Below, in pieces: positions 1 to 64,000 of a DNA stretch of 64,000 nucleotides. The DNA comes from Pseudomonas frederiksbergensis (GTDB lineage: Bacteria > Pseudomonadota > Gammaproteobacteria > Pseudomonadales > Pseudomonadaceae). Under the pieces are notes generated by a model. The model searched no databases, was not told the origin of the DNA, and saw nothing but the letters and a program-made list of their open reading frames with translations. Made by a program: the position numbers and the translations under genes. Numbering within the stretch: position 1 is the stretch's first letter; every line of letters starts with the position of its first letter. The stretch lies in assembly GCF_035751725.1 (NCBI RefSeq), contig NZ_CP142104.1, positions 5,937,469-6,001,468 on the forward strand, in the 5' to 3' direction.

Positions 1-804
1 GATAACCATCTTCGCGCGTTTCCAGTCCTGGTCTTGTAGCCAACGCACCAGCGCCGCCGCGTCGAACTGTTGGCTGGGGTGCCAGCGCCAGCCGATACTC
101 CACGCACCGTCCTGCTGCTGATACAGGCAGATCGGCAGCCTTGGATCGGTCCATCTGGCTGGCATCTGTCCCAGGCTTCGGGGCAGGCTCATGTTATCCA
201 CAGCCCCGCTACCCCGAGCCGCCTGGCCTGGCAATCGGTCGATCGGCAACACTGCGTGCTGCGTCCAATACAACGCCCGCCCAGGCAACTGAGCCGACAG
301 CTGTTCACGGTCAGCCTGTGTCAGGGTCTCGGATTTGTTCAACACCAACAGTCCAGCATCCGCCAGGGTTTGTCGCTGCGCATCGGGCAACGGCTTACCA
401 TCTGCCATTGCCCGGGCATCCAGCACCAACACACAGGGTTGCACCGCCAGCACACCCAGCCATGGCGCTTGGCTCAGTTGGCGCAACAATTGCGCCGGAT
501 GGCCCAGGCCCGAGGGTTCGATAAACAGGCGATCCGGCCGGGCCTTGCGCAATAAACGCCCGAGCCCGATCTGGAACGGCGCTCCGTTGACGCAACACAA
601 GCAGCCGCCGGCCACTTCGCCCAATGCGATACCATCGCCAGCCTGGGTCAGCAATGCGGCATCCAGGCCGATCTGACCGAACTCGTTGATCAGCACCGCC
701 CAACGCTCATTAGCCGGGCGCTGAGCCAGCAGATGCCTGATCAGGCTGGTCTTGCCAGCGCCCAAGGGACCGGCGATGACATGGGTGGGAATGTGCTGCA
801 ACAT
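1..804 (-). CDS. CobW/COG0523 family GTPase (3' end outside window)
   Basis: The frame is open from the ATG at 804 to the window edge, so about 268 residues are seen and the C-terminus is missing. COG0523 proteins are G3E GTPases that act as metal chaperones or insertases. A Walker A GPLGAGKT lies at residues 12-19, the family's metal-binding CxCC (CLCC) at 68-71 after a Gly-Gly, and an NKSE in place of the NKxD guanine-specificity motif near residue 160. It lies in the Zur-type island with a second COG0523 gene (zigA) and folE2, so a role in zinc allocation under starvation is inferred. The order resembles what I recall for P. aeruginosa PA5532-PA5539. Family assignment is firm; the metal and client are not known. 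Confidence 0.85.
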   Translation of the reverse strand, partial: MLQHIPTHVIAGPLGAGKTSLIRHLLAQRPANERWAVLINEFGQIGLDAALLTQAGDGIALGEVAGGCLCCVNGAPFQIGLGRLLRKARPDRLFIEPSGLGHPAQLLRQLSQAPWLGVLAVQPCVLVLDARAMADGKPLPDAQRQTLADAGLLVLNKSETLTQADREQLSAQLPGRALYWTQHAVLPIDRLPGQAARGSGAVDNMSLPRSLGQMPARWTDPRLPICLYQQQDGAWSIGWRWHPSQQFDAAALVRWLQDQDWKRAKMVI

Positions 805-831
805 AATCGACGGTTTTCGATGGAGGTGGAC

Positions 832-1185
832 ATGCGGATGATCGGCTGGTTACTACTGGCATTGACGTCGAACCAGGCATTGGCCCAGGCCTGCGTGGTT
901 CACAGCCAGGCGGAGCGGCTCGATGTGAAAGTCTGCCAGCAGAACCGCAACATTCCACAGAAGCTGTTTGCCGATGGTTTCTGCCAGCCAAACCTTGCCG
1001 GCCAGAAGGTCGAGGTGCAATACCTCGATCAATGTCCTGGCGGCGCGTTTGGCGTTTGCAGTAACGCCCAAGTCGCCAATATGCCCTACCGCCAGGATAT
1101 TCACTATTACGGCGTAGCAAGCGATGCCGCTTATTTGCAGCCATTTTGCGAAGGGCAAAGCCAGGGCACCTGGCTCAAGCCTTAA
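832..1185 (+). CDS. small secreted protein of unknown function
   Basis: A 117-residue protein. The start is set by GGAGGT at 821-826 just before ATG 832; the frame runs further upstream but without a ribosome site. It begins with a short signal peptide (Met-Arg-Met-Ile, a Leu-rich core, Ala-Gln-Ala cleavage) and holds several cysteines that could form disulfides. It is divergent from the CobW GTPase at 1-804 (starts 27 bp apart), and its last 4 bases overlap the end of the convergent DUF1826 gene. I do not recognise a family. Its position inside the zinc island suggests a periplasmic role in metal limitation, which is inference only. Confidence 0.6.
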   Translation: MRMIGWLLLALTSNQALAQACVVHSQAERLDVKVCQQNRNIPQKLFADGFCQPNLAGQKVEVQYLDQCPGGAFGVCSNAQVANMPYRQDIHYYGVASDAAYLQPFCEGQSQGTWLKP

Positions 1186-1832
1186 GCCAACCAGTCCAGC
1201 GTGAGAATCAGCCGGCGCTCCCCCGGTGCGGGTTCCGGCGAGCGGTGGATCAGGCCAGCGCCCTCATTGCCATGCCATTTTTCGCCTTTAAGCAAACCGA
1301 CATCACCGCAACCGAACTGCTGGATGATTTGCGGATCCACCGGTTCGGCCTCAGGTTGCGCCAGGCGCCGGCGATCCATGACCCCCTCCTCAAGCCACTG
1401 GCTGCCGACACCCGCATAGGTGGTCAGCAACCGCACTGGCACGTGGTCAACGTGAAAGCGCGGGCACATGGCTTTATCCAGCGTGCGCAGACGCAGCCCG
1501 ACACGTTGGGCGCCCAACAGGCATGCGAATGCGCTGACCAGCCAGGAGACGTCGGCAATGAAACCTTCATAGCCGTGCAGGTCGCTGAAACCTGCAGCCA
1601 AACCGTGCAGCGCTGGCTGGGTGTCCTCTTCCGGCAGATCGAGCACCCGTGATTCGGCCAGCGGCTGGTCCAACGCAACTACCAGTGCCGCAAAATCGCC
1701 GATGTGTGCGGGAAGCTGGCGCTGCCAGACCGCCAGGTTCGTGCCCTCGTCCAGGATCTGCGTGAGTATCCCCGGCGTATCGCCTTGGACCTGCCGTGTT
1801 CGTAGTGTCCTTTTCAGATTCGGCGCGAGCAT
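1182..1832 (-). CDS. DUF1826 domain protein
   Basis: A 216-residue protein, probably cytosolic because no signal peptide is seen. It matches the DUF1826 family by its central stretch Cys-Pro-Arg-Phe-His-Val-Asp-His followed by Val-Arg-Leu-Leu and by a C-terminal region with Lys-Gly-Glu and His residues. The His/Asp/Cys-rich centre could bind metal. Its ATG overlaps the TAA of zigA by one base (TAATG), so the two are almost certainly translationally coupled and share the Zur-type operator at 3122-3134. DUF1826 genes are regular neighbours of COG0523 GTPases in pseudomonads as I recall, so it may be a partner or client of ZigA. The biochemical function is unknown. Confidence 0.75.
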   Translation of the reverse strand: MLAPNLKRTLRTRQVQGDTPGILTQILDEGTNLAVWQRQLPAHIGDFAALVVALDQPLAESRVLDLPEEDTQPALHGLAAGFSDLHGYEGFIADVSWLVSAFACLLGAQRVGLRLRTLDKAMCPRFHVDHVPVRLLTTYAGVGSQWLEEGVMDRRRLAQPEAEPVDPQIIQQFGCGDVGLLKGEKWHGNEGAGLIHRSPEPAPGERRLILTLDWLA

Positions 1833-3040
1833 TACGCTACCGCCTCTTCATGCCATGGGCCGAACGGATCGGGCAACAGCCGCCAGCTTTCGACGCCGAG
1901 GGCCATTTCCGCGTCGGTGAGCAGGCAGGCGTCCAATTCGGCGGTGAGTTGATTGAAGTCGATGTCCTGGCCAATGAATACCAACTCCTGACGACAATCG
2001 CCTGTGGCGGCACGCCAGTTTTTCATGATCGCCGCGGTGCTCTCTTCGTCCTGCGGCCACTGGTTTTTCGGTACGAACCGCCACCAGCGCCCGGCGAAAC
2101 CATGGCGCATCAAGCCACCGGCCTGGGACCAACTGCCCGCCTCCTCAGGTTTGCTTGCCAACCAAAAGAAACCCTTGGAACGCAAGAGTTTGCCGTTGGG
2201 CCAGGGACGGTCGATAAAGTTGAAGAAGCGCTCGGGATGAAACGGCCGATGTGCCCGGTAGGCGGTCGAGGCGATACCATATTCCTCGGTTTCAGGCACA
2301 TGCTCGCCTCGCATTTCCTGTAGCCAGCCAGGCGCCTGGGCAGCACGCTCGAAATCGAAAAGGCCCGTGTTGAGGATTCGTCCCAGCGGAACCTGTCCCA
2401 TGACCATGGGAATGATCTGCGCCTGGGCGTTGAGGCGCTGCATGATCGCGATCAGCTCTTCCCGCTCCTGCCGGCTGATCAGGTCAATCTTGCTAATCAA
2501 AATCACGTCGGCAAACTCGATCTGTTCGATCAACAGATCGGTGACCGAGCGTTCGTCGTCATCTCCCAGCGTTTCGCCCCGTGACGCCAGGCTTTGCGCA
2601 GCTTGGTAATCCAGAAGGAAATTCACCCCATCGACGACAGTTACCATGGTGTCGAGTCGCGCCACATCGGCCAGGCTTCGGCCTTCTTCATCACGAAAAG
2701 TGAAGGTTTCGGCCACTGGCAACGGTTCGGAGATGCCCGTGGATTCGATCAGCAGGTAATCGAAGCGCCCCTCCCTGGCGAGCTGTCCGACTTCTTCGAG
2801 CAAGTCCTCGCGCAACGTGCAGCAAATGCAGCCGTTGCTCATCTCCACCAGCTTTTCTTCTGACCGGTTCAAGGTGACATCCCGCTGGACTTCGCTGCCA
2901 TCGATGTTGATCTCGCTCATATCGTTGACGATTACCGCGACCCGCAAATTGTCTCGATTACGCAGGACGTGGTTGAGCAGCGTGCTTTTACCAGCACCCA
3001 GAAATCCAGACAGTACGGTTACGGGAAGGCGGTTGGGCAT
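1832..3040 (-). CDS. zigA: zinc metallochaperone GTPase, ZigA/YciC type
   Basis: A 402-residue COG0523 GTPase of full family length. Walker A (GFLGAGKST) is at residues 12-20, the metal-binding CICC at 71-74 preceded by Asn-Gly, a Glu-Ser-Thr-Gly segment near 99-102, and the guanine-specificity motif SKID at 183-186. The C-terminal CobW_C domain ends in a Trp- and His-containing tail. ZigA/YciC proteins deliver zinc to essential enzymes when it is scarce. The gene is first in a two-gene unit with the DUF1826 gene, and a 13-bp Zur-type palindrome lies 82 bp upstream of its ATG. The subfamily name rests on sequence similarity plus the Zur-type context. Confidence 0.88.
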
Positions 3041-3121
3041 CGGTATATCCTCATCGGGCGGCCGCTTCGATGACGGCTCGTGACCTGGGTTTGGCTATTT
3101 TCAAGGTTCGGTCGAACCAAT

Positions 3122-3134
3122 GTTATAATATAAC
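3122..3134. promoter_or_regulatory. Zur operator, divergent (zigA / 3182 gene)
   Basis: GTTATAATATAAC matches the proteobacterial Zur box core and is an inverted repeat around a central base. It lies between the divergent zigA (82 bp) and the small secreted gene (48 bp), so one operator can repress both when zinc is replete. The identical 13-mer recurs before folE2. Confidence 0.85.
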
Positions 3135-3181
3135 GATACACTTCAGCCAGCCCCGCCGTTCCATTGATCTGAGATCAATCC

Positions 3182-3574
3182 ATGCGCATTCATTTGAAAT
3201 TGATAGTGGCGAGCCCTTTATTGCTATGGACATTCGTCGCTTCGGCCCAATCTCCGCTCTTGGCAAACTGCACCCGTAGCGCAAATTTGCTCGCGTGTGT
3301 GGACCTGCAAGGCAATGCCTATAGCGTCGCGACGGCTGGCAACACCACCTACTTACGAGGTTTTGAAGCCGTCGGTCGGCGCTACTGGGCACAAACGAAT
3401 AGCCGTTACGGTCAGCTCACGTTCTTCACGGGATTGGCTTCGGATGGTGAAAGTTGGGTGGGATACAGTCGGCGCGTGGGCTGGACGACGCTCAACCGCT
3501 TTTCTAGCTCGGGCGGTAGCCAAGGCGCATTTACCTGTGGTCGCATGAACGGTTGCCAGAATTCATCACGCTAA
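3182..3574 (+). CDS. Zur-linked small secreted protein, unknown
   Basis: A 130-residue protein with an N-terminal signal peptide (basic Arg-Ile-His-Leu-Lys, hydrophobic core, Ala-Ser-Ala-Gln cleavage region near residue 23). The mature part has four cysteines (two near the start in a Cys-x8-Cys arrangement and two near the end), many Ser/Gly/Tyr residues and few charged ones, which suggests a small disulfide-bonded periplasmic or secreted protein. It lies 48 bp downstream of a Zur-type operator and upstream of folE2, so induction by zinc starvation is likely. I recognise no family. Confidence 0.6.
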   Translation: MRIHLKLIVASPLLLWTFVASAQSPLLANCTRSANLLACVDLQGNAYSVATAGNTTYLRGFEAVGRRYWAQTNSRYGQLTFFTGLASDGESWVGYSRRVGWTTLNRFSSSGGSQGAFTCGRMNGCQNSSR

Positions 3575-3590
3575 CGTTTCACGTGGAACA
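3575..3590. other. parS-like centromere site (degenerate)
   Basis: CGTTTCACGTGGAACA matches 14 of 16 positions of the pseudomonad ParB target TGTTCCACGTGGAACA. It starts directly after the stop codon of the preceding gene, in the 119-bp gap before folE2. ParB is encoded at 54.7 kb. Confidence 0.65.
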
Positions 3591-3648
3591 TGAGCAAACG
3601 GGAGGTAGATGAAACTCGTTTCATGGAAAAGGTTTCTTAAAATTCACT

Positions 3649-3661
3649 GTTATAATATAAC
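3649..3661. promoter_or_regulatory. Zur operator of folE2-ABC operon
   Basis: A second copy of GTTATAATATAAC, 32 bp before the folE2 ATG. The dyad extends imperfectly outwards (AATTCA on the left, TGAATT on the right). It should repress folE2 and the ABC transporter genes that overlap it. Confidence 0.87.
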
Positions 3662-3693
3662 ATTGAATTTCAGCTCTTCGATGGATCTTGACC

Positions 3694-4590
3694 ATGAACG
3701 CTTTAACGCTGCCGGACGTGGCTGCCCAAATCTCACGTCAACCCCTACCCCTTGATTGGGTTGGCATGTGTGGCGTCGCGACACCGGTATTGATTGATGG
3801 CCAACGTTTAAGCGCAATGGCCGACGCTGGCGTCAGCCTCGATGATGGTGAGGCGCGAGGCATTCACATGTCACGCTTATATCTGGCGCTGGGCTTGTTG
3901 GAAGATACGCCGCTTTCCCCGGCGCTGTTACGCCAAATCCTCCAGCAATTTCTCGATAGCCATGAAGGCTTGTCCCAAACAGCGTCCCTCAACTTGCATA
4001 CCGATCTGCTGCTTAAACGTCCGGCACTTATAAGTCCTTTGGCTGGCTGGAAACGCTATCCGGTGAGCATTGAAGCCCAGCTAAAAAACAAAATGTTCCA
4101 CGTGGAACTGCAGATTCAGATCCCCTACTCTTCGACGTGTCCCTGTTCGGCAGCACTTGCTCGGCAACTGGTGCAACAGCAGTTCGTTGATGACTTTGCC
4201 AACAAGCAGCTTGAGCATGCCGAAGTCCTCGCTTGGCTGGGGTCGTCGAATGGCATTGTCGCAACCCCGCATAGCCAACGCAGCACGGCGACATTGACCC
4301 TACGGCTGGACGCCGGCGTTAAGGAATTTGCGCTGCAGTCGCTCATCAACGAAGCTGAAGCCGCCCTAGGCACCGCAGTACAAACCGCCGTGAAGCGCGC
4401 CGATGAACAAGCCTTCGCACTGGCTAACGGCCAAAACCTGATGTTCTGCGAAGACGCTGCCCGGCGATTAACGACGGCTCTGGCCCGGTCACCCCATATC
4501 GTCGCGCTGGACGTGCGCGTCGTTCACGCCGAGAGCCTGCATGCCCACGACGCAGTGGCTCGAAGCAGCTGGACGCGGGGCGCATCATGA
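3694..4590 (+). CDS. folE2: GTP cyclohydrolase FolE2 (type IB)
   Basis: A 298-residue protein, the usual length. FolE2 converts GTP to dihydroneopterin triphosphate, the first step of folate synthesis. Unlike FolE it does not require zinc, so bacteria use it as a backup under zinc limitation. The family's Cys motif is present (Thr-Cys-Pro-Cys-Ser, residues 138-142), as is the conserved Thr-Pro-His-Ser-Gln-Arg near 181-186. ATG 3694 is preferred over a TTG two codons upstream because it starts the recognisable Met-Asn-Ala-Leu-Thr N-terminus. The last 4 bases overlap the ABC ATPase gene (ATGA). The coding region contains a parS palindrome at 4094. Confidence 0.93.
   Translation: MNALTLPDVAAQISRQPLPLDWVGMCGVATPVLIDGQRLSAMADAGVSLDDGEARGIHMSRLYLALGLLEDTPLSPALLRQILQQFLDSHEGLSQTASLNLHTDLLLKRPALISPLAGWKRYPVSIEAQLKNKMFHVELQIQIPYSSTCPCSAALARQLVQQQFVDDFANKQLEHAEVLAWLGSSNGIVATPHSQRSTATLTLRLDAGVKEFALQSLINEAEAALGTAVQTAVKRADEQAFALANGQNLMFCEDAARRLTTALARSPHIVALDVRVVHAESLHAHDAVARSSWTRGAS
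4094..4109. other. parS site inside folE2
   Basis: TGTTCCACGTGGAACT is a 15/16 match to the palindromic ParB target. It encodes Met-Phe-His-Val-Glu-Leu in FolE2, so one sequence serves two uses. Confidence 0.8.
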
Positions 4591-5255
4591 TCAGCTGCAC
4601 AGCACTGCGCTGGGGTGCTCCCGGACGACCACTCACGCCGCCGCTAGTCATGGCGCGAGCGGAAGGCAGCCTCACCGCGATCATCGGGGCCAACGGTTCG
4701 GGCAAAAGCAGTCTTTTGAAAGTGCTCGCAGGATTGCAAAAACCGCTGTCCGGCCAAGTCAGCCTGGATGTTCCACGCCGTGGCGGAGTTTCGTTCCTGC
4801 CGCAGCAACAACATCTGGACCGGCAATTTCCCATCAATCTGCAAGAGTTGGTGGCCGCCGGGTCCTGGGGAAATCGCCACACGCCAGCCATGCGCCGACA
4901 GTTGCTCCAGACGGCGCTGGACGACTGGGCGCTGAGCGGCCTCCAGCATCGTCCGTTGATGGCTTTGTCGGGAGGCGAGCTGCAACGCGCCCTACTCGCT
5001 CGCCTGAGCTTGGCCGAAGCGCCGCTCCTATTGCTCGACGAACCCCACGCTGCCCTCGATGAACAAGGCCAGGCCCTTCTGTGGAAACACATTCATCGCT
5101 GGCATGCCGAAGGCAGGACCATCATGGTGGTGTGTCATGACCTGGCGGCGGTACGCCAACATGTTCCCCATACACTGCTCATCAAAAACACCGGTTGCGT
5201 GTTGGGCCGCAGTGTCGACCTGATCGCCCAACAACCCCATGCGTGGGTGGCCTGA
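4587..5255 (+). CDS. metal ABC transporter ATPase (ZnuC/AztA-like)
   Basis: A 222-residue ABC ATPase that powers import by the permease encoded next. It has Walker A (GANGSGKS) at residues 34-41, a Q-loop in Leu-Pro-Gln-Gln-Gln near 71-75, the ABC signature LSGGELQR at 127-134, Walker B LLLLDEP at 147-153 and the switch His at 184 (Cys-His-Asp). Its start overlaps the folE2 stop by 4 bases and its stop overlaps the permease start, so the genes form one translationally coupled operon behind the Zur-type box. Zinc is the likely substrate from context; manganese cannot be excluded. Confidence 0.9.
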   Translation: MISCTALRWGAPGRPLTPPLVMARAEGSLTAIIGANGSGKSSLLKVLAGLQKPLSGQVSLDVPRRGGVSFLPQQQHLDRQFPINLQELVAAGSWGNRHTPAMRRQLLQTALDDWALSGLQHRPLMALSGGELQRALLARLSLAEAPLLLLDEPHAALDEQGQALLWKHIHRWHAEGRTIMVVCHDLAAVRQHVPHTLLIKNTGCVLGRSVDLIAQQPHAWVA

Positions 5256-6121
5256 TGCTTGCTGCCGTACATCTCTGGCAACCGTTCCAAGAGTTTGTCT
5301 TCATGCGTCGGGCTTTGCTGGGTGGCTTGGTGTTGGCGTGCAGCACAGCTCCGCTAGGGGTGTTCCTGATTTTGCGGCGGATGAGCCTGATCGGCGACGC
5401 CGTGGCTCACGGCATATTACCTGGCGCGGCCTTGGGCTTCTGGTTTGCCGGACTGAGCCTGCCAGCCTTGACCATCGGAGGCCTGGGCGCGGGCTTGAGC
5501 ATGGCCGGGCTCGCTGCCTGGATTACCCGGCGTACCGGGCTGAGGGAGGACGCCAGCCTCGCGGCGATCTACCCCATTTCCCTCGCGGCGGGTGTATTGA
5601 TCCTCGGTATGGCCGGCAAACGCCTGGACTTGCTGCACCTGCTGTTCGGCTCGGCCCTGGCGGTAGACGGCCCGACACTCACCGGCATGCTGTGGGTTTC
5701 CGGCGCCAGCCTGGCGGCGATGGCGTTGATCTATCGACCGCTGCTGCTCGACACCCTGGATCCGCTGTTCCTGCAGACCGTCAGTCGTCTCGGCCCGTTG
5801 GCCCATGGCGTGTTCCTGACCTTGGTGGTGCTGAACCTGGTGATCGGCTTTCAAGCCATCGGCGCGCTGATGGTGGTCGGCCTGATGATGCTGCCGGCTG
5901 CCGCGTCGCGATTCTGGAGCCGTCGCCTGCCGCTGCTGATGCTCATCGCCGCGCTGCTCGGTTGCCTCTCGGTCTGGCTTGGCCTGTTGCTGTCCTTCTA
6001 TTACTCACTGCCCAGCGGACCGTCCATCGTACTGGTGGCCGGGGCGTTGTATTTGTTGTCGGTGGTATTTGGTCCGGTGCACGGCTTGCTGCGCCGGCCC
6101 CCCTTGCTTACATCCCAATGA
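5255..6121 (+). CDS. metal ABC transporter permease (ABC-3 family)
   Basis: A 288-residue inner-membrane protein with about eight or nine hydrophobic segments, the size and composition of the ZnuB/TroC ABC-3 family. The ATG at 5255 shares bases with the TGA of the ATPase gene (TGATG); an upstream in-frame extension would run deep into the ATPase gene and is rejected. A conserved Gly-Asp-Ala-Val-Ala-His-Gly motif near residues 47-53 is typical of the family. It forms the channel for the metal handed over by the binding protein encoded 10 bp downstream. Confidence 0.9.
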   Translation: MLAAVHLWQPFQEFVFMRRALLGGLVLACSTAPLGVFLILRRMSLIGDAVAHGILPGAALGFWFAGLSLPALTIGGLGAGLSMAGLAAWITRRTGLREDASLAAIYPISLAAGVLILGMAGKRLDLLHLLFGSALAVDGPTLTGMLWVSGASLAAMALIYRPLLLDTLDPLFLQTVSRLGPLAHGVFLTLVVLNLVIGFQAIGALMVVGLMMLPAAASRFWSRRLPLLMLIAALLGCLSVWLGLLLSFYYSLPSGPSIVLVAGALYLLSVVFGPVHGLLRRPPLLTSQ

Positions 6122-6131
6122 GGTTTTGCCG

Positions 6132-7007
6132 ATGCGCGCCCTGCTCCTGATATTCAGCCTGATGCTGTCCATGTCTTCCCCCGCCGCCGAAAAGCTGCGG
6201 GTTGTCACCAGCTTCAGCATCCTTGCCGACATGACCCAACAGGTCGGCGGCGAGCACGTCCAGATCGTCAACATGGTCGGTCCCGACGCCGATGCGCACA
6301 CCTACGAGCCCACACCAGACGACGCCAAGGCGCTGCTGAAAGCGAATGTGATCATCAAGAATGGATTGGGCTTCGAGCCTTGGCTGGATCGCCTGGTCAC
6401 CAGCACCGAAACCAGTGCCCCGGTGATCAGTGCCAGCCGGGGCGTGATTCCGCGCTCATTGGACGAAGATGGAGAGACGATCCCCGACCCACATGCGTGG
6501 CACAACCTTGCCAACGCCGTGCTCTACGTTGGCAATATCACCAAGGCGCTGGAGGCAGCCGATCCGGCCAACAAAGCAGACTACGAACGCAACAGCCAGG
6601 CGTACCTGAAAACAATCTATGCCCTGCTCGACGATGCCAAAGCGAAGTTCGGCGCGTTACCACCGGGCAATCGAAAGATCGTCACCTCTCACGATGCGTT
6701 CGGTTACCTGGGCCAGGCCTATGGCATTGAGTTCATGGCGCCGCAAGGACTGTCTACCGAACGCGAGCCCTCCGCTGCCGAAGTCGCTGCGCTGATCACG
6801 CAAATCCGCAAAGCCAAGGTCAAGGCTGTGTTCATGGAAAACATCAAGGACGCGCGCCTGCTCAAGCAAATAGCCGATGAAAGCGGCGCGCACATTGGCG
6901 GCACGTTGTATTCGGACGCCCTCGCCGCCAAAGGTCCCGCCAGCACATTTACCGGACTGTTCGAGTACAACCTCGACACGCTGTACGAGGCATTGAGCCG
7001 GCCCTGA
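6132..7007 (+). CDS. periplasmic metal-binding protein (ZnuA/TroA family)
   Basis: A 291-residue cluster A-I binding protein with a signal peptide ending near Ser-Pro-Ala-Ala (residues 16-19). The four metal ligands of the family can be placed: His56 (Asp-Ala-His-Thr-Tyr), His121 (Asp-Pro-His-Ala-Trp), His187 (Ser-His-Asp-Ala-Phe) and Asp262 (Tyr-Ser-Asp-Ala). It lacks the His/Asp-rich loop normally found between the first two ligands of ZnuA, so it is nearer to the TroA/PsaA/AztC type. ATG 6132 follows GAGG at 6119-6123. It is the last gene of the folE2 operon. The zinc assignment rests on the Zur-type context rather than the protein itself. Confidence 0.88.
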   Translation: MRALLLIFSLMLSMSSPAAEKLRVVTSFSILADMTQQVGGEHVQIVNMVGPDADAHTYEPTPDDAKALLKANVIIKNGLGFEPWLDRLVTSTETSAPVISASRGVIPRSLDEDGETIPDPHAWHNLANAVLYVGNITKALEAADPANKADYERNSQAYLKTIYALLDDAKAKFGALPPGNRKIVTSHDAFGYLGQAYGIEFMAPQGLSTEREPSAAEVAALITQIRKAKVKAVFMENIKDARLLKQIADESGAHIGGTLYSDALAAKGPASTFTGLFEYNLDTLYEALSRP

Positions 7008-7009
7008 GA

Positions 7010-7531
7010 TCAAGCCCTCGGCTTGACTGTCCCGCACTCCTGCCCAAGCCACACGGCACGGGTATCCAGGCTACCGTTCTGCTGGATGCCCGTGGCGTTG
7101 AATGTGCCATTGACCTTGGTGGTGAATTCGCGATCACTCTGGAATGTCGCGATACCGCTGCCCTGGGCTTTCGGACAACTGAAGCGAAACTTCCACTGGT
7201 TGCCGGTTCGCTCGGTGATCTGCTGCTTGCAGCCCGACTGCGGGTCCTGCAACGGGATGTCGTTCGTCTGGACTTGCTCCGGGGTCAGGCATACCCGAAT
7301 ACCTTTGCCGCCCATGGTAATGCCTTGCTTTTCCAACATGGCCCGCTGCTCGGGTGTCATCTGGTTCTGCAACTGGCCGAGGATCAATTGCAGGTCTGGC
7401 AAGTTCTGGTTGTCGACTTTCATGTTGCTTGTCGTCAGTTCCCACAGGCCTGGTTGAAGCATCTGCGCCTGCGCCGCTACAGGAACCGACAAGCCAACAG
7501 CCAAGGCCACACCCAGCAAGCGAACTTTCAT
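7010..7531 (-). CDS. DUF3617 periplasmic protein
   Basis: A 173-residue protein with a signal peptide (Met-Lys-Val-Arg-Leu-Leu..., cleavage after Ala-Gln-Ala near residue 22). The mature part starts with Pro-Gly-Leu-Trp-Glu-Leu-Thr, the hallmark opening of DUF3617, and has four cysteines in the C-terminal half, probably two disulfides. ATG 7531 is chosen because it begins the signal peptide and has TCTGGAG upstream. It converges on the ABC binding-protein gene with only 2 bp between stops. The function of the family is unknown. Confidence 0.8.
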   Translation of the reverse strand: MKVRLLGVALAVGLSVPVAAQAQMLQPGLWELTTSNMKVDNQNLPDLQLILGQLQNQMTPEQRAMLEKQGITMGGKGIRVCLTPEQVQTNDIPLQDPQSGCKQQITERTGNQWKFRFSCPKAQGSGIATFQSDREFTTKVNGTFNATGIQQNGSLDTRAVWLGQECGTVKPRA

Positions 7532-7672
7532 TGCAAAAACTCCAGAGGACAAGTGGCCGTTAGACGCTGCCCGCAGGCTTCGGTTCAAGGGCCGGCCAGG
7601 TGAATTAAATAGCGACATTCGCTGCGGAACATGGTCTGTTAAGCAATGAAACTTCAGGAGCTCGGCTGCCCC

Positions 7673-9112
7673 ATGGATTATTACGGCCCGCATGTTTTCG
7701 GTTACCTGATCGCGCTGCTCCATACACTCGGCTCCATCGCCGCCGTCCATGCGGTACTCACCGTGCGAACCGCCCAAGGATCGATTGCCTGGGCCCTTTC
7801 ATTGCTGTTCATTCCTTATCTGACGTTGATCCCCTACTTGGTTTTCGGCCGCAGCACTTTCGACGGCTACATCAAGGCGCGACGGCAGGCAAACGAAGAA
7901 ATGCGCAAGGCGATTTCCGAGCTGAACTGGCGACCCTGGGTCGAGGAAGCACTCACCGCTCGCGCCTCCCAGGCCTATGCTTCGTTGCGCGCCATGCCCA
8001 AGCTAGGGCGAGCACCCTGCCTGGCGAATAACCAGGTGCGGTTGCTGGTAGACGGCCACGCCACGTTCGAAGCGATTTTCCAAGCCATCGAAGGCGCGCG
8101 GGAAGCCATCCTGATCCAGTTCTTCATCATCCATGACGACCGCCTCGGCCAGCGCCTGCACGCATTGCTTTTGAAGAAAGCGGCCGAAGGCGTGACGGTG
8201 TACCTGCTGTACGACCGTATCGGCAGTCACTCCCTGCCCCACCGATATGTCCAGGCATTGCGCGACGGCGGCGTCCATGTGAAAGCCTTTGCCACCCGCA
8301 GCGGTTGGTTGAACCGGTTCCAGGTCAACTTCCGCAACCATCGCAAGATCGTAGCCGTGGACGGCGTACTGGGGTTTGTCGGCGGTCATAACGTAGGCGA
8401 CGAGTACCTTGGCGAAAAGCCCCCGCTGGCGCCATGGCGCGACACGCATGTCGAAGTACGCGGCCCGGTGGTGGCAAGCATGCAGGAGTCGTTCGCAGAA
8501 GACTGGTTCTGGGCCGCCCGTTCTTTGCCGCCATTGATCCTGCCGGATACTTACCCGGACGGCGGCGTGCTCTGCCAGTTACTGGCCAGCGGCCCGGCGG
8601 ACGCGCACGAAACCTGCTCGCTGTTTTTCGTCGAGGCGATCCATGCGGCGAACGAGCGGATCTGGATTACCACACCCTATTTCATTCCCGATGAAGCGGT
8701 CTTCGCTGCGCTGCGCCTGGCAGTCTTGCGCGGGGTGGATGTACGCATCCTGCTGCCATCACGTCCCGATCACAAAATCGTCTACGCAGCGTCCAGCCTT
8801 TATGCATTCGAGGCCGTAAGGGCCGGCGTGCGGGTGTTTCGTTATGAGCCAGGATTCCTGCATCAGAAAGTCGTGTTGATCGATCAGGAAATAAGCGCGA
8901 TCGGCAGCGCGAACCTGGACAACCGTTCGTTTCGATTGAATTTTGAAGTGATGCTGCTGACGGTTGATGTCGCATTCGCCAGCGAAGTGGAGCAGATGCT
9001 CGAGAAAGATTTTGCCCAGGCCCACGAAGTCGCGAAACAGGAAAGCCGGGAGACCCACCGCCTGCAAAAGATCGGCATGCGGATCGCCCGGCTCATTTCG
9101 CCGATTCTTTAG
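7673..9112 (+). CDS. cls: cardiolipin synthase
   Basis: A 479-residue phospholipase-D-type cardiolipin synthase, the usual length. Two N-terminal transmembrane segments are followed by two PLD domains with HKD motifs: His-Arg-Lys-Ile-Val-Ala-Val-Asp and His-Gln-Lys-Val-Val-Leu-Ile-Asp. It condenses two phosphatidylglycerol molecules to cardiolipin at the inner membrane. ATG 7673 (Met-Asp-Tyr) matches known pseudomonad starts and has AGGAG at 7656-7660; an ATG at 7646 has no ribosome site. It converges with the CFA synthase gene, also a phospholipid enzyme, the stop codons overlapping. Confidence 0.93.
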
Positions 9113-10296
9113 GGCGCGTAGATGTCGTCCCGCGTCCAGGGCAATTCATGGCTGCCATCGGCATGGGCCTTGACCGCGAGGATCTGGTGCAGGTTTATCC
9201 AGCCCTTGGCGAAGGCATAGGCGCAGCCTGCCAGATAAAGCCGCCAGATCCGCAGCGCCCGCTCCGGCACCTCCCTGGAGGCGGTTTCGAGGTTGTCCTC
9301 CAGACGCTCGCTCCAATGATCGAGGGTGCGCGCGTAATGCATGCGCAGGCTTTCCACATCGACGATTTCCAGCCCGGCTTCGCTGATCTCGGCAGAAATC
9401 ATCGAGAGATGCGGCAACTCACCATTGGGAAATACATATTTCTCAATGAACTCACCCGCGCCACGCCCTACCGGACGGCCATCGGTGTGCTTGGCGGTGA
9501 TTCCGTGATTCATCACCAGGCCCCCTTCGCGAACGGCACCGAACAGCGTCTTGCAGTACTGGGCCAAGTTGGCGTGCCCGACGTGTTCGAACATACCGAC
9601 GCTGACGACTTTGTCGAAACGACCGTCCTGTGGCAAATCGCGGTAGTCGAGCAATTGCAGCTCCACCAGGTCTTCCAGGCCTTCAGCCTTGACCCGCTCC
9701 CGGGCCAGGGCGAGCTGGGCCTTGCTCAAGGTTATGCCAAACACCCTGGCGCCGAACTCCCGCGCCGCAAAACGTGCCAACCCGCCCCAACCGCAGCCGA
9801 CATCCAGCAAATAGTCACCGGGTTGCAGACGCAGCTTGCGGCACAGATGGCGGAACTTGGCTTGTTGGGCTTGCTCAAGGGTTTCGCTGCCGGTCTCGAA
9901 ATAAGCGCAGGAGTACACCATGTCGCTGTCGAGCCAGAGCTGATAAAAGGCGTTTGATAGATCGTAATGGTAGGAGATCGCCTTGGCGTCGGTTTCCTTG
10001 TCATGGACGTTACGCACCGGCAGGTTGCTGTCGTCTTCGTCCACCAGGGCTTGGCTCAGCTCGTCGCACACTCGGATAACTTCACTGATCGAGCCCTCGA
10101 GCTCGAGTTTTCCTTCGACAAACGCCGCTCCCAATGCATCCAGGCTGGGATGGGTAAATTGCGCAACCATTTGTGGGTCCTTGACCACAATTGTGACGCT
10201 GGGATCATCGCCCAGCGTGAATTCATGGCCATCCCAGAGCCGCAACCGAAGCGGTAGGTGCAGATTCTGCAAGGCCGGCGGAAGTTGAGCGAACAT
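9109..10296 (-). CDS. cfa: cyclopropane-fatty-acyl-phospholipid synthase
   Basis: A 395-residue SAM-dependent enzyme that adds a methylene bridge to unsaturated acyl chains of membrane phospholipids, usually on entry to stationary phase or under acid stress. The SAM-binding motif Asp-Val-Gly-Cys-Gly-Trp-Gly-Gly lies in the middle, and the family's Tyr-His-Tyr-Asp and Glu-His-Val-Gly segments are present. It closely resembles the CfaB type of P. putida from memory. The start is ATG 10296 (Met-Phe-Ala-Gln-Leu-Pro), after a G-rich ribosome site; the frame extends 16 codons further up without support. A dyad terminator lies just upstream, separating it from the metal ATPase operon. Confidence 0.9.
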
Positions 10297-10347
10297 GAAA
10301 ATATCCCCCCTTTGTTTCAGAAGCCTGAACTGAGGGTAGACCATGGT

Positions 10348-10387
10348 AGAAAAATAGCAGGCTATCGAATTTATAGCCTTTTTCTAT
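10348..10387. terminator. bidirectional terminator
   Basis: The dyad AGGCTAT-CGAATTT-ATAGCCT (10359-10379) is flanked by A-rich sequence on the left and TTTTTCT on the right, so it can stop transcription both ways. It ends the SPFH/P-type ATPase operon read leftwards. Confidence 0.7.
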
Positions 10388-10486
10388 CGCCTTCTTCTCT
10401 ACTGTCTTGAGCAGTGACCGCCGGAAGTGAAGTGCCCTCTCGTAACTGACTGCGGGCGCCATGAACAGTTCGCTCCCACTGACCCG

Positions 10487-12382
10487 CTAGATCTTCAACA
10501 ACGGCTCTTGGAACCGCAGCAACCGCCCGGCATTACCCAACACCAGCAGCGTGCTCAAGTTGTGCAGCAACGCAGCGATCATCGCACCCGCCGCGCCAAG
10601 CCAGCCAAACGCGGCGAAGATTACGATGGCCAGCGTCCAGCCCAGGCCAATGATCACGTTGACCTGCAGTGTACGTCGACATTGCCGACTCAGCCGCACA
10701 CAGGTACCAAGGCGCCGCAGGTCACTGCCGATCAGGACGATATCCGCCGATGCAAGCGCGATATCTGCCCCGCCGGCCCCCATTGCGACACCCACCACGC
10801 CGGCTTTGAGCGCGAGGGAATCATTGATGCCATCACCCACCACCATGGGCCGAAAGCCATGCTCTGTTTCAGCCTCGACCCGCCGGAGCTTGTCTTCCGG
10901 CAAGGCCTGGGCCTGCAATTCGTTAATGCCGACCTGCTGTGCCACGGCAATGGCCACGCTCTGGCGATCTCCGGTCAACAATACTTGGCGGCCCAGGCCA
11001 AGCTCGCGCAACTCAGCCATGGCCGCCCGTGCTTCCGGTTTGATGTTGTCCGCCAACAGCAGCCAGGCGAGAAACTGCCCATCCAGCGCCAGGCCGGCGA
11101 TCGGGCCGTCATGCTCGGGAATGGCTGGCGTGTCGATACCCAACCGGGCAAACAACTCGGGGCGACCGAGTGCGGCTTCTCCCCTTCCGGTGTTGGCGGT
11201 GACACCCAAGCCTTGGCGCTCGTGCACATCGCTAAGCGGCAGATAATGCAGCGGGTCCACCTGCCCCGCCAACGCGCGACTGACGGGATGACTGCTGGCC
11301 GACCCAAGGCTGGCGGCCAAAGGCAGCAGCTCGCAGCGGTCAGCCAAGGCGCTTTGGATCGATTGCAATTGCAACGTGCCGTAGGTCAGGGTCCCGGTCT
11401 TGTCGATGACGAGTGAGGTCAGGTCCGCCAGCTCCTCCAAAAAAGCCGAGCTGCGAATCAAGATCCCGTGGCGCGCTGCCACCGCAATCCCGGCAATGGC
11501 TGTCGCCGGTGCTGATAACACCAACGCGCAGGGACAAGCCGCCACCACGACCGCGAGCATCGCCTGGGCATCGTTGGTGACAAACCAGGTCACCGCGGCC
11601 AGCAGCAACACCAGCACCAGGTAACTACCGGCATAGCGTTCGAGCAAACGGGTAATCGGTGGTTTGGAACGCTCGGCGTTTTGCATCAGGGCAATCACCT
11701 TGCCCAGGGTCGACTCATCGCCGATACGCGTCACCTCCAGGCGTAGCAAGCCATCGAGGTTGATCGCGCCGCCAAATACATCCATGCCCACGACAGCCTC
11801 CACTGGGACGGATTCTCCGGTAATAGGCGCAGTGTCGAGGCTCGCTTGGCCAAAGAAGATTCGGCCATCGGCAGGCACTCGGTCTCCGGCGCGGACCTCC
11901 ACCCAGTCGCCCGGCCGCAGCGTCCGGTTGTCGACTTCGATGATCGTACCGTCGGCCTCAACCTTCCGGGCTTGGCTGCGGGTCAATTGCCCGAGGGCGT
12001 GGATCGCTTCCTGGGAGCCGATCACGCTGCGTTCTTCCAACACGTGACCGAAGATCATGATGATGGGCAGCAGTGCGGCCGTCAGCAGATCGCCGGTGGC
12101 CCATGCACCGAGCATCGCCAAGGCGATGAGCTGGTCGGTGATGCCGTGCAAGCTTGGATATCGCAGGCTGTACCAGGCGGAACGCATCACGGGCACCGCC
12201 ACCAGCAGCGAGGCGAATCCCAACAGCAATTGGCTGACACCGTTCTGCTCTGGCGACCAAGCGCGCCATGCCAGCCCCAAGGCAAGCAGCCCGAGGGCAA
12301 GCATCGCCAAGGTCAATTGCCGAGCGGCGGCCCGCTGTTCGGCAGAAGACAACATGGGCGAGGCAGAGGCTTGAGCGGTCAT
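10487..12382 (-). CDS. P1B-type heavy-metal ATPase without HMA domain
   Basis: A 631-residue P-type ATPase. It has the actuator loop TGES, the metal-site CPC in Ala-Ala-Cys-Pro-Cys-Ala, the phosphorylation motif DKTGTLT, the Ser-His-Pro of P1B pumps and the hinge GDGIND. It lacks the usual N-terminal CxxC metal-binding domain: residues 1-20 are polar and lead straight into membrane helices. CPC pumps export Zn/Cd/Pb or Cu; which one cannot be told here. The start overlaps the stop of the upstream SPFH gene (ATGA). It is the last gene of a four-gene operon, whose SPFH partners suggest a pump held in a membrane microdomain (inference). Confidence 0.88.
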   Translation of the reverse strand: MTAQASASPMLSSAEQRAAARQLTLAMLALGLLALGLAWRAWSPEQNGVSQLLLGFASLLVAVPVMRSAWYSLRYPSLHGITDQLIALAMLGAWATGDLLTAALLPIIMIFGHVLEERSVIGSQEAIHALGQLTRSQARKVEADGTIIEVDNRTLRPGDWVEVRAGDRVPADGRIFFGQASLDTAPITGESVPVEAVVGMDVFGGAINLDGLLRLEVTRIGDESTLGKVIALMQNAERSKPPITRLLERYAGSYLVLVLLLAAVTWFVTNDAQAMLAVVVAACPCALVLSAPATAIAGIAVAARHGILIRSSAFLEELADLTSLVIDKTGTLTYGTLQLQSIQSALADRCELLPLAASLGSASSHPVSRALAGQVDPLHYLPLSDVHERQGLGVTANTGRGEAALGRPELFARLGIDTPAIPEHDGPIAGLALDGQFLAWLLLADNIKPEARAAMAELRELGLGRQVLLTGDRQSVAIAVAQQVGINELQAQALPEDKLRRVEAETEHGFRPMVVGDGINDSLALKAGVVGVAMGAGGADIALASADIVLIGSDLRRLGTCVRLSRQCRRTLQVNVIIGLGWTLAIVIFAAFGWLGAAGAMIAALLHNLSTLLVLGNAGRLLRFQEPLLKI

Positions 12383-13431
12383 TGTCCGGCTCCCTGGATA
12401 ATCAGGCGGGAATCGTCTTTCGGGTCGAGCGTAGTCACCGATCCGGCACGACGCAGAATCTCCGGCATACGTTCGCGATACAGGCGCAGCAGCATTTGCG
12501 GATCGCTGCCTTGGGTCTTCGCCAAGCCATACACCGCAGCGGTGTCGGTCGACGCCTTGGCGAGCCGCTCGCCAGCTTGGGCATCGGCCACCTGCAACGC
12601 ATGGTCGGCGTCCTGGCGGGCTGACTGAGACTGTTTTTCCGCTTCGGTGCGGGCGTTGGCGACGGCTTTGTCGGCCTGTTGACTGGCCGTCAACACCGCA
12701 TTAAAGGCCCCCACGGCAGGTCCCGGCAGGCTCGACTGAACATCGACCCGCACCACTTCGATCCCTAACCCCTGCCCCGTCGCTGCAAGATCAGCGAGAC
12801 GCCGATTGATCCCTTGCACCAGATCGCCACGCAGGCGCTCCCGACGCTCCGCGGCCTGGCTGTCGCTGCCGACTAACTCGGGGCGTGCCACCAGAATCGT
12901 ATCCAGGTCCCGGGCTGCGGCAAGGGCCACGGCGCTGCGGGTCGCCAGCCGATCGAGAGCAGGCAGCACATGTTCGCCCTGCAGCACGTACGCGTAAGGC
13001 TCGATGACCTTGTAGAACACGCGCACGTCCAGTTGCACCACGCCCGCGTCACCGGTCAATAAATAACCAGAACCCGCCAAGGCATCAGGCACGGGCGAAG
13101 CGAAACTGGCCACCCGATCAGCCTGTAGAGCCGCATCCGAGCGCAGCAGATTTTCTACGCGCCGTTCAAGGACTCGATCCGCCGCTGGCACCAAAATCAC
13201 TTGTTCCACAGGCCGAGGCCATGCCCATAGAAGTCCGGCGTTCTGGATACGGTCCAATGCACCAAAATGCAAAACCACCGCACGGTCCTGCGGCTCGATC
13301 TGCCGCACATTGGCGAACATCCAGGCCAATGCGGCAAGGACAGTGACCGCATAAAACGCAAGGAACGTCAGGCGCCCGGCCTGAATCCACGGATTGGATA
13401 ATTCGTTTGTTCCACGTGGAACCAAACTCAT
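12379..13431 (-). CDS. SPFH/HflKC-like membrane protein (third of three)
   Basis: A 350-residue SPFH (Band 7) protein with one N-terminal transmembrane segment (about residues 20-40), the Band 7 domain starting at Gln-Asp-Arg-Ala-Val-Val, and a long Ala/Gln/Glu-rich coiled coil (about 220-300). It is HflK-like, but true HflK/HflC genes normally sit with hflX and purA, which are absent here. SPFH proteins build large oligomeric cages in the inner membrane. The start ATG overlaps the preceding stop (ATGA), and the next gene overlaps its own stop. Codons 4-8 lie in a parS palindrome. The exact role is unknown. Confidence 0.8.
   Translation of the reverse strand: MSLVPRGTNELSNPWIQAGRLTFLAFYAVTVLAALAWMFANVRQIEPQDRAVVLHFGALDRIQNAGLLWAWPRPVEQVILVPAADRVLERRVENLLRSDAALQADRVASFASPVPDALAGSGYLLTGDAGVVQLDVRVFYKVIEPYAYVLQGEHVLPALDRLATRSAVALAAARDLDTILVARPELVGSDSQAAERRERLRGDLVQGINRRLADLAATGQGLGIEVVRVDVQSSLPGPAVGAFNAVLTASQQADKAVANARTEAEKQSQSARQDADHALQVADAQAGERLAKASTDTAAVYGLAKTQGSDPQMLLRLYRERMPEILRRAGSVTTLDPKDDSRLIIQGAGQ
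13408..13423. other. parS site inside SPFH gene
   Basis: TGTTCCACGTGGAACC is a 15/16 match to the ParB target. It covers codons near the start of the 12379-13431 gene, encoding Val-Pro-Arg-Gly-Thr. Confidence 0.8.
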
Positions 13432-14465
13432 GGTTGGGACCCGCCCTTGGGTTCCAAGGACGGAGGACCGTCTACCAACACGCGAAATGGAGCCGCGTCG
13501 GTGCGCAAAATCATCTTGGTACCCGGGCTGACGATGGTGTTCAAGGTGTCCAGCGAGCGCAGCAAATTGTAAAGCTGGGGCGAACCCGCATAGGCCTTGC
13601 CGTAGATTTGCGCCGCCTCGACCCGGGATTGCGCTTCTATCTCGGCCGCTTTGACCGCGGCATCTGCCTGCATGATTCGCGCATCACGTTCGGCCGCCGA
13701 GCGAATCTGTGCCGCTTCGCGTTTACCCATCGCGGTACGCTCCGTGGCAATGGTTTCGCGCTCGGCACGCATGCGGTCCACGGTTGCAGCGAGCGTCACC
13801 GAAGGCAAGGTCAGGCGCTCGATGCCTACCTGCAGGACCCGTACGCCATAGGTCGCGAGCAGTTGTTGCTCGATCTGCCGGCGCAGTTGAGTTTCAAAAT
13901 CGGCAATACGCACTTGACTGGCATCGGTATTGACCAGGTTCGCCAAATCGAAGCTGGCAGCCGTGGTCTCCAACGCCGAGCCGACAAAGGTGCGAATCTG
14001 TCGCGCGGCTTCGTCCGGCTGGTTCTGCACTGCCCGCATGAAACGCTGGACACTGTCCGGGTCAGCCTGTACCTGCCACGTCACATAGGCCTGGACGATA
14101 ATCCGCAGCCCATCACGAGTACCGACATCCTGCAAACCGCTGGAGCTGGTACGTAAACGCAAATCGACCGGGACCGCCGCCTCGAAAGGCACCGGCCAGC
14201 GCCAACCCAGGCCCGGTTGCAACAGCACCCGCGCCGGATTCCCAAAACGAGTTATGACGGTGGCCTCCCCCGAGCGCACTTGCACCAGGCTGGCGGCCGC
14301 AACGGCAAACGCCACCAACAGCGTCGCCCAGCCCAGACGCCTCCACGGAAACGGCCCAGTGTGCTGCGAATCGCCGTGGTGATGATGATGCCCGTGGTGA
14401 TGGCCTGCATGGCCGCGATTGTGCCCACCATGGTCGTGGTGATCGTGTGACGAAGACTGGCTCAA
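13428..14465 (-). CDS. SPFH/HflC-like protein with polyhistidine N-terminus
   Basis: A 345-residue SPFH protein. The first 35 residues hold 15 histidines (a run of five at 26-30, and HHH at 22-24) with Asp and Gly, a clear metal-binding tract. A transmembrane segment follows (about 46-62), then an HflC-like Band 7 domain starting at Ala-Thr-Val-Ile-Thr-Arg-Phe-Gly and a charged coiled coil (about 225-290). It starts with TTG overlapping the upstream stop (TTGA), supported by AGGAG about 8 bases before. If the topology is as in HflC, the His tract is cytosolic and could collect metal for the P1B pump of the same operon; this is inference. Confidence 0.82.
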   Translation of the reverse strand: MSQSSSHDHHDHGGHNRGHAGHHHGHHHHHGDSQHTGPFPWRRLGWATLLVAFAVAAASLVQVRSGEATVITRFGNPARVLLQPGLGWRWPVPFEAAVPVDLRLRTSSSGLQDVGTRDGLRIIVQAYVTWQVQADPDSVQRFMRAVQNQPDEAARQIRTFVGSALETTAASFDLANLVNTDASQVRIADFETQLRRQIEQQLLATYGVRVLQVGIERLTLPSVTLAATVDRMRAERETIATERTAMGKREAAQIRSAAERDARIMQADAAVKAAEIEAQSRVEAAQIYGKAYAGSPQLYNLLRSLDTLNTIVSPGTKMILRTDAAPFRVLVDGPPSLEPKGGSQP

Positions 14466-16423
14466 TGGGCAGCTCCTGGCTGGACAGGTTTACGTGACGA
14501 CGCGGGATCCGCCGGCAGCGCGAAATTACGCAGGTCCAGGGTCGGCGCGTTGCCGCCAGCACCCAAACGATGGTCGAGGATCAATAGATCGGCCTTGCCC
14601 AGCCCCTGGCTCAGTTGGCTGAGGTATTGCTCCAGGACGAAGGCGTGGCCTGCCATCGCGTAGGCTTTGCGTTCGGCATCGAAGCGCAGGTCTGCGGCTT
14701 CGGCGGCAGCATTGATTTCCCTGGCGGTGGCTTGGGCCTGGTCATGGGCGATACTGGCTTGCAGTTGCGCCTGATTGTTCTGTTCCGCTGCGGCACCGCG
14801 CTCCCGGGCAATCAGTGCCTGGGCGCCTATCTGCGCCGCTTGCACACCGTGATAGGCATTCGCCGCGCCGGCTGGTGGGTGGATCGCCTCCACCACGGTT
14901 GCAAGAATCTCTACGCCGCTGTCGAGCGATTGCAAGTCAGCCTGCACCGCGCTACCGATTTCGTTTGCCAGATTGACCCGGTCCGCCCCAAGCAAACCGT
15001 CCAGCGTTCGCGAAGCAAACTCATGCACGAGGATGCGGCTGGCCGTGCTGCGGATCAGTGCCGGCACATCGGCACTGTTGTACGTTGCAGCAAGCGCCGC
15101 GGCATCCGTCAGGCCAATGCGATAAACGAAGCGCACATCCATGTTGACGATCTGGAAGCTCTGTTGTTCGGCATGCCGACTGGCGATGACCTGGGATTTG
15201 TCGTTGACGTGGGTGGCGTCCCATAAACGATTGGCGATGGCCGGCGCCGCTCCCTCCCCCAGCTCAGCTTTCGCTGGCGCCTTGTTTTCGCCGACGCCGG
15301 TCGCCAGTTCATGCACGACACCGTTTTCCACCTTGAGCACCCTGCCCCACGGCCAAGGCAGCCCCGCATGCAGGCCTGGGCCAAAGACCTTCACCGGCTC
15401 TCCAAAACGCTCGTAGATGCCGCGCTCCTGTAACGCCACTTCATGCACACCGGTGAGCGACCAGCCCACCAACGCCACCAGCGCCAGCACCGGGAAGAAA
15501 GCCCGGCGCATATAGCTGAACGCCCAGATCTGACGCAAGTCGATGCCGAAGCGGTTGTGCAACTCGTGCTGCAAGACCCGCAGCGGTTGCGGTGGCCAGC
15601 ACAGCAGATCGGCGACAAAACTTCGGCCTAACAACGCCGGCTCCAAGGAGTCGCGGCGCGGGCTGAACAATGAAAGTACGGCGCGCAGCAGGAACTCCAC
15701 CGCGACCAGCCCTGGCAACACCCCGATCAGCACCGCCAGGCGCATCGGCCAGATAGACGTATCGGCGGCGAAGAGCAGGCACAATGCACCGAAGGCCAAT
15801 ACGACGATCGCCACCCGCGCCAGCTGTGCCAACGCCAACGCTTCCGGCCACTCGGTGGGCGGCTGCTGGGCCAATTGACGTTCAAACACCAACACGCCGA
15901 ACGCCAGCGATAACGAAAACACCGCACCTACACTGCCCGACACGCCAAGCGAAGCGGCCGGCAACTCCAGATTCCAGGTTTGCTCAAGACTCAGCAGCGC
16001 CAGGAGCGCCCACCCGGAAAGCCATAACGCAGGCGCCCCGATGTGCTTGAGCAGGCCAACCCAGCGCGCACTGATGCGCTCGAGCATCCGCTCATACCAA
16101 CCCGAGTTATCAACAGGTTCGCTTTCAACCGGTAGATTTTCCACCGCTGGCGCCAGCGCCGCGCTTCGCCATTGCGTCACCCAACCGGCCGAGTGCAGGC
16201 CTGCCAGCAGCACGATCAGACCTGCGCTTTGGCTGACCAACAAGGCGGGCCACAAGGATCGCGGCGAAAATAAACCGATGAAAAACGCCAGCACCAGCCC
16301 CAATCCCGCCAAGCCGACCAGCGTCATCGCGAGCCGCTTCAAGCGGCGTGTTTGCGAGGCAGCGCACTGGAAGCGCGGCCACTCGGCCACCCGAGCCCCT
16401 TCGATATCAAGATCGACTTGCAT
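14462..16423 (-). CDS. polytopic SPFH/HflK-like protein (operon head)
   Basis: A 653-residue protein built of an N-terminal polytopic part (about six or seven hydrophobic segments in residues 30-310) and an HflK-like Band 7 domain beginning near Glu-Arg-Gly-Ile-Tyr-Glu-Arg-Phe-Gly. An Ala/Gln-rich coiled coil and a Pro-rich tail follow. This fusion of a multi-helix module to an SPFH domain is not the ordinary HflK plan. ATG 16423 is chosen; a GTG at 16474 in the same frame would add 17 residues. It heads the operon SPFH1-SPFH2-SPFH3-ATPase, all joined by 4-bp overlaps. Its promoter must lie in the 203-bp gap shared with lpd3. Confidence 0.75.
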   Translation of the reverse strand: MQVDLDIEGARVAEWPRFQCAASQTRRLKRLAMTLVGLAGLGLVLAFFIGLFSPRSLWPALLVSQSAGLIVLLAGLHSAGWVTQWRSAALAPAVENLPVESEPVDNSGWYERMLERISARWVGLLKHIGAPALWLSGWALLALLSLEQTWNLELPAASLGVSGSVGAVFSLSLAFGVLVFERQLAQQPPTEWPEALALAQLARVAIVVLAFGALCLLFAADTSIWPMRLAVLIGVLPGLVAVEFLLRAVLSLFSPRRDSLEPALLGRSFVADLLCWPPQPLRVLQHELHNRFGIDLRQIWAFSYMRRAFFPVLALVALVGWSLTGVHEVALQERGIYERFGEPVKVFGPGLHAGLPWPWGRVLKVENGVVHELATGVGENKAPAKAELGEGAAPAIANRLWDATHVNDKSQVIASRHAEQQSFQIVNMDVRFVYRIGLTDAAALAATYNSADVPALIRSTASRILVHEFASRTLDGLLGADRVNLANEIGSAVQADLQSLDSGVEILATVVEAIHPPAGAANAYHGVQAAQIGAQALIARERGAAAEQNNQAQLQASIAHDQAQATAREINAAAEAADLRFDAERKAYAMAGHAFVLEQYLSQLSQGLGKADLLILDHRLGAGGNAPTLDLRNFALPADPASSRKPVQPGAAH

Positions 16424-16626
16424 GACATCCAGCGCCTGTGGAAAAAAGAAAGGACTGTGGATAAATGCCGCCACCGCTCCGCTAGGCTGTTACCTTATAA
16501 CGGCCCCTGTGAAATTTCCGTTTTGTATTTTTCATGCAAGGCCTGACCCGCAGGCCTTGACCGACGTCTCTGGAAGCGCCCATATTACGTGCATAATTTT
16601 TTAACCACCCAGGCGGGAGAACAGTG

Positions 16627-18027
16627 ATGAGCAACTACGACGTGATCATTCTGGGCGCAGGTCCCGGCGGCTATAACGCGGCAATTCGAGCCGGCCAATT
16701 GGGCCTGAAAGCCGCCTGCATCGAGGGCCGCGCCACACTCGGCGGCACCTGCCTGAACGTTGGTTGCATGCCGTCCAAGGCCCTGCTTCACGCTTCCGAG
16801 CTGTACGAAGCGGCCAAGGGCGCAGAATTTGCCAATCTGGGCATCAACGTCACCCCCACCTTGGACCTCGTGCAGATGATGAAGCAGAAGGACGAAAGCG
16901 TCGCGGGCCTGACCAAGGGCATCGAGTTTCTGTTTCGCAAGAACAAAGTCGACTGGATCAAAGGTTGGGGTCACATCGACGGCCCCGGCAAGGTGACCGT
17001 TACCCGCGAAGACGGCACGCAGGTTGAACTGAACGCCAAGGACATCATCATTGCTACCGGCTCCGAGCCCACGCCACTGCCAGGTGTCGAAATTGATAAC
17101 CAACGCATCCTCGATTCCACCGGCGCACTGTCCCTCGGCGAAGTGCCCCGTCATCTGGTGGTCATCGGCGCGGGCGTCATTGGCCTGGAGTTGGGCTCAG
17201 TCTGGCGGCGCCTGGGTGCCGAGGTGACCGTGGTGGAATACCTCGACCGCATTTGCCCGGGCGTGGACGCGGATGCCGGCAAGACCTTGCAGCGGGCCCT
17301 GGCAAAACAGGGCATCGAGTTCAAGTTGAATGCCAAGGTCACTGGCGCCACATCCTCGGCAAGTGGCGTGCAGTTGCAGGTCGAATCCGCGACAGGTGGC
17401 GACGCACAGACCCTAGAAGCCGACTACGTGCTGGTCGCCATCGGCCGCCGACCTTATACCAAGGGCCTGGGGCTGGAGAACGTCGGGTTGACGACCGATC
17501 CGCGCGGCATGCTCGCCAACAAACGCCACCGCACCGAAGCGCCCGGTGTCTGGGTGATCGGCGATGTCACGTCCGGGCCGATGCTCGCCCACAAGGCTGA
17601 AGATGAGGCCATGGCCTGTATCGAACAAATTGTCGGCAAGGCCGGCGAGGTCAATTACAACCTGATCCCCAACGTCATCTACACCCGGCCGGAACTGGCC
17701 AGCGTCGGCCAGACCGAAGAGCAGCTCAAGGCCGCTGGCCGCACCTACAAGGTGGGCAAATTCCCGTTCACGGCCAATAGCCGGGCGAAGATCAACCATG
17801 AAACAGAGGGCTTCGCCAAAGTGTTGGCCGATGAGCACACCGACGAAGTCCTCGGCGTGCACCTGGTGGGCCCGAGCGTCAGCGAGATGATTGGCGAATA
17901 CTGCGTAGCGATGGAATTCGGCGCGTCGGCAGAGGACATCGCCCTGATCTGTCATCCCCATCCTACCCGCTCGGAGGCATTGCGCCAGGCGGCCATGAAC
18001 GTGGAGGGGATGGCGACGCAAATGTAG
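16627..18027 (+). CDS. lpd3: dihydrolipoyl dehydrogenase Lpd3
   Basis: A 466-residue flavoprotein disulfide reductase that reoxidises dihydrolipoyl groups of 2-oxoacid dehydrogenase or glycine cleavage complexes, passing electrons to NAD+. The FAD-binding Gly-Ala-Gly-Pro-Gly-Gly is at residues 10-15, the redox-active disulfide Cys42/Cys47 in Gly-Thr-Cys-Leu-Asn-Val-Gly-Cys, a second Rossmann motif near 180, and the catalytic His445/Glu450 in His-Pro-Thr-Arg-Ser-Glu. It closely matches P. putida Lpd3 as I remember it. ATG 16627 is used rather than the adjacent GTG 16624. It stands alone, so it serves complexes encoded elsewhere. Confidence 0.93.
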   Translation: MSNYDVIILGAGPGGYNAAIRAGQLGLKAACIEGRATLGGTCLNVGCMPSKALLHASELYEAAKGAEFANLGINVTPTLDLVQMMKQKDESVAGLTKGIEFLFRKNKVDWIKGWGHIDGPGKVTVTREDGTQVELNAKDIIIATGSEPTPLPGVEIDNQRILDSTGALSLGEVPRHLVVIGAGVIGLELGSVWRRLGAEVTVVEYLDRICPGVDADAGKTLQRALAKQGIEFKLNAKVTGATSSASGVQLQVESATGGDAQTLEADYVLVAIGRRPYTKGLGLENVGLTTDPRGMLANKRHRTEAPGVWVIGDVTSGPMLAHKAEDEAMACIEQIVGKAGEVNYNLIPNVIYTRPELASVGQTEEQLKAAGRTYKVGKFPFTANSRAKINHETEGFAKVLADEHTDEVLGVHLVGPSVSEMIGEYCVAMEFGASAEDIALICHPHPTRSEALRQAAMNVEGMATQM

Positions 18028-18039
18028 CGCCGCACTCCC

Positions 18040-18109
18040 CTGGTGGCGAGCGAGCTGGCTCGCGATGGCGTCAGACTGACCCGGCCTCATCGCTAGCAAG
18101 TTCGCTTCT
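18040..18109. repeat. REP-like inverted repeat pair
   Basis: GGTGGCGAGCGAGCTGGCTC at 18041-18060 resembles the pseudomonad REP consensus (a GTGGCGAG-type start followed by a GAGC-loop-GCTC hairpin). It is followed by an inverted, partly degenerate mate (ATCGCTAGCAAGTTCGCTTC, about 18088-18109). It fills the gap between the convergent lpd3 and the 18113-20263 gene. Confidence 0.55.
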
Positions 18110-18112
18110 TAA

Positions 18113-20263
18113 TCAGCTCGACGCCACCCGAGCCTTGCGCTTGCGACGGCTGATCAATGCCAGCGCAACAGCAACCACCAATACCGCCCCACCGATTTGC
18201 AACCAGATCTTGAACGGCCGCAACGCCGAGCGTACGGGCGCCACGGCTTGGGTCACGTAGCGCTTGCTGGCCTGGTCGAAGGCCGGTTCCGGGCACTGAT
18301 GGCCAAAGTCCCATGCCCATTCCACGTAAGGCCCCTCTTTCACATAACGCTGATACAACGCGCTTTGCTCTGCAAGGCTCGAGTTGTACCCCACCGCTTT
18401 GCACAGCACTGCGGCGAACGCCTGGCTGGTGTGCGGCAGGTGATCGGCTGCCTGGCTTGCCAGCGCCGTGGCGACAAAACGGTAGTGATAACGCATGTCC
18501 GGTTGAGCGGCGCTGGCCTGTTGCCGTTGAACTTCAGCGTCGGACACCAGCGGACCGACCTTCAGCTCCACCGGTTCAAAGCTGTAGTTACCTTCCAGGC
18601 TCGCGTAGTCGGGCGCCATCTCGTAACCCAGCAATTGCATCCCGGATCTGCGGGCAACAACCGACGCATTGAAATATGCCTCGGCCCGGCTCGTCGGCCA
18701 CCATTTCGATTCGGCATCCTGGCGCAGTTCGCCGTAACTACGGGCCTTGGCCTGGAGTTCGGGATTATCGAAATATGCCGGCGCTTCCTCGTAGCGCCCT
18801 TCGCGCAACAAGCGACGACCCAGCAGGTTGCGTAGATTCGCGGCCACCGACAACGGTACGTAATTGTTCCGATCTTCCTGGCTCAACGGCGGCGGCGCCG
18901 GAACCTGGGCGTCGACGTATTGCTTGAGCTCATCGACCGTCAGCACGCGCTCGGCGACTGTCGCGGCGTCGTACCAATAATTGTTGCCGCCACGATAAAG
19001 CTGATCGAACGCTTGCAGGTAGTCGCCGCGCTGCAATGCAAGGATTGCACTTTCGCCTTCGACCCGGCACTTGGGTTGAACCGTTTCGTAGTCCCAGTCC
19101 GGCGTGCGTCGATCACCCCAGGATTCCTCTTTTGGAAATGCCTGGGCGGCCTTGGCATAAGCCGCCGCCGCAGCAGTCTTGTCGCCGTCGCGCAGGGCCA
19201 GTTTGGCGCGTACCCACCAGGCCAACCCAGTGTCCGCGGCTTTATCGACGAAGGCCTTGGCGCCGCTGTAATCACCGTGTTGATAACTGACCGCTGCCAA
19301 GCGGTCCGCATCCTCCAGGTTGCCTTGGGCGTTGGCCTGCAGCAACTTGACGAGTTCTTTCTCGCCCGAAGGCTCCTCACCGTCCCACCAGCCGACGCGG
19401 CTAAGCAGGTACGCCGTCGCCAGGCGTTGGACGGCCTTGGCCTTGAGCAGCTCTTTAAGGCGTCCATCCGACTCCAATCTGAGGTTGCTCGCCAATTGCA
19501 GCAACGAACTGTAGCCGACTGGGGATCCTTGCAGGTTCTGGGTCGCGTACAGTTCGATGGCACTGTTCCAGTCGTCGGCGGTGTAGGCCACCCTGGCTTC
19601 TTCGCCGAGACTGGCAACGCCCAATTCCAGTGGGTCGCTGAAGCCGGCGATACTCAGCTCGCGGGCCTGGCGGAAGGCTTGGCGCGCCTGATCCTGCAAG
19701 ACCGCCGGTTCCCCACGGCCGGCTTCGGTGGCCATGGCGAACAACGCACGGCCCAGTGAATAGGCCGCCCAAGTGCTACGCAGGCGGCGTTCCTCGGCTG
19801 GCAATGCCAGCAATTGCTGGAATGATTCGACGGCGCGCTGGTGATCGCCCGCGTTGAAAGCCGCCGCGCCCACCGCGTACAAGCGCAGCTCGGCGGGCAG
19901 GTTCGCCGCGTCTCTGGCGACCTGCTCGACATCACCCAGCGCCCGCAGCCGCTCGATCACGGCTTGTTGCGGTGGCGTCAGGCCAAGCTGTTCGGCTTTG
20001 TTGCGTTGCTCTACGTAGGAAGCGACATCGTCATAACTGTAATCCGGATTGCGCGTCGCATCCGTGGTCGGCTTCAACCCCGCAATGGCTTGGCCGAGAC
20101 GGCTCACCTCGAAACGAAAGCTGCCTTCGGGCAACTCCGCCAAGGATTGGGCCCGGTTATCCAGCAGGCGCATCGGGAACTCCGGCCCGCAGGCCAGCGC
20201 CTGGCCCAGGGGTAGACCGAGGCTCAGGCATAGCAGGCGACGAGGCCACTTACGGGTAGACAT
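18113..20263 (-). CDS. 716-aa exported protein with helical repeats, unknown
   Basis: The start ATG 20263 is fixed by a perfect AAGGAGG eight bases upstream. The protein has a signal sequence ending near Gln-Ala-Leu-Ala (residues 20-23) with a Cys next. A long Ala/Leu/Arg-rich region follows with TPR/Sel1-like helical periodicity, for example repeated Ala-x2-Tyr-x3-Gly motifs and Phe-Asn-Ala-Gly-Asp-His near the middle. A single transmembrane helix (about 685-705) and a basic tail Arg-Arg-Lys-Arg-Lys close it. It is thus probably periplasmic and anchored at the C-terminus. Its first 14 bases overlap the end of the DUF3142 lipoprotein gene, so the two are coupled. I do not recognise a named family. 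Confidence 0.7.
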   Translation of the reverse strand: MSTRKWPRRLLCLSLGLPLGQALACGPEFPMRLLDNRAQSLAELPEGSFRFEVSRLGQAIAGLKPTTDATRNPDYSYDDVASYVEQRNKAEQLGLTPPQQAVIERLRALGDVEQVARDAANLPAELRLYAVGAAAFNAGDHQRAVESFQQLLALPAEERRLRSTWAAYSLGRALFAMATEAGRGEPAVLQDQARQAFRQARELSIAGFSDPLELGVASLGEEARVAYTADDWNSAIELYATQNLQGSPVGYSSLLQLASNLRLESDGRLKELLKAKAVQRLATAYLLSRVGWWDGEEPSGEKELVKLLQANAQGNLEDADRLAAVSYQHGDYSGAKAFVDKAADTGLAWWVRAKLALRDGDKTAAAAAYAKAAQAFPKEESWGDRRTPDWDYETVQPKCRVEGESAILALQRGDYLQAFDQLYRGGNNYWYDAATVAERVLTVDELKQYVDAQVPAPPPLSQEDRNNYVPLSVAANLRNLLGRRLLREGRYEEAPAYFDNPELQAKARSYGELRQDAESKWWPTSRAEAYFNASVVARRSGMQLLGYEMAPDYASLEGNYSFEPVELKVGPLVSDAEVQRQQASAAQPDMRYHYRFVATALASQAADHLPHTSQAFAAVLCKAVGYNSSLAEQSALYQRYVKEGPYVEWAWDFGHQCPEPAFDQASKRYVTQAVAPVRSALRPFKIWLQIGGAVLVVAVALALISRRKRKARVASS

Positions 20264-21443
20264 TGAATCCTCCTTGGTCAATTTTTGTACAGCGCGCCCA
20301 ACCGATCGCCCGTTGGGCACCGGCAGCCAGGCGGCCTTCCTTAATGCGCGTGAAGGTAAGCACTCCGGGGGTTTGTTGCAACGTATAACCCACCAGGGCA
20401 TCGACCCCGTCACACGCGCCTACCGCCAGCGTGAGCCGCTGGGGCCAAGGGCTGTCGAGATTGCCCTGGTTCACCAGGCGGATATCGTAAAGGCCGCCCC
20501 GCTCCTCAACGTGCAATCGCATCCGGCTGTCGAGCCTGTCGCCACGGGCCACCGCGCCGAGGGTGGTCAGGCTCCATGCCCGTCGATCGCCCGCCAGCGG
20601 CAGGCGAAACCAGATGATCCCGGCAAGTTGCACAGGCGGGTCGGCGCGCAGCTTCGCGGTCAGGCCGGCGACCTGTTGCGGATCGGCCAGCAGCTCCCGA
20701 CGTTCGCCGCCCCGGTCGATGGGCACTTCGCTTTCCACCACAGGCGCACCGTTTTCCGGGGTCAGCAGCGCCACGCCGTAGGCCGGCAAAGCTAAGTAGA
20801 ACGGCCGCGTGGTGACGTCGCCCCAGCGTTCGGCCCAACGTCTGGCCTGCTCCGGATCGAACAGCCCTTGTCGGGGATCACTGACGGCATGGACCTGCAG
20901 GACGCTGCTGTCTACCGTCGCCAACAAGCCAGGCAACTCGGGGCTGTCGAGCCAGGCCGGCAGCGCCGTGATGCTGAGCTGGAGCGTGGTTGGCAAGACT
21001 TGTCGCAACCGGGCGAGAAAGGTCCGGTAGGCCGGTAGCCGGGCATTACCCGCATCGTGATCGATCTCGACGCCCAACGGCGCCAGGCCCTGGGCCTGCC
21101 AGTCGCCCAGCATCTGCTGGATCTGTGCGATCACCTCGTCCTGGTCTAGGGATTTGAGCTGGCCGTCCAGGCGAACCACCGCCACCAGCGGTCGACCATC
21201 AGCCTTGAGCAACGCCGGATCGATACGCGCCCGGCTCCAACCTGCTCCGGGAAACGCCTGCAGCGCCAACACCCGCAGGCTGGAAAAATCGCGGCGGCTC
21301 TCACGCAAAGCCCCTTCGTGGGCCGGCGTCCACTGGCGTTGCCAGACATAGAGCTGTTGGTCGAGAACGGTAGGCGCGGGCTGGTCGCAGCCGCTCAGAA
21401 ACAACGCGGCGACGGCCAGCGATAGCCTGTGGATAAAGTTCAT
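20250..21443 (-). CDS. DUF3142 lipoprotein
   Basis: A 397-residue lipoprotein: the signal peptide ends in the lipobox Leu-Ser-Gly-Cys (Cys19). The body matches the DUF3142 pattern, a predicted glycoside-hydrolase-like barrel. It contains Gly-Val-Glu-Ile-Asp-His-Asp (acidic residues at a strand end), Leu-Ser-Ile-Thr-Ala-Leu-Pro-Ala-Trp, and Tyr-Gly-Val-Ala. The acidic cluster could be an active site, but no substrate is known. It is the first gene of a two-gene unit with the 716-aa exported protein. Family call is moderately sure; function unknown. Confidence 0.72.
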   Translation of the reverse strand: MNFIHRLSLAVAALFLSGCDQPAPTVLDQQLYVWQRQWTPAHEGALRESRRDFSSLRVLALQAFPGAGWSRARIDPALLKADGRPLVAVVRLDGQLKSLDQDEVIAQIQQMLGDWQAQGLAPLGVEIDHDAGNARLPAYRTFLARLRQVLPTTLQLSITALPAWLDSPELPGLLATVDSSVLQVHAVSDPRQGLFDPEQARRWAERWGDVTTRPFYLALPAYGVALLTPENGAPVVESEVPIDRGGERRELLADPQQVAGLTAKLRADPPVQLAGIIWFRLPLAGDRRAWSLTTLGAVARGDRLDSRMRLHVEERGGLYDIRLVNQGNLDSPWPQRLTLAVGACDGVDALVGYTLQQTPGVLTFTRIKEGRLAAGAQRAIGWARCTKIDQGGFNVYP

Positions 21444-21505
21444 GAAACGCAGCCAACCAAGAAAGGCTGGCAGATTAACGCTTCCAGGTTTTTACACAAA
21501 CCGCT

Positions 21506-21528
21506 GGCGGGGGTGTTGTCCCCCCGCC
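21506..21528 (-). terminator. terminator-like hairpin after GST gene
   Basis: GGCGGGGG-TGTTGT(C)-CCCCCGCC is an 8-bp GC stem 17 bp past the GST stop. The minus-strand tail is only mildly T-rich, so it may need Rho or be weak. Confidence 0.5.
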
Positions 21529-21544
21529 CTGACCGGCCTGAAGC

Positions 21545-22171
21545 TCAGACTTCTGTCTGCAAACCCGCAGCCGTACGCGGCATCCCGACGAAACCAGGCA
21601 GGGCTTCGATCCGCACCAGCCATGCGCGCACATGGGCATAGTCTTGCAGCGAAACATTGCCTTCCGGCGCATGGGCGATGTAGCTATAGCCCGCGATGTC
21701 GGCAATGGTCGGGGTGTCACCCACCAGATAAGGGCTGTTGCCCAGCGCTTGGTCAATGATCTTGAGCAGACTGTGGGAACGGGCGATCACCTCTTCGGCG
21801 TTGGCAGAGGCACCGAACACCGTGATCAGCCGCGCCGTAGCCGGGCCGGCATGCAGTGGTCCGGCGGCTACCGACAGCCAGCGCTGGACGTGAGCGGCGC
21901 CGACCGGATCCGTTGGCAGCCAACGTCCCTGGCCGTATTTGGCTGCCAGGTACACCAGGATCGCGTTGGAGTCAGCCAGCACCACACCATTGTCGTCGAT
22001 GACCGGCACTTGGCCGAATGGGTTGATTGCCAGGAAATCCGCTTGTTTGTGCGCCCCCTTGGCCAGATCGACAAAGCTTATCTCTACAGGCAAATCGAGC
22101 AACGAGAGCATCAGCTGGACACGGTGGGCGTGGCCCGAGAGTGGGAAGTGATAAAGCTTGATCGGGTTCAT
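21545..22171 (-). CDS. glutathione S-transferase family protein
   Basis: A 208-residue soluble protein with an N-terminal thioredoxin-like domain (Met-Asn-Pro-Ile-Lys-Leu-Tyr opening; the Ser-Gly-His-Ala-His-Arg segment carries the likely glutathione-activating Ser; the cis-Pro is in Gln-Val-Pro-Val-Ile; Glu/Asp-Ser follows). The C-terminal part is a helical GST_C domain (Pro-Tyr-Leu-Val-Gly-Asp-x-Pro-Thr-Ile-Ala-Asp). ATG 22171 has GGAG upstream and begins the fold correctly. It follows a LysR gene in the same direction (126 bp gap), which may control it. The substrate is unknown. Confidence 0.88.
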
Positions 22172-22297
22172 GGTCGACTCCGCTGAGAGAGGACGCCATC
22201 GGTAGGACGGCGTCGATGGCGTCATCTTCTGCTCAAGCCCGGATCTATAGAATCACCTGTAGGCGCAATCCATTATTTCCGCTGGCGAAACAATGCA

Positions 22298-23200
22298 TCA
22301 GCCTTTCCAGACTGGGTGTTCTCGCAACGCACTGACCAAGAAGTCGACAAAACTGCGAACCCGCGCCGGCGCATTGCGCCCGCCTTGATAAACGACATGG
22401 ATCGGCAGCCGCGGCAGTTCGAAATCCGCCAGCACGACTTCCAACTCACCGGCTGCAAGGTTGCCGGCCACTTGGTAGGACAGCACTCGCGTCATCCCCA
22501 AGCCTTGGCACGCCGCGGTGATGGCGGCCTGGTTGGCTGTCACCACCAGCCGCGGTGAGGGGCGGACGGACAATGGCTGGCCTGCCTCGACGAAGGTCCA
22601 ATGCTTGACCTGGCCGATTGCTGATGACGACACCACAGGCATTCGCTCAAGGTCCTGCGGGTGCTGCGGCCGACCGTGGCGGGCAAAGAAATCCGGCGAG
22701 CCACACACCACTCGCCGCACCTCGCCGACACGTACGGCGTGCAGGCTGCTGTCGGGCAACTCGCCGATGCGCACGGCAACGTCGATTCCCTCCTCCACCA
22801 TGCTGACGGTGCGATCCAGCAGCAAGGCGTTGACGCAGACCTCGCCATAGCGCTCCAGGAAGTCCACCAACACCGGCGTGACAAACAGTTGTCCGAACAG
22901 CACGGGCGCGGTGATGGTCAGTTGCCCACGCGGTTGGGCGTGACTGCCCGCGGCGGAATCCTCGGCTTCCTGAAGATCACCGAGGATCCGGCGACTGTCC
23001 TCGAGAAAGCGCTGGCCTGCTTCACTCAGGTAGACGTTGCGCGTGGTACGCACCAACAACGGCGTACCGATGCGCTGCTCCAGCGCCGCCACTGCGCGCG
23101 TCACGCTGGCCGCCGACAGCCCCAGGCGTCGCGCAGCCGATGAAAATCCCGACTCCTGGGCCACGGCAACAAACACCTGCATTTCCTGGAACCTGTCCAT
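22298..23200 (-). CDS. LysR family transcriptional regulator
   Basis: A 300-residue LysR protein: winged helix-turn-helix at residues 1-60 (Phe-x3-Ala-x3-Ser-Phe-Ser-x2-Ala-Arg-Arg-Leu, then Ser-x-Thr-Arg-x-Val-x2-Leu-Glu), linker helix, and periplasmic-binding-like effector domain. ATG 23200 follows GGAGGATGG. The type with Met-Asp-Arg-Phe-x-Glu-Met at the start is common in pseudomonads and often lies next to a redox or GST gene. It may control the GST gene downstream; the inducer is not known. Confidence 0.88.
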   Translation of the reverse strand: MDRFQEMQVFVAVAQESGFSSAARRLGLSAASVTRAVAALEQRIGTPLLVRTTRNVYLSEAGQRFLEDSRRILGDLQEAEDSAAGSHAQPRGQLTITAPVLFGQLFVTPVLVDFLERYGEVCVNALLLDRTVSMVEEGIDVAVRIGELPDSSLHAVRVGEVRRVVCGSPDFFARHGRPQHPQDLERMPVVSSSAIGQVKHWTFVEAGQPLSVRPSPRLVVTANQAAITAACQGLGMTRVLSYQVAGNLAAGELEVVLADFELPRLPIHVVYQGGRNAPARVRSFVDFLVSALREHPVWKG

Positions 23201-23440
23201 CCATCCTCCGATGAGAAATCCTGATACAAGTTTTGTGCACGCCGAAAGCCGCGCCGTGGCGCCATTGTAGAGGCGTTGAGCGGCGAACCGCAGCCGGCCG
23301 CCAGATCGTGGGCCAATAATGGCGGCTGGGCTTGGTACCATCCCGCACAGTTTTGTGACCGTTTAATGACCAAACACAGACTCGCTGGCAAGGGGCCAGT
23401 GTTTTTCGATGGTTTGGTTAAAACCGAAAGGCCGTTTTCC

Positions 23441-25654
23441 GTGAATATTGTCCACCGAACCTTGACCCATCCACGCGCGACCCTCGCCGCCCTGGCCGGC
23501 TGCGTGCTGCTGATCCCCATGGGGCTGCGCCTCGCACTGGGCTGGTCCGACCCGCTGGGGTATCTGTCGGATATTGCCATCGGCACCTTGTTGATGATGG
23601 TGCTCTATCGTCGTCCCTGGTGGCTCGCGTTACCTGTATTGCTGGCGTGGTGTGCACTGACGCTCGCCAGCATCGAACTGGTCAGCGCAGTAGGACGGAT
23701 GCCAACCCCTGCGGACATCCAGTACCTGATCGACCCGCAGTTCGTCGAGAACTCCAGCAGCGGCGGCTTCGCTCATCCTTGGGGCGCCGCCGCCACACTG
23801 GCAGCACTGGCGTTCTGCCTAGCCATCCAATGGGTTAATCGAAGCCGCCAGCCGCCGCCCCTGCCACGTCATGCCTGGGCCATGCCCGTAGCGCTTTTGC
23901 TGGTGCATGGCAGCATACAAAGCTGGCGCCCCAGCGAGGCAGACCAGTGGGACCTGTTCAACCTGCCCCACCAGCTCATGACCGCCAGCGTCGCCGCCGG
24001 GCAAGAGCACCTCGAACAATGGCTGTCAGGCGACACGCCGGAACCGGCTCCGCCCATGGAAGGGTTGACGCGCCTGGATCTGGAAGGGCAAAAGCTGCTC
24101 GCCGCGCCGGGCCGTGCGCGCAATGTCCTGATCATCACCCTGGAAGGCATTCCCGGCGCCTACCTGGAGACCAACCGCCAGGCTTTGCAAAGCCGTTACC
24201 AGGAAAACCTGATGCCGCGCCTCAGTAGCTGGGCCGAACGTGGAATGAATACGCCCAACTACGTGTTGCACAGCCACCAGACCATCCGTGGCCTGTACGC
24301 AATGCTGTGCGGTGACTACGACAAACTCGACGATGGCACGCCCAAGGGCGTCGAGATGCTGAACCAGACTCAGCGCAACCAGGCCTGCCTGCCCGCCCAG
24401 TTGCGCAAGAACGGGTTCTCGACTCATTTCCTGCAAGGCGCCGGGCTGCGCTTCATGGCCAAGGACCGGATCATGCCGCACATCGGCTTCGACACGACGT
24501 TGGGCATGGAGTGGTTCACTCGACCGGCTTATCTGGAGTTTCCCTGGGGCAAGGATGACAAGACTTTTTTCGAAGGCGCGCTGGACTATGTCGGGCAACT
24601 GCAACAGACGGACAAGCCATGGATGCTCACCCTGCTGACCGTCGGCACGCACCAACCCTACTCGGCCCCGGACGATTACCTGGAGCGCTACGACACCGCC
24701 AAGCAGGCCGCCGTGGGCTACCTGGACGACGCGCTGGACAACTTCCTCGCGGGCCTCGAACGCCAGGGCATCCTGGAAAACACCTTGGTGGTCATCACCT
24801 CGGATGAATCCCATGGCATCGATGACGTGCGCCTGGCGTCGTCCTGGGGGTTCAACCTGACGCTGGCGCCGGAGCCGTTGCCGACGATCAAGCAAGGGGT
24901 GCATGGCCATGTCGACCTGACCGCTTCGGTGCTCGATTACTTTGGTTTCGAGATACCGATTTCACTGTCCGGCCGCTCGATGTTCAGGCATTACGAGACA
25001 GGTCGGGAAATCATGTCGTTCACCAACGGCAAGCTGCGTTATCACGATGGCAAGGGCACCTTCACCGAATGCGATTTCCTGCAACGTTGCCGTGACTACA
25101 AGAGCGAGGGCTTCATCGCCGACCGTGCCACTTACGCCGGGCAATACGGTGGTCAACGGGCCCGGCTGATTGCCGCACGGGCCACTGCCTTGGACCAAAC
25201 GTTGCTGGCAACGCCCCTTAACCAGCATTACCAATTCGGCAGCAATGAAAAAATCCCGTTGCCCGCCCACGTCTCCAACGATTGGACCGACAACCTGATC
25301 GGCGCCCAATATCTGGAGATGCCCAAGGGCACCCGCACACGCGTAAGCCTGACCATTCGCGCCGTGGATAAAGGCCACGCTGCGTACATTTCCCTCAAGG
25401 CCAAGGAATTCGAACAAGACGTGCCAATGGACTTGCCCACCGATGTGGCGGTGACTAGCGACCAACCGCTGGTGATGGACATCCATTTCGATAATCCGCA
25501 ACCGCGCAAGGCGTTCTCTTTCCACTTGCTGGGCCATGGGGCTGGCGCAATCGAAATCAGCGACTTCAGCGTCGTCACCGAATTGCCCGACCAATCGGAC
25601 CAGCCGGAATACCTGGATGACATGCAGGACGACAGCGAGGCGCAGTCCAGCTGA
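23441..25654 (+). CDS. LTA-synthase-family membrane sulfatase/phosphotransferase
   Basis: About 737 residues: four or five N-terminal transmembrane helices, then an extracytoplasmic alkaline-phosphatase-superfamily domain (metal-binding Thr-Leu-Glu-Gly-Ile-Pro, nucleophile candidate Thr in Ser-His-Gln-Thr-Ile-Arg-Gly, and Thr-Ser-Asp-Glu-Ser-His-Gly). A beta-rich C-terminal domain with an acidic tail follows. In Gram-negatives such proteins modify periplasmic glycans or lipids (for example OpgB-like phosphoglycerol transfer); here the acceptor is unknown. The start is uncertain: GTG 23441 has GAAAGG upstream, ATG 23366 would add 25 residues but lacks a ribosome site. Confidence 0.8.
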   Translation: MNIVHRTLTHPRATLAALAGCVLLIPMGLRLALGWSDPLGYLSDIAIGTLLMMVLYRRPWWLALPVLLAWCALTLASIELVSAVGRMPTPADIQYLIDPQFVENSSSGGFAHPWGAAATLAALAFCLAIQWVNRSRQPPPLPRHAWAMPVALLLVHGSIQSWRPSEADQWDLFNLPHQLMTASVAAGQEHLEQWLSGDTPEPAPPMEGLTRLDLEGQKLLAAPGRARNVLIITLEGIPGAYLETNRQALQSRYQENLMPRLSSWAERGMNTPNYVLHSHQTIRGLYAMLCGDYDKLDDGTPKGVEMLNQTQRNQACLPAQLRKNGFSTHFLQGAGLRFMAKDRIMPHIGFDTTLGMEWFTRPAYLEFPWGKDDKTFFEGALDYVGQLQQTDKPWMLTLLTVGTHQPYSAPDDYLERYDTAKQAAVGYLDDALDNFLAGLERQGILENTLVVITSDESHGIDDVRLASSWGFNLTLAPEPLPTIKQGVHGHVDLTASVLDYFGFEIPISLSGRSMFRHYETGREIMSFTNGKLRYHDGKGTFTECDFLQRCRDYKSEGFIADRATYAGQYGGQRARLIAARATALDQTLLATPLNQHYQFGSNEKIPLPAHVSNDWTDNLIGAQYLEMPKGTRTRVSLTIRAVDKGHAAYISLKAKEFEQDVPMDLPTDVAVTSDQPLVMDIHFDNPQPRKAFSFHLLGHGAGAIEISDFSVVTELPDQSDQPEYLDDMQDDSEAQSS

Positions 25655-25660
25655 AAGCAA

Positions 25661-25692
25661 AAACGCGCAGCCGCTGGGGCGGTTGCGCGTTT
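25661..25692. terminator. strong bidirectional terminator
   Basis: A 14-bp stem (AAACGCGCAGCCGC / GCGGTTGCGCGTTT, one G-U pair) with a TGGG loop. It lies between the convergent sulfatase and Asd-like genes, with A/T tracts on the two outer sides. Confidence 0.85.
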
Positions 25693-25715
25693 GGTTCACT
25701 CGATGCCTGGTTCGA

Positions 25716-26705
25716 TCAATCGCTGACCAACTGCATGATTTCGAAGGCGTTCAACGCCGCCCCACGCAGCAATTGGTCGCCGCTGATAAACAGGTCCAGT
25801 CCGTTTTCGCCGTAGATCAGGTTGTAGCGAATCCGGCCAACCTCGACCGCATGTTTGTACGTCGACGTCATGGGCATCGGATAAACGCCCTGCTTGGGTT
25901 CGTCCACCACTTCGACGCCCGGCGCCGCGGCAAGCAGTTCGCGCACCTGGGCCAGCGACTGGACCGGTTTCCTGAATCGCAGGCTCAGGCTCTCGGCGTG
26001 AGAACGCAGGGTCGGCACCCGCACCGCCGTGGTGCTGATGGCCAGCTCCGGTTCGCCCAGGACCTTGCGCAACTCCCAGACCACTTTCATCTCTTCGCGG
26101 GTGTAACCGTTGTCTTCGAACGAATCGACTTGGGGAATGACGTTGAACGCCAGGTTATGGGCAAAGTTCTCGCTGCCGTCTTCATCACCATAATCGCCGA
26201 ACGCCTTGGCCTTTTCCCGCAGCTCCAGCATGGCGGGCTGCCCCGCGCCACTGGCGGCCTGATAGGTGGAAATGATCGCGCTTTCGAGCCCGAAGGTGTC
26301 GTGCAGCGGCCCAAGCACCATCAGCGCAATGGCCGAGGAGCAGTTGGGGTTGGCGATCAGTTTTTCGCCCTTGTAGCGCTGACCATTGATCGGCGGTACC
26401 AGAAGCGGAATGTCCGGGTGATAACGGAAAGCCGATGAGTTATCGATAACGTATGAGTTTTCAGCCAGGCGCTCGCCATATTCCAAGGCAAACGATCCGG
26501 AAACGCACAGGAAGACGATATCGCACGAAGCGCAGCCTTCGACCGAAAACGGCTCGATCAGGTGCTCGGTGTTACCAGCCTTCAAGCGCTTGCCGGCCGA
26601 ACGCTCAGAGGCCATGCAGACCACTTCGTAGTCGGTGTCTTCAAGCAATTGCAGCATGGTCATGCCCACTGCACCGGTGCAACCCACCACGGCGACTTTC
26701 TTCAT
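25716..26705 (-). CDS. aspartate-semialdehyde dehydrogenase-like, cluster copy
   Basis: A 329-residue protein of the Asd fold. It has the NADP loop Gly-Cys-Thr-Gly-Ala-Val-Gly at residues 8-14, the acylation Cys122 in Asn-Pro-Asn-Cys-Ser-Ser, Gln149 in Thr-Tyr-Gln-Ala-Ala-Ser-Gly-Ala-Gly and the base His236 in Arg-Ser-His-Ala-Glu. At 329 residues it is of the shorter type, not the 370-residue enzyme used by pseudomonads for lysine/threonine synthesis. It is the last gene after the halogenase, HDO and RarD genes. It may supply aspartate semialdehyde for lysine, or reduce or oxidise a modified amino-acid semialdehyde; both are inference. Confidence 0.85.
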   Translation of the reverse strand: MKKVAVVGCTGAVGMTMLQLLEDTDYEVVCMASERSAGKRLKAGNTEHLIEPFSVEGCASCDIVFLCVSGSFALEYGERLAENSYVIDNSSAFRYHPDIPLLVPPINGQRYKGEKLIANPNCSSAIALMVLGPLHDTFGLESAIISTYQAASGAGQPAMLELREKAKAFGDYGDEDGSENFAHNLAFNVIPQVDSFEDNGYTREEMKVVWELRKVLGEPELAISTTAVRVPTLRSHAESLSLRFRKPVQSLAQVRELLAAAPGVEVVDEPKQGVYPMPMTSTYKHAVEVGRIRYNLIYGENGLDLFISGDQLLRGAALNAFEIMQLVSD

Positions 26706-26728
26706 TTCGATTCCCTTATCCTGAATTA

Positions 26729-26754
26729 CCCGCGCCGCCTGCAGGCGGCGCGGG
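26729..26754. other. perfect 26-bp GC palindrome between rarD and asd-like gene
   Basis: CCCGCGCCGCCTG/CAGGCGGCGCGGG, an uninterrupted inverted repeat, lies in the 57-bp gap. There is no T-tract, so it is more likely an RNA processing or attenuation hairpin than a classic terminator. Confidence 0.6.
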
Positions 26755-26762
26755 CGGGTATG

Positions 26763-27692
26763 TCATGCCGTACGCATTTGCACGGACAACCTGGCGGCTG
26801 CCGCTGCACGCTGGACCCGAATGGAATTCAACGTGAACAACGCAAGCGCCAGCCAGATGAACGAGAACGCCGCCAGTTTCAACGACGAGACCGGTTCACC
26901 GTAAACGAACGCCGCCAACAGGAAATTGCAAATTGGCGGGACAAATTGCAAGAAGCCCAGCGTGATCATCGACAACTGCTTGGCCGCCAGACTGTACCAC
27001 CACAACGGCAGCACCGTGATCAGGCCCGTCGCGATCAGCAACAGGTCGCGGGTACCCGATTGCAGGAACTGATGCCCTACGCCCTGGGCTTGGGCCAGCA
27101 CCAGGAACAGCGCCGCAAATGGCAGCAGTACGGCAATTTCCAAGGTCTGGATGACCACCGGATCGCCGGGGACCTTTTTCTTGAAGATGCCATAGAAGGA
27201 ATAGCAGAAGCCGATGACCAGTGCGATCCATGGGAATGAATGCAGGTTCAGCAACTCGAATGCCATCAACGTCACACCGGTGACGGCCAGGAATATCGCC
27301 CAGGTCTGCAATGACGTGAGGCGCTCCTTGAAGATGACCCGCGAGACCACCATGCTCATGATGGGGCTGAGGAAATAGCCGAAAGCCACCTCCAACACGC
27401 GTCCGGTCATGATCCCGTAGATGTACATCAGCCACCACAGCCCGAGGACCGCCGACACCGTCAGCACGTTCACCGGGCGAACCGTCTTGAGCGTAGAACG
27501 CAACGTTCCTACCCGGGCGGTCAACAACACCAGCGCCAGGAGAAACAGCTCGGCAAAGACGACGCGCCAGGACAGCAGATGGTAGGCATCGAGCCCTGCG
27601 AGGGGCTTGTACCAGAGAGGGTACGAGCCCCAGAGCAGCGTGGCGCCGAGCCCGAAGGCCACGCCTTGTCCGGATTCATTCTTGGCGGTCAT
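26763..27692 (-). CDS. rarD: RarD-type EamA/DMT transporter
   Basis: A 309-residue inner-membrane protein with ten predicted helices and two EamA halves (Trp-Arg-Val-Val-Phe-Ala-Glu near residue 45; Phe-Gly-Tyr-Phe-Leu-Ser-Pro typical of RarD). DMT transporters often export amino acids and related metabolites. Its ATG overlaps the stop of the HDO gene by 4 bases (ATGA), tying it to that enzyme, so export of the cluster product or uptake of its precursor is a reasonable guess. Family call is firm, substrate unknown. The symbol is the family name and does not imply chloramphenicol resistance. Confidence 0.85.
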   Translation of the reverse strand: MTAKNESGQGVAFGLGATLLWGSYPLWYKPLAGLDAYHLLSWRVVFAELFLLALVLLTARVGTLRSTLKTVRPVNVLTVSAVLGLWWLMYIYGIMTGRVLEVAFGYFLSPIMSMVVSRVIFKERLTSLQTWAIFLAVTGVTLMAFELLNLHSFPWIALVIGFCYSFYGIFKKKVPGDPVVIQTLEIAVLLPFAALFLVLAQAQGVGHQFLQSGTRDLLLIATGLITVLPLWWYSLAAKQLSMITLGFLQFVPPICNFLLAAFVYGEPVSSLKLAAFSFIWLALALFTLNSIRVQRAAAAARLSVQMRTA

Positions 27693-28435
27693 TGACGTCC
27701 TCCAGCGTTGAGTTTGCGCTCGATACCGTCCCAGTACACTTCCATCAGGTGCAGGTACTGTTCGATGCCTTCGGCGAACAGACGGCGCTCTTGCGGCGTT
27801 TGCAGGTGTTTTTCCATAACATTGAACACGGCGTTGGAATGCCCGACTTCGACTTCCATGTGCAGCGTCCAGAAGAACCGTCCACGTTCGCCGACGCCTT
27901 CCTTGATGAGGCCATCGTTGTATTTGGAAACCATCGAGGCCGACATCGCCTCGTCGGCGAACAGGCCGCCCAGGGCTTTTTGCAGCGGCGGCTTGCTGTA
28001 GAGCGCGCAGATACCGTCATTCAACGCCTGGGTGCTCGGCAGACATTTGTAGGCTTCGATCTGCTCTTCGCTGATGCCCTTGTCGTGCAGGAACTTGCGA
28101 TACAGGTCGGAGTGAGAATGGGTTTCGCCCAGCTCGTCACGGGCGTTGAACGCGATGGTGCGCAACACCGCCTCGTCACGGGTAATGGTGGAAATGCCAC
28201 AGACATAGAACGGCAGATACTTGAAGTAATGCAGGGTTTCCAAGTACAGCACCTTGCTTTGCTCCGGCGGCAGGCCGTGCTCGGCGTAGGCGTTGAGAAA
28301 TGGGTGTTCGGTCGCCCGATGCTTGAGGATGTAGTCGATCTGCTCATCCATGAACGACTGGAGTTCCAGGTCGACACCTTCGTTGCGCACGACGTAAGCG
28401 GTTTCGGATTGAAAGGTTTCTTGGGTAATGGACAT
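27689..28435 (-). CDS. haem-oxygenase-like diiron oxidase (HDO; BesC-like candidate)
   Basis: A 248-residue all-helical protein of the TenA/HDO fold. A full diiron ligand set can be placed: Glu101 and His108 (Asp-Glu-Leu-Gly-Glu-Thr-His-Ser-His), Glu162, and His192/Glu196/His199 (His-Met-Glu-Val-Glu-Val-Gly-His). The spacings of 7, 61, 30, 4 and 3 are close to those I recall for CADD (7, 61, 32, 4, 3). HDOs such as BesC, UndA and SznF cleave or N-oxygenate amino or fatty acids. It follows the HxG halogenase gene, the arrangement of BesD and BesC, where BesC splits chlorolysine to a chloro-allylglycine. Substrate here is inferred, not shown. Confidence 0.85.
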   Translation of the reverse strand: MSITQETFQSETAYVVRNEGVDLELQSFMDEQIDYILKHRATEHPFLNAYAEHGLPPEQSKVLYLETLHYFKYLPFYVCGISTITRDEAVLRTIAFNARDELGETHSHSDLYRKFLHDKGISEEQIEAYKCLPSTQALNDGICALYSKPPLQKALGGLFADEAMSASMVSKYNDGLIKEGVGERGRFFWTLHMEVEVGHSNAVFNVMEKHLQTPQERRLFAEGIEQYLHLMEVYWDGIERKLNAGGRQ

Positions 28436-28483
28436 GGCCTGCTTCCTTGAGCCCCGGGGGCAACGTTGATTTTCAAATATGAA

Positions 28484-28509
28484 GCCGGGCGGACAGCCAT
28501 CCGCCCGGC
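28484..28509. other. 10-bp stem hairpin between halogenase and HDO genes
   Basis: GCCGGGCGGA-CAGCCA-TCCGCCCGGC, a perfect stem in the 84-bp gap, with ATATTTG on the minus-strand 3' side. It may cause partial termination or protect the upstream halogenase mRNA. Confidence 0.6.
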
Positions 28510-28519
28510 CGATTTGCCG

Positions 28520-29314
28520 TCAGGCTTCTTCGGCAGACCGGGCCTTGGTGTCCCAGATCACTTCGATGCTTTCGTGGGCAACGTCGGTTCGCCGGTCATG
28601 GGCGCTGGCCCAGCAGGTATTGAGGATGATCCGAGTGGTTTCCTGCTGGATCGGCACGACGTGGTGCAACGTGGTATCGGACTTGAGGAAATACACATCG
28701 CCCTTCAGGTGGTGGTAGGACTTGATCGGGTTGTTGAGGATGTACTGCCAGATCTGCGGGTTCTGCTTGTCCCACTCGCTGTGAGGCACGCATTGCAGCA
28801 CGCCGCCGATCGCAGGGTCCTCGGGCGCTTCGATGATCCAGATCATGGTGTAGGGGTAATCGCCCCAATGCCAGCCGTGGGTATCGCCCGGATGGCTCAG
28901 CTTGGTGATCAGGTATTGCTCTTGCTCCCAGCAGGACGCCAGGTCATCGCCAGCGATGTTGCCGAGAAAATTACGCAGCGACTCGGATTGGTAGAGCGCC
29001 GGAATGAACGTCCCGCCTTCGGCAATCTCAGGTTGGTTGACGTTGTACATCTTGCGGTAAGTATTACCGGTGGACGGAACAGTAACATCGCGACGTACCG
29101 AATATTCATCCAACAGCGCATGAACTTCGCTGTGAACGTTTTCCAGAATCCTTTTTGGCAGGAAGGAAAAGTTCTTGAAGTTGAAATAACCATCGCGGCG
29201 AAATTCATTACGAATCTGCTTCATCCGGTTTTCATCTTGCAAAATAGCCTGGAAGTGCTTGGCCAGTTGTTGCTCCATTACTTCGATGACCAAGCTGGAT
29301 GTTTGTTCGCTCAT
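28520..29314 (-). CDS. Fe(II)/2-oxoglutarate radical halogenase, BesD/HalA family
   Basis: A 264-residue cupin-fold enzyme. The iron site reads His149-Trp150-Gly151, with glycine where hydroxylases have Asp/Glu; the open site lets chloride bind iron and marks radical halogenases. The distal His is 217 and the 2-oxoglutarate Arg is 228. The His-His spacing (68) is near that of BesD (137/204 as I recall). Glu132, Asp152 and Asn232 sit where BesD residues bind free lysine. BesD relatives in P. fluorescens and P. kilonensis (HalA) chlorinate free lysine. ATG 29314 has GGAG upstream. A chlorinated lysine product is likely; the position of chlorine is not predictable here. Confidence 0.85.
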   Translation of the reverse strand: MSEQTSSLVIEVMEQQLAKHFQAILQDENRMKQIRNEFRRDGYFNFKNFSFLPKRILENVHSEVHALLDEYSVRRDVTVPSTGNTYRKMYNVNQPEIAEGGTFIPALYQSESLRNFLGNIAGDDLASCWEQEQYLITKLSHPGDTHGWHWGDYPYTMIWIIEAPEDPAIGGVLQCVPHSEWDKQNPQIWQYILNNPIKSYHHLKGDVYFLKSDTTLHHVVPIQQETTRIILNTCWASAHDRRTDVAHESIEVIWDTKARSAEEA

Positions 29315-29346
29315 TTATCGCTCCATTCCATTGTTATCGGTCGGTG

Positions 29347-30597
29347 TTACAAATCCGTGGGGGGCGACACTCGCGCGATTAACGGAGTGCCTGTGGGGAT
29401 GACTTTCTTGTTATGCAGATTCATCAGCGGGCCGGTCATCAGCGTGGTGACGATGGTCATCACCACCAGGGCGGTAAACAGCTCGCTGCCGATAATGCCC
29501 ATGTCCAGGCCGATCTTGAGCACGACCAGTTCCATCAGCCCGCGGGTATTCATCAGGGCCCCGACGGTCAGGGAATTGGACCAGGAGCATCCCACCAGCC
29601 TTGCGCCCAGGGCGCTACCGGCCACTTTGCCGGTGACAGCCACCAGCAGGATCACCAGCAACACCCAGACGCCAAGGCCCGAGAAAGCCGAAGACGTGGT
29701 GCTCAAGCCTGCGAGGGCAAAGAAACAAGGCATCAATATGATCAGCGACACGTGTTCCAACCGTTCGATGATCATGTCCAGCAAGCGCTGGTCCCGGGGC
29801 AAGCACAGGCCGAACAGGAAAGCACCGAACACAGCGTGTACTTGCAGAGCGTCGGTCAGGCTGCCGTAGATCATCACACCGGCCAGCAGCGCCACCAGCA
29901 CCATGGGTTGCGCGAGTTTTCCTTCAGCGGCAAGCCAGCGGGCCAGCAACGGTTTGAGCACCAGCAAGGAAAAGACCACCAGCGACAACAGGCACGCGCC
30001 TCGCAAGAACAGGGCCATCCAGTTGTCGTCCTGGCCATTCACCATGGCCACGGCCGCTATCAGCATCCACGCCACCACATCGCTCATGGCGGCGGCCAGC
30101 AAGGCAATCGCACCGGTTTGTGTACCGAGCATGCCTCGCTCCTTGAGAATCCGCGCCAGTACCGGGAAAGCGGTCACGGAGAACACCGTGCCGATGAACA
30201 GGACGAAACCCAACCGAGAGGTCCCGGGCATGGCGAAGTGCTCGAACAGCCAAGGGGCCATCGCGGCGCCGAGAGAAAAAGGGATAACGATGCTGAACGC
30301 GCCGATGACCATGGCCTTGAAGCCCGTCTTGCTCTGCTTGAGAGGAAACCGAAACTCCGCACCAATGACGAACATGAACAACAAGATGCCCAGCTCGCTC
30401 AATACTTTCAGCTGTGTAACGGCAGTGCTGTCAAATAACTGTTGATGAAAGGTGGGGAATAGCTGACCGAGTACAACCGGCCCCAACACAAAACCGGCTA
30501 TCATTTCGCCAACTACCTGAGGCTGCCCCAAGCGATTGAATACCGCCCCCAGGAGTTTTGCTGACAACATCACAAACAATATCTGGATCAGCAACAT
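29347..30597 (-). CDS. CPA2 cation/proton antiporter (Kef/Na_H_Exchanger)
   Basis: A 416-residue membrane protein with about twelve hydrophobic segments and the Na/H exchanger fold (Gly-Glu-Met-Ile-Ala-Gly-Phe-x-Leu-Gly-Pro early, Asp-Val-Val-Ala-Trp in the core, Thr-Arg-Gly-Leu-x-Glu near the end). No TrkA-N or cytosolic regulatory domain follows, unlike KefB/C. ATG 30597 (Met-Leu-Leu-Ile-Gln) with AAGGGAATGG upstream is preferred over an extension of 32 codons. It is first of the cluster, 32 bp before the halogenase gene. It may exchange a cation for protons or could handle ions tied to the pathway; biosynthetic clusters of this family do carry such antiporters, but the role here is open. 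Confidence 0.82.
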   Translation of the reverse strand: MLLIQILFVMLSAKLLGAVFNRLGQPQVVGEMIAGFVLGPVVLGQLFPTFHQQLFDSTAVTQLKVLSELGILLFMFVIGAEFRFPLKQSKTGFKAMVIGAFSIVIPFSLGAAMAPWLFEHFAMPGTSRLGFVLFIGTVFSVTAFPVLARILKERGMLGTQTGAIALLAAAMSDVVAWMLIAAVAMVNGQDDNWMALFLRGACLLSLVVFSLLVLKPLLARWLAAEGKLAQPMVLVALLAGVMIYGSLTDALQVHAVFGAFLFGLCLPRDQRLLDMIIERLEHVSLIILMPCFFALAGLSTTSSAFSGLGVWVLLVILLVAVTGKVAGSALGARLVGCSWSNSLTVGALMNTRGLMELVVLKIGLDMGIIGSELFTALVVMTIVTTLMTGPLMNLHNKKVIPTGTPLIARVSPPTDL

Positions 30598-30924
30598 ATT
30601 CCATTCCCTTACAACGTCCAGGTTAATCCGGGTACAACTGACAACTCCTCGACACCGCCGATATCCGTTGGCAGCGCCCTTAACAGAACTCAATCAGATG
30701 CGCACACTCGCGCAGCTCGAACTCATCGAACTTCTGTAGAAGCAGGAATAAATCTGGAAGTGACAATCCTCTACCGGTGCGATGGGGTGGGTTACCGGTA
30801 ACGCGACAGTCACCTTTGTGGGGCGCAGCCGTCTTGGTTTCCTGATTGCCTGGCAGCGATTGTAGGGACATGGGAACGTCCGCTACAGTGCAGCAGACGA
30901 CAATAAACGGTGAATTTACGCCAA
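30598..30924. other. 327-bp divergent intergenic region
   Basis: It separates the halogenase-cluster operon (leftward) from the FtrA-like regulator gene (rightward) and must hold both promoters. Apart from the 12-bp palindrome at 30791 I see no gene or terminator. Confidence 0.6.
30791..30802. promoter_or_regulatory. perfect palindrome, candidate operator
   Basis: GTTACCGGTAAC is a perfect 12-bp palindrome, with a further ACCGGT 18 bp to its left. It sits 122 bp before the regulator ATG and about 190 bp before the antiporter ATG, a suitable place for control of the cluster. The binding protein is unknown. Confidence 0.35.
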
Positions 30925-31920
30925 ATGCACGCTCATCCCGGAACAGTGGCAATCCTTGTTTATGAGGGCCTTTGCGTATTCGAGTTTGGTATCGCCCTGG
31001 AGATCTTCGGCCTGCCCCGCCCAGAACTGGACGTGCCTTGGTACACCCATCGCATCGTCGCGGTCGACCAAGGCCCGATGCATGCGTTGGGTGGCCTGCA
31101 GATTCGCGTCGATGCCGGCCTGGAGGCGCTTGAAACCGCGCAGACCATCATCGTTCCCGGCTGGCGCAGTCGCTATGAGCCGCCTCCCGAGGCATTGCTC
31201 CAAGCGCTCAGGCGAGCTCACGCTCGCGGGGCACGCTTGCTGTCGATCTGCTCGGGGGTCTTCGTACTCGCCGCAACGGGGCTGCTCGACGGCCAGACCG
31301 TGACCACCCATTGGCAATTCTCACAAGAGTTGGCCGAGCGGTTCCCCAGCATCAAAGTCGACCCCAACGTGCTCTACGTCGACCTGGGGCAGCTGATCAC
31401 CTCAGCCGGCAGCGCCGCCGGCATCGACGCCTGCCTGCATCTGATCGCCCGGGATTTCGGCACGCACATCGCCAATTCGGTGGCGCGGCGCCTGGTCATG
31501 GCGCCACAACGAACCGGCGGGCAATCGCAATTCATCGTCGCTCCCGTGTGCAAGTCGCCGCGCAACGAACTGACGCGCGTGTTGCAATGGATTCGCGAAA
31601 ACCTCGATCAACCGTTGAGCGTGGCCGACATGGCCGCTCGCGTGGCCATGAGCGAGCGCACGTTTTTGCGGCGTTTCGTTGAAACCACCGGGCTGCCACC
31701 CAAAGTCTGGCTGCAACAGGAACGGCTGAACCGTGCGAGGGAACTGCTGGAAAGCACGGACCAGAACACCGCTGGGATCGCACAAGCCTGTGGCTACCGG
31801 TCAGTGGAAAGCTTTCGAGCTGCCTTCCGCAACGCAGTGGGCCTGGCTCCCTCCGCCTATCGTGAAAGGTTCGGCAGCGGCGAGATCAGCAAACAAGCTG
31901 CCTGGATCGCCAACTGCTGA
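30925..31920 (+). CDS. GlxA/FtrA-type AraC-family regulator
   Basis: A 331-residue regulator with an N-terminal DJ-1/PfpI-like domain (residues 5-190; Glu-Gly-Leu-Cys-Val-Phe-Glu-Phe near the start and Cys-Ser-Gly-Val-Phe-Val-Leu-Ala at the nucleophile elbow) and a C-terminal AraC HTH (about 220-320). Such FtrA/GlxA proteins control amino-acid-derivative metabolism in pseudomonads (for example betaine and carnitine regulators). ATG 30925 is chosen; a GTG at 30910 would add five residues. It is divergent from the halogenase cluster and is the natural candidate for its regulator, though no target site is proven. Confidence 0.85.
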   Translation: MHAHPGTVAILVYEGLCVFEFGIALEIFGLPRPELDVPWYTHRIVAVDQGPMHALGGLQIRVDAGLEALETAQTIIVPGWRSRYEPPPEALLQALRRAHARGARLLSICSGVFVLAATGLLDGQTVTTHWQFSQELAERFPSIKVDPNVLYVDLGQLITSAGSAAGIDACLHLIARDFGTHIANSVARRLVMAPQRTGGQSQFIVAPVCKSPRNELTRVLQWIRENLDQPLSVADMAARVAMSERTFLRRFVETTGLPPKVWLQQERLNRARELLESTDQNTAGIAQACGYRSVESFRAAFRNAVGLAPSAYRERFGSGEISKQAAWIANC

Positions 31921-31929
31921 AGCCCGTCG

Positions 31930-32526
31930 TCAATCCAGCAACCGATGCAGCTTGGCGTACTGCAACAGCATGATGGTCTTGCCGTCACAAATCTCCCCCG
32001 CCTCGATCATGCCCAGTGCCTGGTCGAGCGGCAGCTCCAACACTTCGATCTCTTCACCCTCGTCCTCAAGGCCCCCGCCTTCGTGCTGCTTGTCTTCATC
32101 GAAGTATTCACCGACAAAGAAATGGATCCGCTCGGTCACCGATCCCGGGCTCATGAACGCTTCGAAGACCTTGCGCACGTCCTGGACGACATAGCCGGTT
32201 TCTTCCTGGGTTTCCTTGCGGATGCAGGTCTGCGGGTCGTCGTTGTCCAGCAGGCCGGCGCAGGTTTCGATCAGCAGGCCGTCGTGCCCATTGACGAAGG
32301 CCGGGAAGCGGAATTGCCGAGTCAACACCACCGTTTGCTTGGCCTTGCTGTACAGCAGGATGGTGGCGCCGTTGCCGCGGTCGTAGGTTTCGCGCGTCAG
32401 CTCGCGCCATTGGCCGTTTCGGCCGAGATAGTCATAGGTCGTCTTGCGCAGGATGTACCAATTATCCGAGAGCACTTCGACGTGCTTGATGCGTACACGA
32501 TCCTTGATGCCGATTGCCTGTGTCAT
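31930..32526 (-). CDS. nudK: Nudix GDP-mannose pyrophosphatase NudK
   Basis: A 198-residue Nudix hydrolase very similar to E. coli NudK from memory: [12 protein letters not shown] near residues 48-59, and Nudix box from Gly91 to Arg-Lys-Glu-Thr-Gln-Glu-Glu-Thr-Gly (103-111). The first acidic position of the box is Asp97 instead of Glu. It cleaves GDP-mannose to GMP and mannose-1-phosphate in E. coli. ATG 32526 begins the homologous part. It converges with the regulator gene (9 bp) and lies 40 bp after nadE, in the same direction. Confidence 0.85.
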
Positions 32527-32566
32527 TTGCCACTCCGTTCGAGGCCAAAGGTCCCATTGAAATCTA

Positions 32567-33400
32567 TTACAACAATACCGGCACGCGGGGCAACGCTCGT
32601 TTGTGGGCCGTCTTGAGGTAGGCGCGTTCAATGATCTGTTGCGCCTGCGGCGACACCTCTTCGCCCATCAGGTACGCATCGATCTCCTCGTAGCTGCAGC
32701 CATACGCCACTTCATCCAACTTACCGGGCGCCAGGTCTTCCAAATCGGCGGTCGGTGCCTTGCGCACCAGATGCGCGGGGGCGCCCATCGCGTCGGCCAA
32801 CCATCTCACCTGGGTCTTGGTCAGCCCGGACAGCGGTGCCAAGTCACACGCGCCGTCGCCGAACTTGGTGAAGAAACCCATCACTGCTTCCGCCCCATGA
32901 TCGGTTCCCACCACCAATCCGTTGCTCAGATTGGCAATGGCATATTGCGCCAGCATCCGCGCCCGGGCCTTGGCGTTGCCTTTGGCAAAGTCGATGAGTT
33001 CGGCCGAGGGCTGCAAGCCATCGATGGCGATGCTGTCCATCAGCCCGTCAACACACGCGGCGATGTTGCTGGTGGTGATCAAGTCCGGCCGGATGAAGTC
33101 CAGGGAAGCCTGGGCATCCTGTTCGTCGGCCTGGGCCTTGTACGGCAGCCGGACGGCAATAAATCGCGCTGCGTAACCTTCCTCTCGCAGTTGCTCCACC
33201 GCCAATTGGCACAGGCGACCGGCGGTAAGCGAGTCGACGCCGCCACTGATCCCCAGCACCAAGGACTGGCAGCCCGACTCACGCAAGGTCTGCTTGATGA
33301 ATTCAATGCGGCGGGCAATCGCCAAGGCCTCGCCACCCTGGTTGAGTTGACGGTCGATGCCCAGCTCTCGGGCGATGCGTTCTTGCGCAAGCGAAGTCAT
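32567..33400 (-). CDS. nadE: NH3-dependent NAD+ synthetase
   Basis: A 277-residue protein of the short ammonia-dependent type (no glutaminase domain). The ATP-pyrophosphatase P-loop SGGVDS is at residues 52-57, and Gly-Thr-Asp-His-Gly-Ala-Glu and Lys-Phe-Gly-Asp-Gly-Ala-Cys-Asp follow as in the E. coli enzyme. It amidates nicotinic acid adenine dinucleotide to NAD+, the last step of the salvage route encoded here. It starts one base after the pncB stop and is third in pncA-pncB-nadE. Confidence 0.93.
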
Positions 33401-33401
33401 A

Positions 33402-34631
33402 TCAGGCTCCCAATTGTGGATTGATCAGGGCAACGTTGAATACTTGGGCGGCATACCGCAGGAACGAGGCATCCTCGCAGACGTTCTTGATCGGATCGTC
33501 GGAGAACTTCACGACCGGTTCGCCGTGGACCCGCACCAGCTTCATGACGATGCTCAGCGGTTCGACGCCGTCGACATCGCAGGCCAGGCTGGTGCCCATG
33601 CCAAAACCGAACTTCGCTTTGCCACGGACATGACGCAGGATCGGCAGGCATTTTTCGAAATTCAGGCCATCGGAGAACATCAAGTCCTTGGTCCGCGCAT
33701 CGACGCCCAACTCCTTGTAGCGCCCCAGCACTTTGTCAGCCCAGGCGATGGGGTCACCTGAATCCTGGCGCAGGCCGTCATAGAGCTTGGCGAAGTACAG
33801 GTCGAAATCCTTGAGGAAAAAGTCGGTGCTGATGCAGTCGGTCAAGGCGATACCGAGGCGGCCGCGATACTCACGTACCCAGTTTTCCAACGCCGCGTTC
33901 TGGCTCTCGCGCAAGCGCCCGAGTTGCTGGTGCACCATCAGCCATTGGTGAGCCATGGTGCCGATCAGCGGCAGATCGAACTCGTAAGCCAGGTGAGCGT
34001 TACTGGTGCCGACAAAGACCCCAGGGAAATCGCTGCGCATGACATTCACCACTTCACGCTGGGCCCTGAACGACAGCCGCCGCCGGGTGGAGAAATCTGA
34101 AACGCGAAACTCGGCGAGTTCTTCACGGCTGGCATTCTTCTCCAGCCATTCGAATTTCTGGTACAGCTTGCGGGTGACGTCGGCCAACTCGACTTCGGGG
34201 TATTTCTCACGGTTGCGCAGTTCGCTGACCATCGCCAATACCGGTTGCTCGAACATGATGCAGTGCAGCATCGGCCCACGGACGCGGATGTGCAGTTGGC
34301 CGTCGACTTCCGAAACGTGGATGTAGCGCAAATTGAAGCGAAACAAGCCGAGAAACTGTTCGAAGTCCGGCGTCAGGTACTCACGGAAACGCTTGTTGAA
34401 CAAAAACCGCTGCTCTCCCTCGCGCAGCTGCAACCCGGCGAGCTTCTCCAATTCGACACGAATGTCCGGAATCAGGTGACCGAGCCGCTCCTTGGAACGC
34501 ACGATGAACTGATATTCCACCTCGACATTCGGGTGCTGGTGCAAGACCGCCTGCATCATGGTGAAGGTGTAGTAATCGGTATCCAGAAGGCTCTGGATGG
34601 TGCCGCTGTTTGTATCGAATGCACTGTCCAT
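33402..34631 (-). CDS. pncB: nicotinate phosphoribosyltransferase
   Basis: A 409-residue enzyme, the usual length, converting nicotinate and PRPP to nicotinate mononucleotide. Typical segments are the N-terminal Leu-Leu-Asp-Thr-Asp-Tyr-Tyr, Gly-Thr-Ser-Asn-Ala in the middle, Ser-Gly-Asp-like Asp-Ser-Gly-Asp-Pro and Phe-Ser-Asp-Gly-Leu-Asn-Phe near residues 325-335, and the catalytic His in the central His-Gln-Trp region. It lies between pncA (9 bp) and nadE (1 bp) in one operon that starts at the NrtR-type operators. Confidence 0.93.
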
Positions 34632-34640
34632 GTCTGTTCC

Positions 34641-35288
34641 CTATGCGTTTGCCTGGCGGAGGGTTTCTTCACGTGTCGCGGCAACCGCGACGCCCGCTTG
34701 CTGCATGTCGGCAATGGCTTGGATGGCCCCCTCCTCGCTGATGGCTCGGCAGGCCGGGAGGTGAATGATCACCCTGAAGCCAGCAGCCGCCAGTTGCAGG
34801 GCGGTGGTCTTGACGCAGAAGTCCAACGCCAGCCCGCCGACAATGACCTGCTCCACAGCCTGGCCTTTGAGGTACTCGATCACCCCGGTGGACAGCTTGC
34901 CGTGCAGGTCGTGGTAGCAGGCGCCGTACGGGTGCAGATCCGGCTCGACACCCTTCCAGACGAAATAGTCGTAGTCGTACGGGGTCGGTAGCTGATCCAG
35001 CAGGGCGAAGCCTTCGGTGCCGGGAACGCAGTGGCTGACCCAGGTAATGTCGGCGTGCTCGAGCCCAGTCGGCACGAACATCTGTGTGTGATCGGCGACC
35101 ACCCACGGGGCCAGGGGCGAATGAGCGTCCTTGCTGCCAATGCGGAGGCTGGCCAGGGAGGCGATGAAATTCAGCTCACCGGCAATCTGGTCACCGCCCG
35201 GCACTGGAAGCTCATCAGGGCACAGCGGCGTGAAGCTCTTTTGCGCATCGACATCGAAGGAAGCGGTTTTCCGGGTCAGGCTGTTCAT
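34641..35288 (-). CDS. pncA: nicotinamidase
   Basis: A 215-residue isochorismatase-fold enzyme that turns nicotinamide into nicotinate. The catalytic triad can be placed: Asp14 (Phe-Asp-Val-Asp-Ala-Gln), Lys112 (Val-Trp-Lys-Gly) and Cys158 (Leu-Asp-Phe-Cys-Val-Lys). Metal ligands are likely Asp54, His56 and His86 (Trp-Val-Ser-His-Cys-Val-Pro-Gly-Thr). ATG 35288 has GAGGAG upstream; the frame extends 17 codons further without support. It is the first gene of the salvage operon, transcribed from a promoter overlapped by the operator at 35318-35334. Confidence 0.92.
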   Translation of the reverse strand: MNSLTRKTASFDVDAQKSFTPLCPDELPVPGGDQIAGELNFIASLASLRIGSKDAHSPLAPWVVADHTQMFVPTGLEHADITWVSHCVPGTEGFALLDQLPTPYDYDYFVWKGVEPDLHPYGACYHDLHGKLSTGVIEYLKGQAVEQVIVGGLALDFCVKTTALQLAAAGFRVIIHLPACRAISEEGAIQAIADMQQAGVAVAATREETLRQANA

Positions 35289-35317
35289 GCTGGGTTTCTC
35301 CTCTTCATGGTCACGAG

Positions 35318-35334
35318 AGTACATAAGGTGTACT
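35318..35334. promoter_or_regulatory. NrtR operator 1 (pncA side)
   Basis: AGTACA-TAAGG-TGTACT is a perfect 6+6 dyad with a 5-bp spacer, 30 bp before pncA. The same architecture recurs at 35450, and the two face the two divergent operons. Confidence 0.75.
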
Positions 35335-35449
35335 TTCATAACAAGCCATTTTCAGAAATTATTTCTGATGAGCCATTGATGCGCCATTAATGCTTAGTTC
35401 TAATAAATCAGCACGAAGCATATTTTCATCAAAAAAATTTTGCTGATAG

Positions 35450-35466
35450 AGTACACGTCATGTACC
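35450..35466. promoter_or_regulatory. NrtR operator 2 (nadD2 side)
   Basis: AGTACA-CGTCA-TGTACC, the same half sites and spacer as operator 1 with one outer mismatch, 17 bp before nadD2. The centres of the two are 132 bp apart. Confidence 0.72.
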
Positions 35467-35482
35467 GAAAGAGGATGAAGCG

Positions 35483-36040
35483 ATGTTCGAGATTGCCCTT
35501 TATGGTGGCGCCTTCAATCCCCCTCACGCCGGTCACGCCCAGGTGATGATCGAGGCCTCACGCCAGGCCAGGCGCGTGCTGGTGGCCCCCAGCTTCCGGC
35601 ATCCCTACGGCAAGCAAATGGTCGACTATGACGTTCGCCTGAACTGGCTGGAATCGATCGTCGAGAACGTCCAGCCACTGTGCTGCGCCGAAGTGCGTGC
35701 GAGCCGGGTGGAGCAGGTCGTCGCCCGTGGCGTCGAAGGCGCCATCTACAGCTACACCCTGCTCGCTCACCTCGCCGACAGCCTGGCCCTGGACGGCAAG
35801 CGGATCGCGTTGGTGGTGGGCCAGGATGTCGCGGATCTGTTGCCGACGTTCTATCGCGGCCAGGAATTGCTGGAGCGGTTTTCCATCCTTCGCGTGGAGG
35901 AAAAGATCCACGTGCGCAGTACGGTGGTTCGCGAACGACTGGCGTTGGGCGAGCCGCTGCCCATCGACTGGATGGCACCCGGCATGAACCCGTTAAACTA
36001 TGGCCTTTACGCTACCCACGGAAATCGACATGCCCACTAG
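35483..36040 (+). CDS. nadD2: nicotinate-nucleotide adenylyltransferase NadD2
   Basis: A 185-residue nucleotidyltransferase. The HIGH-type loop Gly-Gly-Ala-Phe-Asn-Pro-Pro-His-Ala-Gly-His is at residues 8-18 and the SxxxxR-like Val-Arg-Ser-Thr-Val-Val-Arg at 144-150. It should adenylate nicotinate mononucleotide to deamido-NAD, the step between PncB and NadE, so the locus encodes a complete nicotinamide-to-NAD+ path. A housekeeping nadD is expected elsewhere, and the order nrtR-nadD2-pncA-pncB-nadE is that of P. aeruginosa PA4916-PA4920 as I recall. It overlaps nrtR by 11 bases. Confidence 0.85.
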   Translation: MFEIALYGGAFNPPHAGHAQVMIEASRQARRVLVAPSFRHPYGKQMVDYDVRLNWLESIVENVQPLCCAEVRASRVEQVVARGVEGAIYSYTLLAHLADSLALDGKRIALVVGQDVADLLPTFYRGQELLERFSILRVEEKIHVRSTVVRERLALGEPLPIDWMAPGMNPLNYGLYATHGNRHAH

Positions 36041-36737
36041 CACAGCCCCTGCGCGCGGTTATCTGCACACCATCGACCTCTGTGTGCTGCGCTTTTGCCG
36101 GGAGACCCAGGCGCTGGAAATCCTCCTGAACCGACGGGAAGCCGAGCCGTTCGCCGGCCATTGGGCGCTGCCCGGGATCGTGGTCAATGGTGACGTCGAA
36201 GACCTCACGCTGAACGACGCCGTGGAGCGCCTGCGCAATTCAAGCAAAGTCGGCATGCCACTGGCCTGGATCGAACAAGTCGGCACCGTCGGCGACGCGT
36301 TCCGCGATCCGCGCTGCTGGTCGTCCTCGACGTTCTACCTGGCGATTGTCAGCGAAGCGGTCCAGCTCGCCGAACACCAAGGATTCTTCTCCCTCAAGGA
36401 CGTCGCTGACGCCTCGATCAAACTCCCTTTCGATCACAACAGCCTGGTGGCCACGGTCCAGGAACGGTTGCTGTCCAAAGCCCTCTACAGCAGCCTGCCG
36501 CTGATGTTCCTTGGCCCGGAATTCAGTGCGCCGGAAGCGGTGGGCATTTTCTCCGTGGTGCTCGATCGGCCGGTGCTCAAGACCAGCATGCGCCAGCGTT
36601 TGCTGAAGATGACCGAGGCGGGTTATCTGCAGGAAACCGGCCGCAAAAAAGCCGGCGATGGCGGACGCCCGCAACGCACGGTGGAAAATCTCAAACCGGC
36701 CAGCGTTTATCTGTTTGATCGGTGTTTTCTGGAGTAG
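36030..36737 (+). CDS. nrtR: NrtR, Nudix-related NAD regulator
   Basis: A 235-residue protein with an N-terminal Nudix-like domain (residues 5-145; Gly-His-Trp-Ala-Leu-Pro-Gly-Ile-Val-Val-Asn-Gly near 40-51) that senses ADP-ribose/NAD metabolites but lacks a complete catalytic Nudix box. A C-terminal winged helix (about 155-230) ends in Asp-Arg-Cys-Phe-Leu-Glu. NrtR represses NAD biosynthesis genes, and the two dyads at 35318 and 35450 are its probable sites. ATG 36030 is used, overlapping nadD2; an ATG at 36000 would add 10 residues. Confidence 0.87.
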   Translation: MPTSTAPARGYLHTIDLCVLRFCRETQALEILLNRREAEPFAGHWALPGIVVNGDVEDLTLNDAVERLRNSSKVGMPLAWIEQVGTVGDAFRDPRCWSSSTFYLAIVSEAVQLAEHQGFFSLKDVADASIKLPFDHNSLVATVQERLLSKALYSSLPLMFLGPEFSAPEAVGIFSVVLDRPVLKTSMRQRLLKMTEAGYLQETGRKKAGDGGRPQRTVENLKPASVYLFDRCFLE

Positions 36738-36891
36738 CGTTTAGCGGGCAAGGGCGAATGCTGGCGCTATCCGCTCCTGCTCGCTAGCGGCAATCCCCAG
36801 ATAGCGCGCAACCTTGGGCCACTTCCTGACGACGCCCTGGAACCTCTCGATGTCCAGCATTCAGCGGGGAGGCCAGTAACGGCCGATTCGA

Positions 36892-38322
36892 TCACTCCGG
36901 CCCAGCAGTAAAGACCTTGCCAGGGTTCATCAGCCCCGCCGGGTCCAGCGTGCGTTTGATGGCACGCATCAGCTCCATTTCCAGAGGATCCTTGAAACGG
37001 ACCGCCGCGTCGGGTTTGGCTTGCCCCAGTCCATGTTCAGCGCTGATGCTGCCATTGAAGGTACTCGTCATCCGGTAGATGACTTGCATGATCGCGTGTT
37101 CGCGGGCCTTGAACGAGGCGTCTTCATCGCCGACCGGCTTGCTGATGTTGTAGTGCAGGTTGCCGTCGCCCATGTGGCCATAGGAAACGATGCGCACACC
37201 CGGGAAGTCCTGTTGCAGGGCTTTGTCTGTGCGTTCGATGAATTCGGGTATGCGGCTCACGGGCACGCTGATGTCGTGCTTGAGGCTCGGACCTTCGTGA
37301 TTCTGCGCCTCGGAAATACCTTCGCGCAGCGCCCACAATGCGGCGGCCTGCGCCTGGCTGCCGGCCAAAACTGCGTCGATGACCCAACCGCGTTCGAAGG
37401 CATGGGCCAGTCCGTTTTCCAGCAACGCAGCCAAGGGGGCGTCGGAGACCGTGTCGCGCAGTTCTATCAAGGCGTACCAAGGGTGCTTCGATTCCAGGGG
37501 ATCCGTGCAACCGGCCACATGGTCCAGGACGAAATCCAGGCTCTGACGCGACATCATCTCGAAGCCCGTCAGGCGGTCCGCGCACAAGCTGCGCACGTGG
37601 CCGATCAAGTCCACCGCCGCTTGTGACGAGGGCAGCGCGACCCAGGCTGTCGCCGTGCTGTGGGTTGCTGGAAACAGCTTCAGCACCGCCGCGGTGATGA
37701 TGCCCAACGAGCCTTCCGAGCCGATGAACAAATGCTTGAGATCGTAGCCGGTGTTGTCCTTGCGCAGCCCACGCAAACCGTTCCAGATTCGTCCATCCGG
37801 CAGGACCACCTCAAGCCCGAGGGTCAGCTCGCGCATGTTGCCGTAGCGCAGCACCGCCGTGCCGCCGGCGTTGGTCGCCAGATTGCCGCCCACCGTGCAA
37901 CTGCCCTCCGCTCCCAGCGACAAGGGGAACAGACGACCGGCCTGGCTGGCGGCTTCCTGTAGGTGCTGCAGAATCACCCCGGCCTCGACCGTGATGGTTT
38001 CATTGGCCAGGTCAATTTCACGGATGCGTTTCATGCGCGTCAAAGACAACACTACCTGGCTGCCGGAAGCATCCGGAATCGAGCCACCGCACAAACCGGT
38101 ATTGCCGCCCTGGGGCACCAGCGCCACCCTGGCCTCGTGGCAAAGCCGCACCACTGCGGCCACCTCCTCGGTCGTGGCGGGCCGGACCACCAACGCGGCC
38201 TGGCCTTGGTAGGCGTTGCGCCAGTCGGTGAGATAACTGGCCATGAGGGCCGGATCGCGCACCACGCCCGCAGCGCCGACCACCTGCTCGATGCTGTGGA
38301 TAAACTCAGCACTCATCGCCAT
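36892..38322 (-). CDS. FAD-binding oxidoreductase, GlcD/D-2-hydroxyglutarate dehydrogenase type
   Basis: A 476-residue flavoprotein with an FAD-binding PCMH domain (Pro-Gln-Gly-Gly-Asn-Thr-Gly-Leu-Cys-Gly-Gly near residue 70; Gly-Asn-Leu-Ala-Thr-Asn-Ala-Gly-Gly near 148) and a GlcD-type C-terminal domain (Gly-His-Met-Gly-Asp-Gly-Asn-Leu-His-Tyr and Glu-His-Gly-Leu-Gly). Such enzymes oxidise D-2-hydroxy acids. It is last in the galactarate/talarate operon, 22 bp after the dehydratase, so it likely works on a hexarate breakdown product or a related hydroxy acid. The substrate is inferred. Confidence 0.85.
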   Translation of the reverse strand: MAMSAEFIHSIEQVVGAAGVVRDPALMASYLTDWRNAYQGQAALVVRPATTEEVAAVVRLCHEARVALVPQGGNTGLCGGSIPDASGSQVVLSLTRMKRIREIDLANETITVEAGVILQHLQEAASQAGRLFPLSLGAEGSCTVGGNLATNAGGTAVLRYGNMRELTLGLEVVLPDGRIWNGLRGLRKDNTGYDLKHLFIGSEGSLGIITAAVLKLFPATHSTATAWVALPSSQAAVDLIGHVRSLCADRLTGFEMMSRQSLDFVLDHVAGCTDPLESKHPWYALIELRDTVSDAPLAALLENGLAHAFERGWVIDAVLAGSQAQAAALWALREGISEAQNHEGPSLKHDISVPVSRIPEFIERTDKALQQDFPGVRIVSYGHMGDGNLHYNISKPVGDEDASFKAREHAIMQVIYRMTSTFNGSISAEHGLGQAKPDAAVRFKDPLEMELMRAIKRTLDPAGLMNPGKVFTAGPE

Positions 38323-38344
38323 GCCGGGCTCCTCGTCGACCTGA

Positions 38345-39502
38345 TCACGGGCGCCGCCCGATCTCGATCTGGTCCGCCGTCCATCCCGCCACGCGTTCGC
38401 TCAAGGACAGCCCAAGGCCAGGCCGAGTGGGCACCAGCATGCGTCCTTCGCGGGTTTCCATGCGTTCGTTGAACAACGGCTCCAGCCATTCGAAATGTTC
38501 GACCCACGGCTCGCGACTGTAGGTGGCGGCCAGATGGATGTGCAGTTCCATGGCAAAATGTGGCGCAATCATCAGCCCCGCTTGTTCGGCCGCTGCCTGC
38601 ACTTTCAGGTAAGGCGTGATGCCGCCGACACGCGGTGCATCGGGCATCAGGTAATCGGCGGCGCGCAGCTTGATGAATTCCCAGTGCTCGGCGACGCTGG
38701 TGAGCATTTCGCCGGTGGCGATCGGCGTGTCGAATTGCTGGGCCAGCGCAGCGTGACCTTCGGCGTCGTAGCAGTCCAGCGGCTCCTCGATCCAGACCAG
38801 GTTGTATTGTTCCAACTGGCGGCACATGCGCTGCGCGGTGGGGCGGTCCCACTGTTGGTTGGCATCGACCATCAAGGGGAAACCATCCCCCAAGTGTTTG
38901 CGAATGGTGCTGACCCGGTGCAGATCCAGCGCCTGGTCAGGCTGGCCGACCTTGAGCTTGATGCCACCGATACCCTTCTCCCTAGAGATGTCTGTATTGA
39001 TCATTAATTGATCAAGCGGCGTGTGCAGGAATCCACCCGATGTGTTGTAGCACTGGACAGAATCACGATGAGCGCCCAGCAAACGCGCCAGGGAAAGATT
39101 GGCCCGCTTGGCTTTCAAGTCCCACAGGGCCACATCGAATGCACCGATCGCCTGGGTCGCCAGGCCGCTGCGCCCAACCGAGGCACCCGCCCAGCAGAGC
39201 TTGTCCCAGAGCTTGGCAATATCGCTGGGATTTTCGCCGATGAGGCTGGGGGCGAGTTCCTGGGCATGGGCAAATTGCCCAGGGCCACCGGCGCGCTTGG
39301 AATAGCTGAACCCCAGGCCACGGTGGCCGTCCCTGGTTTCGATTTCCACAAACAGCATGGCGATTTCGGTCATGGGTTTTTGCCGACCGGTCAGCACCTT
39401 GGCGTCGCTGATGGGGTTGGCCAGCGGCAGGAATACCGAGGCCACGCGCACCCAGGCAATGCGGTCCTCGTCGGCGGAAGACAGTTGAGGCTTGTCTTGC
39501 AT
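38345..39502 (-). CDS. L-talarate/galactarate dehydratase (enolase superfamily)
   Basis: A 385-residue mandelate-racemase-subgroup enzyme. It follows the Salmonella L-talarate/galactarate dehydratase closely from memory: Val-Leu-Thr-Gly-Arg-Gln-Lys-Pro near residues 36-43, the base motif Lys182-Leu-Lys184, metal ligands Asp213, Glu239, Glu265, and the His315 base paired with Asp288. It dehydrates galactarate or talarate to 5-dehydro-4-deoxy-glucarate. ATG 39502 has GGAG upstream; an in-frame start 13 codons further up has no such support. It sits between the transporter genes and the FAD oxidoreductase gene. Confidence 0.87.
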   Translation of the reverse strand: MQDKPQLSSADEDRIAWVRVASVFLPLANPISDAKVLTGRQKPMTEIAMLFVEIETRDGHRGLGFSYSKRAGGPGQFAHAQELAPSLIGENPSDIAKLWDKLCWAGASVGRSGLATQAIGAFDVALWDLKAKRANLSLARLLGAHRDSVQCYNTSGGFLHTPLDQLMINTDISREKGIGGIKLKVGQPDQALDLHRVSTIRKHLGDGFPLMVDANQQWDRPTAQRMCRQLEQYNLVWIEEPLDCYDAEGHAALAQQFDTPIATGEMLTSVAEHWEFIKLRAADYLMPDAPRVGGITPYLKVQAAAEQAGLMIAPHFAMELHIHLAATYSREPWVEHFEWLEPLFNERMETREGRMLVPTRPGLGLSLSERVAGWTADQIEIGRRP

Positions 39503-39570
39503 GGCTATGCTCCGAACGTTTGGGTTCTGCTGCTGCAACACAGGCGCGTTGCAGCAGCCGATGCGATGGG

Positions 39571-41091
39571 CTAGCTGCGCATCAATTCAATGGCCGCACT
39601 TTTACGGTTGCGAATGACCGTCACCAGGTGCCAGGAGATGGACGCGGCGGCCAGGATGAGGAAACCCGCCGAGATGGGATTGGTCAGGAAGCCGCCGAAG
39701 TTGCCATCGGACAGCATCAACCCGCGGCGCAAGTTGGTTTCGGCCATCGGACCGAGGATGAAACCGATGATGAACGGCGCAATCGGCAACCCGGCCTTGA
39801 CGAACCCGTACCCCAGCAAGCCAAACAGCAGCACCGCCCAGACGTCGAATATCCGGCTGTTCAGGCCAAAGGCGCCGACCACACAGAGCACCAGGATAAT
39901 CGGCAGCAGGATGTGCTTGGGCACCGCCAACAGTTTGATGAACATGCGCAGGCCATAGAACTCCAGCACCAGCATGAGCACCGAAGCGAGGATAAGCGCG
40001 GCGAAAATCGAGTAGACCAGAGGCGCCTGGCTGATGAACAGCAGCGGCCCGGGCTGGAGGCCGTGGATCATGAAACCGCCGAGCATGACCGCCGTGGTGG
40101 TATCACCGGGAATGCCTAGCGTCAGCAATGGAATCATCGCTCCGCCAATGCCGGCATTGTTTGCCGTCTCGCTGGCGACCACACCGTCGATCTTGCCCTT
40201 GCCGAATTCTTCAGGGGTTTTGGAGCGCTTCTTGGCCACGATGTAGGAAACGATATTCGACGTACCGGCACCGATACCGGGCAGGATACCGATGCCCAGG
40301 CCAATCACGGACGAACGGGTGGCGTTGGGCAACTGGCCGATGAACTCCTTGATCGAAAAACCAAAACCTTTCACACCTTTCATGCTGATGTGCTGAGGTC
40401 TGGCCCGGTGGCTCAGGCGCGCGCTCTCGGCGAACTTCAACACTTCGGCGACGGCGAACATGCCGATCATGACCGTGAGCATGGCGAAGCCGCCATTGAG
40501 GCTCGGCAGGTCAAAGGTAAAGCGACGGATGGCCTCGACCGGGGCGATCCCCACGGTGGAGAAGGCAAAACCCAGGGCCCCGGCAAACAAACCTTTGACC
40601 AGCGAGCCGGTGGACAACGTGGCGATCAACGTCAGCGAGAAAATCGCAATAGAGAAATATTCGTGCGGGCCAAAGCTCAGGGCCAGTTCCGCCAGGATCG
40701 GGGCGATGAACATCAGCGCCGCGATACTGAATATCGTGCCGAGGAACGAGAACACCACGCCAATCCCAAGGGCCTTCACTCCATGGCCTTGCTGCATCAG
40801 TGGCCAGCCATCGAACGTCGTCGCGATGGAGGCCGGCGTTCCCGGTATGTTGAGCAATATCGCCGATATCAGCCCTCCCGAGGTGGCGCCCACGAACAAA
40901 GCCACCAGCAGTGCCAGGCCAGGACCGGGCCCCATCGAGTAAGTCAGCGGCAAGCACAGTGCGATCGCCATGGTGGCCGAGAGGCCGGGCACCGCTCCAA
41001 AAACGATCCCCACCGCAACGCCGAGGGTGATCAACAGAAAAACGTAGGGTGTCAGTACGGCTGCGAAGCCTGTTTGCATGAGCTCAATCAT
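39571..41091 (-). CDS. tripartite tricarboxylate transporter, large permease (TctA family)
   Basis: A 506-residue protein with about twelve hydrophobic segments and TctA signatures (Gly-Ala-Val-Pro-Gly-Leu-Ser-Ala-Thr-Met early; Gly-Ala-Gly-Thr-Ser-Asn and Gly-Ile-Pro-Gly-Asp-Thr-Thr-Thr-Ala-Val-Met in the second half). It is the main secondary-transport channel of the TctABC system. It lies 9 bp after TctB and upstream of the talarate/galactarate dehydratase gene, so an aldarate is the likely cargo. Confidence 0.9.
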   Translation of the reverse strand: MIELMQTGFAAVLTPYVFLLITLGVAVGIVFGAVPGLSATMAIALCLPLTYSMGPGPGLALLVALFVGATSGGLISAILLNIPGTPASIATTFDGWPLMQQGHGVKALGIGVVFSFLGTIFSIAALMFIAPILAELALSFGPHEYFSIAIFSLTLIATLSTGSLVKGLFAGALGFAFSTVGIAPVEAIRRFTFDLPSLNGGFAMLTVMIGMFAVAEVLKFAESARLSHRARPQHISMKGVKGFGFSIKEFIGQLPNATRSSVIGLGIGILPGIGAGTSNIVSYIVAKKRSKTPEEFGKGKIDGVVASETANNAGIGGAMIPLLTLGIPGDTTTAVMLGGFMIHGLQPGPLLFISQAPLVYSIFAALILASVLMLVLEFYGLRMFIKLLAVPKHILLPIILVLCVVGAFGLNSRIFDVWAVLLFGLLGYGFVKAGLPIAPFIIGFILGPMAETNLRRGLMLSDGNFGGFLTNPISAGFLILAAASISWHLVTVIRNRKSAAIELMRS

Positions 41092-41100
41092 GGCCGTCCC

Positions 41101-41574
41101 CTAGAAATCCAATAAACCGACAGGCAGGAGCAAGTCGAAGCCATGACGAAAGATGTAAAAAATCAGGACAGCCGAAACGACCGCGATCAGCGTGTATCGC
41201 AGGTGCTTGACCTTTTCGTCCGCCGGGGTCAATACGATGAACTGGGCATAGAGATAGAGCGCAGTGGTGATCAAAAAACCCACCGGTTCCATCAGCGCCG
41301 TGTAAAGCAGCACCAATGCCAGGGATTTGATGACAGTTGGGTAATCGATCGCCTCGGGCTTTTCCGCAGGTTCGGCACTTTTGTCCGGCAGTTTCCGCCA
41401 GGCCCATAACTGCAACGCACCCAACAGGCACAGCGCGACGGCGAGAACCAACGGTACAAACGCGGCATCGACCGTCCCGCGACGCGGCAGGTTCAGGGTC
41501 AATACCAGATAAGCGATGCCGGCGCCGAGCATGGCCAGGCCGGCGATCAGCTCGTTTCTCTTATAGGAATCCAT
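41101..41574 (-). CDS. tripartite tricarboxylate transporter, small permease (TctB family)
   Basis: A 157-residue membrane protein with four predicted helices and a charged cytosolic loop in the middle (Pro-Asp-Lys-Ser-Ala-Glu-Pro-Ala-Glu-Lys). Its Glu-Pro-Val-Gly-Phe segment in the second half is typical of TctB. ATG 41574 is preferred because GAGGAG precedes it; the frame runs 18 codons further. It works with TctA and the binding protein. Confidence 0.88.
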   Translation of the reverse strand: MDSYKRNELIAGLAMLGAGIAYLVLTLNLPRRGTVDAAFVPLVLAVALCLLGALQLWAWRKLPDKSAEPAEKPEAIDYPTVIKSLALVLLYTALMEPVGFLITTALYLYAQFIVLTPADEKVKHLRYTLIAVVSAVLIFYIFRHGFDLLLPVGLLDF

Positions 41575-41650
41575 ACAGGCTCCTCTTGCTTGGAAGGACG
41601 GGGCGTCGGGTGCTAGCCAGCGCGGCACGCACCCGAACCGTTACGCAAAA

Positions 41651-42622
41651 TTATTTGGCTTTACGCATCTCGTCCTTGAACTGCATGAAGCTGTCGCGGG
41701 TTTTGTTCAACGTGGCGATCGCTTCTTCGGTGCCTTGGAAGCTGATCGGCTGCTTGAAGGACTTTTTCAGCTCCTCGGCGTACTCAGGCTCTTCGGTGAT
41801 TTTCTTCATGGTGTCGGCCATCTTCTTGACGATGGCGGGGTCGGTGCCTTTCGGAAAGGCGACGACGTAAGGCTTGTCCAGCACCAGGTCCACGCCTTGC
41901 TCCTTGAAGGTCTTGACGTCGCCCAGCAGCGCATTGCGCTCGGCGTTAGGCTGGCCCAGGGCGGACATCTTGCCGCTGGAGATGTAATCCTGGACCGAGC
42001 CATAGCTGATCGCACCGAGGTCGATGCGCTTGCCCAGCAAGGCAACGATTTTTTCCGAGACGGTGCCGCTGTCGACCATTTTCAGCTTCACGCCGGCGAG
42101 CTTCTCGAACATCAGGCCTTGCAGGTGCGAAAAGTTGCCCATCTCGGTGCCGTAGGTGATGGTGCCGGGCTTGGCCTTGGCCTTCTCGATCAACTGATCG
42201 AGGCTGTCGATGCCCGAGCTTTTCGCCGAGACAAACACCGCGCCTTTGTCGACGCCAGCGATGCAGGAAATATCGAACGCATCGAAACGGTCTTCGGACA
42301 GCCCCGCCACCTCGTTGACGATCAACTGGCCGGTGTGGGTAAACAGAATGGTGTTGCCATCGGGCGTTGCGCTCTTGACCGCATCGGCGGCGATGGTGCC
42401 GCCCCCACCGGCCATGTTGGTAACGACCATGGCCTTGCCGGTCACCTTGGTGAAGTACTTGGCCATCATCCGTGCGTTGAAATCAGTGTCACCGCCGGCG
42501 TTGGCGATTACCACGACCTGTACCGGACGAGTTGGCCAGTCGACGGCTTCGGCCGCCATTGCACTGCCGGCGGTCAGGCTCAGAAACGAGGCGATTAAAG
42601 AGGCGCAGAGTGTTTTCTTCAT
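41651..42622 (-). CDS. tripartite tricarboxylate transporter, periplasmic binding protein (TctC family)
   Basis: A 323-residue solute-binding protein with a signal peptide ending Ser-Ala-Met-Ala (residues 20-23), then the typical Trp-Pro-Thr-Arg-Pro-Val-Gln, Asn-Met-Ala-Gly-Gly-Gly-Gly-Thr-Ile-Ala and Asp-Ser-Gly-Thr segments of the family. It captures carboxylates for TctAB. GGAGAACA precedes ATG 42622. It is the first gene of the operon, reading from the operator-like palindrome at 42894. Confidence 0.9.
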   Translation of the reverse strand: MKKTLCASLIASFLSLTAGSAMAAEAVDWPTRPVQVVVIANAGGDTDFNARMMAKYFTKVTGKAMVVTNMAGGGGTIAADAVKSATPDGNTILFTHTGQLIVNEVAGLSEDRFDAFDISCIAGVDKGAVFVSAKSSGIDSLDQLIEKAKAKPGTITYGTEMGNFSHLQGLMFEKLAGVKLKMVDSGTVSEKIVALLGKRIDLGAISYGSVQDYISSGKMSALGQPNAERNALLGDVKTFKEQGVDLVLDKPYVVAFPKGTDPAIVKKMADTMKKITEEPEYAEELKKSFKQPISFQGTEEAIATLNKTRDSFMQFKDEMRKAK

Positions 42623-42645
42623 TATTGTTCTCCGGGTGCTGCGAT

Positions 42646-42876
42646 TCATTGTGTGGTTGAGGTTGCGCGAGAAACGGACACACCCAGTGCTAACGCCTGA
42701 TGGAACAGGCGAAGGCGCTTGGATGTGGAAAACGAGGCGTTCTGTAGTAGCTGCGAGCCCGCGTGGGCCATTTCGGACAGGAAAGAAAGCGTTCGGCGCA
42801 CGGCGCTAAAGCGTGAGGCCGGAGGACTGCATACCCTTTGGGCGGTAAATGCAGAAAACATGACTGCACCTTTCAT
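42646..42876 (-). CDS. possible leader ORF before the TctC gene
   Basis: A 76-codon frame between the palindrome and the TctC-family gene, ending 23 bp before its start. A second ATG five codons in (42861) has AAGGTG upstream and would give 71 residues. The peptide is rich in Ser, Arg, Leu and Ala with no recognised family. It may be a translated leader or simply untranslated 5' mRNA. Confidence 0.25.
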   Translation of the reverse strand: MKGAVMFSAFTAQRVCSPPASRFSAVRRTLSFLSEMAHAGSQLLQNASFSTSKRLRLFHQALALGVSVSRATSTTQ

Positions 42877-42893
42877 TTTTATTATTTTCTTAT

Positions 42894-42913
42894 GTCATAC
42901 GTTGTCGTATGAC
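42894..42913. promoter_or_regulatory. 20-bp palindromic operator of the galactarate operon
   Basis: GTCATACG-TTGT-CGTATGAC is a perfect inverted repeat with 8-bp arms, 272 bp before the TctC-gene start and 18 bp before the leader ATG. The Gly-x-Thr-type core GTCxTAC/GTAxGAC resembles sites of GntR/FadR regulators of sugar acids. No regulator gene for it is in this window. Confidence 0.6.
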
Positions 42914-43052
42914 TTGATATCAACACCTCTACTCCCTGTTGTCAACGCAGTTGTTCCGGACCTACCACGAATGCGACGAACAGGACCGGGTAAAAACCGA
43001 ATCGAGTCATTGCGCTGATCCTCAAAAGGAAACGCCGTTTAATGTGCGCCCA

Positions 43053-43080
43053 TAAAAAAACCCCCTGGAGTCAGGGGGTT
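43053..43080 (-). terminator. glmS terminator
   Basis: AACCCCCTG-GAGT-CAGGGGGTT with seven A (T on the minus strand) right after: a strong Rho-independent terminator 59 bp past the glmS stop. Confidence 0.9.
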
Positions 43081-43109
43081 GGTTCGGGAAGAGCTGAGCT
43101 CCGGACCGT

Positions 43110-43180
43110 CTCGCCGGGGCGCACCCCGCGTGACGTTCTTACTCAACCGTGACCGATTTCGCCAGGTTACGCGGCTGGTC
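43110..43180 (-). other. attTn7 region, unoccupied
   Basis: The last codons of glmS (Leu-Ala-Lys-Ser-Val-Thr-Val-Glu) are the conserved TnsD target. Tn7-like elements insert about 24-25 bp past the stop, here near 43110-43115. No element is present, since the glmS terminator follows directly. Confidence 0.65.
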
Positions 43181-44971
43181 CACATCGGTCCCCTTGAGTA
43201 CCGCCACGTAGTACGACAACAATTGCAGCGGGATCGTGTAGAGGATCGGCGACAGAATGTCGTGAATGTGCGGCATGTGCACAACGTGGGTGCCTTCGCC
43301 GTTGGTCATGCCAGCCTTCTCATCGGCGAAGACCACCAGTTGGCCACCACGGGCGCGGACTTCCTGCAGATTGGACTTCAGCTTTTCCAGCAGCTCATTG
43401 TTCGGCGCGACGGTTACCACCGGCATGTCGTTATCCACAAGCGCCAGCGGGCCGTGCTTGAGTTCGCCGGCCGGGTAGGCTTCGGCGTGAATGTAGGAAA
43501 TCTCCTTGAGCTTCAGCGCCCCTTCCATCGCCACTGGGAATTGCGCACCGCGGCCCAGGAACAGGGTGTGGTTCTTCTCAGCGAACAGCTCGGCGATTTT
43601 TTCCACAATGCTGTCCATGGCCAAGGCTTCACCCAGGCGAGCCGGTAGACGCCGCAGTTCTTCCACCAGCTTGGCTTCGACGCCCTCCGCCAGCGTGCCG
43701 CGCACCTGGCCCAGCGAAAGGGTTAGCAACAGCAAGCCCACCAATTGCGTGGTGAACGCCTTGGTCGACGCCACGCCGATTTCGCGACCGGCCTGAGTCA
43801 GTAAGGTCAGGTCGGATTCGCGCACCAGCGAGCTGATGCCGACGTTGCAGATCGCCAGGCTGGCGAGGAAACCCAGTTCCTTGGCATTGCGCAGCGCGGC
43901 CAGGGTGTCGGCGGTTTCACCGGACTGGGAAATGGTCACGAACAGGGTATCAGGCTGCACGACGACTTTGCGATAGCGGAACTCGCTGGCGACTTCGACC
44001 TGGCAAGGGATACCGGCCAGCTCTTCAAGCCAGTAACGCGCAACCATGCCGGCGTGGTAACTGGTGCCGCACGCCACGATCTGCACATTGCGCACCTTGG
44101 CGAACAGCTCGGCCGCTTGAGGGCCGAAGGCCTGGACCAGCACTTGATCCTGGCTCAGCCGACCTTCGAGGGTGCGCTGCACAACGGCCGGCTGCTCGTG
44201 GATCTCCTTGAGCATGTAATGGCGGAACTCGCCCTTCTCGGCAGCTTCGGCGCCGTCGCGGTATTGCACGACCTCGCGCACCACTTCTTTGCCGTCAAGG
44301 TCCCAGATCTGCACGCTATCACGACGAATTTCGGCGATATCGCCCTCTTCCAGGTACATGAAGCGGTCAGTGACCTGACGCAGCGCCAGTTGATCGGAAG
44401 CCAGGAAGTTCTCCCCCAGGCCCAGGCCGATCACCAATGGGCTGCCGCTGCGGGCCGCTACCAGGCGATCCGGTTGTTTCGCGCTGATCACCGCCAGGCC
44501 ATAAGCGCCATGGAGTTCCTTGACAGTGGCCTTGAGCGCCACGCTCAGGTCCACCAGGTCCTTGAGCTTATGATTGAGCAAGTGAGCGATGACTTCGGTG
44601 TCGGTGTCCGAGGTGAACACATAGCCGAGTGCCTTGAGTTGCTCGCGCAGGGCTTCATAGTTCTCGATGATGCCGTTGTGCACCACCGCCAGGTCGCCGG
44701 AAAAATGCGGATGGGCATTTCGCTCGCATGGCGCGCCGTGGGTGGCCCAACGGGTGTGGGCGATGCCCAGGCGACCGATCAGCGGCTCGGCATCCAGCGC
44801 TTGTTCCAGTTCACTGACCTTTCCCGGGCGCCGCATGCGCTCAAGCGTCTCGTCGTTGGTGAATACCGCCACACCGGCACTGTCGTAGCCGCGATATTCG
44901 AGACGCTTGAGACCTTCCAGCAAGATGGCCGTGATGTTGCGTTCAGCAACGGCGCCGACAATTCCACACAT
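43139..44971 (-). CDS. glmS: glutamine-fructose-6-phosphate aminotransferase
   Basis: A 610-residue enzyme making glucosamine-6-phosphate for peptidoglycan and LPS. The N-terminal Met-Cys-Gly-Ile-Val-Gly exposes the catalytic Cys of the class II glutaminase, two SIS domains follow ([16 protein letters not shown]), and the C-terminus is the conserved Ser-Val-Thr-Val-Glu. ATG 44971 follows GGAGAAATAG, just one base after the glmR stop. The regulator glmR and glmU are upstream in the same direction. Confidence 0.96.
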
Positions 44972-44972
44972 G

Positions 44973-45749
44973 CTATTTCTCCTGGCTGACAGACGCGCAG
45001 ATGACATTGATGCCGCGGGCCTGGATCTGATCGCGTGCCTCCACGGGCAGGCGATCATCGGTAATGAGGGTATGGACGCTGCTCCACGGCAGTTCCAGGT
45101 TGGGAATCTTGCGGCCGATCTTGTCGGCCTCCACCATCACGATCACTTCGCGGGCGACCTCAGCCATTACACGGCTCAGGCCCAGCAGTTCGTTGAAGGT
45201 GGTGGTACCTCGAACCAGATCGATGCCATCGGCGCCGATGAACAACTGGTCGAAATCGTAGGAACGCAGGACCTGCTCGGCGACTTGTCCCTGGAACGAC
45301 TCGGAGTGAGGGTCCCAGGTGCCACCGGTCATCAACAGCACCGGCTCATGCTCCAGTTCGCTCAAGGCGTTGGCGACGTGCAGGGAATTGGTCATCACCA
45401 CCAGGCCCGGCTGTTGGCCGAGTTGCGGAATCATGGCCGCCGTGGTGCTGCCGCTGTCGATAATGATGCGCGCGTGCTCGCGGATCCGCTTCACGGCGGC
45501 CCGGGCAATGGCTTGTTTGTACTTGGAGACGGTTTGCCCGTTATCGGCCACCAACTCCTGCGGCATCGGCACCGCACCACCGTAGCGACGCAGCAGCAGG
45601 CCATTGGTTTCCAAGGCGGCTAAATCCTTGCGAATCGTAACCTCCGAGGTTTCGAAGCGCTTGGCCAGTTCATCCACACTGACCTCGCCCTGCTCTTGGA
45701 GCAACGCAAGGATGTTATGACGGCGCTGTGGCGTGTTGCGTTTCGACAT
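44973..45749 (-). CDS. glmR: DeoR-family regulator GlmR
   Basis: A 258-residue DeoR protein: helix-turn-helix at residues 10-60 ([16 protein letters not shown]) and a sugar-phosphate sensor domain with Asp-Ser-Gly-Ser-Thr-Thr, Met-Thr-Asn-Ser and Gly-Ala-Asp-Gly-Ile. In P. aeruginosa GlmR represses or tunes glmS. It stands between glmU and glmS, with only one base to glmS, so it is co-transcribed with its own target. Confidence 0.88.
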
Positions 45750-45854
45750 GATGGCTTAAGTTTCGATTCGAAAGATAACGTAAGCAATCAAAACCTATTG
45801 AAGCGATGTCGTCAAGGCGCGGGGAGAAAAATTCAGAAAATTGCGCAAATCGAA

Positions 45855-45941
45855 TGTGGGAGCGTGCTTGCTCGCGAAGGCTTTGGTTCAGCAACGACCA
45901 ATCGGCTGGACCAATGCCTTCACGAGCAAGCCCGCTCCCAT
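45855..45941. repeat. paired inverted REP elements
   Basis: TGTGGGAGCGTGCTTGCTCG at 45855-45874 and its inverted mate CGAGCAAGCCCGCTCCCATA at 45922-45941 form a typical pseudomonad REP pair (REPIN) with a spacer of about 50 bp. It lies between glmU and glmR. Confidence 0.8.
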
Positions 45942-45960
45942 AGAAGGATTGTGGATAACT

Positions 45961-47328
45961 TTAGGACTTGTCGATTTTCTCCGGCCGCTTCCAGCCGTCG
46001 ATATTACGCTGGCGCGCACGCCCTACCGCCAGTTGCCCGTTATCCACATTCTGGGTGAGGGTCGAACCGGCTGCCGTGGTCGCACCGCTAGAGATATCCA
46101 CAGGAGCCACCAAGGAATTGTTCGAGCCAATGAAGACGTCTTCGCCCAATACCGTTTTCCACTTATTGGCACCATCGTAATTGCAGGTGATGGTTCCGGC
46201 GCCAATGTTGGTGCGCGCACCGACTTCAGCGTCACCCAGGTAGGTCAGGTGCCCGGCCTTGGCGCCTTCGCCCAGGTGGGCATTCTTCAGTTCAACGAAG
46301 TTACCCACATGGGCACGGGCTTCCAGCACGGAGCCTGGACGCAAGCGGGCAAACGGGCCGGCGTCGCTGCCCTCGCCCATGACCGCGCCGTCGAGATGAC
46401 TGTTGGCCTTGATCACCACGCCTTTGCGTAGGGTGCTGTCCTTGATCACACAGTTCGGGCCAATGATCACGTCGTCTTCGATGACAACCTTGCCTTCGAG
46501 AATGACATTGATGTCGATGACCACATCGCGACCTACGCTGACTTCACCGCGTACATCAAAACGGGCAGGGTCGCGCAGCGTCACGCCTTGGGCCATCAGG
46601 CGCCGGGCGGCGCGCAATTGATAGTGGCGCTCCAACTCGGCCAGTTGCCGGCGGTCGTTGGCGCCCTGCACTTCCATGGCATCCAGCGGCTGCTCGGTGG
46701 CGACGACCAGCCCGTCCGCCACCGCCATCGCAATGACGTCGGTCAGGTAGTACTCGCCCTGGGCATTGTTGTTCGACAGGCGACTCATCCAGTCACCCAG
46801 ACGCTCGGCCGGCACCGCAAGAATGCCGGTGTTGCCCTCGGTGATTGCTCGCTGGGCCTCGTTTGCGTCCTTTTGCTCAACGATCGCCATCACCTGGCCG
46901 TCGGTGTTGCGCACAATGCGGCCATAGCCGGTAGGATCATCCAACTCCACGGTCAGCAAGCCCAACTGCTGTGGCGCGACATGCTTGAGCAAGCGCTGCA
47001 AGGTGTCGACTTCGATCAGCGGCACATCGCCGTAGAGAATCAGCACCGTATCGGCCTTGATGAACGGCACGGCCTGGGCTACCGCGTGGCCGGTACCCAG
47101 TTGCTTGTCTTGCAGGACGAAATTCAGGTCGTCCGCCGCCAGGCGTTCGCGCACCGCATCGGCACCGTGACCGATCACCACATGAATGCGCTGCGGATCA
47201 AGTTGCCGTGCGCTGTGGATAACATGACCGAGCATGGAATTGCCGGCGACCGGATGCAACACCTTGGGCAACGCCGAACGCATGCGGGTGCCTTGGCCGG
47301 CCGCGAGGATAACGATTTCGAGAGACAT
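45961..47328 (-). CDS. glmU: bifunctional GlcN-1-P acetyltransferase / GlcNAc-1-P uridyltransferase
   Basis: A 455-residue bifunctional enzyme for UDP-GlcNAc. The N-terminal pyrophosphorylase starts with Leu-Ala-Ala-Gly-Gln-Gly-Thr-Arg-Met (residues 8-16), has Tyr-Gly-Asp-Val-Pro-Leu, and passes at about 230 to a left-handed beta-helix acetyltransferase (hexapeptide repeats, [15 protein letters not shown]). It provides the step after GlmM and feeds peptidoglycan and LPS. It lies after the atp operon, past a terminator, upstream of glmR. Confidence 0.95.
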
Positions 47329-47390
47329 GACTGGCTACCAATCCTGGGTGGTCAGCGGCTGCGACCAGGTAATGAGTGTCGGAAAAAGAA

Positions 47391-47417
47391 AAAAGGGTAG
47401 CCGAGGCTACCCTTTTT
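47391..47417. terminator. atp operon terminator (bidirectional)
   Basis: AAAAGGGTAGCC-GA-GGCTACCCTTTTT: an 8-bp GC-rich stem with A and T tracts on both sides, 27 bp past the atpC stop. It isolates the ATP synthase operon from glmU. Confidence 0.9.
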
Positions 47418-47443
47418 AATCAATCACACAGAAAGCTGACGGC

Positions 47444-47869
47444 TTAGCCGCCGAACTTCTTGCGGATCTGCTGGACGGTGCGCAGCTGGGCTGCGGCCTC
47501 GGCCAGACGTGCGGCAGCAGAACCGTAGTCGAAGTCCGCGCCCTTTTCATGCAGAGCCTTCTCGGCGGCCTTGACGGCCTCCTGAGCGGAGGCTTCGTCC
47601 AGGTCGGCAGCACGTTGCACGGTGTCGGCAAGAACCTTGACCATGTTCGGCTGAACCTCGAGGAAACCACCGGAGATGTAGAACACCTCCCGTTCCCCGC
47701 CCTGCTTGGTCAGAGTAATCGGACCTGGCTTCAAGCTGGTGATCAGCGGTGCGTGACCCAGGGCGATACCAAGATCACCCAGCTCACCGTGCGCAACCAC
47801 AAACTCGACCAGACCGGAGAAGATTTCCCCTTCCGCACTGACGATATCGCAATGGACTGTCATAGCCAT
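47444..47869 (-). CDS. atpC: F1 ATP synthase epsilon subunit
   Basis: A 141-residue subunit of the central stalk, with an N-terminal beta-barrel domain ([11 protein letters not shown]) and a C-terminal two-helix Ala-rich part that inhibits ATP hydrolysis. The start is the first of two nearby ATGs (Met-Ala-Met-Thr-Val-His). It is last in the order atpIBEFHAGDC. Confidence 0.95.
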
Positions 47870-47891
47870 CTGATTGCCTCAACCTAAATTA

Positions 47892-47909
47892 GCGCCCGTT
47901 GCCGGGCGC
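47892..47909. other. hairpin in atpD-atpC gap
   Basis: GCGCCCG-TTGC-CGGGCGC, a perfect 7-bp stem in the 45-bp gap. It is one of three hairpins between atp genes. Confidence 0.55.
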
Positions 47910-47914
47910 CGGGA

Positions 47915-49318
<1,404 letters not shown>

Positions 49319-50179
49319 TTAAACCGCGGCAGCGCCGCCGACGATTTCCGAGATCTCTTGGGTGATCGCAGCCTGACGCGCCTTGTTGTAGATCAGCTGC
49401 AAATCGCTGATCAAATCACCGGCGTTGTCGGTAGCGTTCTTCATCGCGATCATCCGCGCCGCTTGTTCAGCTGCGTTGTTCTCGACCACCGCCTGGTAGA
49501 CCTGCGACTCCACGTAGCGGACCATCAAGCCGTCGAGCAGCTCCTTGGCATCCGGTTCGTAGAGATAGTCCCAGTGGTGCTTGAGTTCCTGTTCCGGGGT
49601 CGCCACCAGTGGAATCAACTGCTCCACGGTCGGCTGTTGCGTCATGGTGTTGATGAACTTGTTGGATACCACGGACAGGCGGTCGATCCGGCCTTCCAGG
49701 TAAGCATCCAGCATCACCTTGACGCTGCCGATCAGGTCATTGATCGACGGTTCTTCACCCAGGTGGCTGATAGCAGCGACGACGTTGCCGCCGAAGTTGC
49801 GGAAGAAAGCCGCACCCTTGCTACCGACCACGCACAGATCGATCTCGACGCCTTGTTCGCGGTTTACCGCCATGTCCTTGACCAGGGCCTTGAACAGGTT
49901 GGTGTTCAAGCCACCGCACAGACCACGGTCACTGCTCACCACAACGTAACCGACGCGCTTGACGGCGCGGTCGATCATGAACGGGTGGCGGTATTCCGGG
50001 TTGGCGTTGGCCAGATGACCAATCACCTGGCGGATGCGCTCCGCATAAGGACGGCTAGCAGCCATGCGCATTTGTGCCTTGCGCATTTTGCTGACCGCCA
50101 CTTTTTCCATGGCGCTGGTAATCTTTTGCGTGCTTTTGATGCTCGCAATCTTACTGCGAATCTCTTTTGCGCCTGCCAT
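49319..50179 (-). CDS. atpG: F1 ATP synthase gamma subunit
   Basis: The 286-residue rotary shaft, with the conserved N-terminal [15 protein letters not shown] near residue 32, [10 protein letters not shown] near 84-93 and the C-terminal helix ending Glu-Ile-Val-Gly-Gly-Ala. It lies between atpA (50 bp, with a hairpin) and atpD. Confidence 0.96.
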
Positions 50180-50200
50180 GTAACACCTATCAGGTTAGCA

Positions 50201-50224
50201 AGCGGGAGCCTTGCGGCTCCCGCT
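50201..50224. other. hairpin in atpA-atpG gap
   Basis: AGCGGGAGCC-TTGC-GGCTCCCGCT, a perfect 10-bp stem with the stable UUGC/GCAA loop, in the 50-bp gap. There is no T-tract. Confidence 0.65.
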
Positions 50225-50229
50225 GCGGC

Positions 50230-51774
50230 TTACCAGGTTTGGGTGGCCTTGAACTTCTCGATACCGGCTTTGAGGCCAGCGTCGATTTCGTCATTGAAGT
50301 CACCTTTAACGTTGATCTTGGCCATCAAATCGGCGTGATCGCGGTTGAAGAAAGCGATCAGCGCTTGTTCGAAGCTGCCGATCTTGGCGATTTCAATGTC
50401 AGTCAGGAACCCACGCTCAGCGGCATACAGCGACAGCGCCATGTCAGCGATCGACATCGGTGCGTATTGCTTCTGCTTCATCAGCTCGGTAACGCGCTGA
50501 CCATGCTCAAGTTGCTTACGGGTCGCTTCGTCCAGGTCAGAAGCGAACTGGGCGAATGCCGCCAGTTCACGGTACTGGGCCAGGGCGGTACGGATACCAC
50601 CGGACAGCTTCTTGATGATCTTGGTCTGAGCGGCACCACCTACACGGGATACCGAAACACCGGCGTTCACAGCAGGACGGATGCCCGAGTTGAACATGGC
50701 CGATTCCAGGAAGATCTGACCGTCGGTGATGGAAATCACGTTGGTCGGAACGAACGCGGAAACGTCGCCAGCCTGGGTTTCGATGATCGGCAGGGCGGTC
50801 AGGGAACCGGTCTTGCCAGTCACTGCGCCGTTGGTGAACTTCTCTACGTACTCTTCCGAAACGCGGGATGCGCGCTCCAGCAGACGGGAGTGGAGATAGA
50901 ACACGTCGCCTGGGTAGGCTTCACGGCCTGGTGGACGGCGCAGCAGCAGGGAAATCTGGCGGTAGGCCACTGCTTGCTTGGACAGATCGTCATAAACGAT
51001 CAGCGCGTCTTCACCGCGGTCGCGGAAGTATTCGCCCATGGTGCAACCGGAGTACGGTGCCAGGAACTGCAGGGCAGCCGATTCGGAGGCGCTGGCGGCA
51101 ACGATGATGGTGTTGGCCAGTGCACCGTTTTCTTCCAGCTTGCGAACCACGTTGGCGATGGTCGATTGCTTCTGACCGATTGCCACGTAGACGCAGAAGA
51201 TACCGCTGTTCTTCTGGTTGATGATCGCGTCGATCGCCAGAGCGGTCTTACCGATCTGACGGTCACCGATGATCAGCTCACGCTGGCCACGGCCGACTGG
51301 GATCATGGCATCGACAGCCTTGTAGCCAGTCTGTACAGGCTGGTCTACCGACTTACGCCAGATCACGCCAGGAGCAACTTTCTCGACCGCGTCGGTCTCG
51401 GTGTTGTTCAGCGGACCTTTGCCGTCAACTGGGTTACCCAGTGCGTCGACTACGCGACCCAGCAGTTCCTTACCGACTGGAACCTCGAGGATGCGGCCGG
51501 TGCACTTGGCGCTCATGCCTTCAGCCAGAGTCGTGTAAGCGCCCAATACCACGGCACCTACAGAGTCTTGCTCCAGGTTGAGGGCCATACCGTAGACGCC
51601 GCCCGGAAACTCGATCATCTCGCCGTACATGACGTCGGCCAGACCGTGAATCCGCACGATGCCGTCAGATACGCTGACGACAGTGCCTTCGTTACGGGCT
51701 TGGGAGGTCACATCGAGCTTTTCGATGCGGCCCTTGATAATTTCACTTATTTCGGAAGGATTGAGTTGCTGCAT
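50230..51774 (-). CDS. atpA: F1 ATP synthase alpha subunit
   Basis: A 514-residue non-catalytic nucleotide-binding subunit, usual length. P-loop Gly-Asp-Arg-Gln-Ile-Gly-Lys-Thr at residues 170-177; the arginine finger region Ser-Val-Ser-Arg-Val-Gly-Gly follows. The N-terminus Met-Gln-Gln-Leu-Asn-Pro-Ser-Glu-Ile is typical. It forms the F1 hexamer with AtpD. Confidence 0.97.
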
Positions 51775-51795
51775 TGCTCTGCTGCCCCTTCAAAC

Positions 51796-52332
51796 TCAAG
51801 ATTTCAATGCTTCGGCAAGTTTCGCGATTTTGCCGCGAATCGAGCCATCGATAACCAGGTCGCCGGCGCGGATTACAACGCCCCCTATCAGGGACTTGTC
51901 TTCCTCGACTTGCAGGCGCACTTCCCGGTTGAGTCGTGCACTGAGAACCTTGGCGAGTTTGTCTTGCTGTTCTTGGTTCAATGCAAAAGCACTGGTCACT
52001 TCCACGTCTACCGACTTCTCTTGTTCGGCCTTGTACAGGTCGAAAAGAGCGGCGATCTCCGGCAGAAGCGGGAGACGGTCGTTTTCGGCAACGACGTGAA
52101 TGAAATTCTGTGCCTTGGCATCGAACTTGTCGCCGCACACGTCAATGAACGTGGCGGCCTTTTCTGCGCTCGTCAGTCGCGGGGCCTTGAGCACGCGCTG
52201 CATGGTGTCGTCTTGCGACACCGCTGCTGCCAGGCCGAGCATGGCTGACCAATTGGCCAGTTGCTGGTGGGCCTGAGCGTGCTCGAAGGCCGCCTTAGCG
52301 TAAGGTCGGGCCAACGTGGTCAGTTCTGCCAT
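51796..52332 (-). CDS. atpH: ATP synthase delta subunit
   Basis: The 178-residue peripheral-stalk protein that joins the b dimer to the top of F1. It has the family start ([12 protein letters not shown]) and the C-terminal [15 protein letters not shown]. It lies between atpF (12 bp) and atpA. Confidence 0.95.
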
Positions 52333-52344
52333 GATCGCCCTCGC

Positions 52345-52815
52345 TTAGATTTCAGCAGCCAGTTGGTTTACCAGCTCTGCGTGCGCGTTTTGATCGATTG
52401 TGGCACCCAGGATCTTCGAAGCACCGCCAACGGCCAGGCTACCCACTTGGGCGCGCAGCGCGTCTTTGACGCTGTTGAGTTCCTGTTCGATCTCGGCTTG
52501 AGCCTGAGCCTTCACACGGTCAGCTTCGACGCGAGCCTGTTCACGGGCTTCGTCGACAATCTGCGTACCGCGCTTCTTGGCTTGCTCGATGATTTCAGCT
52601 GCCTGAGCTTTCGCTTCGCGCAGTTGCTGACCCACTTTCTCATGGGCCAACTCCAGGTCGCGAGCTGCTCGGCTGGCAGCGTCCAGACCATCAGCGATCT
52701 TCTTTTGACGTTCGTGCAATGCCGCAATGACCGGAGGCCATACGAACTTCATGCAGAACAGTACAAAAATCAGGAACGCAACGGACTGGCCAATCAGGGT
52801 CGCATTAATGTTCAC
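52345..52815 (-). CDS. atpF: ATP synthase b subunit
   Basis: The 156-residue peripheral-stalk b subunit: a single N-terminal membrane helix (residues 5-27, [10 protein letters not shown] start), then a long charged coiled coil (Arg-Gln-Lys-Lys-Ile-Ala-Asp-Gly) that dimerises. It links Fo to AtpH. The gene comes 58 bp after atpE. Confidence 0.95.
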
Positions 52816-52873
52816 GCCAACACCTCGCAGTTACGTTGTCCATCACACCAAATTACCCGGAAAATCCGAGTAA

Positions 52874-53146
<273 letters not shown>

Positions 53147-53202
53147 TTACGTCGTATGGTTTAGGTTTTTTAGATTAAAGCGGTAAAACAAATCGTTTCA
53201 TC

Positions 53203-53239
53203 GAGCCCGTTCGGGCCCCTTCCCGTTTGACCGGGAAGG
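53203..53239. other. tandem hairpins in atpB-atpE gap
   Basis: CCTTCCCG-TTTGAC-CGGGAAGG (53218-53239) is preceded by a smaller GAGCCCG/CGGGCCC stem (53203-53217), in the 132-bp gap. There is no T-tract on the minus strand. These may shield or cut the mRNA and raise atpE expression. Confidence 0.6.
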
Positions 53240-53263
53240 ACATCAGACTAGTCGAGACTGGCC

Positions 53264-54557
<1,294 letters not shown>

Positions 54558-54634
54558 CGCTTTTGCTCTCCAATGGTCGGCTGCCTGAATTCAGTAACTT
54601 GGCATAATTTGTGCCGACAAAATGCGCGCAGAGT

Positions 54635-54656
54635 ATAGGGGCGGTTCTGCCCCTAT
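54635..54656. terminator. hairpin after parB
   Basis: ATAGGGGC-GGTTCT-GCCCCTAT, an 8-bp stem 50 bp past the parB stop in the 148-bp gap before atpI. The T-tract is poor. Confidence 0.5.
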
Positions 54657-54705
54657 TCAACCTTCAGGTAGTGATTTCCGACTGCGCGCTACAAGAGCAA
54701 TTGTT

Positions 54706-55578
54706 TCAGCGAATGTGCGCAAGAACACCTTGCAGCTCATCAAGGGAGTTATAGCCGATCACCAGTTGCCCTTTGCCCTTCTTTCCGTGGCGAATCTGCA
54801 CCGCAGAGCCTAGGCGCTCGGCCAGGCGCTGCTCCAGGCGAGCGATATCCGGATCGGGTTTTGCCGCTTCGACAGGCGCAGGTTTACCACTCAACCACTG
54901 ACGGACCAGTGCCTCGGTTTGGCGCACGGTCAGCCCGCGTGCGACAACATGTCGCGCCCCTTCAACCTGTTGATTTTCCGGCAAACCGAGCAATGCACGG
55001 GCATGACCCATTTCCAGGTCGCCATGGGACAGCATGGTCTTGATGACTTCGGGCAAGGCAATCAATCGCAGCAGGTTGGCCACCGTCACCCGGGACTTGC
55101 CCACCGCTTCGGCGACTTGCTGTTGGGTCAGCTGGAATTCTTGCTGCAGACGTTGCAGGGCCACGGCTTCTTCGATCGGGTTGAGGTCTTCGCGCTGGAT
55201 ATTCTCGATCAGCGCCATGGCAATGGCGGTTTCGTCCGGCACATCACGGACCATCGCAGGAATGGTTTCCTGCCCGGCCTGCTGACTGGCGCGCCAGCGG
55301 CGTTCGCCAGCGATGATTTCGAAACGTCCGTCGGCGATCGGCCGCACAACGATCGGTTGCATCACGCCCTGGGTCTTGATCGACTGTGCCAGCTCTTCCA
55401 AGGCCTGCGGGTCCATGTCCCGGCGCGGCTGGTATTTGCCGCGCTGGATCAGGTCAAGGGGCAAATGTTGCAGTTCGCGCTGATCGGCCTGCACGGCCTG
55501 CTCTTCCAGCGAACTGACAGTCGGACCGCTGAGCAGCGCATCCAGTCCACGTCCGAGACCTCGTTTCTTGACGGCCAT
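54706..55578 (-). CDS. parB: chromosome partition protein ParB
   Basis: A 290-residue CTP-dependent clamp protein that loads at parS and spreads. It has the ParB/Sulfiredoxin domain with Gly-Glu-Arg-Arg-Trp-Arg-Ala-Ser and Asn-Ile-Gln-Arg-Glu-Asp-Leu-Asn-Pro-Ile-Glu-Glu-Ala, the HTH Val-Gly-Lys-Ser-Arg-Val-Thr-Val-Ala-Asn-Leu-Leu-Arg-Leu, and a C-terminal dimer domain. Its starting Val-Lys-Lys-Arg-Gly-Leu-Gly-Arg-Gly-Leu is the ParA-contact peptide. The gene follows parA by 9 bp; parS-like sites lie at 3.6, 4.1 and 13.4 kb of this window. Confidence 0.95.
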   Translation of the reverse strand: MAVKKRGLGRGLDALLSGPTVSSLEEQAVQADQRELQHLPLDLIQRGKYQPRRDMDPQALEELAQSIKTQGVMQPIVVRPIADGRFEIIAGERRWRASQQAGQETIPAMVRDVPDETAIAMALIENIQREDLNPIEEAVALQRLQQEFQLTQQQVAEAVGKSRVTVANLLRLIALPEVIKTMLSHGDLEMGHARALLGLPENQQVEGARHVVARGLTVRQTEALVRQWLSGKPAPVEAAKPDPDIARLEQRLAERLGSAVQIRHGKKGKGQLVIGYNSLDELQGVLAHIR

Positions 55579-55587
55579 GGGGTTTCC

Positions 55588-56385
55588 TTAAGTTGGCTGG
55601 GCTGCAGCGATGCGTGGTTGGCGGCGCTGACGGCGAACCATCTCGCCCGCCAGGGCCAGGTAGGCCAGCGCACCACGGGATTGTTTGTCGTAGGCCAGGG
55701 CCGGCATGCCGTAGCTCGGCGCTTCGGCCAGGCGGATGTTGCGTGGGATGACCGTGTCGTAGAGCTGCTCGCCGAAATGCTCCTTGAGCTGGGCGGAAAC
55801 GTCGTTCATCAGGCTCAGGCGCGGATCGTACATGGTCCGCAACAGGCCCTCGACCTTCAGCTCAGGGTTCAGCAATTCGGCGATTCGCTTGATGTTATCC
55901 ACAAGGTCGCTCAACCCTTCCAGGGCGAAGTACTCGCACTGCATGGGGATAATCACCCCATCGGCCGCCACCAGGGCGTTGAGGGTCAGCATCGACAGCG
56001 ATGGCGGGCAATCGATCAGGATGTAGTCGTAGTTTTCCCGGATCGGCGCCAAGGCGCTGCGCAGACGGCTTTCCTTCATCTGCATTTCCAGCAGCACCAC
56101 TTCGGCCGCCGTCAGGTCACGGTTGGCCGGCAGCAGTTGATAACCGCCGTGTTCGGAGAAGTGCATGGCCTGGCCCAGATCGCATTCGCCGATCAGGACA
56201 TCGTAGATGGAGTTTTCCAGGCCATGTTTATCCACACCGCTACCCATGGTGGCGTTGCCCTGTGGATCGAGATCGATCAACAGCACCCGGCGCTTGGTCG
56301 CGACCAGGGATGCTGCGAGGTTGATGCAGGTGGTGGTCTTGCCCACACCACCTTTCTGGTTCGCTATCGCGAATACCTTAGCCAT
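55588..56385 (-). CDS. parA: chromosome partition ATPase ParA (Soj)
   Basis: A 265-residue Walker-type ATPase with the deviant Walker A Lys-Gly-Gly-Val-Gly-Lys-Thr-Thr near residues 10-17, Asp-Leu-Asp-Pro-Gln-Gly-Asn, and Ile-Asp-Cys-Pro-Pro-Ser. It pulls ParB-parS complexes to the poles. The ATG at 56385 begins Met-Ala-Lys-Val-Phe; an in-frame start six codons upstream lacks support. Two DnaA boxes (55895, 56228) lie within the gene. Confidence 0.95.
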   Translation of the reverse strand: MAKVFAIANQKGGVGKTTTCINLAASLVATKRRVLLIDLDPQGNATMGSGVDKHGLENSIYDVLIGECDLGQAMHFSEHGGYQLLPANRDLTAAEVVLLEMQMKESRLRSALAPIRENYDYILIDCPPSLSMLTLNALVAADGVIIPMQCEYFALEGLSDLVDNIKRIAELLNPELKVEGLLRTMYDPRLSLMNDVSAQLKEHFGEQLYDTVIPRNIRLAEAPSYGMPALAYDKQSRGALAYLALAGEMVRRQRRQPRIAAAQPT

Positions 56386-56403
56386 TCTTGCTTGTGTTCC
56401 CAA

Positions 56404-57048
56404 TCATGCCGTGCGGCGCAGTATCAGCAGATGGCGTTGGCCTTGGCAACCGGGGACGGCCAAGGCGTGTTCGCTATCGAGGTGGAAGTCTGCCGGCAAT
56501 GCTACCAGCTCATCGGCCGGATGAACGCCCTTCATTGCCAGCCAGCGCGTATCGGCATCGCCCAGGTGGCGAGTCCAGTTGCTGAAGTTCTCCATGCTGC
56601 TGAACGCCCGGGAGATGATCCCGTTGAACGGCTCGGCAGGCTGGAACGCTTCGACGCGGCTGTGGATAACTTGCAGGTTATCCAGCTTGAGCTCAAGTTT
56701 GACCTGGGTCAGGAAGCGGGTTTTCTTGCCGTTGCTGTCCAAACAGGTCACTTGCGAGTCGGGAAACAGGATCGCCAGCGGAATGCCCGGCATGCCACCG
56801 CCGCTGCCGACATCCAGCCAACGACCGTTTTCGATGAAGGACATGACGCTGAGACTGTCGAGCAAATGCCGCGAGACCATTTCATCCGGATCGCGCACGG
56901 CGGTCAGGTTGTAGGCCTTGTTCCATTTGATCAACAGCGCCAGGTAACCCAGCAGTTGCGTGTGCTGGGCTTCGGTCAGGCTGACGCCGAGCTCACGGGC
57001 ACCTGTGGATAACTCTGCAGCGTGTTGCGAGGTGACCATCGAACTCAA
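56404..57048 (-). CDS. rsmG: 16S rRNA (G527-N7)-methyltransferase RsmG
   Basis: A 214-residue SAM enzyme (formerly GidB) that methylates 16S rRNA; the SAM site is [10 protein letters not shown] near residues 77-86. The start is inferred to be TTG 57048, overlapping the mnmG TGA (TTGA), because GGAGC lies nine bases upstream and the family starts with Met-Ser-Ser; an ATG three codons later lacks a ribosome site. It is coupled to mnmG and lies before parA. Confidence 0.9.
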
Positions 57049-58946
57049 GCGCTTTGCTCCAACTGGCGGCCCGCGCCGCGTTTTTTCAAATGAATCATCA
57101 ACAGGGAAATCGCCGCCGGCGTCACGCCGGGAATGCGCGAAGCCTGGCCCAGGGTCTCGGGACGGGTCGCACCGAGCTTGCTCTGGATTTCTTTCGACAA
57201 TCCGGAAATGCCGGTGTAATCGATATCCACAGGCAGCTTGGTGTTTTCGCTGGCGCGCAGGCGAGCGATTTCATCCTGCTGGCGGTCGATGTAACCGGCG
57301 TACTTGGTCTTGATCTCAACCTGCTCGGCCACCTGCGGATCTTCAGCGCCCTGGCCGGTCACTTCCACCAGCCCGGCATAATCGATTTCCGGACGGCTCA
57401 AGAGGTTGAGCAGGTTGTATTCGTGGGTCAGTGGCGTACCGAATTTCGCCGCGATGGCATCACCTTGCTCAGTACCGGGACGAACCCAGGTGTTTTTCAG
57501 GCGCTGCTCTTCCAGCTCGATGCTCTCGCGTTTCTTGCAGAACGCGGCCCAGCGCGCGTCGTCCACCAACCCCAGTTCGCGACCTTTCTCGGTCAAGCGC
57601 AGGTCGGCGTTGTCTTCACGCAGGATCAGGCGATATTCGGCGCGGGAGGTGAACATCCGATACGGTTCCTGAGTGCCCAGGGTAATCAGGTCATCCACCA
57701 GCACACCGATGTACGCCTCATCGCGACGCGGGCACCACGCTTCTTTGCCCTTGGCGAGCAGTGCGGCGTTGGCACCGGCGAGCAAACCCTGGGCACCCGC
57801 TTCTTCGTAACCGGTGGTGCCGTTGATTTGCCCGGCGAAGAACAGACCGCCGATGACTTTGGTTTCCAGGCTGTACTTCAGATCGCGCGGATCGAAGTAG
57901 TCGTACTCGATCGCATAACCTGGACGCACGATGTGCGCGTTCTCCATGCCACGGATCGATTGCACGATCTGCAACTGCACGTCGAACGGCAGGCTTGTGG
58001 ATATCCCGTTCGGATACAGCTCATGGGTGGTCAAACCTTCCGGTTCGATGAACACCTGATGGCTTTCCTTGTCGGCAAAGCGATGGATCTTGTCTTCGAT
58101 CGACGGGCAATAGCGCGGGCCTACACCTTCGATTTCACCGGCAGCGGAATACATCGGCGAACGATCGAGGTTCGCCGCGATGATTTCGTGGGTGCGGGCG
58201 TTGGTGTGGGTGATCCAGCAACTGACCTGGCGTGGATGCTGTTCCTTGTTACCCATGAATGACATCACCGGGATCGGAGTATCGCCAGGTTGCTCGGTCA
58301 TCACCGAGAAATCCACGGATTTGCCGTCGATGCGAGGTGGCGTACCGGTTTTCAGGCGCCCGACACGCAATGGCAACTCACGCAGACGGTGAGCCAGAGC
58401 AATCGACGGCGGATCCCCGGCGCGACCGCCGGAAAAATTCTGCAAACCGATGTGGATAAGTCCGCCGAGGAAGGTCCCGGTGGTCAACACCACGGAATCG
58501 GCGAAGAAACGCAGGCCCATTTGTGTGACGACACCGCGTACCCGGTCCTGTTCAACGATCAGGTCATCGGCTGCTTGTTGAAATATCCACAGGTTCGGCT
58601 GGTTTTCCAGGATTTCGCGGACAGCGGCCTTGTACAGGACTCGGTCGGCCTGGGCGCGGGTTGCGCGCACGGCTGGGCCTTTGCGGCTGTTCAATACACG
58701 AAACTGGATGCCACCCTTATCAGTGGCAATGGCCATCGCGCCGCCAAGGGCATCGATTTCCTTGACCAGGTGGCTTTTGCCGATGCCACCAATGGCAGGG
58801 TTGCAGCTCATGGCTCCGAGGGTTTCCACGTTATGCGTCAGCAACAGGGTCTTGGCCCCCATGCGTGCTGATGCAAGTGCTGCCTCGGTACCGGCATGAC
58901 CGCCGCCGATGACGATCACTTCAAAACGGGAAGGGAAATCCACCAC
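57045..58946 (-). CDS. mnmG: tRNA uridine 5-carboxymethylaminomethyl modification enzyme MnmG (GidA)
   Basis: A 633-residue FAD protein; with MnmE it makes the cmnm5 modification on wobble U34. Gly-Gly-Gly-His-Ala-Gly-Thr-Glu-Ala is the FAD motif (about residues 14-22), and Asn-Pro-Ala-Ile-Gly-Gly and [10 protein letters not shown] follow. The start is GTG at 58946 (a second GTG follows at once). Next upstream is the oriC-like gap and mnmE, its partner. Confidence 0.95.
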
Positions 58947-59507
58947 GCACCTCGTGCCTGCTTTATTCAGGTAATTCGGAAATAGGTTTTGAGTCTGGCC
59001 CTGGGCGTTTTTCGAGCCAGGTCGGCAAGTATAGGGACTTCGCCCTTTCTAAAGAACCCTTTGCACAAAATTTAACCAGCTGTGGAGAACTTGCGGTTAA
59101 AAGAATAAAAAAGAAAGAAATTTATAAAATCTTTGTTTTTATGTTTATTCTTACTGAACCACCTTTCTGTGGATAAACGTCTGTAGGCCTTATTTTACGT
59201 TGTGTACAGAGATTCAAAACCCTGTGGTCAGCTGGCCATGAGGGGCTTGGATAACCGGTGTAAGCCTGTGGATGAATGGGCCTGTTATCCACAGAGGCGG
59301 TTATCTTCAGTTTTGGAGTGGGTTTATCAACCGACCTCAATGGCAGTTATTCACAGGGCTTAATCCACAGAAAACCGCCGCAATGGACCGCAGCAGCGTC
59401 CACAGGTAAGCCGCCATCAAGGGCAATCGTTTCAAAAACAGAGGGGAGGAACCGGGTTTGCGCTGGACTCGAGAGGCTTCGAGGACAAACCCGGTTTGAA
59501 AGGGGGG
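58947..59507. other. 561-bp oriC-like region between mnmG and mnmE
   Basis: No gene is visible. It has an AT-rich tract (about 59090-59160) followed by two exact DnaA boxes (59168-59176, 59285-59293) and at least three near-matches (59267, 59347, 59361). TGTGTACAGAG is at 59201. The order and offsets copy those of the true oriC at 63.6-63.9 kb, so this looks like a diverged duplicate. I recall that P. aeruginosa has been reported to carry two cloned origins near dnaA; whether this region matches the second is not known to me. Confidence 0.65.
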
Positions 59508-60878
59508 TTATTTACCGATGCAGAAGCTGGAAAAGATCCGCCCCAACAGGTCGTCGGAGCTGAAGGCGCCGGTAATTTCCCCAAGGGAATGCTGGGCCTG
59601 CCGAAGGTCTTCGGCCAACAACTCACCCGCCCCCGCCAAGGTCAGCTGCGCGCGACCGTGTTCCAGCGCCGCGCTGGCATGGCGCAACGCTTCAAGATGT
59701 CGCCGACGTGCGCTGAAGCTGCTTTCCGAAGTCTGCTCATAACCCATGCACGCCTTGAGGTGCTCGCGCAGCAATTCCAGGCCTTCACCCGCCGACTTCG
59801 CGCTCAGGCTGATAGTCACGTGGCCGTCAGTGCTGACCTCGAGGACAATTGCTTCCCCCGTCAGGTCGGCCTTGTTACGAATCAGCGTGACTTTCGATGG
59901 GTCCGGGCGAACTTCAAGGAATTCCGGCCACAGTGCAAAGGGATCATCCGCTTCAGGCGCGGTGGCATCTACCACCAGCAACACCCGGTCAGCTTCACCA
60001 ATGGCCTTGAGGGCGCGTTCAACGCCGATTTTTTCCACTTGGTCGTCGGTATCGCGCAAGCCTGCAGTGTCCACCACGTGCAGGGGCATGCCATCGATGT
60101 GGATATGTTCACGCAAGATATCCCGGGTGGTGCCGGCGATCTCGGTGACGATCGCAGCCTCGCGCCCGGCCATGGCATTCAGTAGGCTGGATTTGCCGGC
60201 GTTCGGTCGTCCAGCGATCACCACGGTCATCCCGTCACGCAACAACGCGCCTTGGCCCGCTTCACGAAGCACTGTGGATAACTCATCGCGCACCTTGTCG
60301 AGCATGCTCAGCACATGGCCATCGGCGAGGAAGTCGATTTCTTCTTCCGGGAAATCGATCGCGGCCTCGACATAGATCCGCAGGCCGATCAATTGCTCGG
60401 TGAGGTTATGCACCCGTTGGGAAAACGCCCCCTGCAAGGATCGCAATGCGTTGCGGGCCGCTTGCGCGGAGCTCGCTTCAATCAAATCGGCAATCGCCTC
60501 GGCCTGGGCCAGGTCGAGTTTGTCGTTGAGAAAGGCCCGTTCACTGAATTCCCCCGGTCGCGCCAGGCGACAGCCCAGCTCGAGGCAACGCTTGAGCAGC
60601 ATGTCCAGGACAACTGGGCCGCCGTGGCCCTGCAGTTCCAGTACATCTTCGCCGGTGAATGAGTTAGGCCCCGGGAAATACAAGGCCAGTCCTTCATCCA
60701 ACACTTGCTGCTGCCCATCAAGGAACGGCCCGTAGTGAGCGAACCGCGGTTTGAGTTCACGGCCGCTGATAGCCTTGGCCGCGACACTGGCCAACGGCCC
60801 GGAAATGCGGACAATGCCTACACCGCCGCGACCTTGGGCGGTGGCGACGGCGGCAATGGTTTCACGCGGTGCGCTCAT
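59508..60878 (-). CDS. mnmE: tRNA modification GTPase MnmE (TrmE)
   Basis: A 456-residue GTPase, usual length. The N-terminal THF-binding domain starts [11 protein letters not shown], the G domain has Gly-Arg-Pro-Asn-Ala-Gly-Lys-Ser (about 222-229), and the end is the catalytic Cys-Ile-Gly-Lys. With MnmG it modifies U34. ATG 60878 fits the family start. A DnaA box (60273) lies inside the gene. Confidence 0.95.
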
Positions 60879-60913
60879 AAAGCGGTATCCAGACAAAAGT
60901 GACAGATAGCAAG

Positions 60914-60935
60914 ACGCCCCACTAGGGGGCGTTTT
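60914..60935. terminator. hairpin terminator after yidC
   Basis: ACGCCCC-ACTA-GGGGGCGT, followed by TTTT on the plus strand. It lies in the 79-bp gap between mnmE and yidC, 22 bp past the yidC stop; on the minus strand the T-tract is short. Confidence 0.55.
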
Positions 60936-60957
60936 GTGTGGTTATCCACAGAGCAAG

Positions 60958-62640
60958 TTACGCCTCGGCTTTTTTCGTTGCCGCTTCGATCTTACGCGTG
61001 ATGTACCACTGCTGCGTAATGGACAACACGTTGTTCACAACCCAGTACAGCACAAGACCGGCCGGGAACCACAGGAAGAAGAAGGTGAAGATGATTGGCA
61101 TCATTTTCATCACCTTCGCCTGCATCGGGTCCGGAGGTGTCGGGTTCAACTGCTGCTGGATGAACATGGTGGCGCCCATGATGATCGGCAGGATGAAGAA
61201 CGGATCCTTGATCGACAGGTCGGTAATCCACAGCATGAACGGTGCCTGACGCATTTCCACGCTTTCCAGCAGAACCCAGTAGAGGGCGAGGAAAACCGGC
61301 ATCTGTACGAGAATCGGCAAGCAACCACCCAGCGGGTTGATCTTCTCTTTCTTGTACAGCTCCATCATGGCCTGGGACATTTTCTGCCGGTCATCGCCAT
61401 GCTGTTCTTTCAAGGCAGCCAGTTTCGGCGCCACTGCGCGCATGCGCGCCATCGACTTGTAGCTGGCGGCCGACAATGGGAAGAAGATCCCCTTGATCAG
61501 CATCGTCAGGAAGATAATCGACCAACCCCAGTTGCCGACAAGGCTGTGGATATGTTGCAGCAGCCAGAAGATGGGCTGGGCAATGAACCACAGGAAGCCG
61601 TAGTCGACAGTCAGTTCCAGGCCTGGGGACAACTCTTTCAGTACAGCCTGGCTCTTTGGACCGGCATACAGAATGGCGCTGGTTTCGACTTTCGCACCAG
61701 GCGCTGCCGTCAACGCGGGGCCGGTGTAACCGACGATGTAGTTGCCTTTGCTGTCCTTGCGGGTCTGGACGACGTTGCTTTCGCCTTTTTGCGGGATCCA
61801 CGCGGTTACAAAGTAATGTTGCAACCAGGCAACCCAGCCACCTTGCACGGTTTCTTTCAGCTGGGCCTTGTCCATGTCTTTCATGGACACCTTTTTGTAC
61901 GGCTCGGAACTTGTCCACAGGGCGGCGCCCAGGTAAGTCGCGGTACCGGTGGCGGTGCTGGAAGAAGGATCGTCGCTGGCGTCACGCTTGAGTTGCGCGA
62001 ACATCGCGCCGGACCAAGGCTGGGCGCTCTGGTTGTCGATCAGGTAAGAGACGGTTACGTCGTACATCCCACGTTTCACCGTGAAACGCTTGATGTAGTT
62101 AACGCCGTCCTTGCTGAACTTCAGGTCCACGACCAGTTGGTCCTGACCGTCAGCCAGTTGATAAACCTTCTTCTCGGCGGAATAAACCGGACGACCGGCC
62201 GGGTTGGCGTCCGGACCGTTTGCGCCAATCAAGCCACTTTGGGCCAGATAAGTGCGCTCGTTGCCGTTGTCGAACAACTGGAACGGGATTTCCGGATGGT
62301 CCTGGCGACGTGGGTACAGCGGCAGCTTCAACTGGGCGACATCGCCACCTTGTGGATCGATCGCCAGGTCGAGCACATCTGTCTTGACTTGGATCAGATC
62401 CTTGCTTGCAGCCACGGGGGCTTCAGCTGGGGCGCTGGTATCGCTTGCCGCGCGCGGAACGTCGTCATTGCTGGCGGTATTATTGCCAGCTGCGGTGTCC
62501 GGCAGGCTCGGTGCGGTATTGCTGGCTGCAACATTCTGAGTCGGCAGGGCAGCCTGGCCATAGTCCTGGTTCCACTTAAGGACCATGACGTAGGACACGA
62601 TTGCCAGGGCGACGATCAGGATCGTGCGTTTGATATCCAT
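60958..62640 (-). CDS. yidC: membrane protein insertase YidC
   Basis: A 560-residue insertase. One N-terminal helix (residues 5-24) is followed by the large periplasmic P1 domain and five C-terminal helices with Lys-Pro/Leu-Gly-Gly-Cys-Leu-Pro-Ile and the Gln-Gln-Leu-Asn-Pro segment; the C-terminus is basic (Thr-Arg-Lys-Ile-Glu). It inserts membrane proteins such as AtpE, alone or with Sec. It lies in yidD-yidC order, 2 bp from yidD. Confidence 0.96.
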   Translation of the reverse strand: MDIKRTILIVALAIVSYVMVLKWNQDYGQAALPTQNVAASNTAPSLPDTAAGNNTASNDDVPRAASDTSAPAEAPVAASKDLIQVKTDVLDLAIDPQGGDVAQLKLPLYPRRQDHPEIPFQLFDNGNERTYLAQSGLIGANGPDANPAGRPVYSAEKKVYQLADGQDQLVVDLKFSKDGVNYIKRFTVKRGMYDVTVSYLIDNQSAQPWSGAMFAQLKRDASDDPSSSTATGTATYLGAALWTSSEPYKKVSMKDMDKAQLKETVQGGWVAWLQHYFVTAWIPQKGESNVVQTRKDSKGNYIVGYTGPALTAAPGAKVETSAILYAGPKSQAVLKELSPGLELTVDYGFLWFIAQPIFWLLQHIHSLVGNWGWSIIFLTMLIKGIFFPLSAASYKSMARMRAVAPKLAALKEQHGDDRQKMSQAMMELYKKEKINPLGGCLPILVQMPVFLALYWVLLESVEMRQAPFMLWITDLSIKDPFFILPIIMGATMFIQQQLNPTPPDPMQAKVMKMMPIIFTFFFLWFPAGLVLYWVVNNVLSITQQWYITRKIEAATKKAEA

Positions 62641-62642
62641 GA

Positions 62643-62888
62643 TTACTCGGCCATCGAAGAAGAACGGGAGGTAGGGATAGGCGGAACCGGGTCATAACCG
62701 CCGGGATTCCACGGATGACAGCGACCTAAACGACGAAAGGTCAGCCAGCCACCGCGCAGGAGGCCATGATTTTCTATGGCTTCGTACGCGTAGCAGGAAC
62801 AACTGGGGTAGAAACGACAGTGACTGGCCATCAAAGGACTAATGGCGTAGCGATAAAACTGGATCGGAACGAGTGCCAGTTTACGCAT
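62643..62888 (-). CDS. yidD: membrane insertion factor YidD
   Basis: An 81-residue protein with the family's cysteine pattern (Cys-Arg-Phe-Tyr-Pro-Ser-Cys-Ser-x-Tyr-Ala near residues 24-34) and [14 protein letters not shown]. It is membrane-associated and helps YidC-mediated insertion. It overlaps the end of rnpA by 8 bases. Confidence 0.92.
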
Positions 62889-63282
62889 CGGTACTGTCTA
62901 CCCCTACAGTTTCGGTGTTGACTGCTGGTGCTGGCTTGTTACGGGCCAGGCGCTTCCAGAGCTTGCCGAAATGCTGAATCAATTCGGGGTTTTCTACGTC
63001 CCCCAAACCTTTGCGCGCGACGATAACAATGTCCCACCCCACCAGTGAATCCTGGTTCAGGCGAAACGATTCGCGCATCAGACGTTTGAGGCGATTGCGC
63101 TGAACGGAGAGTTTTACGCTCTTTTTCCCGATAACCAGCCCGAGCCGGGGGTGATCGAGATCGTTGCTGCGCGCAAGGAGCAGGAGATTTTTCCCCGGAA
63201 CCTTGCCGGTAGGGGAGTCAAAGACTGCCTTGAAATGCCGGGGGGTAAGCAGACGCTTTTCCCGACTGAAGTCCTGACTCAC
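62881..63282 (-). CDS. rnpA: RNase P protein component
   Basis: A 133-residue basic protein that joins the RNA component to mature tRNA 5' ends. The RNR motif ([15 protein letters not shown]) is near residues 60-75. The start is set at GTG 63282, beginning [10 protein letters not shown] as in other pseudomonads; the frame extends upstream through rpmH but that is not expected to be translated. The 16-bp gap to rpmH and the 8-bp overlap with yidD point to one operon. Confidence 0.9.
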
Positions 63283-63298
63283 CTCCAGTGCCGGATTA

Positions 63299-63433
63299 TC
63301 AAACTGCCAGACGCGCACGACCTTTGGCGCGACGACGCGACAGGACGGCACGACCATTCTTGGTAGCCATGCGAGCACGGAAACCGTGGGTACGAGCGCG
63401 TTTGATAGTGCTTGGTTGGAAAGTACGTTTCAT
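63299..63433 (-). CDS. rpmH: 50S ribosomal protein L34
   Basis: The 44-residue protein starts Met-Lys-Arg-Thr-Phe-Gln-Pro-Ser and has the Arg/Lys-rich body with Thr-His-Gly-Phe-Arg-Ala-Arg-Met and a Leu-Ala-Val end. It binds 23S rRNA. It is the first gene of the leftward operon rpmH-rnpA-yidD-yidC and marks the left side of oriC. ATG 63433, stop 63299. Confidence 0.97.
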
Positions 63434-64000
63434 GTCGTGTTACCTGGTTCGTCCACAACGGGCCGGAATGGCCCCCGTTTTAAGAGACCGGGGATTCTAG
63501 AGAAAGCAAGCCTCTAGGTCAATTTCCAACCAGTGTTTCCTTTAAATAGATATCCAGCCGTGTTCGGCGGTTTCATCACACCGGGCTAGATATAGAAATA
63601 AAGAAGGGAATTATTTAAAGCTTTTCTGTAAAGCTTATAAAAGCAAGGGCGGCACCTATCTGTGGATAACCAAGCTCAGGCCTTGTAATCCGCTGTGTAC
63701 AGAGAATGACAACTAGGCGGGAAAGCAGTGGCCAGGCTGTGCTGCGCTGTCGGATAAGCTGTGTGTGGAATGCCTGGTTATCCACAGGGAGGTTATCCAC
63801 CGAGTTTCGCCCCCACTTGTGCAATGCCCTCAGGTGGGGTTATCCACAGAGCTTATCCACCGACCGTTGGTCGTCTTTCCCAGCGTTAACGCATTGATAA
63901 ATCATGGCCGATGAGCAAGCTGCGTGTGGATAAGTGCACGCCTGCTCGCTACAATGGCCGCTTGTTTTTGCCTCACCGGCTTTCAACTTAGGGGATATCC
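63434..64000. other. oriC region between rpmH and dnaA
   Basis: A 567-bp gap with an AT-rich tract (about 63535-63655, including AAAGCTTTTCTGTAAAGCTT) and a cluster of DnaA boxes. Exact TTATCCACA/TGTGGATAA boxes are at 63661, 63778, 63840 and 63925, with one-mismatch boxes at 63793 and 63853. The rpmH promoter lies at its left. The last bases (AGGGGATATCC) look like the dnaA ribosome site, so the dnaA start should be at or just past the window edge. Confidence 0.88.

What the first reader, a model, noticed from the sequence alone, without database searches (positions are those of the whole stretch)
25716..30597. Halogenase-HDO-exporter cluster: candidate pathway to an undescribed chlorinated amino acid
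Seen: five same-strand genes with short gaps or overlaps: CPA2 antiporter, HxG-type Fe/2-oxoglutarate enzyme, haem-oxygenase-like diiron oxidase, RarD exporter (4-bp overlap), Asd-like dehydrogenase. Known: BesD/HalA enzymes chlorinate free lysine and BesC cleaves chlorolysine to a chloro-allylglycine. Inference: this locus makes and exports a chlorinated, perhaps unsaturated, amino acid. BesA/BesB/BesE-type partners are absent and an Asd-like enzyme is present, so the end product differs from the known beta-ethynylserine path.
Basis: partly seen in the sequence, partly recalled or inferred. Interest (0 to 1): 0.88.

Follow-up and report, generated by a model that had tools for sequence, protein, structure and literature searches.

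The report
Ornithine-chlorinating operon with spare aspartate enzyme
A Pseudomonas carries a five-gene operon that probably chlorinates the amino acid ornithine, trims it to a small reactive amino acid and exports it, and such operons seem to have taken up a spare copy of an essential aspartate-pathway enzyme from more than one source, which hints at what the product attacks.

Summary
In detail: five same-strand genes at 25716-30597, in the order given, with the 4-bp HDO/RarD overlap. The halogenase is not a new lysine halogenase: it matches the crystallised "Halogenase D" (PDB 7u6h) at 259 of 264 residues, and PkHalD is reported to act on ornithine. The HDO is a BesC relative with the diiron ligands kept.

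The new result concerns Asd. The order halogenase-HDO-RarD-Asd is kept in Pseudomonas and Marinobacter (54/48/40/38-40% identity). The 9 Asd-bearing halogenase rows lie in one clade of 13 that excludes three lysine halogenases of known structure; none of 48 other rows has an Asd in the stretch held. Yet the Asd comes from two far-apart lineages (one clade rejected, p-AU 8.5e-54), keeps its conserved active-site residues, and is extra to a complete gamma-type Asd in 5 of 5 genomes checked. It was recruited twice, or recruited once and later swapped.

Best reading: ornithine to 4-chloro-ornithine to a four-carbon chloro-vinylglycine (2-amino-4-chloro-3-butenoate), exported, with Asd as a protective isozyme. 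Ornithine chlorination is well supported; the HDO product and the Asd role are inference. New variant of a known kind.

The parts
29347..30597 (-). CPA2-type cation/proton antiporter, 416 aa, only the Na_H_Exchanger domain found; first gene of the operon in Pseudomonas, no match beside the Marinobacter clusters
28520..29314 (-). HalD-type Fe(II)/2-oxoglutarate amino acid halogenase, 264 aa; H149-x-G151 and H217/218
   Evidence: 259/264 identical to PDB 7u6h 'Halogenase D' (5 mismatches read off the alignment); Pfam PF23169; trees
27689..28435 (-). haem-oxygenase-like diiron oxidase, BesC relative; E101, H108, E162, H192, E196, H199 kept (that these are the iron ligands is recalled)
   Evidence: PDB 7twa BesC E 1.2e-63; NF042919 241 bits, cut-off 500 not met; conserved columns
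26763..27692 (-). RarD/EamA transporter, probable exporter; start overlaps HDO stop by 4 bases (ATGA)
   Evidence: TIGR00688 over cut-off, NF011959 not, PF00892
25716..26705 (-). extra aspartate-semialdehyde dehydrogenase (asd_B type), C122, Q149, R229, H236 kept
30925..31920 (+). divergent FtrA-like AraC regulator, likely regulator of the operon (ORF listed from GTG 30910; ATG 30925 fits the conserved upstream block better)
   Evidence: NF006902 over cut-off; beside the cluster in 6 of 6 other Pseudomonas loci (L002-L006, L079)
30857..30890 (-). promoter-like block ACTGTAGC...CCTACAATC upstream of the operon (TACAAT at 30864-30859)
   Evidence: conserved in 6 Pseudomonas loci; the sigma-70 consensus scan did not report it
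30908..30924 (-). partly conserved TTGGCGTAAATTCACCG block, possible AraC-type operator
   Evidence: inference only

Best explanation
The operon makes and exports a small chlorinated amino acid from ornithine. (1) HalD chlorinates free L-ornithine at C4 (near-identical enzyme characterised; C4 recalled). (2) The BesC-type HDO uses O2 to cleave the terminal C-C bond of 4-chloro-ornithine, releasing formaldehyde and ammonia and leaving a four-carbon amino acid, 2-amino-4-chloro-3-butenoate (a chloro-vinylglycine); inferred by carrying the BesC reaction over to a chain one carbon shorter. (3) RarD, in Pseudomonas perhaps with the CPA2 antiporter, exports it; inferred. (4) The product, or a keto acid made from it, resembles aspartate semialdehyde in size and enol shape and harms the aspartate pathway; the operon's asd_B enzyme is a less sensitive isozyme that keeps the pathway running beside the host's gamma-type Asd; inferred. 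(5) The divergent FtrA-like AraC regulator switches the operon on; inferred.
For: Halogenase 259/264 identical to HalD 7u6h; PkHalD acts on ornithine (PMC8407142 passage). HDO keeps E101, H108, E162, H192, E196, H199 in at least 97% of 91 rows and is 45% identical over 225 aa to the HDO beside the S. cattleya halogenase. HAL-HDO-RarD-ASD order in L002-L006, L009, L010 and L079. All 9 ASD rows (window and L002 identical) in one halogenase clade of 13 (98/89), 3 lysine halogenases outside; none of the other 48 rows with ASD in the stretch held. Asd in two lineages: 14 linkage-checked rows as one clade rejected, lnL difference 167, p-AU 8.5e-54. Extra to a complete asd_gamma in 5 of 5 cluster genomes; no cluster-type Asd in 3 of 3 lone-halogenase genomes. 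12 pairs of ASD and HDO database hits share the exact contig length, no equal pair inside either list (80 of the 120 listed ASD rows, 82 of 82 HDO rows). Vinyl sulfones inactivate a fungal ASADH, by the authors' proposal through its cysteine (PMC12060211 passages).
Against: No product has been seen. BesC-type cleavage of ornithine derivatives is not shown in anything I read. The HDO alignment shows only conservative differences (V/I, L/V, L/M) between Asd-linked and Asd-free HDOs, so its substrate is not predicted; the two Asd-linked HDO groups join only weakly (79). A C3 radical beside C4-Cl could lose chlorine instead of cleaving C-C. A vinyl chloride is a weak electrophile for a cysteine enzyme; the Asd could serve supply instead. 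Seven residues mark Asd lineage A, none of them a conserved active-site position, so no resistance signature is visible there.
Confidence: 0.38

Rival explanations
1. Asd is a supply gene: the operon draws on the aspartate pathway (for example lysine as the true in-vivo substrate, or aspartate semialdehyde itself as a reactant), and the extra dehydrogenase raises flux.
For: The conserved active-site residues are kept in at least 97% of the Asd rows, so normal ASADH chemistry is probably kept; it is the second step of lysine synthesis (established biochemistry).
Against: The halogenase is a HalD, reported to use ornithine, and ornithine does not come from the aspartate pathway. Halogenases in the part of the tree that holds the lysine enzymes have no Asd in the stretch held, nor has the S. 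cattleya pair within 9 kb; the substrates of most of those are unknown. No aspartokinase or DapA is in the operon.
Confidence: 0.2
2. Chlorination is cryptic: HDO or a later spontaneous step removes the chlorine, giving 3,4-dehydro-ornithine or ethynylglycine-like products rather than a chlorinated end product.
For: In the bes pathway the chlorine is a leaving group for the alkyne-forming step (PMC10187165 passage); a radical next to C-Cl eliminates chlorine readily (general chemistry).
Against: No PLP elimination enzyme like BesB is in the operon.
Confidence: 0.2
3. Asd is a tailoring enzyme that oxidises or reduces an aldehyde or acyl phosphate formed from the HDO product.
For: It sits last in the operon and ASADH-like enzymes act on acyl phosphates and aldehydes. 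The Marinobacter-type Asd has 12 lineage-specific columns, some of them next to the conserved E204-E205-x-K207 motif (window M206 is E, V209 is R), so some change of function there is possible.
Against: Both lineages keep the conserved residues C122, Q149, R229, H236, E205, K207, which fits unchanged ASADH function; no kinase is present to make an acyl phosphate.
Confidence: 0.14
4. The genes are neighbours by chance or hitch-hiking and Asd is unrelated to the halogenase product.
For: Asd genes are very widespread and transferable.
Against: Present in 9 of 9 HAL-HDO-RarD loci found, in two bacterial families, absent from 3 of 3 lone-halogenase genomes, and drawn from two lineages.
Confidence: 0.05

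Closest known systems
HalD (PDB 7u6h), radical amino acid halogenase, ornithine
   Same: 259 of 264 residues, motif, length
   Different: Nothing of note in the enzyme; the operon context is what is examined here
bes pathway of Streptomyces cattleya (BesD, BesC, BesB, BesA, BesE)
   Same: Halogenase followed by a BesC-type HDO; 44% (206 aa) and 45% (225 aa) identity to the pair on the S. cattleya plasmid record, which carries no annotation there
   Different: Ornithine- not lysine-type halogenase; no BesA/B/E-type gene; RarD, CPA2 and Asd added, none of which has a match within 9 kb of the S. cattleya pair
Other Pseudomonas halogenase operons (glyoxalase, DUF3291, another HDO, ATP-grasp ligase, CPA2, EamA; or SHMT-like enzyme plus LysE)
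   Same: BesD-family halogenase, exporter, sometimes CPA2
   Different: Different halogenase clades and partner enzymes; no Asd in the stretch held
Rhizocticin and its self-resistance in Bacillus subtilis
   Same: A beta,gamma-unsaturated amino acid that hits threonine synthase in the aspartate-family pathway (passages of PMC12060211, PMC11867202, PMC13302981); the self-resistance paper was seen only as a title in a reference list, that it rests on a threonine synthase copy is recalled
   Different: Phosphonate peptide and a later enzyme of the pathway; here target and resistance are inferred

Membership tests
HalD halogenases (Pfam PF23169) | profile match over the curated cut-off | tested here: met
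   282.6 bits against 26
HalD halogenases (Pfam PF23169) | HxG instead of HxD facial triad | tested here: met
   H149-W150-G151
HalD halogenases (Pfam PF23169) | chlorination of ornithine | not testable with these tools
   inherited from a 98% identical crystallised enzyme and the PkHalD statement in PMC8407142
BesD lysine 4-chlorinase (NF042920) | equivalog score | tested here: not met
   218.8 bits, cut-off 450; on the other side of a 95/88 branch from BesD, HalB, 9oer
BesC 4-chloro-allylglycine synthase (NF042919) | equivalog score | tested here: not met
   240.8 bits, cut-off 500
Haem-oxygenase-like diiron oxidases, BesC-like | diiron ligand set and homology to BesC | tested here: met
   ligand roles recalled
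bes (beta-ethynylserine) pathway | BesB PLP enzyme, BesA ligase, BesE hydroxylase beside BesD and BesC | tested here: not met
   none among the seven proteins scanned (operon, regulator, sulfatase)
RarD transporter | equivalog score | tested here: inconclusive
   TIGR00688 143.5 over 130.15; NF011959 165.8 under 540
Aspartate-semialdehyde dehydrogenase | family score and conserved active-site residues | tested here: met
   PRK14874 331.6 against 223; C122, Q149, R229, H236 and others kept in at least 97% of the rows of an 81-row alignment. TIGR01296 318.9 is just under its 324.2
Self-resistance target duplicate | extra copy of a housekeeping enzyme inside the operon, host copy also present | tested here: met
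   5 of 5 cluster genomes searched
Self-resistance target duplicate | extra copy resists the product, host copy does not | not testable with these tools
   needs enzyme assays

The most novel reading that the evidence does not exclude
The operon makes the first natural halo-vinylglycine (2-amino-4-chloro-3-butenoate, by BesC-type cleavage of 4-chloro-ornithine), an antimetabolite that hits aspartate-semialdehyde dehydrogenase or the enzymes around it, with the asd_B gene as self-resistance recruited twice. I saw no natural product aimed at ASADH in searches (no paper; 15 of 156 papers listed).
Probability: 0.25. Interest if true: 0.85.

Novelty: new variant of a known kind. Interest (0 to 1): 0.6.

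Why it matters
If right, it gives a biological context to HalD, an enzyme of known structure; extends BesC chemistry to a shorter chain; and uses repeated recruitment of one essential enzyme to name a likely target. A held paper states that the aspartate pathway is not found in mammals and that no commercial antimicrobial targets ASADH (PMC12060211 passage). The claim is testable with a few genes in laboratory E. coli.

Tried and rejected
Rejected: the lysine/BesD reading of the halogenase; Asd as a decayed enzyme; a tRNA in the window or a known RNA family at 22000-36000 (none found); plasmid carriage of the close type (35 plasmid records, all under 60% identity).

Led nowhere: columns separating Asd-linked from Asd-free HDOs, only conservative changes; sigma-70 scan, 0 sites against 1.7 expected by chance; terminator scan, 7 against 5.3 expected; wide genome samples for the HDO, 1 of 398 in the phylum and 2 of 390 in the order, own genome counted in both. 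An empty-site comparison was begun and not carried through. Papers on HalD, BesC and strained amino acids are not held, so C4 as the chlorination site of HalD is recalled.

Limits: the A and M Asd groups were named after the first tree and come from searches started with each type; 'housekeeping' for the other rows goes by names and position, not by context. One search dropped five rows (P0068, P0069, P0223, P0224, P0226) that grouped with the presumed housekeeping enzymes. One search used 14 rows: the window, 9 rows linked by equal contig length to an HDO hit (of the 12 such pairs), P0008 (species of L004), P0203 and P0208 (those of L009, L010) and P0222 (equal contig length). Contig lengths were compared for 80 of 120 listed Asd rows and 27 of 120. 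One search left out 8 long-branch halogenase rows, used a simpler model and warned of long branches; the 13-row clade has 94 without a star. 'No Asd' and 'no HDO' mean no tblastn match in the stretch held: flanks of at most 8 kb, several contigs shorter (L018 and L023 under 4 kb), and four rows (L067, L068, L070, L074) with only short flanks. The ATP-grasp type operons have their own distant HDO.
Full report
What is there. The window is the last 64 kb of a 6.0 Mb contig of a genome whose close relatives are Pseudomonas. Five genes lie on the minus strand from 30597 down to 25716: CPA2 antiporter, halogenase, HDO, RarD, Asd, with gaps of 32, 84, -4 and 57 bases. A divergent FtrA-like AraC regulator starts at about 30925. 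Downstream is a convergent sulfatase-family gene, weakly LtaS-like. The same operon, 100% identical in protein, is in Pseudomonas frederiksbergensis SI8 (L002).

The halogenase. phmmer against PDB sequences gives 7u6h, 'Halogenase D', 612 bits over the whole length with 5 mismatches in 264. HalB (239 bits), BesD (190), another lysine halogenase 9oer (164) and a lysine hydroxylase 7jsd (141) follow. The motif is HWG, so it is built as a halogenase. A held review says that PkHalD works on ornithine (PMC8407142, passage); that 7u6h is this enzyme is my inference, and C4 as the site is recalled from the 2023 PNAS paper, which is not held. In a tree of 52 rows (49 from loci and the window, 3 PDB references; 8 long-branch rows left out) all 9 Asd-bearing halogenases and 4 lone halogenases form one clade (98/89), with BesD, HalB and 9oer on the other side of a 95/88 branch. 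The tree program warned of long branches; in the first tree of 57 rows the same clade had 94 without a star.

The HDO. BesC (7twa) is the best PDB match, E 1.2e-63; the BesC equivalog cut-off is not met, 241 against 500 bits. E101, H108, E162, H192, E196 and H199 are kept in at least 97% of 91 rows. BesC fragments 4-chloro-lysine and lysine (PMC10187165 passage). A review gives the products as 4-chloro-allylglycine, ammonia and formaldehyde and writes the cleaved bond as C4-C5 (PMC13108848 passage); those products need the loss of C6, so I take it as C5-C6. By analogy 4-chloro-ornithine would lose C5 and leave 2-amino-4-chloro-3-butenoate. That step is inference.

The neighbourhood test. A pattern-based scan of the 84,980-species collection gave 53 halogenase loci. 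The order HAL-HDO-RarD-ASD is in L002-L006 and in two Marinobacter (L009, L010), the latter at 54, 48, 40-41 and 38-40% identity to the window, and in one more Pseudomonas (L079). No CPA2 or FtrA match lies beside the Marinobacter genes. Eight loci (seven cyanobacteria, one gammaproteobacterial MAG) have HAL-HDO without Asd; the S. cattleya pair has no match to Asd, RarD or CPA2 within 9 kb. In the 57-row tree none of the 48 other rows has an Asd in the stretch held. Four Pseudomonas loci (L007, L008, L081, L082) have a lone halogenase, 57-62% identical, at the same chromosomal site beside the same sulfatase and, directly or some 6 kb away, the same Nudix gene. Where shown (L007, L008, L082), HSEWD is changed to HSNGN or YSNGN while HWG and TLHH are kept; that this stretch is part of the substrate lid is recalled.

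The Asd. It is a third ASADH-family gene in the genome; the other two, a gamma-type Asd and its neighbour, are 29-35% identical to it. In a tree of 81 Asd rows the Pseudomonas-type and the Marinobacter/Vibrio-type cluster Asd lie in different parts among presumed housekeeping enzymes. Holding 46 rows of both types as one clade costs 167 log-likelihood units, p-AU 3.5e-113; with 14 rows whose link to an HDO was checked, 166.8 units, p-AU 8.5e-54. C122, Q149, R229, H236, E205, K207, R94 and N121 are kept in at least 97% of the rows (that these are active-site residues is recalled). Seven columns mark the Pseudomonas-type lineage and 12 the Marinobacter type; some of the latter sit next to E205 and K207. 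So ASADH was recruited twice, or once and then swapped, beside the same halogenase type. The HDO tree puts Asd-linked HDOs in two groups (98 and 100) that join only weakly (79), and the Asd-free HDOs in another (98).

How it probably works. Ornithine chlorination is well supported. HDO cleavage to a chloro-vinylglycine is the most likely next step by analogy. Export by RarD fits the family. For Asd, protection is favoured over supply because ornithine is not made from aspartate and because halogenase clades around the lysine enzymes lack Asd where seen; over tailoring because both lineages kept the conserved residues. Precedents: vinyl sulfones inactivate a fungal ASADH, by the authors' proposal through its cysteine (PMC12060211, passages); the unsaturated amino acid of rhizocticin hits threonine synthase, and a paper on its self-resistance appears by title in a reference list (PMC13302981); synthetic 3-chlorovinylglycines inactivate alanine racemase (PMC9293202, passages), which is another possible target. 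The weak reactivity of a vinyl chloride speaks against direct attack on Asd; a keto acid made from it would be more reactive.

Rarity. In a sample of the genus 4 of 298 genomes have a HalD-type halogenase over 80% identical, own genome included, and 3 have the lone type, of 17 with any match. HDO searches found 2 of 390 in the order (query L009) and 1 of 398 in the phylum (query window), own genome included.

Literature. Searches on BesD, BesC, HalD with ornithine, 4-chloro-ornithine, chlorovinylglycine, 2-amino-4-chloro-3-butenoate, and ASADH with self-resistance and gene cluster (one search was swamped by the surname Hald and tells nothing) listed no paper whose title or abstract describes this operon or product. 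One search listed four papers, of which passages of one were read. The library lacks the main HalD papers, so prior description cannot be excluded.

Noticed in passing
L007, L008, L080, L081, L082 (halogenase 57-62% identical to HalD): Lone HalD-like halogenases at the same chromosomal site, without BesC-like HDO, RarD and Asd, with a changed HSEWD stretch but HWG and TLHH kept where shown: halogenases of unknown substrate or a remnant that has changed role (L080 is the same locus as L007).
   Followed up: partly
window 31930-36737: NAD-salvage neighbourhood next to the operon: Nudix, NAD synthase, nicotinate phosphoribosyltransferase, isochorismatase-type, cytidylyltransferase-type and a weak NrtR-like regulator match under its cut-off.
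   Followed up: partly
L014, L020, L022, L025, L026, L027, L028, L034, L052: Another Pseudomonas halogenase operon: glyoxalase-fold, DUF3291 (not seen in L027), a distant HDO, ATP-grasp ligase, CPA2, EamA (families named from L014 alone): CPA2 plus EamA recur with different halogenase types.
   Followed up: partly
L024, L033, L035-L040, L042-L044, L048, L050, L051: Halogenase beside an SHMT-like PLP enzyme and a LysE-type exporter in Pseudomonas, Paraburkholderia and Legionella species (families named from L024 and L036).
   Followed up: no
L009 11840-12304, L010: Marinobacter clusters show two ORFs of 153 and 154 aa right after Asd; the second is a GNAT acetyltransferase in L009, a possible second protection gene.
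   Followed up: partly
window 28483-28510 (-): Strong 12-pair G+C-rich hairpin just after the halogenase stop codon, before HDO; may tune expression inside the operon (number of such sites in the region not above chance).
   Followed up: no
31 of the rows P0153-P0187 (tree): A group of 31 HDOs, 53-66% identical to the window's, whose halogenase and Asd context is unknown.
   Followed up: no
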